Of a DNA stretch of 41,525 bases, positions 1-41,525 are shown one piece after another. The notes below the pieces were generated by a model. That model had not been told where the DNA came from. It was given only the letters and a program-made list of their open reading frames with translations, and ran no database searches. The stretch spans positions 1 to 41,525 of the forward strand of contig JAQXQE010000001.1 of NCBI GenBank assembly GCA_029101005.1. Reading direction: 5' to 3'. Position 1 is the stretch's first letter. Each line of letters starts with the position of its first letter. Both the position numbers and the translations under genes were made by a program. Origin of the DNA: Bacillota bacterium. Lineage in GTDB: Bacteria; Bacillota; Clostridia; Peptostreptococcales; Anaerovoracaceae.

Positions 1-12
1 ATTTAGACCCAT
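1..12 (-). CDS. 5' end of an unidentified gene running off the left edge
   Basis: Only four codons (ATG GGT CTA AAT on the minus strand) lie inside the window, so the product cannot be named. The gene is inferred from its signals: an AGGAGG ribosome binding site at 22-27, nine bases before the ATG, and a good sigma-A-type promoter at 60-88. No protein-level evidence is available. Confidence 0.45.
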
Positions 13-59
13 GTTACCTATCCTCCTATAATATTTTGCAGTTGGCAGACCGCAATCAT

Positions 60-88
60 ATTGTAGGATGAGATATGTAACTGGTCAA
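60..88 (-). promoter_or_regulatory. Sigma-A-type promoter for the gene leaving the left edge
   Basis: On the minus strand a TTGACC -35 (83-88) and a TACAAT -10 (60-65) are separated by exactly 17 bases. It lies about 50 bases upstream of the AGGAGG and ATG at 27-10, which supports a real start there. Identified by consensus matching only. Confidence 0.65.
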
Positions 89-105
89 ACGCATAGCGTC
101 TACGG

Positions 106-132
106 AACCCCACGTCAAACGTGGGGTTTTCT
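106..132 (+). terminator. Terminator-like hairpin, plus-strand polarity
   Basis: A perfect 9-bp stem (106-114 with 120-128, AACCCCACG / CGTGGGGTT) with a 5-base loop runs into a T-rich tail on the plus strand. No plus-strand gene is seen upstream within the window, so what it terminates is unclear. On the minus strand it lacks a T tail. Confidence 0.55.
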
Positions 133-144
133 TATAACAATAAG

Positions 145-174
145 AAAAGTGTGTTCTTACGAACACACTTTTTT
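145..174. terminator. Bidirectional terminator after the radical SAM gene
   Basis: A 12-bp perfect stem (145-156 with 161-172) with a TTAC loop is flanked by A4 and T6 runs, so it can work in both directions. It lies 6 bases beyond the stop codon of the minus-strand radical SAM gene and is that gene's likely terminator. Confidence 0.8.
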
Positions 175-179
175 GTTGT

Positions 180-1064
180 TTAGTCTACGGCTTTGCCCTG
201 CCAACTGTCTCGCTCGCGTTGCTTTCGTCCTATCTCGTTGAGTATGGTTCTCTTGCGGTAGCTCCACTCGGGGGCAACGAGCTGCTCTCTCGGTACATCG
301 CCAGTAAGTCTGTGTATAGTGATATCCCATGGAATCAATTCAAGCAGATCGACTACAAGGTCCGTATATTCATCGATGCTCTCGAATGGCTGATATCCAG
401 GGAACATATCGTATATTCTAGCAGTGCTGACGATATTGAGAAGGTGAAGTTTGAGTCCGAATATGCCGCTATCAGCGACGTGCTTGACTGAAGCTATCAT
501 ATCTTCTCTTGTCTCACCTGGAAGTCCGAGAATCAGATGGCTTACTACACGGATATTGCGGGACTTGAGTTCTGCGACAGCCTTATCGTAGTAGGCGAGG
601 TCGTATCCGATGCCAAGCATCTCAGAACTTGAAGGATGGATAGTCTGAAGACCGAGCTCTACCCAGAGGAAGTGCTCCTTGTTAATCTCATCGAGAAGAT
701 TGAGAACATCATCGCCTAGGCAGTCAGGTCGTGTCGCAATTGCTATGCCGCTAATCCGAGGGTCATCGAGTGCCGCATAGAACTTCTCACGAAGAACTTC
801 AACTGGAGCATAGGTGTTGGTGTGGCTCTGGAAATAGGCGAGATATTCAGCATTTGGCCACTTCTGGCTCAGTAGTTCTATCTGATCTTCTATATTAGAA
901 GCGAGCTCTCCAGAACCTCCTGATGAGCAGAATGCACAGCCACCGAAGCCGACTTTGCCGTCTCTATTAGGGCAGGTGAAACCAGCCTCAATTGAGAGTT
1001 TAACTGTCTTACGGCCGAACTCGCGGCGCAGATATTGGTTAATAGAGTTGAATCTTTCTTGCAT
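180..1064 (-). CDS. TIGR01212-type radical SAM protein (YtqA/YhcC-like)
   Basis: A 294-aa radical SAM enzyme. The cluster-binding motif has the family's long first spacing: Cys31, Cys43 and Cys46 in the CPNRDG...GGCAFC region, which binds a 4Fe-4S cluster and AdoMet. Length and N-terminus (ERFNSINQYLRREFG) fit the TIGR01212 group. The substrate of this group is not established to my knowledge, so no specific reaction is assigned. The ATG start at 1064 fits the family N-terminus, but the nearest ribosome binding site (AGGAAG) is about 17 bases away, which is long. It is divergent from queH and is followed by a strong terminator. Confidence 0.85.
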   Translation of the reverse strand: MQERFNSINQYLRREFGRKTVKLSIEAGFTCPNRDGKVGFGGCAFCSSGGSGELASNIEDQIELLSQKWPNAEYLAYFQSHTNTYAPVEVLREKFYAALDDPRISGIAIATRPDCLGDDVLNLLDEINKEHFLWVELGLQTIHPSSSEMLGIGYDLAYYDKAVAELKSRNIRVVSHLILGLPGETREDMIASVKHVADSGIFGLKLHLLNIVSTARIYDMFPGYQPFESIDEYTDLVVDLLELIPWDITIHRLTGDVPREQLVAPEWSYRKRTILNEIGRKQRERDSWQGKAVD

Positions 1065-1127
1065 AAACTGTTTAATGAAATCTTCCTATATGATATAATT
1101 TTTGCATTATGAAACGGAGGGGTACTC

Positions 1128-1805
1128 TTGGATAAAGACATCAAAATGGCGTCAATATTGAATTATTCTGACTGCAATATGCAGGAGAATCTTGATCTTT
1201 CCAGACTCGGTCTCGAGCAGAGAAAGCCATCGCTTCTTCTTCATGCGTGCTGCGGACCGTGTTCAACATCCTGTGTTGAGCGCCTGGCAGATGAGTACCA
1301 GATTACCGTGTACTATTATAATCCGAACATTACGGACAGTGAAGAATATTTTCTCAGACGAGATGCTCTGCTGAAGTTCCTCAAAGCATTCAACGAGGAG
1401 AACCGAGACAAGGGAATATTCGTAGACTATCTGGAGGGAAGATATGATTCGGATAGATTCCTCAGTATGACAGAGGAGCTAGCTGATGAGCCAGAGGGTG
1501 GAAGTCGCTGCGATGTATGCTTCACTATGCGACTTGCGGACACAGCTGTGATGGCGAAGAAGCTAGGAATGGACTATTTTACCACCGTTATGTCAGTAAG
1601 CCCGCATAAGAACTACGCTAAGATTTCAGAACTCGGTTACGAACTTGAATCAAACACTGGCGTAAGCTTCCTAGATGTGGACTTCAAGAAGAAGAACGGA
1701 TTCGCAAGAAGCGTGGAACTGTCGAAGAAGTACGGATTATACAGACAGAATTACTGCGGATGCGACTATGCGCGTTTCGCTGGAAAGAATAAAGGGGACA
1801 AATAA
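1128..1805 (+). CDS. queH: Epoxyqueuosine reductase QueH
   Basis: This 225-aa protein matches QueH (former DUF208), the non-cobalamin enzyme that reduces epoxyqueuosine to queuosine in the tRNA anticodon. Visible hallmarks are the HACCGPC motif at residues 39-45, the GGSRCDVC segment near the middle and the YCGCDYA segment close to the C-terminus. These cysteines bind the metal and Fe-S centres in the family. Translation begins at a TTG at 1128, with GGAGG at 1116-1120. A TATAAT at 1094-1099 may be the -10 of its promoter, but the -35 is weak. queA and tgt, earlier steps of the same pathway, lie 20 kb downstream in the same orientation. Confidence 0.9.
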   Translation: MDKDIKMASILNYSDCNMQENLDLSRLGLEQRKPSLLLHACCGPCSTSCVERLADEYQITVYYYNPNITDSEEYFLRRDALLKFLKAFNEENRDKGIFVDYLEGRYDSDRFLSMTEELADEPEGGSRCDVCFTMRLADTAVMAKKLGMDYFTTVMSVSPHKNYAKISELGYELESNTGVSFLDVDFKKKNGFARSVELSKKYGLYRQNYCGCDYARFAGKNKGDK

Positions 1806-1832
1806 GGGATTAGATAACTAAGGAGGAATAAC

Positions 1833-2843
1833 ATGAGCAAGGTATATGTACCTGAAGGTTACAAGCCAATACTTGGACCAACCGAAACACAGAGAGCAAT
1901 CAAGAAGATTAAGGACTACTTCCAGAAGGAACTCGCACACAGACTGAGACTCGGAAGAGTCAGTGCACCACTCTTTGTTTTCCCTGAGACTGGTCTTAAC
2001 GACAATCTCAATGGTTATGAGAGAAGAGTTAACTTCACAATCAAGGATATCGACGAGAGACAGGTTGAGGTAGTTCAGTCGCTTGCTAAGTGGAAGAGAA
2101 TGGCTCTTGGCAGATATGATGTTAAGCCTGGTGTTGGTCTTTACACAGATATGAACGCTATCAGAAGAGATGAGGAACTCGACAACATCCACTCAATCTA
2201 TGTTGACCAGTGGGATTGGGAGAAGGTAATCACACCTGAACTCAGAACTGAGGAGTATCTCGAGCAGACAGTAAGCGCTATCTATGATGCACTGCTCTCA
2301 CTCGCAGATTATGTCAATGAGTCATATCCTGAGCTCAACGTTGTACTTCCTGCTGAGATTACATTCATCGATTCACAGAATCTTGAGGACGAGTATCCAG
2401 ATCTCACTTCAAAGGAGAGAGAGAAGGAGGCCTGCAAGAAGTACGGTGCTGTATTCATCAAGAAGATTGGCGGCGCGCTCAAGTCAGGTAAGCCACACGA
2501 TGGCAGAGCTCCAGACTACGATGACTGGGAACTCAACGGAGATATCCTCCTCTGGAACGAGGTTCTCGAGGATGCTTATGAAATCTCATCAATGGGTATC
2601 AGAGTAGATTCTGAGTCAATGCTCAGACAGCTCAAGATCGATGGCAAGGAAGACAGAATTGACCTTCCATTCCATCAGGGAGTAATCAACAGAACACTTC
2701 CACTGACAATCGGTGGAGGAATCGGACAGAGCAGACTCTGTATGTTCTTCCTCAAGAAGGCACACATCGGAGAAGTTCAGGTATCAGTATGGCCTGAAGA
2801 GATGTATGAGGAGTGCGCAGCAAACAATATTTTCCTGCTGTAA
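1833..2843 (+). CDS. asnA: Aspartate-ammonia ligase (asparagine synthetase A)
   Basis: AsnA makes asparagine from aspartate, ammonia and ATP in the cytoplasm and is structurally related to class II aminoacyl-tRNA synthetases. The 336-aa length fits the family (about 330). Recognisable stretches include the N-terminal TETQRAIKKIKDYFQ region, the GVGLYTDMNAIRRDE active-site segment and the C-terminal GGGIGQSRLCMFFL motif. The start is clear: AGGAGG at 1821-1826, six bases before the ATG. It lies 27 bases after queH and is probably cotranscribed with it. Confidence 0.95.
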   Translation: MSKVYVPEGYKPILGPTETQRAIKKIKDYFQKELAHRLRLGRVSAPLFVFPETGLNDNLNGYERRVNFTIKDIDERQVEVVQSLAKWKRMALGRYDVKPGVGLYTDMNAIRRDEELDNIHSIYVDQWDWEKVITPELRTEEYLEQTVSAIYDALLSLADYVNESYPELNVVLPAEITFIDSQNLEDEYPDLTSKEREKEACKKYGAVFIKKIGGALKSGKPHDGRAPDYDDWELNGDILLWNEVLEDAYEISSMGIRVDSESMLRQLKIDGKEDRIDLPFHQGVINRTLPLTIGGGIGQSRLCMFFLKKAHIGEVQVSVWPEEMYEECAANNIFLL

Positions 2844-2915
2844 TCAATAATCAAAGACAAGTTAAACAGGCTGCTGCTGTCACAGGTGGCGGCCTGTATT
2901 ACGCTGGGAGGCATC

Positions 2916-4916
2916 TTGAACAGATACGTCAATGTCGTTGTAGACAACAAGAGTGAATACACGGACTGTTTCTTCACTTACTCCGCACCTCCGGATGTCG
3001 GTGTGGGCGCAAGAGTGACAGTTCCTTTTGCCGGTCGAAAGAAGCCAGTCGATGCATACGTAGTCGAAGTGGACGTTCAGCCGGAGTTTGACGTGTCTAA
3101 GATAAAAGAGATCACCGAATATATTCCAGAGCGTTCTTTGAACGAGGAGATGATTCAGACCGCAATCTGGATGCGCAAGCGATACGGCGTCAAGTACATC
3201 GATGCGATCAAGATGTTCACCGTTAATGGTAAAATCATTCGTCATCCGTCCCACGCTTCCAGCGATGCGCAGCTTCCGTCATATGAGTTAAGTGAGGATC
3301 AGAAGCGAACAGCTTCGAGAATCACCGAAGCGATGAAGCAATGCGAATTCAAGACATTCCTCATCAAGGGTGTAACCAACAGCGGTAAGACCGAGGTATA
3401 CATGAAAGCCGTTGAGGAAGCCCTCAATCAGGGAAGAACAGCGATAGTCCTTCTTCCTGAGATTGCACTGTCGCATCAGACAGAAGAGAGATTCCGAAAG
3501 CGTTTCGGAGCTGAGAATATAGCAACACTTCACAGCAAGCTGTCAACAAGTAAGAAACTCAGCGAGTGGGCTCGAATCAGATCGGGTGAAGCCCGCATAG
3601 TAGTAGGAGCGAGAACTTCAGTATTCGCTCCACTTGAGAACATAGGTGCCATCATCATCGATGAGGAACACGAGAGCACTTACAAATCCGATCACAATCC
3701 AAAATACGAGACAGTAGATGTCGCATATAAGAGAGCTTCTGCTCATAACGCAATTCTGGTTCTCGGAAGTGCAACACCAAGCGTTGTATCATACTATCGC
3801 AGCAAACAGGGCGTATACGAACTTCTCGAGATGCCAAAGCGTATAGGACAGAGCGTGCTTCCGACAATTGAAACTGTCGATATGAGAGCGGAGACAAGAC
3901 GAGGCAATTTAGGAGTAATAAGTGAAGCCCTGGCGGATGGAATAAGCGAAAGCCTCAAGAACAGGGAGCAGATTATTCTATTCCTGAATAGAAGAGGATT
4001 CTCGACTCAGATTCTCTGTCCAGACTGCGGTCACAAGATGGTCTGCGATGAGTGCGGTATCACGCTGACCTATCACAAAGCATTCAATGCTGCAGTATGT
4101 CATTACTGCAGCCGAAGATATCCGCTACCGGAACACTGTCCAGAGTGTGGAAGCAAGTATATCAAGTATGCAGGAGCAGGCACAGAGAAGGTCGAAGAAT
4201 CCGTTACTAAGCTATGGCCCGACGCAAAGGTTCAGAGGTTCGACCTCGACACAGCAGGTTCTCAGAAGGAGATTTCTGCCGTTCTGGAGGCATTCTCATC
4301 TGGGGAGACTGACATACTCGTTGGAACCCAGCTGCTTGCGAAGGGACTAGACTTCAGAAATGTCGGATTAGTCGGCATTATCAATGCTGATGTCAGCCTC
4401 AATATCCCTGACTACAGATCGCAGGAGAGAACTTATCAGCTTATCACTCAGGTTGCTGGTAGAGCCGGAAGAGCGGGTGGATGCAGCAAGGTTCTGATTC
4501 AAACATATGACCCTGAGAGTGATGTCATCGATGCTGCAGCTAATGGAAGCTATGAAGACTTCTATGAGAATGAACTGCTACACCGAAACATCATGAATTA
4601 TCCACCTTACAGTGATATAATCTGTGTGTCCTTTGTGGATAAGAGTGGCAACACTGATGTTGCACTCGAATACGCTACGGCATATAGGAAGAAGCTGCAG
4701 GGACTTAAGGATGCACCTAAGGGTGCAGTGATACTCCCCGCGAGGGAGGAAGCCCGTCGCACAGACGGCAAAGCGAGAGCGACTTTTATCATCAAGGCAC
4801 CTGCAGGAAGCAGAGCGGGATATATTCGTTCGTACATGCTTACGCGAGAGCAGATGATGCGCGACAAGGCGCCTTGCTACATAGAGATAGATGTAAATCC
4901 ATATGGAATAGTATAA
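2916..4916 (+). CDS. priA: Primosomal replication restart helicase PriA
   Basis: PriA recognises stalled forks and D-loops and reloads the replisome. From the chosen TTG start the protein is 666 aa. It has an N-terminal DNA-binding domain, a Walker A motif (GVTNSGKT, about 152-159), a DEEH box (about 249-252) and eight zinc-binding cysteines (about 368, 371, 377, 380, 395, 398, 408, 411). The frame is open from a GTG at 2886, but that start has no good ribosome binding site. The TTG at 2916 follows GGGAGG (2906-2911) and gives the usual N-terminus (NRYVNVVVD). priA-def-fmt is a conserved Bacillota order. Confidence 0.95.
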   Translation: MNRYVNVVVDNKSEYTDCFFTYSAPPDVGVGARVTVPFAGRKKPVDAYVVEVDVQPEFDVSKIKEITEYIPERSLNEEMIQTAIWMRKRYGVKYIDAIKMFTVNGKIIRHPSHASSDAQLPSYELSEDQKRTASRITEAMKQCEFKTFLIKGVTNSGKTEVYMKAVEEALNQGRTAIVLLPEIALSHQTEERFRKRFGAENIATLHSKLSTSKKLSEWARIRSGEARIVVGARTSVFAPLENIGAIIIDEEHESTYKSDHNPKYETVDVAYKRASAHNAILVLGSATPSVVSYYRSKQGVYELLEMPKRIGQSVLPTIETVDMRAETRRGNLGVISEALADGISESLKNREQIILFLNRRGFSTQILCPDCGHKMVCDECGITLTYHKAFNAAVCHYCSRRYPLPEHCPECGSKYIKYAGAGTEKVEESVTKLWPDAKVQRFDLDTAGSQKEISAVLEAFSSGETDILVGTQLLAKGLDFRNVGLVGIINADVSLNIPDYRSQERTYQLITQVAGRAGRAGGCSKVLIQTYDPESDVIDAAANGSYEDFYENELLHRNIMNYPPYSDIICVSFVDKSGNTDVALEYATAYRKKLQGLKDAPKGAVILPAREEARRTDGKARATFIIKAPAGSRAGYIRSYMLTREQMMRDKAPCYIEIDVNPYGIV

Positions 4917-4925
4917 GGAGAACAA

Positions 4926-5450
4926 ATGGCAATTAGACAGATTACTTTAAGAGGCGAGGAGATCCTCAAGAAGAAGTGCAAACCAGTTAAGGAGATCACA
5001 CCAAGAATCATGGAGCTCATTGAGGACATGGTTGACACAATGTTCGAGGCAGATGGTGTAGGTCTTGCTGCTCCACAGGTGGGAGTAATGAAGAGAATCT
5101 TTGTTGCTATGCCTTATCCTGAGCAGGAGGAGCCTGAGATCTATGTGATGATTAACCCTGAGATCCTCGAGTCAGATGGCGTTCAGGAGTCAAGTGAGGG
5201 ATGTCTCAGCGTTCCAGGTTATATGGGACTTGTTGAGAGACCTCTCAGAGTTAAGGTCAGATATATGGACATCAACGGCAATACTGTTGAGGACGAGTTC
5301 AGCGATTTTGCAGCAACAGTAATCAGCCACGAGAATGACCATCTCGATGGAATCCTCTATGCTGACAAGGCTAAGAATTTCATGACTGCTGAGGAGTATC
5401 AGGAGAGACTCAGAGAGTTCCAGGCTCAGAACGGGGAGGCTGCTGAATAA
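4926..5450 (+). CDS. def: Peptide deformylase
   Basis: Removes the N-formyl group from nascent proteins and is an Fe/Zn metalloenzyme. All three family motifs are present in this 174-aa protein: GVGLAAPQ (44-51), EGCLS (91-95, metal ligand Cys93) and HENDH (135-139, an HExxH motif). AGGAG lies just before the ATG. The TAA stop overlaps the fmt start codon by one base (TAATG), so the deformylase and the formyltransferase are translationally coupled. Confidence 0.96.
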   Translation: MAIRQITLRGEEILKKKCKPVKEITPRIMELIEDMVDTMFEADGVGLAAPQVGVMKRIFVAMPYPEQEEPEIYVMINPEILESDGVQESSEGCLSVPGYMGLVERPLRVKVRYMDINGNTVEDEFSDFAATVISHENDHLDGILYADKAKNFMTAEEYQERLREFQAQNGEAAE

Positions 5451-6388
5451 TGAGAATAGTATACATGGGAACGCCAGAGTTTGCTGTTCCATCTCTCAAG
5501 GCTGTATACGAAGCTGGCCATCAGATTGAGCTTGTAGTAACTCAGCCAGATAGAAGAGGTAACAGGGGCAAGGTTATTCCTTCACCAGTTAAGGCTCAGG
5601 CACTTGAGTATGGTCTTGATATTGCTCAGCCATATTCAATCCGCAAGGACGAAGAGTTCAGGGCGAGACTCAAGGAGATCAATCCTGATCTCATCGTAGT
5701 AGTCGCTTTCGGACAGATTCTGCCGCTTGAGGTTCTTGATCTTCCTAAGTACGGCTGCATAAATGTTCATGGATCACTTCTCCCTAAGCTGAGAGGTGCT
5801 TCACCAATGCAGGCTGCTGTACTCAGCGGAGATCCAGTCAGCGGAGTTACTATCATGAAGATGGATGTTGGCCTCGATACAGGCGATATGCTCACTAAGA
5901 CTGAGTGCAATATCGAGGGGCTCTACATCAACGAGGTTGCTGATATGCTATCAGAGGCTGGAGCTCAGCTGCTTGTTGAGACAATTCCTATGCTCGAAGC
6001 AGGCACGGTAGATCCTGTTAAGCAGATAGAGGAGGAGTCAAGCTACGCTTCAATGATAAGCAAGGCAGACGGTTTGACAGACTTCAACGAACCTGCTGCA
6101 GTTCTCGAGAGAAAACTCAGGGCGTATGCCGAGTGGCCTACACTTCACAGCTATCTTGGCGAGAGCACAGTTAAGTTCTATCGCGCAGAGGTGCTCGATG
6201 AAGTTCCTGATGGAGAGCCGGGCACAGTATCTTCAGTTGACAAGAAGACATTCACAGTTAACTGCTCAGAGGGCAAGCTCAGAATTCTTGAGCTTCAGCT
6301 TCAGGGCAAGAAGCGTATGAATACAGCTGACTTCATGAGAGGTCATGCTATGAACGCAGGTGACAGATTCACCGCAAAGGAGGCATAG
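5450..6388 (+). CDS. fmt: Methionyl-tRNA formyltransferase
   Basis: Formylates initiator Met-tRNA using 10-formyl-tetrahydrofolate. The 312-aa length is normal. The N-terminus MRIVYMGTPEFAVPSL and the catalytic-domain motif NVHGSLLPKLRGASP (105-119) are diagnostic. The C-terminal part has the shape of the tRNA-binding domain. It overlaps def by one base and is followed with no gap by the membrane zinc peptidase gene. Confidence 0.96.
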   Translation: MRIVYMGTPEFAVPSLKAVYEAGHQIELVVTQPDRRGNRGKVIPSPVKAQALEYGLDIAQPYSIRKDEEFRARLKEINPDLIVVVAFGQILPLEVLDLPKYGCINVHGSLLPKLRGASPMQAAVLSGDPVSGVTIMKMDVGLDTGDMLTKTECNIEGLYINEVADMLSEAGAQLLVETIPMLEAGTVDPVKQIEEESSYASMISKADGLTDFNEPAAVLERKLRAYAEWPTLHSYLGESTVKFYRAEVLDEVPDGEPGTVSSVDKKTFTVNCSEGKLRILELQLQGKKRMNTADFMRGHAMNAGDRFTAKEA

Positions 6389-7084
6389 ATGTACTATTAC
6401 GATCTCACTTACATAGTTCTTATTCCAGCTATCATCTTCACATTCTGGGCGCAGGCTAAGGTTAATTCAGCTTTCAAGAAGTACTCAAGTGTGAGAAACA
6501 GCACAGGACTCACAGGCTTCGATGCAGCTAGAAAGATGCTCGATGCCAATGGACTCTACGATGTTCCAATCAATGTAATCGGCGGCAATGCGCTGACTAA
6601 TTACTATGATCCAAGAAACAAGACTCTGAACCTTTCTTCAGAGGTGTACTCACAGCCAAGCATCGCTGCAATCTGCATCGCATGCCACGAGGCTGGACAC
6701 GCAGTACAGGATGCAGAGCACTACCCAGCACTCAACTTTAGAAATGCGATTGTTCCAGTAGTTAATATCGCGCAGACAATCTCATGGCCTATTATCATCA
6801 TCGGTCTGCTTCTCACAACACAGACTATGTATGGAACAGCACTCTTCAATCTGGGAGTAATCTGCTTTGTCGCAGTTATCCTCTTCCACCTCGTAACTCT
6901 GCCAGTAGAGTTCAATGCAAGTGCAAGAGCACTCGAGGGAATGCAGAGTCTCAGCATCGTTAATGACGCTGACTACAGAGGAAGCAAGAAAGTACTGAGT
7001 GCTGCTGCTATGACATATGTTGCAGCTCTCGCTGTAGCTGTTGCAAACCTTCTCAGAATCCTTCTTATAGCAAGAAGAGACTAA
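6389..7084 (+). CDS. YugP-like membrane zinc metallopeptidase
   Basis: A 231-aa membrane protein of the Zn_peptidase_2 (YugP) family. HEAGH at residues 100-104 is the zinc-binding HExxH motif, and the following NFRNAIVPVVN stretch is typical of the family. Hydrophobic segments near 5-21, 132-147, 152-170 and 208-227 suggest four membrane spans with the active site between the first and second. AAAGGAGG lies five bases before the ATG, which abuts the fmt stop. Its presence in the def-fmt-rsmB operon is common in Clostridia. Its substrate is not known. Confidence 0.88.
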   Translation: MYYYDLTYIVLIPAIIFTFWAQAKVNSAFKKYSSVRNSTGLTGFDAARKMLDANGLYDVPINVIGGNALTNYYDPRNKTLNLSSEVYSQPSIAAICIACHEAGHAVQDAEHYPALNFRNAIVPVVNIAQTISWPIIIIGLLLTTQTMYGTALFNLGVICFVAVILFHLVTLPVEFNASARALEGMQSLSIVNDADYRGSKKVLSAAAMTYVAALAVAVANLLRILLIARRD

Positions 7085-7092
7085 GGAGTCGT

Positions 7093-8355
7093 ATGTTAGG
7101 AGATTGGTTAGCGACATTTGAAGCCCTCAAGGCTGTATATGCAGATGAGGCATATTCGAATATTGCAATCAACGAAGCCGTGGAGCATCACAAGGAATGC
7201 TCTGGCGGCTTCGTTCGTGCGTTTGCAAAAGGCGTAATCAGAGACACGATGCGCCTTGATTACTGTGTAGAGAAACTCGCAGACAAGGGTCTTAAGGGAA
7301 TCAAGAAGAGAACTCTCATAGTTCTCAGAATGGGAATATATGCAATTGATAGCCTGGACAGTGTACCAGATTATGCTGCAGTCAACGAGGCTGTTGCACT
7401 TGCCAAGAAGGTAAGCCGTGGCACTGATAGGTTCATCAATGCACTTCTCAGAAGATATCTCAAAGAGAAGGACAATCTAGCAACTGATGAATCTAATCTG
7501 TCGCTCAGATATTCCTTCCCTCAGAAGCTCGTAGATCTTCTTCAGTCTCAGTACGGAGAGGACACTGAGAAGCTTCTTATAGCTCTCAATACCGCACCAG
7601 ATCTGATTCTCAGAACGAACACTCTTATGGCGGAACCTGATGAACTCGCTGAGCTTCTCGCGAAGGACGGCATAATATGCAAGCCTGTCGAAGGTAGCAG
7701 AACCGCCTTAGTCTGCAAGAAAGGTCAGCCTGTAAGCACATCTTACTATCGTGATGGATGGTTCTCGGTTCAGTCGCTCTCATCGATTAAGTCGATTGAA
7801 GCTTTTGCGCCTAAGCAGGGTAGCCGCGTGCTAGACATGTGTGCGGCCCCAGGAGGCAAGAGCTGTGCTATGGCAGAGCTAATGTGCGGTGAGGGTTCCA
7901 TCACTGCCTGCGATATTCATCCGCACAGACTAGAGCTGATTGACACTTCTTCAGACAGGCTTGGACTCGATATTATAGAGGCTAAGTTGCAGAATGGTAC
8001 CGAATTCCGAGAAGAATGGGCGGGAGCTTTCGACTTCGTTCTTGCAGATGTTCCGTGCTCAGGAATCGGAGTTATCGGAAGTAAGCCAGAACTCAAGCTG
8101 AGAACGAATCCAGACGATTATGCGGAGCTCACTGGCGTTCAGGCAGAGATTCTTGAGAATGCTTACAAGTACCTTAAACCTGGCGGAAGACTTATGTATT
8201 CGACATGTACGATTAACAGATATGAGAACGAGGGTATCGTTGATAGCTTCTGCGAGAAGCACGGATTCCCTCTAATTATTGAAAAACACGCCATTATGCC
8301 GTATAATAGTTCATTAATAGGATTTTTCTACTGTATTATAGAGAAGTCTGTTTAA
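7093..8355 (+). CDS. rsmB: 16S rRNA m5C967 methyltransferase RsmB
   Basis: Methylates C967 of 16S rRNA using AdoMet. The 420-aa protein has an N-terminal NusB-like RNA-binding domain (about 1-130) and a C-terminal Rossmann methyltransferase domain. The AdoMet loop is LDMCAAPGGKS (247-257), the motif IV cysteine is in DVPCSG (319-324) and the catalytic cysteine is in STCT (Cys372). AAGGAG precedes the ATG. In many Bacillota rlmN lies between rsmB and the PP2C gene; here it does not. Confidence 0.94.
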   Translation: MLGDWLATFEALKAVYADEAYSNIAINEAVEHHKECSGGFVRAFAKGVIRDTMRLDYCVEKLADKGLKGIKKRTLIVLRMGIYAIDSLDSVPDYAAVNEAVALAKKVSRGTDRFINALLRRYLKEKDNLATDESNLSLRYSFPQKLVDLLQSQYGEDTEKLLIALNTAPDLILRTNTLMAEPDELAELLAKDGIICKPVEGSRTALVCKKGQPVSTSYYRDGWFSVQSLSSIKSIEAFAPKQGSRVLDMCAAPGGKSCAMAELMCGEGSITACDIHPHRLELIDTSSDRLGLDIIEAKLQNGTEFREEWAGAFDFVLADVPCSGIGVIGSKPELKLRTNPDDYAELTGVQAEILENAYKYLKPGGRLMYSTCTINRYENEGIVDSFCEKHGFPLIIEKHAIMPYNSSLIGFFYCIIEKSV

Positions 8356-8373
8356 AACGTATTGGAGATCAAA

Positions 8374-9108
8374 ATGAGGATAGGTTACATGACGGATAAG
8401 GGCAGGAGAAGGCCCAAGAATGAGGATGCACTCCGAGTTCTTGCAGATAAGAACTTCTTCATGCTCGCTGACGGTGTAGGAGGCAACAAATCCGGTGAAG
8501 TAGCCAGCAACGGTGCGCTCGACACGCTGACTAAGTTCATCGAGCACAATCCACCTGAGAAGCTAGAGGGAAGAGACGAGATCTTCCGTTACTTCAGGGT
8601 TGCAGTAGACTATGTGGACAGAACTATTGAGACTATGTCCGAGATTGAAACTGCTTATGCTGGAATGGCAACAACACTGGTTTTCGCCTACTTAAAGGAC
8701 AGAATATTATATATCGGTAATGTCGGTGATAGCAGAGCATATCTGGTTCACAACGGCAAAATACATCAGATTACCGAAGACCACACTTATGTGAATGACC
8801 TCGTTAAGATGGGTGCTATCACCCGCGAGGAAGCAGAGAAGCATAACAAGAAGAACGTAATAACAAGGGCAATCGGTGCCAACGCTTGCAGCACACCAGA
8901 TTGCTTCAATGTATATGTCGAACCAGGGGATAAGGTCCTGATCTGCAGTGACGGACTCTATGATGAAGTCACAGAGGGAACAATACTTCAGGTACTGACA
9001 AAGACTGAAGACATGAATGAATGTGCAGATCTTCTCGTAAGAATGGCTAACGAGAACGGAGGCAGCGACAATATTTCAGTAATCTGTGTAGAGGTACCGG
9101 AGGATTAG
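8374..9108 (+). CDS. PP2C-type Ser/Thr protein phosphatase (Stp/PrpC)
   Basis: Metal-dependent PPM/PP2C phosphatase, 244 aa, expected to dephosphorylate targets of the PASTA kinase encoded immediately downstream. Motifs seen: RRRPKNEDA near the N-terminus, ADGVGG (about 32-37), GMATTL, GNVGDSRAYL, LICSDGLYD and GGSDNISVI near the C-terminus; the acidic residues coordinate Mn/Mg. The frame is open from a TTG at 8362, but the ATG at 8374 has GGAG six bases upstream and gives the family N-terminus (MRIGYMTDKG). Only two bases separate it from the kinase gene. Confidence 0.95.
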   Translation: MRIGYMTDKGRRRPKNEDALRVLADKNFFMLADGVGGNKSGEVASNGALDTLTKFIEHNPPEKLEGRDEIFRYFRVAVDYVDRTIETMSEIETAYAGMATTLVFAYLKDRILYIGNVGDSRAYLVHNGKIHQITEDHTYVNDLVKMGAITREEAEKHNKKNVITRAIGANACSTPDCFNVYVEPGDKVLICSDGLYDEVTEGTILQVLTKTEDMNECADLLVRMANENGGSDNISVICVEVPED

Positions 9109-9110
9109 AC

Positions 9111-10790
9111 ATGGCTAGCAGACTATTATCAGGAAGATATGAACTGATCGAGAAGATCGGTGACGGCGGAATGGCCGTAGTATACAAGGCTAAAGATAAG
9201 TTACTTAACAGATATATCGCAGTTAAGATTCTGCGCCCAGAGTTCACAAAGGATGCTACATTCGTAGAGAACTTCAAGCGCGAGTCACAGGCTGCTGCAG
9301 GACTCTCGCATCCTAATATCGTAAGCGTATACGATGTAGGCAGAGAGGGTAATATCAACTATATCGTTATGGAGCTCATCGAGGGTAAGACACTCAACGA
9401 ACTCATCGATGAGGAAGCCCCAATGAACTACAAGAGAGTTATCGACATCACTAAGCAGGTTGCATCAGCTCTCAGAATTGCGCACAAGAACAAGATTATT
9501 CATAGAGACGTTAAACCTCACAACATCATGATTACTGAGGACGGAGTTGTTAAGCTCGCAGACTTCGGTATCGCTAAGGCTGTTAATGATGCAACTCTCT
9601 CAACAGGTAGCAAGATCATCGGCTCCGTTCACTACTTCTCACCTGAGCAGGCAAGAGGTAATTATGTAGACGAGAGATCAGATATCTACTCACTTGGTAT
9701 CGTTATGTATGAGATGCTCACAGGCAAGGTTCCTTTCGAGGGAGATAATCCTGTAACAATTGCTCTCAAGCACATCAACGAGGAGGTTACTCCACCAAGC
9801 GAGCTCGTAGGCGGAATTCCACCTGCACTCGAGAGAGCAGTTCTCAAGGCAACAGATAAGTTCCAGACAAACCGTTACAAGAATGCTGATGAGCTTCTTG
9901 AGGATCTTGACAATATCGAGTTCGTAACAAAGGTTGTCGGTAATTCAATCTTCAATAACGCATCAAAGGAGATTGAGAACAGAAGAAATGCTGTTGAAGA
10001 GGACGACGACGAGCCAAAGTCAAAGAAGAAGAATAAGAACAAGAAGAAGTTAGATCCAGCGACAAAGAAGAAGAGAATCATCATCGCTTGCGTTGCTGCT
10101 GCAATTCTTATTCCTCTTATTGTATTCGGTATCATCAAGTCTGGAATCTTCTCAGGCAAGGCAGAGGTTCCTAATCTCGAGAACCTCACATACGAGGAGG
10201 CTCTTGATAAGTGTGAGGAGGCTGGATTCAACCTTAAGAAGGGTAAGGCTATCTACTCATCAGATGTCAAGGAAGGTCTCGTATGCCAGCAGGACCCAGA
10301 GGCTGGAACAGAAGCTGCAAAGGGCAGCACAATCACTGTTAACCTCAGTAAGGGTTCAAAGGATGGTACAGTTCCAAACCTCGTAGGTATGAGCTACAAC
10401 GACATCGAGAACTACCTGAAGGAGTTCGGATACAAGCTCGGAGTTGTTAAGGAAGTTACTTCAACTGAGGCTGCCGGAATCATCATCGAGCAGGATCCTA
10501 AGGCTGGTTCAAAGCTCGATAAGGGAAGCAAGATCAACATCACAATCAGTGATGGTAAGGGTAAGGAGAAGGGCACAGTACCTTCACTTACAGGTAAGAC
10601 TCTCGCAGAGGCTAAGGCTGCTATCGTAGCTGCTGGCTTCAAGGTTGGAGAGATTAAGTATGAGGAGAGTGAGGCATACGGCAACGGTTATGTAATGTGG
10701 CAGCAGTATGCAGCTAATACTCAGCTCGATAAGGGTACAACTATTGACATCGAGGTCAGCAAGGGCAGTCCTCAGCCAAGCAACGGATAA
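9111..10790 (+). CDS. prkC: PASTA-domain Ser/Thr protein kinase (PrkC/Stk)
   Basis: A 559-aa transmembrane eukaryotic-type kinase that senses peptidoglycan or lipid II fragments through extracellular PASTA repeats. The kinase domain spans about 10-270 with the glycine loop GDGGMAVVY, Lys39, HRD (131-133) and DFG (151-153). A charged Lys/Asp/Glu-rich juxtamembrane segment (about 296-322) precedes one membrane span (323-343). Three PASTA domains follow (about 353-555). It is paired with the upstream PP2C phosphatase, giving a reversible phosphorylation switch for cell wall and growth control. Confidence 0.96.
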   Translation: MASRLLSGRYELIEKIGDGGMAVVYKAKDKLLNRYIAVKILRPEFTKDATFVENFKRESQAAAGLSHPNIVSVYDVGREGNINYIVMELIEGKTLNELIDEEAPMNYKRVIDITKQVASALRIAHKNKIIHRDVKPHNIMITEDGVVKLADFGIAKAVNDATLSTGSKIIGSVHYFSPEQARGNYVDERSDIYSLGIVMYEMLTGKVPFEGDNPVTIALKHINEEVTPPSELVGGIPPALERAVLKATDKFQTNRYKNADELLEDLDNIEFVTKVVGNSIFNNASKEIENRRNAVEEDDDEPKSKKKNKNKKKLDPATKKKRIIIACVAAAILIPLIVFGIIKSGIFSGKAEVPNLENLTYEEALDKCEEAGFNLKKGKAIYSSDVKEGLVCQQDPEAGTEAAKGSTITVNLSKGSKDGTVPNLVGMSYNDIENYLKEFGYKLGVVKEVTSTEAAGIIIEQDPKAGSKLDKGSKINITISDGKGKEKGTVPSLTGKTLAEAKAAIVAAGFKVGEIKYEESEAYGNGYVMWQQYAANTQLDKGTTIDIEVSKGSPQPSNG

Positions 10791-10792
10791 AC

Positions 10793-11644
10793 ATGCAGGG
10801 TAGAATTGTCAAAGGTATTGGAGGATTCTACTATGTCTCTGATGGAGATAGAGTATATATGGGCAAGGCTCGCGGCGTCCTCAAGAGAAACAAGAAACTC
10901 TTATATGTCGGAGATATCGTTGAATACGAGCTCGACGACAATGAGCAGTGTGTTATCACAGGGGTTGTGGAGAGGAAGAATTTCCTCTTCAGACCTCCTG
11001 TTTCTAATCTGGAAATGCTGGTAGTAACTTTTGCGGCAGCTAACCCAGAGGTTAATTTCCCAGTAATTGATAAGCTCATAGCGGCAAGTGAGTTAAGAGA
11101 TATTGATGTGGCAATCTGCATCACAAAGCGTGATCTGCAGTCTGCTGATGTCCTAGAGTCATATGTCAAGACTTATTCTTCGGTATATCCAGTTGCTACC
11201 GTCAATGGTGTTACAGGAGAGGGTGTTGAAGATCTGCTGGAGATTATCAAGGGCAAGAACGTTGCCCTCGCTGGACCGTCTGGAGTTGGCAAGTCCACAC
11301 TTCTGAACTTCATGCTCGGTGGTGATGTTATGGAGACTGGAAGTATCAGTGACAAGACTAAGCGTGGAAGACATACTACGAGACACGTAGAGATATTCAC
11401 GCTTGAAGATGGAACTAATATCTACGATACGCCGGGTTTCACATCTCTCGATATGACGGAGATGGACGCCCACGACGTACAGAAACTTTTCCCTGAATTC
11501 AGAAGGTTGAGGGGAGAGTGCAAATACTCCGACTGCATGCACATCAACGAGCCAGAGTGTGCGGTGAAGGAGCAGCTTGAGGAGGGTATCATCCCTCAGA
11601 CAAGATACAGATCATATCTGGCAATGGTAGAAGAGGTTAAGTAA
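10793..11644 (+). CDS. rsgA: Ribosome small subunit-dependent GTPase RsgA
   Basis: Circularly permuted GTPase that assists late 30S maturation. The 283-aa protein has an N-terminal OB fold, a G4 motif TKRD (111-114) placed before the G1 loop GPSGVGKS (161-168) as expected for the permutation, a G3-like DTPG, and a C-terminal zinc knuckle (Cys243, Cys248, His250, Cys256). No strong ribosome binding site is visible; the ATG lies two bases after the prkC stop, so coupling is likely. Its last base overlaps rpe. Confidence 0.95.
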   Translation: MQGRIVKGIGGFYYVSDGDRVYMGKARGVLKRNKKLLYVGDIVEYELDDNEQCVITGVVERKNFLFRPPVSNLEMLVVTFAAANPEVNFPVIDKLIAASELRDIDVAICITKRDLQSADVLESYVKTYSSVYPVATVNGVTGEGVEDLLEIIKGKNVALAGPSGVGKSTLLNFMLGGDVMETGSISDKTKRGRHTTRHVEIFTLEDGTNIYDTPGFTSLDMTEMDAHDVQKLFPEFRRLRGECKYSDCMHINEPECAVKEQLEEGIIPQTRYRSYLAMVEEVK

Positions 11645-12288
11645 TGGCTAAGATAGCACCATCGATTCTCGCTGCGGATTTCGCAAGACTCGGCGAGGAC
11701 GTTAAGAATATTTGTGATATTGGAGTTGATTACCTGCACATCGATATTATGGACGGTTCTTTCGTACCTAATATCAGCTTCGGTTCTGCAGTAATGAAGA
11801 GCCTGAACGAGTACATCAATGCTCCATATGACGTACATCTTATGATCGACAATCCTGATAACCTGCTCGAGGACTTCGTGACAGAGAACACTGAGTTCAT
11901 CACAGTTCATCAGGAGGCATGCAGACATCTCAACAGAACTGTTCAGCACATCCACTCACTCGGAGTTAAGGCTGGTGTTTCTATCAATCCGGCAACACCT
12001 GTTTCGGCGCTTGAGAACATCCTGGAGTATGTTGATCTCGTTCTCGTAATGTCTGTTAACCCAGGTTTCGGTGGACAGAAGTTTATCCCATCAGCGCTTG
12101 AGAAGATTGCGCAGCTGAAGGAGATCAGAGAGAAGAAGGGATATAACTATCTCATCGAGGTAGATGGTGGTGCTGGCGTAGGCAATGCTGAGGCTATTAG
12201 AGAGGCTGGCTGCGATATTATCGTATCTGGTACAGCAGTATTCAAGGCCGAAGATAGAGTAGAGGCGATTGCTAAAATTAAAGGTTAA
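11644..12288 (+). CDS. rpe: Ribulose-phosphate 3-epimerase
   Basis: Interconverts ribulose-5-phosphate and xylulose-5-phosphate in the pentose phosphate pathway. The 214-aa TIM-barrel protein shows the family motifs APSILAADFARL near the start, HIDIMDGSFVPNI (His32 and Asp34 are metal ligands), MSVNPGFGGQKFIP and EVDGGAG. The start codon overlaps the rsgA stop (TAATG). The rsgA-rpe order is conserved in Bacillota. Confidence 0.96.
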   Translation: MAKIAPSILAADFARLGEDVKNICDIGVDYLHIDIMDGSFVPNISFGSAVMKSLNEYINAPYDVHLMIDNPDNLLEDFVTENTEFITVHQEACRHLNRTVQHIHSLGVKAGVSINPATPVSALENILEYVDLVLVMSVNPGFGGQKFIPSALEKIAQLKEIREKKGYNYLIEVDGGAGVGNAEAIREAGCDIIVSGTAVFKAEDRVEAIAKIKG

Positions 12289-12308
12289 TATATAGGAGAA
12301 TAGGTATA

Positions 12309-13187
12309 ATGAAGATTGCAGTAGCTTATAATGACGGACTTATCAATGAGCATTTTGGACACTGTGAGCAGTTCAAGATGTATGAGATTAACGAGACATC
12401 AGAGATCGTATCTGAGGAGATCGTAGCAGCAAATGCTAGCGGTCACGATGGAATCACAGCATTTCTCAAGGAGCAGGGTGTTGAGGTTGTTATCTGTGGC
12501 GGAATGGGAGCTGGCGCAGAGAAGGCTCTTCTCGAGGCAGGAATCATTCCTTTTGCTGGAGCATCAGGTGAGGTAGACAAGGTTGTTGATTCATTCCTCA
12601 ACGATTCACTCGTTAACAGCGGTGTAAACTGCGACCACCACAGCCACGAGGATGGTGAGGGTTGCGGTTGCGGTGATGACTGCGGATGCAGCGGTGGTTG
12701 TGGCGGCTGCGGTGGTGGATGTGGAGGTGGACTCCAGTATGAGCCACCATTTGACGGTCCTAACGTTGGAATGGCTTGCAGAGTTCACTACAGAGGAACT
12801 CTCGATGACGGAACACAGTTCGATGCATCATATGATAGAGGCGAGCCACTCGAGTTCCTTTGCGGAGCTGGTATGATGATCGTTGGATTCGATAAGGCAG
12901 TTGCTAATATGGCTGTAGGCGAGAAGGTTAATGTTCACCTCGAGTGCGAGGAGGCATACGGTGAGCCAGTTCCAGAGGCTATTGTTACATTCGATGTAAC
13001 AGGAATGCCTGGAGCAGATGAGCTTGAGATCGGTTCACAGGTTGCACTTCAGAACATGTTCGGACAGCCAGTACCAGCTAAGGTAGTTAAGATCGATGGA
13101 AGCAATGTTACATTCGATGCTAACCATGAGCTTGCTGGTAAGGCACTCAACTTCGAGATTGAGCTTCTCGAGGTTAAGGAAGTGTAA
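12309..13187 (+). CDS. NifX/NifB-like domain fused through a Cys-rich linker to an FKBP-type prolyl isomerase
   Basis: This 292-aa protein has three parts. Residues 1-105 match the dinitrogenase Fe-Mo cofactor (NifX/NafY-like) fold, with the typical NEHFGHCEQF and VICGGMGAGA segments. Residues 108-140 are a Gly-rich linker with eight cysteines (108, 119, 121, 125, 127, 131, 134, 138) and a His cluster (110, 111, 113), which looks like a metal-binding region. Residues 150-292 resemble an SlyD-like FKBP with an inserted flap (VHYRGTLDDGTQFDASYD...). A metallochaperone or metal-cluster role is inferred. AGGAG lies ten bases before the ATG. It is the last gene before a strong terminator. Confidence 0.85.
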   Translation: MKIAVAYNDGLINEHFGHCEQFKMYEINETSEIVSEEIVAANASGHDGITAFLKEQGVEVVICGGMGAGAEKALLEAGIIPFAGASGEVDKVVDSFLNDSLVNSGVNCDHHSHEDGEGCGCGDDCGCSGGCGGCGGGCGGGLQYEPPFDGPNVGMACRVHYRGTLDDGTQFDASYDRGEPLEFLCGAGMMIVGFDKAVANMAVGEKVNVHLECEEAYGEPVPEAIVTFDVTGMPGADELEIGSQVALQNMFGQPVPAKVVKIDGSNVTFDANHELAGKALNFEIELLEVKEV

Positions 13188-13203
13188 GATAATATACATA
13201 TAT

Positions 13204-13234
13204 GAACTCTCCATCTGGAGAGTTCTTTTTTTTT
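13204..13234 (+). terminator. Intrinsic terminator ending the priA-to-FKBP gene run
   Basis: A perfect 9-bp stem (GAACTCTCC 13204-13212 with GGAGAGTTC 13217-13225), a 4-base loop and nine T residues (13226-13234). It starts 16 bases after the stop codon of the NifX-FKBP fusion gene. Confidence 0.93.
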
Positions 13235-13331
13235 GCGAGATTATCCCTTAATCCGACGATAAACGCCCGAAAATATGTGTACTGCTGGGGAATGTGAAAA
13301 CCGTTATGCTTATCTCATCAGGAGGCGAGCA

Positions 13332-15674
13332 GTGATTAGAAGACGTTTATTTGCATATACAAGTATGTATCTATTTGGCATTGTCGCAGCTTATATATGC
13401 TACGAGCGTGCTGCACTCCTGATCGGAACCCTCTTCATATTCGTGATATGTATGATTATCGCTAGAGCGGACATACCTGAGTTTGCTGTACTCAATCAAC
13501 ACGCCATTTTGATAATCTGCGTACTTGCAGGATTCATTCAATTCACCCTTTCATTCATAGACATTAACAGCAAACTCGAAGAGCAGGGCAGTGCGAATGT
13601 CGAGGGCATTATTCTTCAAATCAAAGAGAAGGACTACGGCCATCAGCTAATTCTCAGACCCAACGATAAGAATCTCGGCAGGCGCATTCTGCTCAACTGC
13701 TACAGCGACTCATACGAAGCTGGTGATTCTTTTCTGCCCGAGGAGAATATATATTCTGTCTGCGGTTCATACTGCAGAGCCTCGGGCAAGCTCAGAATCC
13801 CTCAAGATCAGGACAACCCAGCTTGCTTCGATTACAAACTATATCTCAACTCACAGCGAATCAAATATGTAATGACAGTCTATGATCTTAAGATTGAGGA
13901 GAATACAAGCGTAGATGCGAAACTTCACTCATCTATTATGAACGTACGTTGGCAGTTTGAGAATACATTCTCCGATGAACCTGAGATCAGAGCACTAATA
14001 AAGGGCGTAATCTTCGGTGATAAGGGAGAGATTGATGAAGAAACAAGGAACGAGTTCAATGAGAATGGAACAGGACATGTGCTAGCAGTTAGTGGCCTGC
14101 ATATCGGCTTTTTATTCACGCTTCTCAAATTCCTAACGAAGAAGAGAAATACGAGGGGGATGAGCATGCTCATCTTAGCTATCATAGTTCTATATGGTGA
14201 GATGACTATGTGGAGTCCATCTACTATTAGAGCGGTGATGGTACTAGGAATCAACACAATGGCTGTATGGCTGAGGCGACGAGCGGATATGCTTACATCA
14301 GTAAGCTTTGCAGCGCTGATACTGCTTGCTATCAATCCATATCAGCTATTCAATACAGGATTTCAGATGTCATTTCTAGCAATGCTTGGAATAGCCTTCT
14401 TTGGCAAACCCCTAAGTATTCTGATAGGAGATGAGCTGGCCATAATACTAGCAGTTCAGCTGGCAATAGCCCCTTATACAGCACTAATATTCCATAGATT
14501 CAATCCTTTATCTGTGTTTATTAATATACCAATAGTCGCATTGGCGTCAGTAATCGTGCCGGTATGCATATGTGAGATTGGACTCATAATAGTTATTGGT
14601 TATATTCCGCTACTGCTCAAAGATCTAAGTTGCGGCTTGATGGAGCTGCTAATCTCACTGAATCGATGGCTTAATTTCGGTAGTAACTGGTCATTCTATA
14701 TGACTGGAATCAATATCGGTATCCTGATTGGCGCCTATGTTATATTGTTTCTGCTTAGTTCTGAATGGTTTAGGGTGCAGGTCATAAGGCAGAATTACTC
14801 ATTGATTAGAAAAGACCTGGGTCTGGCTTCTTTGCCTATTATTGTTCTTGTTCTCGCGTCATATAATACTTACGCTGATGACGAGCTCGTATTCGTATCA
14901 GTAGGCCAAGGTGACTGCCTGCACATCCGAGTTGGTTCAGAAGACTACCTCATAGATGGAGGTGGGTATCGCGAGCGAAATATCGGGGAGAATACTCTTC
15001 TGCCTTACTTGTTGAGTAATGGAGCTGATCGTGTGGATACAGCTTTTGTTACTCATCTTCACGATGATCATTATAAGGGAATTGAGGAACTAGCATCTGT
15101 GTATGATGTTAACTCACTTGCCTTGTCCCCGGCATATAGGCATGTCCTAGCTACTACGGTTGATGAGGTCAATTTCGTACAGAAAGGAGTTCGCTATGAA
15201 CTAGATTCAGACTGCGCAGTTGTTCCAATCTGGCCAGTTAAGAGTCCATCTGGGACTGTGACTTCGGATACTGCTAACGAGTTCAACACAGTGTATATCG
15301 TCTACTATAGGGGAACAAAGACAATGGTCACTGGTGACCTCCTTGAGGAGGATGAACTCGATATGTTACAATACTACAGCGGTACGGATGTACTGAGATG
15401 TGATGTGTTTAAGGTTGGACATCACGGAAGTAAGAGCAGCAGTTCAGAGGCTCTACTGGATGCGGTTCAGCCCGAGATAGCAGTCATCTCTGTGGGCAAG
15501 GACAATATGTACGGACATCCGCACGAACAGACAATTAAGAGACTTGAGGAGCGAGGCATCCGTATATATCGTACGGATATCAATGGTGCTGTCGGACTCG
15601 ATATCAATCGAAGAGGTCGCATACGAGTGGATCTCATGAGGCCGACTCCTCTGGATGATACAAAGGATAGATAA
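13332..15674 (+). CDS. comEC: DNA internalisation/competence protein ComEC
   Basis: Polytopic membrane channel that imports single-stranded DNA during transformation. From the chosen start it is 780 aa: N-terminal membrane segments, a soluble OB-like region, the competence domain containing VSGLHIG (253-259) followed by many hydrophobic spans, and a C-terminal metallo-beta-lactamase domain (THLHDDHYKG near 574, VGHHGSKSS further on). The frame is open from an ATG at 13275 that has no ribosome binding site; the GTG at 13332 has AGGAGG six bases upstream (13320-13325) and starts just before the first membrane segment. Its stop overlaps holA. Confidence 0.93.
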   Translation: MIRRRLFAYTSMYLFGIVAAYICYERAALLIGTLFIFVICMIIARADIPEFAVLNQHAILIICVLAGFIQFTLSFIDINSKLEEQGSANVEGIILQIKEKDYGHQLILRPNDKNLGRRILLNCYSDSYEAGDSFLPEENIYSVCGSYCRASGKLRIPQDQDNPACFDYKLYLNSQRIKYVMTVYDLKIEENTSVDAKLHSSIMNVRWQFENTFSDEPEIRALIKGVIFGDKGEIDEETRNEFNENGTGHVLAVSGLHIGFLFTLLKFLTKKRNTRGMSMLILAIIVLYGEMTMWSPSTIRAVMVLGINTMAVWLRRRADMLTSVSFAALILLAINPYQLFNTGFQMSFLAMLGIAFFGKPLSILIGDELAIILAVQLAIAPYTALIFHRFNPLSVFINIPIVALASVIVPVCICEIGLIIVIGYIPLLLKDLSCGLMELLISLNRWLNFGSNWSFYMTGINIGILIGAYVILFLLSSEWFRVQVIRQNYSLIRKDLGLASLPIIVLVLASYNTYADDELVFVSVGQGDCLHIRVGSEDYLIDGGGYRERNIGENTLLPYLLSNGADRVDTAFVTHLHDDHYKGIEELASVYDVNSLALSPAYRHVLATTVDEVNFVQKGVRYELDSDCAVVPIWPVKSPSGTVTSDTANEFNTVYIVYYRGTKTMVTGDLLEEDELDMLQYYSGTDVLRCDVFKVGHHGSKSSSSEALLDAVQPEIAVISVGKDNMYGHPHEQTIKRLEERGIRIYRTDINGAVGLDINRRGRIRVDLMRPTPLDDTKDR

Positions 15675-16693
15675 TGGGATATAAAGATTTCTATGATAAT
15701 TTCAATAAGGGCAAGCTCGGTTCATGCCTCTTCTTCTTTGGAGAGGAGAGCTATCTTGTAGACTGGGCTATTGACCTGATTCTGGATAAGAATGTCGATG
15801 AGGGTATGAGAAGTCTCGACTATCAGATTCTCGAGGGAGAGATCTGCAGTGCTTCAGACATCACCAGTGCTGCAAGAGCTTATTCGATGTTCTCAGAGCG
15901 TCGAGTAGTCGTTGTAAGAGATTATAAGCCTGCATTCAAGAAGCTCACAAATGCAGCTGACGAGGCGGCACTTCTTGAACTTGCTGCAAGCAGCAACGAT
16001 TCCTCGATTCTAATCTTTGTCGCACCAGTCGGACCAAAGGAACTCAACGCATACGGCAAGAAGCTTCAGAAGGCCTGCGACTCATATGAATTCGCAAGAA
16101 TAGATAGAGCACAGCTCAAGGGATTCATCAGCAAGAAGGTGAGAGAGGCCGGCAATCTGCTCGGACAGAGGGAGATGGACTATCTCATGGATCTATCTGG
16201 ATACTTCAATAGAGATAGCGCGTACTATCTCAAGGATATCATGGCCGATCTCGATCGTATCAACAACGCCTGTGCGGATGGTAGAATCACTATGGCGCTT
16301 ATTGAAGAGCTTATGATAGGCGAGGATGACAGATATGTCTTTAATCTAGTCGATGCCATCACAAATGGCGACAAGAAGCGAGCAATGGAACTCTCATCAA
16401 CAATTCTCGCCGAGAGTGATGACTATATGTCACTCATCGGACTCCTGACCAAGCAGTTCGAGATTATGTATGATGCTCTCGAACTATCTCAGGAAGGAGC
16501 ATCAATTCCGCAGATGGCGAAGGCGACTGGAATTAATGAATTCAGGTTCAAGAAGGCATACCAGTCAGCAAGACACTTCAGCAAGGACAGACTGAAGGAT
16601 CTGCTGATTAAGCTGTACAATATAGACCGGGACATCAAGAACGGCAATATGGAAGGCGGACTTGCATTCCAGCTGTTCATACTAGGAGTGTAG
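15674..16693 (+). CDS. holA: DNA polymerase III subunit delta
   Basis: Clamp-loader delta subunit that opens the sliding clamp. The 339-aa protein shows the family N-terminus (FLFGEES-like LFFFGEESYLVDWAID), a RVVVVRDYKP segment and the long helical C-terminus (LLIKLYNIDRDIKNG...LFIL). It overlaps comEC by one base (TAATG); comEC-holA adjacency is frequent in Bacillota. A bidirectional terminator follows. Confidence 0.93.
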   Translation: MGYKDFYDNFNKGKLGSCLFFFGEESYLVDWAIDLILDKNVDEGMRSLDYQILEGEICSASDITSAARAYSMFSERRVVVVRDYKPAFKKLTNAADEAALLELAASSNDSSILIFVAPVGPKELNAYGKKLQKACDSYEFARIDRAQLKGFISKKVREAGNLLGQREMDYLMDLSGYFNRDSAYYLKDIMADLDRINNACADGRITMALIEELMIGEDDRYVFNLVDAITNGDKKRAMELSSTILAESDDYMSLIGLLTKQFEIMYDALELSQEGASIPQMAKATGINEFRFKKAYQSARHFSKDRLKDLLIKLYNIDRDIKNGNMEGGLAFQLFILGV

Positions 16694-16707
16694 AATAGTA
16701 TATAAAG

Positions 16708-16743
16708 AAAAGGCCTCAGCTAGATAACTAGTTGAGGCCTTTT
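16708..16743. terminator. Bidirectional terminator between holA and recN
   Basis: An 11-bp perfect outer stem (16708-16718 with 16733-16743, AAAAGGCCTCA / TGAGGCCTTTT) closes on an inner CTAG-ATAA-CTAG helix. A and T runs at its two ends suit termination of both convergent genes. Confidence 0.92.
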
Positions 16744-16755
16744 GGCATATTCGTA

Positions 16756-18375
16756 CTATTCCTTGCTTGCGGCAATGAGTTCTCTTGCGGCTTCTCTTGC
16801 GTTATCGCTTGCTGAGCCGCTGAAGAGTGTTGCAACCATCTTCTCCTTGCCTTCATCATCGAGGTGCTCGATGACTGTGTGGGAACGATTGTCCACAATC
16901 TGCTTGGTAATCAGGTAGTTGTCCTGACCGAATGCAGCAATCTGTGGAAGGTGAGTGATGCAGATAGTCTGGCGGAAGCCCGCGATAGCGCGGAGCTTGC
17001 GGCCGACTGTGAGTGCGGTTCTTCCACTGATACCTGTGTCAATCTCATCGAAGATCATCGACTCAACCTTATCGCTCTGTTCGATGATGTGCTTGAAGGC
17101 GAGCATGATTCTTGAGATCTCTCCACCCGATGCAATCTTCGCAAGAGGCATTGGAGGCTGACCAGGGTTAGTCGAGATGAGGAACTCGAGTTTATCGAGA
17201 CCAAGTGGTCCAATCTCATCGAGCTTCTCAATGCTTATCTTGAAGTCAGAATTAGCGAAGTCAAGATCGAGTAGTTCCTTGCACATAGCAGCTTCAAGCT
17301 TCTCAGCAATAGCATGTCTTAACTCGCTGAGGTGCTCAGCGTGTCTATTCATTCTGCCATATGCTTCAGTGAGCTCCTGCAGAAGCTTCTTCTTCTCGAA
17401 GTCGAAGTTCTGAATAAGGCTGAGTTTCTCTTCAAGTTCTGCTCCGTAGGCGATGATTCCATCGAGATCTCTGCCATACTTGCGCTTAGCATCTTCGATG
17501 TCCGAGAGTCTCTCCTGAGCATTATCGAGATCTTCCTCATCGAAAGAAAGGGAAGAGGAGATATCGCGCAGTCTGTCGGAAGCATCCTCAAGCTGATAAT
17601 AGATATCCTGAATCTGGCCAGAGAGGGCAGTCAGGGCTTCGCTGTATGCGGATACTGACTGAAGTTCGCCGGCACAACGATTGAGTACTGTGAGAACTGA
17701 AGGCTCAGCTTCATGAATCATCGCATATGATGAGTTGACAGCTGTGTAGATGCGTTCGCTGTTCTTCATTAGGTCGAGCATATCCTGAAGTTCTTCATCC
17801 TCGTGAGGCTGAAGATTGAGGGCATTGATGTAATTGAGCTCGTACTCATAGTAGCTCTTGTCATCTCTAGCTGACTTCTCCTGAGCGAGGAGGTCATGAT
17901 AGGCCTTCTTGGCCTTGCGGTGCTCCTCATAGAGCTGTTGCATAGTCTCGAGTTCTGAAGCTATGGCATCGTGCTGATAACTGTCGTTGATCAGAATGTG
18001 ATTCTCAGGATTGAGTATGAGCTGATTGTCATACTGTCCGTGAATATCTACCCAGTCAGCACAGAACGACTTGAGCTGGGCGAGTGTTACCATCTCGCCA
18101 TTGAGCTTAGCAACGCTCTTGCCAGAAGCGAGAAGTTCTCTTACGATGATTACGTCTTCACCGTCCTTGTCTCCGGCAATCTGGATGACAGCCTTATCGC
18201 AGTCAGTTCTGACCATAGAAATATCAGCCCTTCCACCGAGGGCTGTACTTATTGCCTGAACGAGCACTGACTTACCTGCACCTGTCTCACCAGTGATAAT
18301 GTTAAGTGAGTTGCCAAGGTCGAAGGATAGGTGCTCAATAGTTGCAAAGTTGTCTATAATGATGCGATTAAGCAT
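16756..18375 (-). CDS. recN: DNA repair protein RecN
   Basis: SMC-like ATPase used in double-strand break repair. The 539-aa protein has Walker A GETGAGKS (29-36), long coiled-coil arms in the middle, the ABC signature SGGE (416-419) and the Walker B segment MIFDEIDTGISG that follows it. It is slightly short for the family (about 550-570). It begins three bases after the argR stop codon, and argR-recN is a conserved Bacillota pair. Confidence 0.95.
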   Translation of the reverse strand: MLNRIIIDNFATIEHLSFDLGNSLNIITGETGAGKSVLVQAISTALGGRADISMVRTDCDKAVIQIAGDKDGEDVIIVRELLASGKSVAKLNGEMVTLAQLKSFCADWVDIHGQYDNQLILNPENHILINDSYQHDAIASELETMQQLYEEHRKAKKAYHDLLAQEKSARDDKSYYEYELNYINALNLQPHEDEELQDMLDLMKNSERIYTAVNSSYAMIHEAEPSVLTVLNRCAGELQSVSAYSEALTALSGQIQDIYYQLEDASDRLRDISSSLSFDEEDLDNAQERLSDIEDAKRKYGRDLDGIIAYGAELEEKLSLIQNFDFEKKKLLQELTEAYGRMNRHAEHLSELRHAIAEKLEAAMCKELLDLDFANSDFKISIEKLDEIGPLGLDKLEFLISTNPGQPPMPLAKIASGGEISRIMLAFKHIIEQSDKVESMIFDEIDTGISGRTALTVGRKLRAIAGFRQTICITHLPQIAAFGQDNYLITKQIVDNRSHTVIEHLDDEGKEKMVATLFSGSASDNAREAARELIAASKE

Positions 18376-18378
18376 ATA

Positions 18379-18840
18379 TTAGTCTTCCTTCTTGTTGATC
18401 ATCTTATCGAATTCGTCAGTAATCTGCTTAACGTTGTCCTCATGGTCAACTACGATGAGCATAGTGTTGTCACCGCTGATTGTTCCAACGATATGTGGAA
18501 GCTCGAGGCAGTCGATTGCCTCAGCTGAAGCGTTACCACAGCCTGGAAGTGTCTTAACAACGATAAGGTTCTGTGCTGCAGCCCATGAGAGAGTGCACTC
18601 ACGGAAAATCTTTATAAATCGATCCGAGATAGGGCGCTCCTGATAATTGCCAGCAACATATTTGTACTTGCCAGTCTTAGAAAGACCTTTGACAAGCTGA
18701 AGTTCCTTGATATCTCTTGAGATTGTCGCCTGAGTTACATTGTAGCCAGCCTCCTGAAGAAGCTCCTGAAGTCTGTCCTGAGTTTCAACCTCATTTGCAG
18801 CAATAATCTCCAAAATCTTGTTCTGTCTTGAGTAACGCAT
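18379..18840 (-). CDS. argR: Arginine repressor ArgR/AhrC
   Basis: Arginine-responsive hexameric repressor of arginine biosynthesis and activator of catabolism. The 153-aa length is standard. The N-terminal winged helix (RQNKILEIIAANEVETQDRLQELL, with NVTQATISRDIKEL as the recognition region) and the C-terminal arginine-binding oligomerisation domain (LPGCGNASAEAIDCL, GTISGDNTML) are clear. GGAGG lies upstream of the ATG. It is transcribed divergently from ruvC and cotranscribed with recN. Confidence 0.95.
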   Translation of the reverse strand: MRYSRQNKILEIIAANEVETQDRLQELLQEAGYNVTQATISRDIKELQLVKGLSKTGKYKYVAGNYQERPISDRFIKIFRECTLSWAAAQNLIVVKTLPGCGNASAEAIDCLELPHIVGTISGDNTMLIVVDHEDNVKQITDEFDKMINKKED

Positions 18841-18892
18841 CTATTCCTCCGTGTTTATAGCATATATTCATATGATAGCATAAATATACATC

Positions 18893-18910
18893 AAAAGACA
18901 TCTGTCTTTT
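18893..18910. repeat. 18-bp palindrome between argR and ruvC
   Basis: AAAAGACA (18893-18900) and TGTCTTTT (18903-18910) form a perfect inverted repeat separated by two bases. It is followed by two copies of a TGTCGC-type element (about 18909-18926). It lies between two divergent genes and could be a regulator's operator, but it does not match the ARG box or a Bacillota SOS box that I know. Confidence 0.5.
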
Positions 18911-18967
18911 GTCGCCAAATGTCGCAAAAAACAAGCATAATACTGACTTCAAACTAGCGTAGCAAAA

Positions 18968-18996
18968 TGGACATGTAGGGTGCATTTTGGTAGAAT
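18968..18996 (+). promoter_or_regulatory. Sigma-A-type promoter for the ruvC operon
   Basis: TGGACA (-35, 18968-18973) and TAGAAT (-10, 18991-18996) are separated by 17 bases. Each box differs from consensus at one position. The predicted transcript would start about 15 bases before the AGGAG ribosome binding site of ruvC. Confidence 0.75.
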
Positions 18997-19017
18997 AGTA
19001 AATAGGAGAATTATGCA

Positions 19018-19503
19018 ATGAGAATACTAGGAATTGACCCAGGCTATGCGATTATGGGATGGGGCATAGTCGATTACAAAGGAAACAAGTTCACTCCGGT
19101 GGCGTATGGTGCAATCACTACAGAAGCGCACACTCCGCCAGAGCAGAGACTCATGAAGATATACGATGAGCTCACGGAGATACTGCAGAAGTACGAGCCT
19201 GAAGAAGCCTCGATAGAGGAAATTTTCTTCAATAGCAACACCACAACAGCCATTATGGTAGGCGAGGCAAGAGGCATCGCGCTTCTCGCATGTGTGCAGA
19301 ACGATGTAAGCATCGCTGAGTACACACCGCTTCAGATTAAGCAGTCGCTTGTAGGATACGGAAGAGCTGAGAAGAAGCAGGTGCAGTCGATGGTTAAGAC
19401 TATTCTCGGACTCGATAAGGTTCCAAAGCCAGATGATACGGCGGATGCACTTGCAGCAGCAGTATGCCACGCTCATTCGAGACAGAGTAGAATCTACAGA
19501 TAG
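19018..19503 (+). CDS. ruvC: Holliday junction resolvase RuvC
   Basis: Endonuclease that cuts four-way junctions during recombination. The 161-aa protein keeps the acidic catalytic set: Asp7 in GIDPG, a Glu in the SIEEIFF segment (67/68), and Asp140 and Asp143 in [14 protein letters not shown] at 19004-19008 precedes the ATG by nine bases. First gene of ruvC-ruvA-ruvB-queA-tgt. Confidence 0.96.
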
Positions 19504-19512
19504 GATAGAGAT

Positions 19513-20118
19513 ATGATCAGATACATCAAAGGTGAATATTTATACTACGATAAGGGCGCAATTGTTGTTGAGACAAGCGGAGGCATCGGCTTCAGAATTC
19601 ATGTCTCAGACACTTCGCCTCTTCTTACTGCAAGAGAGGGAGACACAATCTCTGTCTACACCTATCTTCAGGTCAAGGAAGACGGTATGTCGCTCTTCGG
19701 TTTCGAGAATGAGGACGGACTTAAGCTCTTCGAGATGCTGATATCTGTTAACGGCGTTGGCCCAAAGGCAGGACTTGCAATTATGTCACTCGGTACACCT
19801 AACCAGATTAGAGCATCAATCGCGGCTAAGGATGCGGCTGCAATCTCAAGAGCACAGGGCGTAGGCAAGAAGACTGCTGAGAGAGTAATTCTCGAGCTTT
19901 CGGAGAAGATCAGCATGGACCCATTCGGCGATGCAATCATGCCAGATGTCGGCGGCGCAGTTGTTACTGCAGCAAGTGGCGAGAGAGCGGAGGCAATCAT
20001 CGCTCTCACAACTCTCGGATACACAAAGAAGGAGGCTGAGGCGGCAATCGGCAGTGTAGCAGATGAGGGTATTAGCGCAGAGGAATACATCAAGAAGGCA
20101 CTCAAGTATCTCATGTAG
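19513..20118 (+). CDS. ruvA: Holliday junction branch migration protein RuvA
   Basis: Tetrameric junction-binding subunit that recruits the RuvB motor. The 201-aa protein has the N-terminal OB fold (MIRYIKGEYLYYDKGAIVVE), two central helix-hairpin-helix motifs (LISVNGVGPKAGL and RAQGVGKKTAERVILEL) and a small C-terminal three-helix domain (ALTTLGYTKKEAEAAI) that contacts RuvB. It lies nine bases after ruvC. Confidence 0.96.
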   Translation: MIRYIKGEYLYYDKGAIVVETSGGIGFRIHVSDTSPLLTAREGDTISVYTYLQVKEDGMSLFGFENEDGLKLFEMLISVNGVGPKAGLAIMSLGTPNQIRASIAAKDAAAISRAQGVGKKTAERVILELSEKISMDPFGDAIMPDVGGAVVTAASGERAEAIIALTTLGYTKKEAEAAIGSVADEGISAEEYIKKALKYLM

Positions 20119-20133
20119 TGCTAAGGAGAATAT

Positions 20134-21141
20134 ATGGCAGACAGAATTACATCAACAGAAGCAAAGCCTTACGAGCTGAACGGCGAGCTCACCCTGAGAC
20201 CTCAGTATCTCAGCGAGTACTGCGGCCAGTCAGCAGCTAAGGACAATCTTTCGATATACATCGAAGCAGCGAAAATGAGAGGCGAGCCTCTCGATCACGT
20301 TCTTTTCTATGGTCCGCCAGGTCTCGGTAAGACGACTCTTGCTGGCATCATCGCCAACGAACTCGGTGTTGATATCAAGATCACATCAGGACCTGCAATC
20401 GCAAGAGCAGGAGATCTCGCTGCTATTCTGACTAATCTCAATGAGAACGACGTTCTCTTCATTGACGAGATTCACAGAATGAACAGAGCAGTAGAGGAGG
20501 TTCTCTATTCAGCTATGGAGGACTATGCTCTCGATATCATCATCGGTAAGGGCCCATCAGCAAGATCACTTCGAATCGATATTGCGAAGTTCACACTGAT
20601 TGGTGCGACTACAAGAGCAGGAAGCTTAAGTGCTCCACTCAGAGACAGATTCGGTATCGTATCCAAGTTTGAGTTCTATACAGTTAACGAGATCAAGGAC
20701 ATCCTCAACAGAACTGCGAATGTTCTCGGTATCAAAGTTGACGATGAGTCACTTGAGGAGATGGCTAAGAGATCAAGAGGAACACCTCGAATCGGTAACA
20801 GACTCCTCAAGAGAGTAAGAGACTTCTCAGCAGTAATAAGCAATGGAGATGTGGACATCGATATCACAAGAAGAGCACTTGAGGCTCTCGGCGTTGATGA
20901 TCTCGGCCTAGAGAAGCTCGATCGAGATATTCTCAGCTGCATCATCAAGAGTTTCAACGGCGGACCCGTTGGAATTGAGACTATCGCATCATCAATCGGA
21001 GAGGAGAGAGTCACACTCGAAGAGGCTAATGAGCCATACCTGATTCAGGCAGGCCTGATATACAGAACACAGAAGGGTAGAGTTGCAGCCAAGGCGGCAT
21101 ACGAGCATCTCGGCCTTATGGAACTATACAAAGAAGACTAA
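20134..21141 (+). CDS. ruvB: Holliday junction branch migration ATPase RuvB
   Basis: AAA+ motor of the RuvAB complex, 335 aa. Walker [10 protein letters not shown] (60-68), Walker B FIDEIHRM (around 109-116), sensor 1 in LIGATTRAG and a C-terminal winged helix ([22 protein letters not shown]) are all present. AAGGAG precedes the ATG, 15 bases after ruvA. Confidence 0.97.
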
Positions 21142-21159
21142 GAGAAGGAAACAACAGAT

Positions 21160-22209
21160 TTGAGAATAGATGAATTTGATTACAAACTGCCTGAAGAGCT
21201 AATCGCACAGCAGCCTTCAGCACAGAGAGATGCCTGCAGACTTATGGTACTTGATATGGAGAGTCACAGCATCGAGCACAAGCATTTCTATGATATCAAG
21301 GATTACCTCAAGCCAGGTGACTGTCTTGTCCTCAATGATTCAAGAGTAATTCCTGCGAGAATGTACGGAATCAAGGAGAGCACTGGTGCACACATCGAGC
21401 TTCTTCTCATCAAGAGAATCGAGGGTGACAAGTGGGAGTCAATGGTTAGACCGGGTAAAAGACTCAAGGAAGGCGACACTGTAGTGCTCGATGAGAATAG
21501 AACCTTCAAGGCTCACATCCTTGGTTATCATGACAGAGTGAACGGAACAAGACTCATCGAGTTCGAGTATGAAGGCATCTTCATGGAGAGACTAGAGGAG
21601 ATTGGAAGCATGCCGCTTCCACCATACATCGCAAGAGCGGCGGAAGACGAGGATAAGGAGATGTACCAGACTGTGTACAGCCGTATCAACGGATCAGTAG
21701 CCGCGCCGACAGCGGGACTTCATTTTACCGAGGATCTTCTCAAAGAGATTGAAGAGATGGGTGTGAAGACTGCTTACGTAACACTTCACGTAGGAATCGG
21801 AACATTCAGACCAGTCAAGGTTGATGTTGTTGAGGATCACAAGATGCATTTCGAGGAGTGCAGCGTGAGCGAGGAGGCAGCGCGCACTATCAATGAGACA
21901 ATTGAGGCAGGCGGAAGAATCATCTCGGTTGGAACTACTTCTACAAGAACGCTCGAGAGTGCTGCTGTAGAGACTGAGGATGGCTGGAGAGTTCAGGCCG
22001 GCGATATGAGCACTGGAATTTTTATCTATCCGGGTTACACTTTCAAGCTGGTTGATGCTCTTATCACGAACTTCCACCTGCCTAAGTCAACTCTGTTGAT
22101 GCTGATCTCAGCTCTCTATGACAGAGAGGAGATTCTCAAGGCTTACGAGGAAGCTGTTGAGGAGAAATATCGCTTCTTCAGCTATGGCGATGCAATGTTA
22201 ATCAAGTAA
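21160..22209 (+). CDS. queA: tRNA preQ1(34) S-adenosylmethionine ribosyltransferase-isomerase QueA
   Basis: Transfers and isomerises the ribosyl part of AdoMet onto preQ1 in tRNA to form epoxyqueuosine. The 349-aa protein shows the family N-terminus ([12 protein letters not shown]), [27 protein letters not shown] and the C-terminal [12 protein letters not shown] motif. Translation starts at a TTG at 21160, after AAGGAA. It acts between Tgt (next gene) and QueH (1128-1805) in queuosine synthesis. Confidence 0.96.
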
Positions 22210-24511
<2,302 letters not shown>

Positions 24512-24542
24512 TAGTGTGAAAATGCTTGAAATATAAGGCTTT

Positions 24543-24580
24543 TCCGAGGATTTGGAAGATAATCCAGGTCCTCGGATTTT
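24543..24580 (+). terminator. Intrinsic terminator ending the ruvC-to-RlmD run
   Basis: TCCGAGGA (24543-24550) pairs with TCCTCGGA (24569-24576), with an inner TGGA/TCCA helix (24553-24556 with 24563-24566), followed by TTTT. It begins 32 bases after the last housekeeping stop codon and marks the left edge of the AT-rich island. Confidence 0.82.
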
Positions 24581-24617
24581 CTACGTTTTGGGAGCTGCAA
24601 AGAGGCAGAATTTTATA

Positions 24618-24670
24618 GTTGGATAGACAGAAGTATTGATTTGGGGTTGGATAGACAAAAATATTGATTT
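24618..24670 (+). repeat. Two 25-bp direct repeats, 28-bp period
   Basis: Copies at 24618-24642 and 24646-24670 share 23 of 25 bases (core GTTGGATAGACA, then TATTGATTT). They lie just beyond the housekeeping terminator and about 65 bases upstream of the methyltransferase promoter. They could be an upstream regulator site or a trace of element insertion. No coding function is seen. Confidence 0.7.
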
Positions 24671-24732
24671 TAGCTGTCCGTATTTTTGTACAGGAGTTTT
24701 GTTATATTGTTGGTTGTAGATGACCACTCAGT

Positions 24733-24769
24733 TTGACTTTAGACTAAAAATAGTTTATAATTAGTCTAA
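24733..24769 (+). promoter_or_regulatory. Promoter with overlapping operator for the methyltransferase operon
   Basis: TTGACT (-35, 24733-24738) and TATAAT (-10, 24756-24761) are 17 bases apart. A perfect 9-bp inverted repeat, TTAGACTAA (24739-24747) and TTAGTCTAA (24761-24769), occupies the spacer and the start-site region, so a bound protein would block RNA polymerase. The first gene encodes an AbrB-like DNA-binding protein, a natural candidate for autoregulation (inference). Confidence 0.8.
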
Positions 24770-24788
24770 TGAGAAAGGGGCTTAAAAT

Positions 24789-24977
24789 ATGGCTGAGACA
24801 TTAATTTATTTGGATACATACATTTTGCAACAAGATATGCGAGTTAGATTGCCCAAGTCGATTTTATCTAATATGGGTGCGGAGAAAGGAAAAACTAAAT
24901 TTGATATTTATTTTGATTCAAAGGAGAAATCCTTAATTTTCAAAATTCATGAGGAAGGAAATATGACTGATGAGTAA
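24789..24977 (+). CDS. Small AbrB/SpoVT-like DNA-binding protein, possible controller of the methyltransferases
   Basis: A 62-aa protein. The segment MRVRLPKSILSNMGAEKG, then a beta-rich FDIYFDSKEKSLIFKI tail, has the pattern of the swapped-hairpin AbrB/SpoVT DNA-binding fold (strand, IPK-like turn, helix, Gly, strands). A role as controller protein is inferred from position and the operator-like repeat. AAAGGGG precedes the ATG. Its last 8 bases overlap the start of the methyltransferase gene, so the two are coupled. It could instead be an antitoxin-like remnant. Confidence 0.65.
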   Translation: MAETLIYLDTYILQQDMRVRLPKSILSNMGAEKGKTKFDIYFDSKEKSLIFKIHEEGNMTDE

Positions 24978-26037
24978 TACACTTACAGCGGTATCGTTGT
25001 TTACTGGTGCTGGTGGTATGGATATAGGCTTTGAGAGAGCAGGGATAAAAATTGTGTTTGCAAACGAAATGATGAGTGAAGCTGCTCAAACATATAACGC
25101 TAATCATCCTGCAGGAATAATGGTTAACGATGATATATATAATCAGCTTGACACAATTGATAGATATGAAGGCACCGATTTAGTTTTTGGCGGTCCTCCA
25201 TGTCAAGGATTTTCGGTTGCCGGAAAAATGGATCCAGATGATGAAAGAAGTAAACTTATTTTCACTTTTTTAGATGTCGTTGAAAAAGTGAAACCTAAGG
25301 CTTTTGTTATGGAAAATGTTAAAGCGTTAGGTGTGTTAGAAAAGTGGGAGCCTGTTAGAAAAAAATATCTTGATAGAGCATCAAAACTTGGATACCTATG
25401 TGTACCTTTTGTTTTGAATGCTACAGAGTATGGAGTATCACAAAAGAGAGAAAGAGTTTTTTTTATAGGAATTAAAGATTGCGGTGATCCATTCTTTGAG
25501 TATCATATGAGAAATCTGTTTGATAAGCATAAAACAATAGCACCTACAATTCGAGAGCTGTTAGCATCCCTAGGCAAAGCAGGAACAGATAAGAACCCAA
25601 ATACTTGCACAGCAAAAATCACATTTGCAACGTCTCCAATTATGAGAAAATCTCCTTATTCTGGGATGTATTTTAATGGTCAAGGAAGGCCTATTAATAT
25701 AGATGGATATGCTAATACTTTACCTGCATCAATGGGGGGAAATAAGACCCCGTTTGTAGATGAAGAGTATCTTTATGGAGATGCGAAAGAGGATTGGGTT
25801 GTGGATTATCATAAAGGCCTTGTGGATGGTTCTATTGTACCTGAATTTAAAGAAGCTCCTGGACGTCTTAGAAGAATTACCATAAATGAGGCGATTAGAA
25901 TACAGACTTTTCCTGATGACTATATTTTTAAAGGAAATAAAGGAAAGATATATACACAAATAGGTAACGCTGTACCATGCAAACTTGCCGAAGCAGTAGC
26001 TAAAACGGTGATTGATTATCTGAATGAATGTCAATAA
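24970..26037 (+). CDS. DNA (cytosine-5-)-methyltransferase 1
   Basis: A 355-aa restriction-modification type C5 methyltransferase. Motif I is SLFTGAGGMDIG (9-20), motif IV GGPPCQGFS carries the catalytic Cys78, motif VI is ENV (115-117), motif VIII is QKRER (158-162), and the C-terminal motifs IX and X are RRITINEAIRIQTFPDDY and IGNAVPCKLAEAV. The target-recognition region is around 190-285. It modifies a specific site that cannot be read from sequence. AT-rich codon use differs sharply from the upstream genes. Confidence 0.95.
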   Translation: MSNTLTAVSLFTGAGGMDIGFERAGIKIVFANEMMSEAAQTYNANHPAGIMVNDDIYNQLDTIDRYEGTDLVFGGPPCQGFSVAGKMDPDDERSKLIFTFLDVVEKVKPKAFVMENVKALGVLEKWEPVRKKYLDRASKLGYLCVPFVLNATEYGVSQKRERVFFIGIKDCGDPFFEYHMRNLFDKHKTIAPTIRELLASLGKAGTDKNPNTCTAKITFATSPIMRKSPYSGMYFNGQGRPINIDGYANTLPASMGGNKTPFVDEEYLYGDAKEDWVVDYHKGLVDGSIVPEFKEAPGRLRRITINEAIRIQTFPDDYIFKGNKGKIYTQIGNAVPCKLAEAVAKTVIDYLNECQ

Positions 26038-26053
26038 GAGAGGGGGGCATTAA

Positions 26054-27061
26054 ATGATAAAATACGCCGAGTTTTGCACAGGGATTGGTGGTTTTCGACT
26101 TGGAATAGAACAATCATGTTTGGATGCAGAATTGGTATATTCAAATGAAATCAACGACAGTTGCGAAATTACATATTTGAATAATTTTGGTCGCCAATTT
26201 GATTCAAAGGATTTGTTTGACATAAAAGCTGATGAACTGCCTGATTTTGATATGATTTGTGCGGGTTTTCCTTGCCAACCATTTTCGCAAGCGGGAAAAG
26301 GTAAAGGGTTTAGCGACCCTAGAGGCACAGTGTTTTTTAAATTGATGGAGATAATTAAATGTAAAAAACCAAGTATAGTATTTTTTGAAAATGTTCCCAA
26401 TTTAAAAAGACACGATTCAGGAAATACATATAAAACAATTATCGAGCAGTTGATGGAAGATGGGTACCAACCATATGATGTCATTTTAGATAGTACATTT
26501 TTCGGAGTACCACAAAGTCGTCCTAGAATATACTTAGTAGCTTTTAGAACTGAAAAAACTGGTAAAGTAGCTTTTAGCTTTACAGAGAAATGCACAGAGA
26601 AAACTGCCTTAAGACCATTTTTAAACCTAGGAGATTATTCAATTCCAATAAGTGAAAAATGGGAAGAGTACATTGATTTATATACTAATAAAAAGACCGC
26701 ATTACAAATGAGTTTTCCTTTGCCAAAAACACGAGTAAGATTGGAACGAATAGCAAATAACTGTAATCTTGATGATTGTGTTTTTCAAATTAGATCAAGT
26801 GGTATAAGGGCGTATTCTTTAGATGAGCCGTTTCCAACATTTGCGGTTAGTAACTCGGGTGGTGGTGCTATGATTCCTGTTTTATCCAAAGAACGAAGAC
26901 ATTTGAATTTGGTAGAAATGAGAAGAATTATGGGATTCCCAGAATGGTATGACTTGAGTCATGTTTCAAGGACTGATGCAATTAAGCAATTGGCAAATGC
27001 CGTTTGTCCACCTGTAATAGAATCAATCTGTAATGATATTAAAAGAGCAATTGTAGATTAA
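26054..27061 (+). CDS. DNA (cytosine-5-)-methyltransferase 2
   Basis: A 335-aa C5 methyltransferase, not a recent duplicate of the preceding one. Motif I FCTGIGGFRLG, motif IV AGFPCQPFSQAG with catalytic Cys74, motif VI ENV (112-114), motif VIII QSRPR (154-158), motif IX near LNLVEMRRIMGFPEWY and motif X QLANAVCPPVIE are all intact. A GAGGGGGG stretch precedes the ATG, 16 bases after the first methyltransferase. Two different C5 enzymes in tandem usually mean an asymmetric recognition site with one enzyme per strand. Its stop codon lies in the loop of a bidirectional terminator. Confidence 0.95.
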   Translation: MIKYAEFCTGIGGFRLGIEQSCLDAELVYSNEINDSCEITYLNNFGRQFDSKDLFDIKADELPDFDMICAGFPCQPFSQAGKGKGFSDPRGTVFFKLMEIIKCKKPSIVFFENVPNLKRHDSGNTYKTIIEQLMEDGYQPYDVILDSTFFGVPQSRPRIYLVAFRTEKTGKVAFSFTEKCTEKTALRPFLNLGDYSIPISEKWEEYIDLYTNKKTALQMSFPLPKTRVRLERIANNCNLDDCVFQIRSSGIRAYSLDEPFPTFAVSNSGGGAMIPVLSKERRHLNLVEMRRIMGFPEWYDLSHVSRTDAIKQLANAVCPPVIESICNDIKRAIVD

Positions 27062-27076
27062 TCACAATTGCTCTTT
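27042..27076. terminator. Bidirectional terminator between the methyltransferase and nuclease operons
   Basis: A 13-bp perfect stem, AAAGAGCAATTGT (27042-27054) with ACAATTGCTCTTT (27064-27076), and a 9-base loop. The TAA stop of methyltransferase 2 (27059-27061) is in the loop, so the left arm is coding sequence. The HNH gene stop lies six bases beyond the right arm. Confidence 0.85.
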
Positions 27077-27082
27077 ATCAAT

Positions 27083-27814
27083 TTAATTCATTCTATCAGA
27101 AATGTCTTCTCCTGTTGCAAGAACAATAGAATTGTTTTCCGGGGATACAAGAGCACAAGATAGATTACACTCTTCATGACATACAAAGCACATCTGGCGT
27201 TTGCATTTATTACAATAGTGACAAAGCGCTTGATAATTATCGATTGAGCTATCCCCACCTCTATCAACAGGAATCCTGTGATCAAACTCTAATGAAACTC
27301 TATCTTTTGCAAATGTATGTGGTTGTATAGCGCTTGAATCTTTCAATAATGCACCACATATATTGCAACGATTATTTTGACGGTCAAGTATAATTCGTTT
27401 ATCAGATGCGCTAATTTGTTCTCGTACGGCTTTGGCATTAGGATTAAATAACGAATCATGATCTTCTTTACGAAGCACATATTGTCTGTTACCTTGGAGA
27501 CCTTCGGCATGAACACAAGAGAATCCTTCTTCCGTCCATAATTCACTAAATGGCTTATTAGCGTCTCCATAGCGATCTTTAATCCAAGATTCATTATATT
27601 TACCTTGGAGGATTTGTTTAATTTCTCGAAGTCGATTATTGGCTCCTACTAAATCTTCTTCTGAGCATGATTCATATTTTATGAGCAATAAGAGACCTGC
27701 AATTGTTCTTCTTTTGGTAAGCCATATAATCTTATTGTCAGGAAATACTATTTCATACCCTCTATCATAAACAACAGCTTTTCGAATCTCTATAATATCT
27801 TCAATTCTTATCAT
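27083..27814 (-). CDS. HNH endonuclease, probable restriction enzyme
   Basis: A 243-aa protein with a C-terminal HNH (beta-beta-alpha-metal) nuclease: paired zinc cysteines (Cys150/Cys153 and Cys198/Cys201), the catalytic DHRIPVDRGG (Asp178-His179) and Asn193 in SSIDNYQALC. Extra cysteines near 209-216 may form a second zinc site. The N-terminal half (about 1-125) has no recognised domain and may provide DNA specificity. Start: the ATG at 27814 has AGGAG seven bases upstream; a GTG two codons earlier is too close to it. It is the last gene of the minus-strand operon, convergent with two methyltransferases, hence the restriction call. Confidence 0.82.
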   Translation of the reverse strand: MIRIEDIIEIRKAVVYDRGYEIVFPDNKIIWLTKRRTIAGLLLLIKYESCSEEDLVGANNRLREIKQILQGKYNESWIKDRYGDANKPFSELWTEEGFSCVHAEGLQGNRQYVLRKEDHDSLFNPNAKAVREQISASDKRIILDRQNNRCNICGALLKDSSAIQPHTFAKDRVSLEFDHRIPVDRGGDSSIDNYQALCHYCNKCKRQMCFVCHEECNLSCALVSPENNSIVLATGEDISDRMN

Positions 27815-27826
27815 TAGCACACTCCT

Positions 27827-28927
27827 TTATTTACTGTGTAATTTCAACCATAATTTTTTGACAGTTTCAGCAGTATTGATATCTGAAATGTAGGCATTCA
27901 AATCTTCATAGAAAGATGAACGAGCGTCAAAAGTCATTCTTTGTAATGTATCACAAACCCATTCATAGATATTCCAATAGTAGTAAATGATATCTTGGTA
28001 CTCATAACTTCCCATGTATAAATGAGTTGAACTCTTCTTCATTTCATCTGGGCAATCCTCTGGTCTACAGATAACAACAATTTCGTGAAGGTCAGCATTT
28101 GAGTTTTGGTTATATGTATTAACACAGTCATACGAGTCACGAATTCTTGCCAGATCAAAAGGCTTAACTGTTATCTCGTATACTTTATAAATGTTTCCAT
28201 CAACAGATTCCTCATTTACATCGCCTGGTTTTTTGCTAGTAGTACTAGTAACAGAAGCTCTGTCCTTTTCGCCAGTTACGACAATTCCAGTATTCATTGC
28301 AGAATGATAGTTTTTTAGCAAGAAAGCTGCTATTTTTTGAGGTGTATTACCAGCATCTGGTGCTTTAACTATTAATTCGCGGGATATCATATAAAGCCAT
28401 TCAGGGTCTGAGGATGGTTCTATTTCTACATTAAGTTCTTCTACACGTTGAGATTCTGCTATTAGTCTTCTTAAAAGCGAAATGCCAATCATATCTACAA
28501 AATCTGGTATTTGGCTATTTTCAAGAAGGTTAACGATATCAACCACTTTAAGAGCAACATCTTGGGGTCTACGTTGAGCTGCCCATGCATTGTCTAGTCC
28601 CTTTGCGGCTTTAGCAATATTTAATGGACCGGATTTTCTGTGAGGAATATTATTCTCAATTAAAAACTCTTTGATTGGTCCTTCGTATATAGCTCGTGGA
28701 TTACAATCATATAATCCTGTAGAAGCTTTGTATGATTCATCCATTTTCATTCCCACAACTACAACAAGTATGATTTCACGAAATCCCCAAGCATCTGTGG
28801 TAAAGAGTTTGTCCATAGAAGTTTTATACGAAGTTTCATCTACTGTGTAAGTAGTATCTTTTGCTTTTGCTATTAGGCTATTCAAAATATTTGAAACATT
28901 TTGATTCCTTTCATCAACTTTTCCCAT
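27827..28927 (-). CDS. Putative PD-(D/E)XK-type restriction endonuclease or subunit
   Basis: A 366-aa protein without a firm family assignment. Around residues 230-260 a KPGDV segment, then a strand ending YEITVKPF, resembles the D...E-x-K core of PD-(D/E)XK nucleases, although E and K are spaced by three residues rather than one. The N-terminal half has conserved-looking RAIYEGPIKEFL and AWAAQRRPQDVA stretches reminiscent of some type II restriction enzymes. AGGAGG precedes the ATG, which overlaps the glycosylase gene by 14 bases. It lies 13 bases before the HNH gene. It may be the main nuclease, with HNH as partner, or the reverse. Confidence 0.5.
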   Translation of the reverse strand: MGKVDERNQNVSNILNSLIAKAKDTTYTVDETSYKTSMDKLFTTDAWGFREIILVVVVGMKMDESYKASTGLYDCNPRAIYEGPIKEFLIENNIPHRKSGPLNIAKAAKGLDNAWAAQRRPQDVALKVVDIVNLLENSQIPDFVDMIGISLLRRLIAESQRVEELNVEIEPSSDPEWLYMISRELIVKAPDAGNTPQKIAAFLLKNYHSAMNTGIVVTGEKDRASVTSTTSKKPGDVNEESVDGNIYKVYEITVKPFDLARIRDSYDCVNTYNQNSNADLHEIVVICRPEDCPDEMKKSSTHLYMGSYEYQDIIYYYWNIYEWVCDTLQRMTFDARSSFYEDLNAYISDINTAETVKKLWLKLHSK

Positions 28928-29585
28928 TTTTTTCCTCCTGTTTATGTAAATGAAATACTTTCTTTGTTAAACCCATATCCAATGCACGATACAAATACCG
29001 GGCAGCGATGGATGAGTATGGTTTCCACTTTTTACATCTTTTGGTGATAGATTCTCTTGACCTATCTTTCGTTTTGTATATCCATTCATATGATTGTAGA
29101 AATGCGACATCTTCATAGGGAAGTATGTCCTGCCTATCCAATACGAATATCAGATACATTTTTGCTGTCCAACTTCCAATTCCTCGTAAGGATAACAGTT
29201 TTTTATACACTTCTTCGTCATCGAGGTGTTCAAAAGTTTCTAAATTGAGTTCTCCAGATATTACTTTGTCGGTTAGAGAACGAATAAAAGAAACTTTGGA
29301 AGAAGAAGTGCCAATACTTTTTATTTGTTCATTGGTCAACTGAGCAATTTTTTCAGGAAGAACTTCTCCATTGCACAAATCTTTTAGTCGACCGTAAATC
29401 TTTGCTCCGGCTTTAACAGAGAGCATTTGTTCTATGATCTCATGAACTAAAAAAGCATACGGGTCCTTGGATTCTACTTCATAAGTGATGGGCCCGACCA
29501 TTTTAATGACTTTTGCTAGGCGTTTATCTTTCTTGCATAAGTGCTGTATGGCTGGAGATGTTTCGTCTAATACTATTGTCGACAT
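28914..29585 (-). CDS. AlkA-like HhH-GPD DNA glycosylase
   Basis: A 223-aa base-excision enzyme of the DNA-3-methyladenine glycosylase II type. The helix-hairpin-helix is LLSLRGIGSWTAKMYLIFVL (about 130-149) and the catalytic aspartate is Asp159 in ILPYEDVAF. The C-terminus lacks the four-cysteine Fe-S cluster of EndoIII/MutY/MIG enzymes. AGGAGG lies four to five bases before the ATG. Its place inside a restriction-modification operon, overlapping the putative nuclease gene by 14 bases, suggests it serves that system rather than general repair (inference). Confidence 0.85.
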   Translation of the reverse strand: MSTIVLDETSPAIQHLCKKDKRLAKVIKMVGPITYEVESKDPYAFLVHEIIEQMLSVKAGAKIYGRLKDLCNGEVLPEKIAQLTNEQIKSIGTSSSKVSFIRSLTDKVISGELNLETFEHLDDEEVYKKLLSLRGIGSWTAKMYLIFVLDRQDILPYEDVAFLQSYEWIYKTKDRSRESITKRCKKWKPYSSIAARYLYRALDMGLTKKVFHLHKQEEKNGKS

Positions 29586-29593
29586 AGAACCTC

Positions 29594-30058
29594 CTATTTT
29601 AGTTCCGGGTTAGGAGTATTGAGATTTCGATTAAAATATAATTCTGTTACTCCATTGCCTTCAAAAATCTCTAGCATCATATCTAAATGCCATAGGGTTT
29701 CCTTTGCTTTTAACTCTTCAAGTGGCATCCAGAATATTTCTCCCTCTGATGAGGATTGTATACTGCCAGAATATGTGTTGGTTTTATACAAGAAAACCAT
29801 ATAGCGAGAACCATCAAATTCTATCCAGTCCTTAATGCCACAGAACTGAAGATTGCTTATAGTGAGTCCCGTTTCTTCTTGGATTTCTCGTATCATTGAA
29901 TCAACCACGGATTCATTGCTTTCTACATGACCACCATGTAAAATTAATCCTTTTGAGTTGTGTACAAGCTTTTCTTCGACAAGCACATTTCCTTGGTCAT
30001 CATAAATCATACACATATTCGTGAGTTCGACTGGGGTTTTACGATTCATTCGCTCCAC
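29594..30058 (-). CDS. Nudix hydrolase
   Basis: A 154-aa Nudix protein with an intact box matching GX5EX7REUXEEXGU at residues 43-65 (Gly43, Glu49, Arg57-Glu58, Glu61-Glu62, Gly64). Length and layout resemble MutT/8-oxo-dGTP diphosphatase-like enzymes, but the substrate cannot be set. Translation may start at the GTG at 30058, whose AAGGA lies five bases upstream, or at the ATG at 30049. It follows the XRE gene by one base and precedes the glycosylase gene by eight, a tight nucleotide-pool and base-excision pair. Confidence 0.85.
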   Translation of the reverse strand: MERMNRKTPVELTNMCMIYDDQGNVLVEEKLVHNSKGLILHGGHVESNESVVDSMIREIQEETGLTISNLQFCGIKDWIEFDGSRYMVFLYKTNTYSGSIQSSSEGEIFWMPLEELKAKETLWHLDMMLEIFEGNGVTELYFNRNLNTPNPELK

Positions 30059-30059
30059 C

Positions 30060-30263
30060 TCAATCCTTTATTGTTTCCATGATGTCTTCCAACTTACAAT
30101 CCATAGCCTCACAGATTTTGAGAAGAACATCAGTTGTGATGTTTGCACCCTTGCCGAGTTTGGCAATGGAAGCTGCACTGATTCCGGCAGCCTCCTTAAG
30201 GTCGTTTCTATTCATTTCTTTGTCTATTAACATTTTCCATAATTTGTTGTAACTGATTCGCAT
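30060..30263 (-). CDS. XRE-family (HTH_26-type) transcriptional regulator
   Basis: A 67-aa Cro/CI-type helix-turn-helix protein. LKEAAGISAASIAKLGKG is the helix-turn-helix and TTDVLLKICEAMDCKLEDI is the typical family tail. The start at 30263 is preceded by AAGGAGG (30270-30276) with a six-base spacer; a longer open frame upstream has no such signal. It sits 16 bases after the helicase gene in the middle of the minus-strand operon and is a candidate regulator of the downstream nuclease genes (inference). Confidence 0.85.
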   Translation of the reverse strand: MRISYNKLWKMLIDKEMNRNDLKEAAGISAASIAKLGKGANITTDVLLKICEAMDCKLEDIMETIKD

Positions 30264-30279
30264 AATCAACCTCCTTGCT

Positions 30280-33078
30280 TTACAACCAAAAATCACATGA
30301 TTCTTCTTGCTGTTTTTCTGTGAGATAGTTTTTCAAGAGTTCGACATCTTTACTGATATCTCGTGGTCTGATTCGGTTAATAACCTTTTCCTCGACTTCA
30401 GGTGTCCAGTAGATTTTCAATTTTTCCCTGGCTCTTGTGATAGCGGTGTAGAAGATATTGTGTGTTACAAGTTCCTCAACTTCATCTGTAATAACTATCT
30501 TTACAGAGTCATATTCGAGACCTTGTGCTTTGTGTATTGATACAGCATAAGCAATTTGGAATGGTACAACAGTGAAGGAGGTACTTTCATCTCCATCTTC
30601 GTCAGCACTCTTTAATTTGTGTACACAAAATCTAACTAACGATTTTCCTTCGCTTTCCCAACATTCAAGTAGTTCGAGGTTAATACGCCGGAGATCACTT
30701 TCATCTACTATCTTAGGTATCTCAACATCAAACTGAATGCGTTCTTCATGAGTGTCTGGGTCTAAGATTTCAATTCCCTTTATAATTCCCTTCATATTAT
30801 TGTGTATGACAGGGAAAAACCTATCCGAATCAAGGAAGAGAATCGGGTCTCCAACTTTATACTGTTGAATGTCCCATTGAACTGCAGGGTTAGGATTACT
30901 TTCCTGTAAGAATCGGTTGATGTTGTTGATTCCGTATAAGCCGTCATAATTCAGACAAAGGATAGCCTCTCCTGGTTCAAGAGAAGAGAGTAAGGATTCA
31001 TCTACTTTTAAGGAGTAGCTTTCTCTTTCGATGACTTCTTTTGCGGTATCATCCATCTGTCTGACCTTATCCCATAGTTCAAGTAATCGTTCATCCTTGG
31101 TTCGATGAGGCTGGGTAAGTTCAAATACAGCACTTTCCGGTAAAAATGCTTTTAATACCGAGAACCAATTTCCAAATTGAATGGCGTCAATTTGATAAGT
31201 GTCTCCAACCAATAAAAGCATTTCAAAATTTGCCTTTTGAAGAACCTCAACCATATCTTTATTGCTGACGGTACTACACTCATCAATAACCAATAATTTA
31301 TACTTAGCAAAAGCAGACCCTTGGCGTTTGAAACTTTCAATTGTTGAGAAAGTTGTATTTTCTGCATCAATCTTTCGCATCAGGTTCTCTTTTGCTGGAT
31401 TTGTTTGTGTAAGGTATAGTTTGGAATCATCATTTAAGTAGTGAGAAACATGGTTTATTAGCGTAGATTTTCCTACACCTGCTGAACCGTATATCACACC
31501 AACCTTTGATTCCGAAAATATACGGGTGATGATGTCTTTCTTTTCATCGCAGTCAATTTCGTAATCATCGAACATCAGCCAAATTTCAACATCGGCACTG
31601 TAGTTCTCAATACCTGATTCTGCCAACTCTTGTAATTTTTCAATTACAGTGCAAGTATCGAGTTTGTAATCGTTTATAAATACTTGATTATGTTCAAGCA
31701 TTAAATCACTTTCAGGTCTGTGCCCTGAATAAAGACTGTCGTTATACTGTTCGATGAGTCTTGGGTAATCAGGAAAATTACCTAGTTCATCAACATCAGT
31801 AAAGAGTTGTCCTCTACCTTCAGTGTTGTTCCTTATAAATCTTGCGAACAATTCCGGGCGTTTGTCTTTACACGGAATACAATCAAAAACAGCACCTAAT
31901 TTTGGATTATGGCCAACAGGAGATCTGTTAAATGGTAAAGAGTCAAACTGCCTGCAACCGTTTGATAAGTACAAATTAGAAAGATAACTGTTTCCGGTAT
32001 GTATCCATTCTTCATAGTATTTGCTATAGTATCCGTCTGAATATTGGCCTTTAATAATAACATTGTTCATGTTATAGAGAAGGTATCGCAGCACATTCTT
32101 TCCATTACGACCATTTCGGATAAGTTCTCTGCAGTAATCTAAAATAGGAATAAATACCATAGATTTAAGGCTATTTTTCCATTCAAGAGTAAGCCTATCA
32201 TATGCTTTATCCGGGAAGTCCATTAGAGCAGTCAAAGTGTATTTTGTTCTGGTAAGGAACTCACAGATTAAGCGTTGCTCTGGATATGGTACTCTTTTTT
32301 TCTCTCCTTTTATCAGTTTAATAAAATTTTGAAATTCACAGTCACGAATGGAGACCTCCCAGCCGTCAATAATGATGATAGGCATTGTTTTTCCTAATAT
32401 CTCAATAGTTTCATGTACAAGATGAAACTTCGATGCATAATTGCTTTTGATTGGAAGTTTAGTAAAAGCAATTACTCTGTTAGATTTGGATTTGTTTTTT
32501 CTGTCATCTATAGGTGTAAATGTGATTTCATAATATATTTTTCTGTCTACAAACAGCTGTTTGATTTTCTGAATATAGTATTTATCTTTGCTGTCACTGT
32601 GAAATGCCACGGGATATCGTTCTATTTTTTCAGAAATCTTTTTATAGTATTCCTGTAATGTATCATCTAAATGAAGAGGAAACTTATCTATGTTATGTAA
32701 TACCTCTATACCAAAGTAGTGCCAGATAAGATTTTTTGCTTCTAGCAGGTATTGGTAATACTTAAGCATTAATCGTTCAGAACCGTCTTCATCCAAAGTA
32801 TATTGTGTGGTGACTACTTCCAGGTAATTATGGAATTTATATAGAGTGTACAATTCACTGTTTATCTGTGCAAACTCGGTGGCCTTTTCTATGTTTTCGG
32901 CGGTTATAGGTATGTCCCTGCCGTTGGCATAGAACTTGAGCATGATGTGATTTACGAACTTTGTCAGCTGCTCTAAAATGTCTTGAGAAATAGCACCACG
33001 AGAATTGTTTTCTATTTCATCTAAATGCCTACAGATTACACTATCTATCTTCTTGATAGACTCATCGATTGTTGGCAT
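30280..33078 (-). CDS. RecD-like SF1B helicase with a large uncharacterised N-terminal region
   Basis: A 932-aa protein. The C-terminal 400 residues are an SF1 RecD/TraA-type helicase: Walker A GSAGVGKST (about 531-539), Walker B VIDEC (about 597-601), motif III GDTYQ (about 625-629), QPHR (about 656-659), then AYAVSIHKAQGLEYD and NIFYTAITRARE near the end. The first ~525 residues match no domain I know; a patch at 375-430 (GCRQFDSLPFNRSPVGHNP, NNTEGRGQLFTD) looks conserved. Start chosen at 33078 because GGAGG is seven bases upstream; an ATG at 33084 is too close to it. It is 21 bases after the 458-aa gene. A role in DNA processing or phage defence is inferred. Confidence 0.82.
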   Translation of the reverse strand: MPTIDESIKKIDSVICRHLDEIENNSRGAISQDILEQLTKFVNHIMLKFYANGRDIPITAENIEKATEFAQINSELYTLYKFHNYLEVVTTQYTLDEDGSERLMLKYYQYLLEAKNLIWHYFGIEVLHNIDKFPLHLDDTLQEYYKKISEKIERYPVAFHSDSKDKYYIQKIKQLFVDRKIYYEITFTPIDDRKNKSKSNRVIAFTKLPIKSNYASKFHLVHETIEILGKTMPIIIIDGWEVSIRDCEFQNFIKLIKGEKKRVPYPEQRLICEFLTRTKYTLTALMDFPDKAYDRLTLEWKNSLKSMVFIPILDYCRELIRNGRNGKNVLRYLLYNMNNVIIKGQYSDGYYSKYYEEWIHTGNSYLSNLYLSNGCRQFDSLPFNRSPVGHNPKLGAVFDCIPCKDKRPELFARFIRNNTEGRGQLFTDVDELGNFPDYPRLIEQYNDSLYSGHRPESDLMLEHNQVFINDYKLDTCTVIEKLQELAESGIENYSADVEIWLMFDDYEIDCDEKKDIITRIFSESKVGVIYGSAGVGKSTLINHVSHYLNDDSKLYLTQTNPAKENLMRKIDAENTTFSTIESFKRQGSAFAKYKLLVIDECSTVSNKDMVEVLQKANFEMLLLVGDTYQIDAIQFGNWFSVLKAFLPESAVFELTQPHRTKDERLLELWDKVRQMDDTAKEVIERESYSLKVDESLLSSLEPGEAILCLNYDGLYGINNINRFLQESNPNPAVQWDIQQYKVGDPILFLDSDRFFPVIHNNMKGIIKGIEILDPDTHEERIQFDVEIPKIVDESDLRRINLELLECWESEGKSLVRFCVHKLKSADEDGDESTSFTVVPFQIAYAVSIHKAQGLEYDSVKIVITDEVEELVTHNIFYTAITRAREKLKIYWTPEVEEKVINRIRPRDISKDVELLKNYLTEKQQEESCDFWL

Positions 33079-33099
33079 CAACATTCCTCCTTTCGGTTA

Positions 33100-34476
33100 T
33101 TAATATTCTCCATCATCCCAATCATCAATAAATGCATCATACGGGAATGCTCCTGCAAATTGGTCTGGATGAAGCTTTACATACAAATTGCGTATTTTGG
33201 TTCTGGCATTTCCTAAAGAAGGAGTGACAGAGCCATCGACTAAAAGGCTGTTACTTATATTGTTTAATTCGCCAAGTAAACCAAAAACATGCGACTTTAA
33301 AGATGGATCAGCAAATGTATCTGCTTTTGAAATCCACTTATTTTCATACAAGTCTTTTATTTTACAAGGCAGAGTCATGTCGATTAATGATTCAGCATAG
33401 TTTTCTCCGATGAGAACAACCATAATTTCATCATAATCTGTTGTGAACTCTTGCAGCAGTAAATTGTCTGTCGGAGAGTATGGAGATTCTTCTGTGGGAT
33501 GCTTACTTGGAATCTCGAGGGCTTTTGTATCTGTATTATCTTCGGGGATTGGATATAAACGCACATAAATATCCTTCATTTCAGTTCGCTTTTTAATGGT
33601 CTCTGGTCGAAGGACATCTCGGAGCTGATTGCCTTCTTCAATGGATTCATTCCTAAACCAAAGAATATCAGTATCAGGAATCCATCGTAAAAACTTATCT
33701 GAAATATAGTAGGTGTAATCTCCAAGTACCTGCATTGCATCAACTACAAGCTTTCTTAAACAGGCATCTTGAATTTTTCGCACATCATATTTCCATGATT
33801 GAAGAAAATCATTAATCTCGTCAGCGAGTGATAACTTTGTTCCTTCTCCTGTAGGGTCATGATCCATACAATATGTGAGAAGAGGTTCAACCTGGCTTTT
33901 GAATCGTTCAAGAAAGGCAGAGTCTGTTGGACTTAGTCTATTCACGTCAAGTGTGTCGGTCGAAGTAGCAGGGCTGACTAAATTTGAGATAGCGTTACCC
34001 CATACATCCACAATAGCCTGTCCTGAAGCCAAGACTTTCTCGGTAAGAATATCATGCGGTGTTTTATCACTTTCTTTTTTAGCACTCTTCGGAGTGCTTT
34101 TTCTTTTTTGTGCAGCAGCCGTTGTAAGAATCTCTTCAAACAAATATGCGATTTTCTCTGATGCGTTGTACAGGCTTATATCTTCTATATGAGTTTGAAA
34201 AGCATCGCACAACCTTTGCGTTGTTGCTTCTGGAAAATTATCTAAATACGAAATGAACTGTTCCGGCTCAATGTGTGGTAAAACACGCTTTGCTATATTT
34301 GTAATTTTAGTTTTGCCATTGTAATAGGCCTTAAAAGTGTTTTTGCTTATATCTTCAATTTGTAATAAGCCCTCTTCGGTGATGATTGATTCAAACAGTG
34401 TTCTGGTAAAGACATGAGTGCTGTATGAACCACCGATGATGGGTTTTATTTTTTGTGCAAATTCTGTGAATTCCAT
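33100..34476 (-). CDS. Unknown protein, first gene of the defence-like operon
   Basis: I do not recognise this 458-aa protein. The N-terminal ~120 residues look like a small helical module (ISKNTFKAYYNGKTKITNIA, then EPEQFISYLDNFPE). A Lys-rich low-complexity stretch (about 124-136, KRKSTPKSAKKES) links it to a mixed alpha/beta body. The C-terminus is acidic (DAFIDDWDDGEY). No signal peptide or membrane segment is seen. GAGG precedes the ATG. Its gene lies directly before the RecD-like helicase gene, so the two products probably work together, perhaps as sensor or adaptor and helicase. Function is unassigned. Confidence 0.75.
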   Translation of the reverse strand: MEFTEFAQKIKPIIGGSYSTHVFTRTLFESIITEEGLLQIEDISKNTFKAYYNGKTKITNIAKRVLPHIEPEQFISYLDNFPEATTQRLCDAFQTHIEDISLYNASEKIAYLFEEILTTAAAQKRKSTPKSAKKESDKTPHDILTEKVLASGQAIVDVWGNAISNLVSPATSTDTLDVNRLSPTDSAFLERFKSQVEPLLTYCMDHDPTGEGTKLSLADEINDFLQSWKYDVRKIQDACLRKLVVDAMQVLGDYTYYISDKFLRWIPDTDILWFRNESIEEGNQLRDVLRPETIKKRTEMKDIYVRLYPIPEDNTDTKALEIPSKHPTEESPYSPTDNLLLQEFTTDYDEIMVVLIGENYAESLIDMTLPCKIKDLYENKWISKADTFADPSLKSHVFGLLGELNNISNSLLVDGSVTPSLGNARTKIRNLYVKLHPDQFAGAFPYDAFIDDWDDGEY

Positions 34477-34506
34477 AATCCACCTCTTTCTTCATTACAC
34501 CCAAGA

Positions 34507-34541
34507 CTACCGAAGCCTACCAGCCACTACCAAGTTCTACC
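34507..34541 (-). repeat. Four CTACC/GGTAG direct repeats at exact 10-bp period
   Basis: CTACC occurs at 34507-34511, 34517-34521, 34527-34531 and 34537-34541 (GGTAG on the transcribed minus strand). The 10-bp spacing places each copy on the same face of the helix. They lie between the operon's promoter (34631-34659) and the first start codon (34476), so they could be a multi-copy operator or an element in the 5' untranslated RNA. Confidence 0.75.
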
Positions 34542-34630
34542 GATCCAGTTATCTATAATGAGAAGTGTAAAAAGCAAACAGCGAGTGCTTGCTACTTGTA
34601 AGGCTGTATTGGGGAATTGTTCTACCAAAT

Positions 34631-34659
34631 ATTATATCAGAAAAGAACGCAAAAATCTA
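34631..34659 (-). promoter_or_regulatory. Extended -10 promoter for the seven-gene minus-strand operon
   Basis: On the minus strand TGATATAAT (34631-34639) is an extended -10 with a perfect TATAAT. A weak -35 (TAGATT, 34654-34659) lies 17 bases upstream. The predicted leader to the ATG at 34476 is roughly 145 bases and contains the GGTAG repeats. Confidence 0.65.
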
Positions 34660-34730
34660 CACTTTCACAGTTTGTTAATATGCGTTCGCAGAGAAAATTT
34701 ACAAATGCAGCTATTTTACCTCTCTGACCT

Positions 34731-34761
34731 TTAGTTGAGTTCATTAGGTGGATTCAACTAA
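34731..34761. repeat. Inverted repeat in the divergent region
   Basis: TTAGTTGA (34731-34738) and TCAACTAA (34754-34761) are perfect 8-bp arms with a 15-base centre. They lie between the defence-like operon's promoter and the phage leader, a position suited to a phage repressor operator. No bound protein can be named. Confidence 0.5.
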
Positions 34762-34943
34762 GTGCCAGAGGCACTTAAAAAATAATATCACAAGGCCTGA
34801 TTAGCTATAAGGGCATTGGGATACAGATATCGACATCAACCACAGGACAACCTGTGGAAGGTGTGATAGAGGTACCCTTATTTCCTTATGCCCTTTTTCA
34901 GGCTTCACGGGTCGGTACTTCTATAAGCACCGGCCTTTATTTG
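34760..34943 (+). ncRNA. Structured leader RNA upstream of the phage early genes
   Basis: This stretch lacks a gene but is rich in potential helices: AAGTGCC/GGCACTT (34760-34766 with 34770-34776); a long-range AAGGGCAT/ATGCCCTT pairing (34809-34816 with 34888-34895) followed by a T run; CCACAGG/CCTGTGG (34840-34846 with 34851-34857) nested inside it; and GGTCGGT/ACCGGCC (34910-34916 with 34929-34935, one G-U pair) followed by TTTATTTG. The last two outer hairpins look like terminators, so it may be an attenuating leader or a small RNA. No clear promoter was found. Confidence 0.5.
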
Positions 34944-34989
34944 TTCCCGTTGCCCTTCTGCAAGAACCAGGCAGAAAGGCAGGAACTTT

Positions 34990-35505
34990 ATGAAAATCAA
35001 GATTCGTTATGAGAACGAGTATCAGACCCTTGAGGTCGAAAACGTGGAATTGGAGAGATGGCTTAATATCTCCATTTCAGAAGATGAGAGTCAGGAAGAC
35101 TACGAAAAGAGAATCCAGGATGTAATCGAAGAGAGATTTAACAGACCCGATTACAACAGCTGGCATAAGCATGACCGTCATACTGGCAATGCTTATATGA
35201 AGAGCAAGGACGGAACAGTTGAGGTCAACACCGAAGAAGCAATCATGTACAGAGCAGCTGATAAGTCAGCCTTTGACAGTTCCATTGATGGAGTACATAA
35301 CCAGCTTGAATATGAAGAGTGCTGTGAAACTTTGAGAAGTCTTCTTAAACCTGCAGTGGCAGATATGGTTATTGCCATTGCCCTTGATGGATACACCGTT
35401 GGCGAGTATGCAGCATCAATCGGCGAGAATGCCAATAATGTCAGTCATCGTTACAGACGTGCAATCAACAAATTAAAAAAAGTTTTTTCAAAAACGTCCT
35501 TTTAA
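34990..35505 (+). CDS. Phage sigma-70-like/HTH regulator
   Basis: A 171-aa protein of the kind that begins replication modules of clostridial prophages. The C-terminal 60 residues resemble sigma region 4: LRSLLKPAVADMVIAIALDG, then a helix-turn-helix GYTVGEYAASIGENANNVSHRY and a basic tail. The N-terminal part (about 1-105) is charged and unassigned. AGGA lies five bases before the ATG. The 3' end contains an A7-G-T6-C-A5 run (35475-35494). It probably directs transcription of the phage genes downstream (inference). Confidence 0.7.
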   Translation: MKIKIRYENEYQTLEVENVELERWLNISISEDESQEDYEKRIQDVIEERFNRPDYNSWHKHDRHTGNAYMKSKDGTVEVNTEEAIMYRAADKSAFDSSIDGVHNQLEYEECCETLRSLLKPAVADMVIAIALDGYTVGEYAASIGENANNVSHRYRRAINKLKKVFSKTSF

Positions 35506-35572
35506 CCCTTCTCCCAAGGCTATCAGGTAGGAGGGTGACACCTCCAATAAATTATTTAAGGAGGTAATTCGT

Positions 35573-36340
35573 ATGGAATTACAAGTATTTAACAGCACAG
35601 AGTTTGGCTCTGTAAGAACAGCAACTGTAAATGGTGAGGTTATGTTTGTCGGCAAGGATGTAGCAGACATTCTCGGGTACCAGAACGGTAGTCGAGATAT
35701 CAACCGCCATGTAGATGAAGAGGACAGACACAAGGTCATGATCTTTGATGGTAACCAAGATAAGGAAACCATCATCATCAATGAGTCTGGACTTTACAGT
35801 CTTATCCTTTCAAGCAAGATGCCGAATGCAAAGAAGTTCAAACATTGGGTTACATCAGAAGTTCTTCCGGCTATCCGTAAGTATGGAATGTATGCCATCG
35901 ATGAGATTCTCAATAATCCTGATCTTGCGATTGCAGCACTCACACAGCTTAAGGAAGAGCGTGAGAGAAGAAAGCAGCTTGAATGTATCGCATTGGTTCA
36001 GCGTCAGCAGATCGCAGAACTCCAGCCAAAGGCAAGCTACTATGACCTTATTTTACAGAACAAGAACACAGTTCCTATTACGCAGATTGCAAAGGACTAC
36101 GGTATGAGCGGTCGCAAGTTCAATGAACTTCTTCACGAACTTGGGGTTCAGTACAAGTTCAGAAAGACCTGGCTTTTATATCAGCACTATGCAGAGTGCG
36201 GATACACACAGTCCCGTACCTACGCAATCGATGAGAGCAGAAGTGTGATGCATACCTACTGGACTCAGAAGGGCAGACTTTTCCTTTATGACCTTTTGAA
36301 GAATGAAGGCATCTTGCCAGTTATCGAACAGGAGGGTTAA
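35573..36340 (+). CDS. Phage antirepressor with BRO-N and KilA-C domains
   Basis: A 255-aa protein. Residues 1-105 are a BRO-N domain (FGSVRTATVNGEVMFVGKDV, AKKFKHWVTSEVLPAIRKYG). A linker with a helical EERERRKQLE segment follows, and residues 135-250 are a KilA-C/ANT-type domain (KASYYDLILQNKNTVPITQI, YGMSGRKFNELLHELGVQY). Such proteins counter phage repressors. A strong AAGGAGGT precedes the ATG; a second GGAGG in a small hairpin (35530-35545) sits upstream and may affect initiation. Confidence 0.92.
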   Translation: MELQVFNSTEFGSVRTATVNGEVMFVGKDVADILGYQNGSRDINRHVDEEDRHKVMIFDGNQDKETIIINESGLYSLILSSKMPNAKKFKHWVTSEVLPAIRKYGMYAIDEILNNPDLAIAALTQLKEERERRKQLECIALVQRQQIAELQPKASYYDLILQNKNTVPITQIAKDYGMSGRKFNELLHELGVQYKFRKTWLLYQHYAECGYTQSRTYAIDESRSVMHTYWTQKGRLFLYDLLKNEGILPVIEQEG

Positions 36341-36345
36341 GAGAT

Positions 36346-36786
36346 ATGGGTGTTGATAAGTTTAATCACGAAGGGTACTTTGACCCGACCACATATGAGG
36401 CACTTACCAACATCCACCGTGAGGAAATGGCAGCTGATAAAAAGGCTGCCTATCTTCCTTTGGTGTATGTGTGCAGTCCATATGCTGGTGATGTTGAAAC
36501 CAATGTAAAGAATGCAAAACGATACAGCAGATTCGCTGTTGATGAAAATGCTATCCCGGTAACACCGCATCTTTTATATCCGCAGTTCATGGATGACGGT
36601 AATGAGGCTGAAAGAGAGATGGCTATGCATTTCAATTATGTACTTCTTGGCAAATGCACAGAGGTCTGGGTTTTCGGTGGTGTGATTAGCCGAGGTATGG
36701 CTCGTGAGATTGGTATTGCCAAGAAAAGAAGAATGAAGATCAGATGGTTTACCCAGGATTTGAAGGAGGTCGGAGAATATGATTAA
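36346..36786 (+). CDS. Phage DUF7768/DUF4406-like protein (nucleoside 2-deoxyribosyltransferase fold)
   Basis: A 146-aa protein. VYVCSPYAGDVETNVKNA, then TPHLLYPQFMDDG and VWVFGGVISRGMAREIGIAK, is the usual pattern of small phage proteins with a deoxyribosyltransferase-like Rossmann fold. The catalytic role in phages is not established. It lies six bases after the antirepressor gene and overlaps the primase-helicase gene by eight bases. Confidence 0.82.
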   Translation: MGVDKFNHEGYFDPTTYEALTNIHREEMAADKKAAYLPLVYVCSPYAGDVETNVKNAKRYSRFAVDENAIPVTPHLLYPQFMDDGNEAEREMAMHFNYVLLGKCTEVWVFGGVISRGMAREIGIAKKRRMKIRWFTQDLKEVGEYD

Positions 36787-39034
36787 TTTTACTGTTTATT
36801 CAGCAGACTGTGTCGGCAACAGCGGTAACTGTCTGTATCCCAATAAGAATGTTGTAACGGATAAAGAGTCCTTTATCGCAGCAACCAAGATGGATCATGT
36901 CACTGCAAAGTATAAAGGAAACTATCGCAGTAAGGATAACTTTGAATCCTCCGACTGTATTCCACTTGACTGTGACAATGACCATTCAGAGAACCCGGAA
37001 GACTGGCTTACTCCTTTTGACATTGCACTTTCAATTCCGGGAGTTGTTTTTGCTGCATCGTACAGCAGACACCACAACCTTCCAAAGGGTGACAAATCGG
37101 CAAGACCGAGATTTCATGTGTTCTTCCCTATACCAAAGGTAACTGATGGAGAAGAGTACGCAGCCATGAAACGAAAGATTGCTGATGCGTTCCCTTATTA
37201 CGATACCAACGCATTAGACTCTGCAAGGTTCCTTTATGGCAATGACTCTGATGAAGTGGAGTTCTATGAAGGTGACAAGACCATTCTTGATTATCTGGAA
37301 GAGGACGATTTTGCTGTCTTCGATGCAAGCCTTGAGCAGGTGCCGGAAGGTCAGCGTAACAGTACCATGAGCCACATTGCCGGAAAGATTATCAAGAGAT
37401 ACGGAAATACAGAAGAGGCGTATCAGATCTTCCTTAAGAAGGCAGAACTCTGTAATCCACCACTTCCTGAAAGTGAACTCAAAGTGATATGGAGAAGTGC
37501 ATCAAAGTTCGGTAACAAGGTATCGAACCAGGAAGGATACATTCCACCTGAACAGTACAACTCTGACTGCAGATTAAAGCCGGAAGACTTCTCCGATGTG
37601 GGACAGGCTACGGTTCTTGCAACTGAGTATAAGGATATCCTTCGCTATTCTCCATCGACTGATTACATGGTCTACAACGGCAGTTTCTGGGAAGAGTCAA
37701 AACCAAAGTCCCAGGGTGTTTCCCAGGACTTGACGGAAAGACAGCTTGCAGAGGCTGAAACCGAAATGAAGAAGGCTATGGATGAACTTGTAAAGAATGG
37801 CGGTATGGAGATTCTTGTATCCGTGGGTCCGAAGAAAGCCGTGCAGATGTTCAACAAGCAGCAGACTCATGCCTATGAGATGTATGAAGATGCTGTGGCT
37901 TATAAGAAATATGCCATTAAGCGAAGAGATACAAAGAACATTGCTGCCACATTAAAAGAGGCTCGTCCGATGCTTGAAGTGGAACAGAGAAACCTTGATG
38001 CCGATGAGTTCATGTTGAACACACCGACTCTTACCTATGATTTAAGACAGGGCACCAAGTTTCCGATGGAACACAGACCAGAGCATTTCATCACAAAGCA
38101 GACAACCGTTGACCCATCAAATGATGGAGCAGATATCTGGGCGGCTGCACTTGACACCTTCTTTTTAAAGGATACCGACCTTATTGATTATGTTCAGAGA
38201 ATGGTTGGTCTTTCAGCAATCGGCAAGGTGTATGTGGAAGCACTCATTATCGCATATGGAGAAGGCCGCAATGGTAAGTCAACCTTCTGGAATGTTATCG
38301 CAAGAGTCCTTGGTACATATTCAGGAAACATTTCTGCGGATATGCTGACCGTTGGATGCAGAAGAAATGTCAAGCCGGAACTTGCCGAGGCAAAGGGTAA
38401 GAGAATGCTTATTGCAGCAGAACTGGAAGAAGGTATGAGATTGAATACTGCCAATGTTAAACAGCTTTGTTCTACCGATGAAATCTACGCTGAGAAGAAG
38501 TATAAAGATCCGTTCTCATATACTCCGACACATACACTTGTGCTTTATACCAACCATCTGCCAAAGGTCGGTGCGATTGATAAAGGTACCTGGAGAAGAC
38601 TTATCGTTATTCCGTTTGATGCCAAGATTGAAGGCAGTGCTGATATCAAGAACTACGCAGACTATCTGTTTGAAAAGGCAGGCGGAGCAATCCTTACATG
38701 GGTAATCGAAGGTGCAAGAAAGGTGATCGCAGACAACTACAAGATCGACCCGCCACAGAAGGTGCGTGATGCCATTGAGCATTATAAGGAGAGTAATGAC
38801 TGGCTTTCCTACTTCTTAAGTGAACGCTGCGAACTTGACCCTGCCTATGTAACAAAGTCGAGCGAGGTATATAACGAGTATCGAATCTTCTGTACCCAGG
38901 TGGGTGAGTTTACAAGAAGTACAACGGATTTCTACACAGCCTTGGAAACGGTCGGATTTGAAAGATACCGTGACCGTAAAGGCAGATACATTAAAGGCTT
39001 AAGACTCAAGACGGACTTTATGGAAGAAGAGTAA
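36779..39034 (+). CDS. Phage primase-helicase (AEP primase, D5/P4-type SF3 helicase)
   Basis: A 751-aa replication protein. The N-terminus is an archaeo-eukaryotic-type primase with acidic catalytic residues in PLDCDND (Asp64, Asp66, Asp68) and RFHVFFP; a primase C-terminal-like region follows (about 190-245). The second half is a D5_N domain and SF3 helicase with Walker A GEGRNGKST (494-502) and a later VLYTNHLPKVGAIDKGTWRRL segment. It probably primes and unwinds the element's origin. GGAGG-like sequence precedes the ATG within the overlapping upstream gene. Confidence 0.93.
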   Translation: MINFTVYSADCVGNSGNCLYPNKNVVTDKESFIAATKMDHVTAKYKGNYRSKDNFESSDCIPLDCDNDHSENPEDWLTPFDIALSIPGVVFAASYSRHHNLPKGDKSARPRFHVFFPIPKVTDGEEYAAMKRKIADAFPYYDTNALDSARFLYGNDSDEVEFYEGDKTILDYLEEDDFAVFDASLEQVPEGQRNSTMSHIAGKIIKRYGNTEEAYQIFLKKAELCNPPLPESELKVIWRSASKFGNKVSNQEGYIPPEQYNSDCRLKPEDFSDVGQATVLATEYKDILRYSPSTDYMVYNGSFWEESKPKSQGVSQDLTERQLAEAETEMKKAMDELVKNGGMEILVSVGPKKAVQMFNKQQTHAYEMYEDAVAYKKYAIKRRDTKNIAATLKEARPMLEVEQRNLDADEFMLNTPTLTYDLRQGTKFPMEHRPEHFITKQTTVDPSNDGADIWAAALDTFFLKDTDLIDYVQRMVGLSAIGKVYVEALIIAYGEGRNGKSTFWNVIARVLGTYSGNISADMLTVGCRRNVKPELAEAKGKRMLIAAELEEGMRLNTANVKQLCSTDEIYAEKKYKDPFSYTPTHTLVLYTNHLPKVGAIDKGTWRRLIVIPFDAKIEGSADIKNYADYLFEKAGGAILTWVIEGARKVIADNYKIDPPQKVRDAIEHYKESNDWLSYFLSERCELDPAYVTKSSEVYNEYRIFCTQVGEFTRSTTDFYTALETVGFERYRDRKGRYIKGLRLKTDFMEEE

Positions 39035-39145
39035 TGACAGTAGGTGTGACAGTTAATGACGGCTATTTACTATCCTTTTCTATAGAGTAAAAAAATTAAG
39101 TCTATATATAAAGTATAGGAAATGACAGTCTTACCCTGTCACACC
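39035..39145. other. Repeat-rich gap, candidate replication origin
   Basis: TGACAG occurs at 39035, 39047 and 39123, with a variant TGACGG at 39057 and an inverted copy at 39136. A perfect 10-bp inverted repeat, GGTGTGACAG (39043-39052) and CTGTCACACC (39136-39145), encloses an AT-rich stretch (about 39061-39120). Repeats flanking an AT-rich centre directly after the primase-helicase gene suggest an origin. Alternatives are an operator or a transcript hairpin. Confidence 0.5.
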
Positions 39146-39176
39146 ATCAAATTCAGCATTGATGGAGGTGGCACGA

Positions 39177-39458
39177 ATGCGTGAAAAAGAAGTAGAGCAG
39201 AAACTTGTAAAGGCTGTAAAGCTTGCAGGTGGTTTCTGTATTAAATTTACATCTCCCGGATTTGACGGAGTGCCGGACAGACTGGTTCTTCTTCCAAAAG
39301 GGAGAATGGCTTTTATAGAACTCAAGGCTCCTGGCAAGAAACCAAGAGCCTTACAGAAAAGAAGAATGAAACAGTTATCAGCTTTGGGGTTTCCCTGCTA
39401 TGTGGTTGATAACATTGATGTGATTGGGGGTGTCATTGATGAAATACAATCCTCATGA
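39177..39458 (+). CDS. VRR-NUC domain nuclease
   Basis: A 93-aa stand-alone VRR-NUC protein of the PD-(D/E)XK superfamily, commonly encoded beside phage SNF2 helicases. The core GVPDRLVLLPKGRMAFIELK supplies the Asp and the E-x-K residues, followed by ALQKRRMKQLSALGF. The frame is open from a TTG at 39159, but the ATG at 39177 has GGAGG eight bases upstream. Its last 20 bases overlap the helicase gene. Probably a structure-specific nuclease used in phage replication or recombination. Confidence 0.9.
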   Translation: MREKEVEQKLVKAVKLAGGFCIKFTSPGFDGVPDRLVLLPKGRMAFIELKAPGKKPRALQKRRMKQLSALGFPCYVVDNIDVIGGVIDEIQSS

Positions 39459-40800
39459 TTATCAGACTTATGCAACGAACTTTGTACTGGAACATCCTGT
39501 GGCAGCAGTCCTTTTAGAAATGGGACTCGGAAAGAGTGTGATTACCTTAACGGCTATATTTGAACTTCTCTATAACAGATTTGAGGTTGGGAAGGTTCTG
39601 GTCATTGCACCCCTTCGAGTAGCAAGAGATACATGGCCTGCTGAAATAGAAAAGTGGGATCACTTAAAGGGACTGACCTATTCGGTGGTCATAGGTACAG
39701 AGTCGGAGCGAAAAGAGGCATTAAGAAAAAGTGCAGGTATCTATTTAATCAATAGAGAAAATGTCGACTGGCTTATCAATAAGAGTGGATTTCCATTCGA
39801 TTTCGATATGGTTGTCATTGATGAATTATCGTCTTTCAAGTCTGCATCGGCTAAACGATTTAAGAGCCTTCTTAAAGTAAGACCAAAGGTAAAAAGAATC
39901 GTGGGTCTTACAGGAACTCCAAGCAGTAATGGACTTATGGATTTATGGGCAGAGTTCAGAATCCTTGACATGGGAGAAAGGCTCGGAAGATACATCACAC
40001 ATTATCGTATGAATTTCTTTGTGCCGGATAAACGAAATCAGCAGATGATATTTTCCTACAAACCAAGACCAGGTGCGGAAGATGCCATCTACAGACTGAT
40101 ATCGGATATAACGATTTCTATGAAGTCGGCAGATTTCCTTAAAATGCCTGAATGCATTATGAACGAAGTGGAAGTAAAGCTTTCAGAAAAGGAATGGTCT
40201 GTATATGACGAATTAAGGCAGGAAATGGTTGTGTCTTTGGAAGATGAAGAGATTGATGCTGCAAATGCAGCTGCTCTTTCAGGCAAACTTCTGCAGATGG
40301 CCAATGGTGCTATCTATAACGAAGAAAAAGAGGTATTCCATATTCATGACCGTAAACTTGATGCACTTGAAGATTTAATTGAAGGTGCAAATGGCAAACC
40401 TGTACTTGTAGCTTACTGGTATAACCACGATTTGGAGCGAATCAGAGAAAGATTCAAGGTTCGTGAAATAAAGACTTCAAAGGATATCAGGGATTGGAAT
40501 AATGGCGAAATACCGATTGCTGTTATCCATCCTGCGAGTGCCGGACATGGCTTGAATTTGCAAAGTGGTGGTTCGACCCTCATTTGGTTCGGTCTTACCT
40601 GGTCATTGGAACTCTATCAGCAGACCAATGCAAGGTTATGGAGACAGGGGCAGAAATCCACGGTTGTCATACACCACATTATTTCAAAGGATACCATTGA
40701 TGAAGATGTGATGAAGGCACTAAGGCTGAAAGAGAAAACACAGACAGATCTTATCGATGCGGTTAAGGCGAGAATCGGAGGTGGTGCTTATGACGGCTAA
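39439..40800 (+). CDS. Phage SNF2-family DEAD-like helicase
   Basis: A 453-aa SF2 helicase. Walker A is in LLEMGLGKSVITL, motif II is VVIDELSSFKS (DELS in place of DEAH), motif III is LTGTPSSNG, and the C-terminal domain has GHGLNLQSGG and QQTNARLWRQGQKS (motif VI). The ATG at 39439 is preferred over an earlier TTG at 39424. It overlaps the VRR-NUC gene by 20 bases and the next gene by 11, indicating coupled translation of a replication or recombination set. Confidence 0.92.
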   Translation: MKYNPHDYQTYATNFVLEHPVAAVLLEMGLGKSVITLTAIFELLYNRFEVGKVLVIAPLRVARDTWPAEIEKWDHLKGLTYSVVIGTESERKEALRKSAGIYLINRENVDWLINKSGFPFDFDMVVIDELSSFKSASAKRFKSLLKVRPKVKRIVGLTGTPSSNGLMDLWAEFRILDMGERLGRYITHYRMNFFVPDKRNQQMIFSYKPRPGAEDAIYRLISDITISMKSADFLKMPECIMNEVEVKLSEKEWSVYDELRQEMVVSLEDEEIDAANAAALSGKLLQMANGAIYNEEKEVFHIHDRKLDALEDLIEGANGKPVLVAYWYNHDLERIRERFKVREIKTSKDIRDWNNGEIPIAVIHPASAGHGLNLQSGGSTLIWFGLTWSLELYQQTNARLWRQGQKSTVVIHHIISKDTIDEDVMKALRLKEKTQTDLIDAVKARIGGGAYDG

Positions 40801-41212
40801 AGATTATCTGAACAGACCGTTCATTCTAAATAACAAGATTAACGATAAGCTTATCAAGCTGGAATGCTATAAGGAATTATCGACAAGTGTTTCTTCTCCA
40901 AGCTTTGAAGAGAAGTTTTCGGGAACAAGAAATCTTGAACCTCCCTTTGTAAGATACCTTGGCAAAATCAGTGATCTGGAAGAAGAGATAAAAGCGGACT
41001 ATGAAAAGCTTGAAGATATGAAGAAGGAAATCGATGCAGAAATCGATAAACTGGAAGACCCGTATGAGCAGCTTATCCTTCGCTACAGATACTTGATGTT
41101 TATGCCAATGAACCAGATTGCAACGAAGGTACATTACACATTAAGGTGGACACAGCGAATTCATAACAGAGCAATAGAAAACTTTGAAAGAGTTCACCCC
41201 AGTTCACCCTAG
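40790..41212 (+). CDS. DUF1492/ArpU-like phage transcription regulator
   Basis: A 140-aa protein. The central part is a coiled coil (about 55-95), followed by a sigma-region-4-like helix-turn-helix (QLILRYRYLMFMPMNQIATKVHY, TLRWTQRIHNRAIENF). Such proteins close the early region of many Bacillota prophages and activate late genes. The ATG at 40790 has GGAGG eight bases upstream; an earlier in-frame start lacks this. Its last codons and stop lie inside a run of 10-bp repeats that probably form its own binding sites (inference). Confidence 0.82.
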   Translation: MTAKDYLNRPFILNNKINDKLIKLECYKELSTSVSSPSFEEKFSGTRNLEPPFVRYLGKISDLEEEIKADYEKLEDMKKEIDAEIDKLEDPYEQLILRYRYLMFMPMNQIATKVHYTLRWTQRIHNRAIENFERVHPSSP

Positions 41213-41230
41213 TTCACCCCGAGTTCATCT
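41191..41230 (+). repeat. Tandem 10-bp repeats AGTTCACCCC upstream of the late promoter
   Basis: Copies at 41191-41200, 41201-41210 (last base T) and 41211-41220 are head to tail, with a partial copy after one extra base at 41222-41230. The first two are coding, and the stop codon of the regulator gene (41210-41212) falls at the junction with the third. They end about 20 bases before the extended -10 at 41250, the expected place for an activator. Confidence 0.88.
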
Positions 41231-41249
41231 ATAAGTCGCATAAGGGATG

Positions 41250-41258
41250 TGCTATACT
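41250..41258 (+). promoter_or_regulatory. Extended -10 promoter, likely activator-dependent
   Basis: TGCTATACT is an extended -10 box. No -35 hexamer is seen at the right distance, while the 10-bp repeats occupy that side, which fits activation by a bound regulator. A TATAAT at 41259-41264 overlaps and is an alternative -10. Confidence 0.55.
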
Positions 41259-41285
41259 TATAATAGCAAAATAGAATGAGTTACA

Positions 41286-41316
41286 GCCTTGTGGGGAAAC
41301 CTGCAGGGCTTTTCTT
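41286..41316 (+). terminator. Leader hairpin with GAAA loop and T tail, possible attenuator
   Basis: GCCTTGTGGG (41286-41295) pairs with CCTGCAGGGC (41300-41309), allowing G-U pairs, around a GAAA tetraloop (41296-41299), and is followed by TTTTCTT. It lies between the promoter at 41250 and the HNH gene, so it may attenuate late transcription or be processed. Confidence 0.55.
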
Positions 41317-41339
41317 ATGCCCATAAGGAGGTGTAGAAG

Positions 41340-41525
41340 TTGCCGAGACTACCGAAGAAACCGTGTGGTTACCCCGGCTGTCCAAACCTTACTGATGGAA
41401 GGTACTGCAAGGAACACGAGAAACAGGCGGCTCGTTCCTACGAGAAGTATGGCAGAGATCCAGCTGTACGCCGTAGGTACGGAAGAGCATGGAAACGTAT
41501 CCGTGACAAGTATGTATCACAGCAT
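41340..41525 (+). CDS. Phage HNH endonuclease, N-terminal part (cut by window end)
   Basis: The first 62 codons are present, from a TTG at 41340 with AAGGAGG (41325-41331) eight bases upstream. The N-terminus PRLPKKPCGYPGCPNL, then CKEHEKQAARSYEKYGRDP and RRRYGRAWKRIRDKY, is the standard start of the small HNH nucleases encoded next to phage terminase genes. The zinc pair Cys9/Cys14 and Cys24/His27 are visible; the catalytic HNH core lies beyond the window. Confidence 0.85.
   Translation, partial: MPRLPKKPCGYPGCPNLTDGRYCKEHEKQAARSYEKYGRDPAVRRRYGRAWKRIRDKYVSQH

Follow-up and report, generated by a model that had tools for sequence, protein, structure and literature searches.

EcoT38I is a restriction endonuclease that cuts at a palindrome. 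Vsr and the thymine glycosylase Mig.Mth, the latter a repair enzyme of the HhH-GPD fold tied to C5 methylation, are examples of repair genes encoded together with C5 methyltransferases (MTases). Lamassu systems are made up of LmuA and the SMC-like LmuB. In the restriction glycosylases of the R.PabI family, according to the available part of PMC10273834, base excision takes place in a restriction-modification (R-M) setting and the glycosylase is the restriction enzyme itself; that paper mentions neither HhH nor AlkA. Temperate phages with a variable place holding R-M and other defence genes have also been described (PMC9122126, in the portion available).

The island analysed here lies in a stretch of 41,525 nucleotides (the window), whose last position is the contig end. 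It shares one feature or another with each of these systems. The nuclease P5 is only 12% identical to EcoT38I, and its island also contains an AlkA-like gene, a small controller and a second R-M unit. The glycosylase, like Vsr and Mig.Mth, is encoded with C5 MTases, but it is of AlkA type with a P-x-[ED]-D motif, and relatives are also found beside N6-type MTases; in contrast to the R.PabI family as presented in the available part of PMC10273834, it is a separate HhH-GPD protein accompanying nucleases. The protein Unk shares the N-terminal domain of LmuA, and relatives of the island hold LmuA/LmuB-like genes or PDC-S06 at this position, whereas here the partner is an SF1 helicase and not an SMC-type ATPase. 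PADLOC found no LmuB among the ten island proteins and matched LmuA in its N-terminal part only, therefore membership in Lamassu was rejected. With the phages of PMC9122126 (as far as the accessible text goes) the likeness is the variable defence place; the phages are different ones, NatCom_6392, a phage with homologs of the genes downstream of the island, being classified under Ca. Heliusvirales. The earlier note had known of no described system with this gene set, and none came up: no PADLOC model unites all ten proteins. As far as our literature searches go, which also took in the available parts of PMC12629997, PMC4176335, PMC12707154 and PMC3346939, the individual parts belong to known kinds, and neither the arrangement in which they recur nor the glycosylase group has been described. 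The features of the region are as follows.

24517..24543, no strand: stretch downstream of rlmD by the likely attachment end (attL side), kept beside the L070 and L073 cassettes
24733..24761, +: promoter-like site of the MTase operon (11/12 positions match)
24789..24977, +: AbrB-like small protein of 62 aa, putative controller of the MTase operon
24970..26037, +: M1, C5 cytosine MTase, putative P5 partner by co-occurrence, tree and target region (Pfam DNA_methylase, 1.2e-67)
26054..27061, +: M2, second C5 MTase, putative HNH partner (Pfam, 2.8e-69)
27042..27076, no strand: bidirectional hairpin at the convergent junction (folding compared with shuffles)
27083..27820, -: HNH type II restriction endonuclease (PADLOC REase_II PDLC03431, full length, 1.8e-96; Pfam HNH, 3.2e-9)
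27827..28927, -: P5, type II restriction endonuclease with a predicted EcoT38I fold
28914..29585, -: AlkA-like HhH-GPD DNA glycosylase (Pfam HhH-GPD, 4.7e-12; P-x-[ED]-D motif)
29594..30058, -: Nudix hydrolase (Pfam NUDIX, 4.7e-15; Nudix box)
30060..30296, -: small XRE/Cro-type regulator (Pfam HTH_26, 3.5e-19)
30280..33084, -: SF1 (RecD/Dda-like) helicase of the PADLOC candidate PDC-S53 (PDLC05035, 1218 bits; Walker A GSAGVGKS, DECS)
33100..34476, -: Unk, helical protein with an LmuA-type N-terminal domain, helicase partner (PADLOC LmuA, 4.8e-17, residues 1-139)
34508..34541, -: four GGTA(G) boxes repeating every 10 nt in the operon leader, a putative operator
34631..34639, -: extended -10 element of the minus operon, TGATATAAT (leader alignment)
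34990..41212, +: phage genes (sigma-like, Bro-N, small deoxyribosyltransferase-like, primase/helicase, VRR-Nuc and SNF2 helicase) with homologs in NatCom_6392 and viral contigs, named in part after annotated phages

The island consists of ten ORFs, three on the plus strand (the 62-aa protein and the two C5 MTases) and seven on the minus strand, and neighbouring genes are separated by -17 to 21 bases, so that gene number, strands and tight packing are as the earlier note had claimed. G+C content is 36.1% in the island, 46.4% upstream of it and 42.9% in the phage part. Most of the gene families named in that note were recovered: Pfam matched DNA_methylase twice, HNH, HhH-GPD, NUDIX, HTH_26 and the SF1 helicase core, the last in agreement with a RecD/Dda-like enzyme, and gave no family above cut-off for the 62-aa, 366-aa and 458-aa proteins. 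The hairpin proposed for the convergent junction proved real in folding, with energies of -16.8 (plus strand) and -17.7 kcal/mol (minus strand) and no equally stable structure among 200 shuffles on either strand; the terminator scan did not pick it up.

The phage setting of the island had been overlooked. The genes upstream, which from their sequences we take to be tgt and rlmD, are followed by the island and then by genes common to phage NatCom_6392 and several viral contigs. The stretch 24517..24543 is nearly identical in the viral contigs L070 and L073, whose cassettes differ, and in congeneric genomes (38 of the 46 others matched) the match to the rlmD region stops inside rlmD. Near-identical phage backbones bear other cargo at this place. 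Between the window and L070, identity is 91.5% over 24470-24705, 91.9% over 29595-33489 and 94.2% over 33992-41525, the latter two spanning phage genes, helicase and Nudix, and nothing in common was found from 24706 to 29594 at E 1e-8; the equivalent part of L070 holds a different nuclease-slot gene and a different C5 MTase. Variable defence cargo thus occupies one place in related phages, as seen from the shared rlmD flank (window compared with L070 and L073) and from the gene maps of L010, L072, L075 and L114. Lamassu-like genes replace Unk and helicase in L004, L008, L040 and L050, PDC-S06 does so in L042, and in phi1605 the annotation lists a type IIs enzyme and an adenine methylase as cargo. 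The XRE, AlkA and AbrB-like genes are often, not always, retained, and the nucleases, the MTases and the upstream module vary. It had been asked whether the seven-gene order is conserved across genomes; as a whole it is not, and its sub-blocks are. No second copy of 24517..24543 with up to 3 mismatches was present in the genome, and the right prophage end was not located. The NatCom_6392 terminase and portal had no match in the genome either, an absence that proves little with the proteins of one phage as query. The phage carrying the island is probably integrated as a prophage, the last two results counting against an intact one.

Taking into account the gene content, the recurring sub-blocks, the swapping of cargo and the predicted fold of P5, we consider it likely that the island is a phage-borne, exchangeable defence cassette by the attachment end, composed of two R-M systems, a helicase module and a glycosylase. 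The description of the locus as a composite of an R-M core with base-excision and helicase genes was right. What the enzymes recognise, how the genes are regulated, whether they defend and what the glycosylase does we infer as follows. M1 and M2 would each modify cytosines of host and prophage DNA, at a different site; P5 would cut unmethylated M1 sites, predicted to be GRGCYC or the narrower GAGCTC, and the HNH enzyme would cut unmethylated M2 sites, and incoming phages would meet two restriction systems. The LmuA-N/helicase pair would act as a separate anti-phage module with a leader of its own, the XRE and AbrB-like proteins would probably time the expression of R and M genes, and the glycosylase would most likely guard host and prophage DNA against base lesions caused by the MTases.

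The glycosylase belongs to the R operon, not to the M operon, which counts against our explanation. Its listed relatives number 32, 24 of them at 44% identity or higher and 8 more distant. The P-x-[ED]-D motif was found in all 22 readable sequences of the close group (24), whereas the residue before the Asp is G in the five readable distant relatives (of 8) and in 2h56 and 2yg8, which the family profile matched in the PDB at 1.1e-60 and 3e-46. The catalytic Asp is thus kept in every one of the 22, and the protein can be regarded from its sequence as an HhH-GPD glycosylase. Fifteen of the 24 close loci continue with P5 or a SacI-family gene, 5 with an unidentified ORF and 4 with neither, the P5-AlkA adjacency being partly by construction, since 9 of these loci came from P5 queries. 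Of the 19 loci of the AlkA scan, 13 have an AlkA relative at 53% identity or more, and these contain a C5 MTase in 9 cases and an N6- or N6/N4-type MTase in 3 (L084, L086 and L088); one ends first. One plasmid relative lies beside an N6 MTase. The loci with N6-type MTases exclude repair of deaminated 5-methylcytosine as a general function of AlkA, and this candidate was dropped.

The reading that we favour, tentatively, is that the glycosylase protects host and prophage DNA from lesions due to the co-encoded MTases; it is based on the C5 MTases in 9 of the 13 loci, on a Vsr gene in L085 and on the OGG-type glycosylase genes directly downstream of M1 in L042, L043, L050, L080 and L081 (three of them near-identical). 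Less favoured, and unlikely, is the reading that the AlkA-like protein is a defence enzyme which removes modified bases from phage DNA resistant to the R enzymes, so that abasic sites remain. The identified R gene that comes next in 15 of the 24 loci (partly by construction, see above), the occurrence with both C5 and N6 MTases, the altered residue before the catalytic Asp in every readable member and the Nudix neighbour in some loci (Nudix also follows XRE in L070, L072 and L073) would fit such an enzyme, but the closest relatives of known structure are classed as 3-methyladenine glycosylases, and the Vsr and OGG-type genes in the relatives' loci are repair genes. In its boldest form, which we regard as improbable, the P-x-[ED]-D enzymes would be a new class of defence glycosylases excising the modified bases by which phages evade the neighbouring R enzymes, and the Nudix hydrolase might clear modified nucleotides; if true, the cassette would deprive phages of base modification as a way of escape, and would be exchanged among them as a unit. 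It is also improbable that AlkA, Nudix and the OGG-type genes are passenger repair genes functionally unlinked to restriction: a plasmid relative beside an alkyltransferase gene and the dispensability of AlkA in many P5 loci (no match in the 17 proteobacterial ones nor in 5 of the other 13) speak for it, but the place of AlkA in the cassette recurs while other cargo changes, and the motif is particular to the cassette-linked group. Whether it guards against damage or, less probably, attacks, a glycosylase whose active site is altered and which recurs by restriction genes is a testable lead on the ways in which restriction systems cope with DNA damage or with base-modified phages.

Returning to the favoured cassette with two R-M systems, the P5 homolog faces an M1 homolog in all 13 loci from Firmicutes, Spirochaete and Coriobacteria (L038-L050, several of them near-duplicates), and in 16 of 17 proteobacterial loci (L051-L067) P5 lies beside a related C5 MTase, the remaining one, L065, starting at a contig end. 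The genes of this MTase/endonuclease pair thus appear to be adjacent and co-inherited. In L009 P5 and M1 are about 14 kb apart, an exception that we count against our explanation. The 62-aa protein, putatively AbrB-like as read from its sequence, has homologs (57-76% identity) adjoining the M1 homolog in 10 of the 13 loci L038-L050. The P5 family has no Pfam, PADLOC or NCBIfam model, and a sequence search of the PDB gave nothing relevant (one esterase at E 0.66). In structure comparison the predicted fold of P5 scored 24.6 against EcoT38I, which it matches over its length, and 7.8 against the next unrelated entry. The model thus suggests a restriction-nuclease fold with conserved active-site residues, and backs the earlier guess of a PD-(D/E)XK enzyme.

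M1-like MTases also adjoin SacI-family enzymes, identified by PF09566 in L078 and L050 and by 64-91% identity in L079, L080 and L082. The target regions of these MTases are 78-80% identical to that of M1 in the window, and in the tree, whose deep branches are poorly supported, they group among the P5-linked ones; profile comparison of P5 with SacI was not significant. In a ranking of degenerate palindromes by avoidance, GRGCYC was 6th of 96 in NatCom_6392, 4th of 95 in TPDSL_ph1 and first of 96 in parts of L008, L038 and L042, compared with 57th of 96 in host DNA and 61st of 96 in phi1605, which shows no depletion; these phages avoid palindromes generally. The fold match, the exchange of partners with SacI-family enzymes and the avoidance of GRGCYC agree with P5 being an EcoT38I isoschizomer but fall short of proof, and the recognition site of M1/P5 is predicted to be GRGCYC or its subset GAGCTC. 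For a family that had no model in Pfam, PADLOC or NCBIfam, P5 thereby provides a predicted fold, a partner and a site, the last also predicted.

For M2 and HNH, one outside locus is available: L109, the sole relative found among viral contigs, in which an M2 homolog (72%, cut by the contig end) is convergent with an HNH homolog (71%). There was no match on plasmids, and the HNH model matched one of 398 genomes, its own. From this locus M2 and HNH appear to be an MTase and endonuclease that co-occur elsewhere, and it looks as if they had been inserted as a unit into the convergent junction of the M1/P5 unit. The two MTases and two nucleases standing together in the window had been taken for one R-M system of the BbvCI/Bpu10I type, with an asymmetric site, one C5 MTase per strand and two nuclease subunits, and TPDSL_ph1 (L010) indeed has two C5 MTases facing two nuclease-slot genes, but this is very improbable and was rejected, as no HNH homolog was seen in the 13 non-proteobacterial P5-M1 loci, M2 and HNH are paired in L109, and HNH is of another nuclease family than the EcoT38I-like P5.

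The helicase matched its model over residues 3-924 of 934; PDC-S53 is a candidate system whose name was absent from the literature searched. The order Unk, helicase, XRE was found in all eight loci L068-L075, with the helicase ORF split in two in L074 and L075, and also in TPDSL_ph1 and phi1605; a ninth locus, L076, was a weak partial match of 50 residues and was left out of the helicase-locus count. Elsewhere, helicase homologs (43-57% identity) occur without Unk, XRE or AlkA in 4 other genomes of 398, and 8 plasmid records have helicase relatives, with no XRE annotated beside them in the 3 records examined. L004, L008, L040 and L050 are among the Lamassu-like loci that have XRE as well. The structure model of Unk was poor, and no nuclease motif was seen on reading its sequence. 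That all seven genes of the minus operon form one novel defence machine, as its tight packing and one conserved leader might suggest, is hardly credible and was rejected, because the sub-blocks recur separately: elsewhere the helicase pair has other cargo beside it, whether or not Nudix and AlkA are there, and P5-M1 is also found where Lamassu-like genes replace the helicase.

The earlier note had given each unit its own promoter. For the plus-strand site the scan alone is weak evidence, because promoter-like sites across the region (26) are fewer than in shuffles (mean 40.9). In the leader of the minus operon, GGTA(G) boxes precede Unk in 11 of 12 Unk-helicase loci (the window, L010, L068-L075 and L114). 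They were not found before Lamassu-like operons, and five mononucleotide shuffles contained no such arrays. L082 is without the boxes, and was counted against our explanation of the island. Two extra matches, in L073 and its duplicate L077, lie elsewhere. The extended -10 element supports a promoter of the minus operon: in the leader alignment, which comprised 8 of the 12 Unk-helicase loci, it was identical in six and one base off in L069 and L075.

The leader of the minus-strand operon, whose first gene encodes Unk (a protein with an LmuA-type N-terminal domain), carries two features:

Window 34508-34541, minus strand: four GGTA(G) boxes at a 10-nt pitch, directly 5' of Unk
Window 34575-34598, minus strand: terminator-like hairpin, located past the conserved -10 and ahead of the operon's first gene

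The GGTA(G) boxes were retained in 11 of the 12 loci that pair Unk with the helicase, in phages from different hosts, and the array upstream of Unk looks like an operator. The hairpin could be an attenuator.

Unk (window 33100-34476; 8609-9988 in the related locus L068) has an additional stretch, at alignment columns of about 240-450, that is missing from most relatives and that in the alignment is similar to Unk's own C-terminal domain and to the C-terminal domain of the L084 protein. The Lamassu-like operons of L084 and L089 each begin with a gene whose product has NQYGD...HVENL in its C-terminal tail, a motif that looks similar to those of other conflict proteins.

In three related loci an OGG-type glycosylase gene (OGG_N + HhH-GPD) lies immediately 3' of the homolog of the C5 methyltransferase M1:

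L042 7821-8648
L050 12210-13034
L080 11762-12574

The end of the phage NatCom_6392 record holds a C-terminal piece of such a glycosylase. An AlkA locus, L085, encodes a Vsr-like protein (5688-6131) and also two C5 methyltransferases.

Spacing between M1 and its partner endonuclease P5 is about 14 kb in L009 (contig IMGVR_UViG_2868698139_000002), where the interval, as read from sequence, includes one AbiTii-like and one type I restriction-like ORF. In L081 an inserted DDE transposase gene (11867-13282) separates P5 from the OGG-type gene. The small proteins at L010 13485-13949 and L109 5516-5983 are related to each other and look ASCH-like; one adjoins the AbrB-like gene and the other sits between XRE and HNH.
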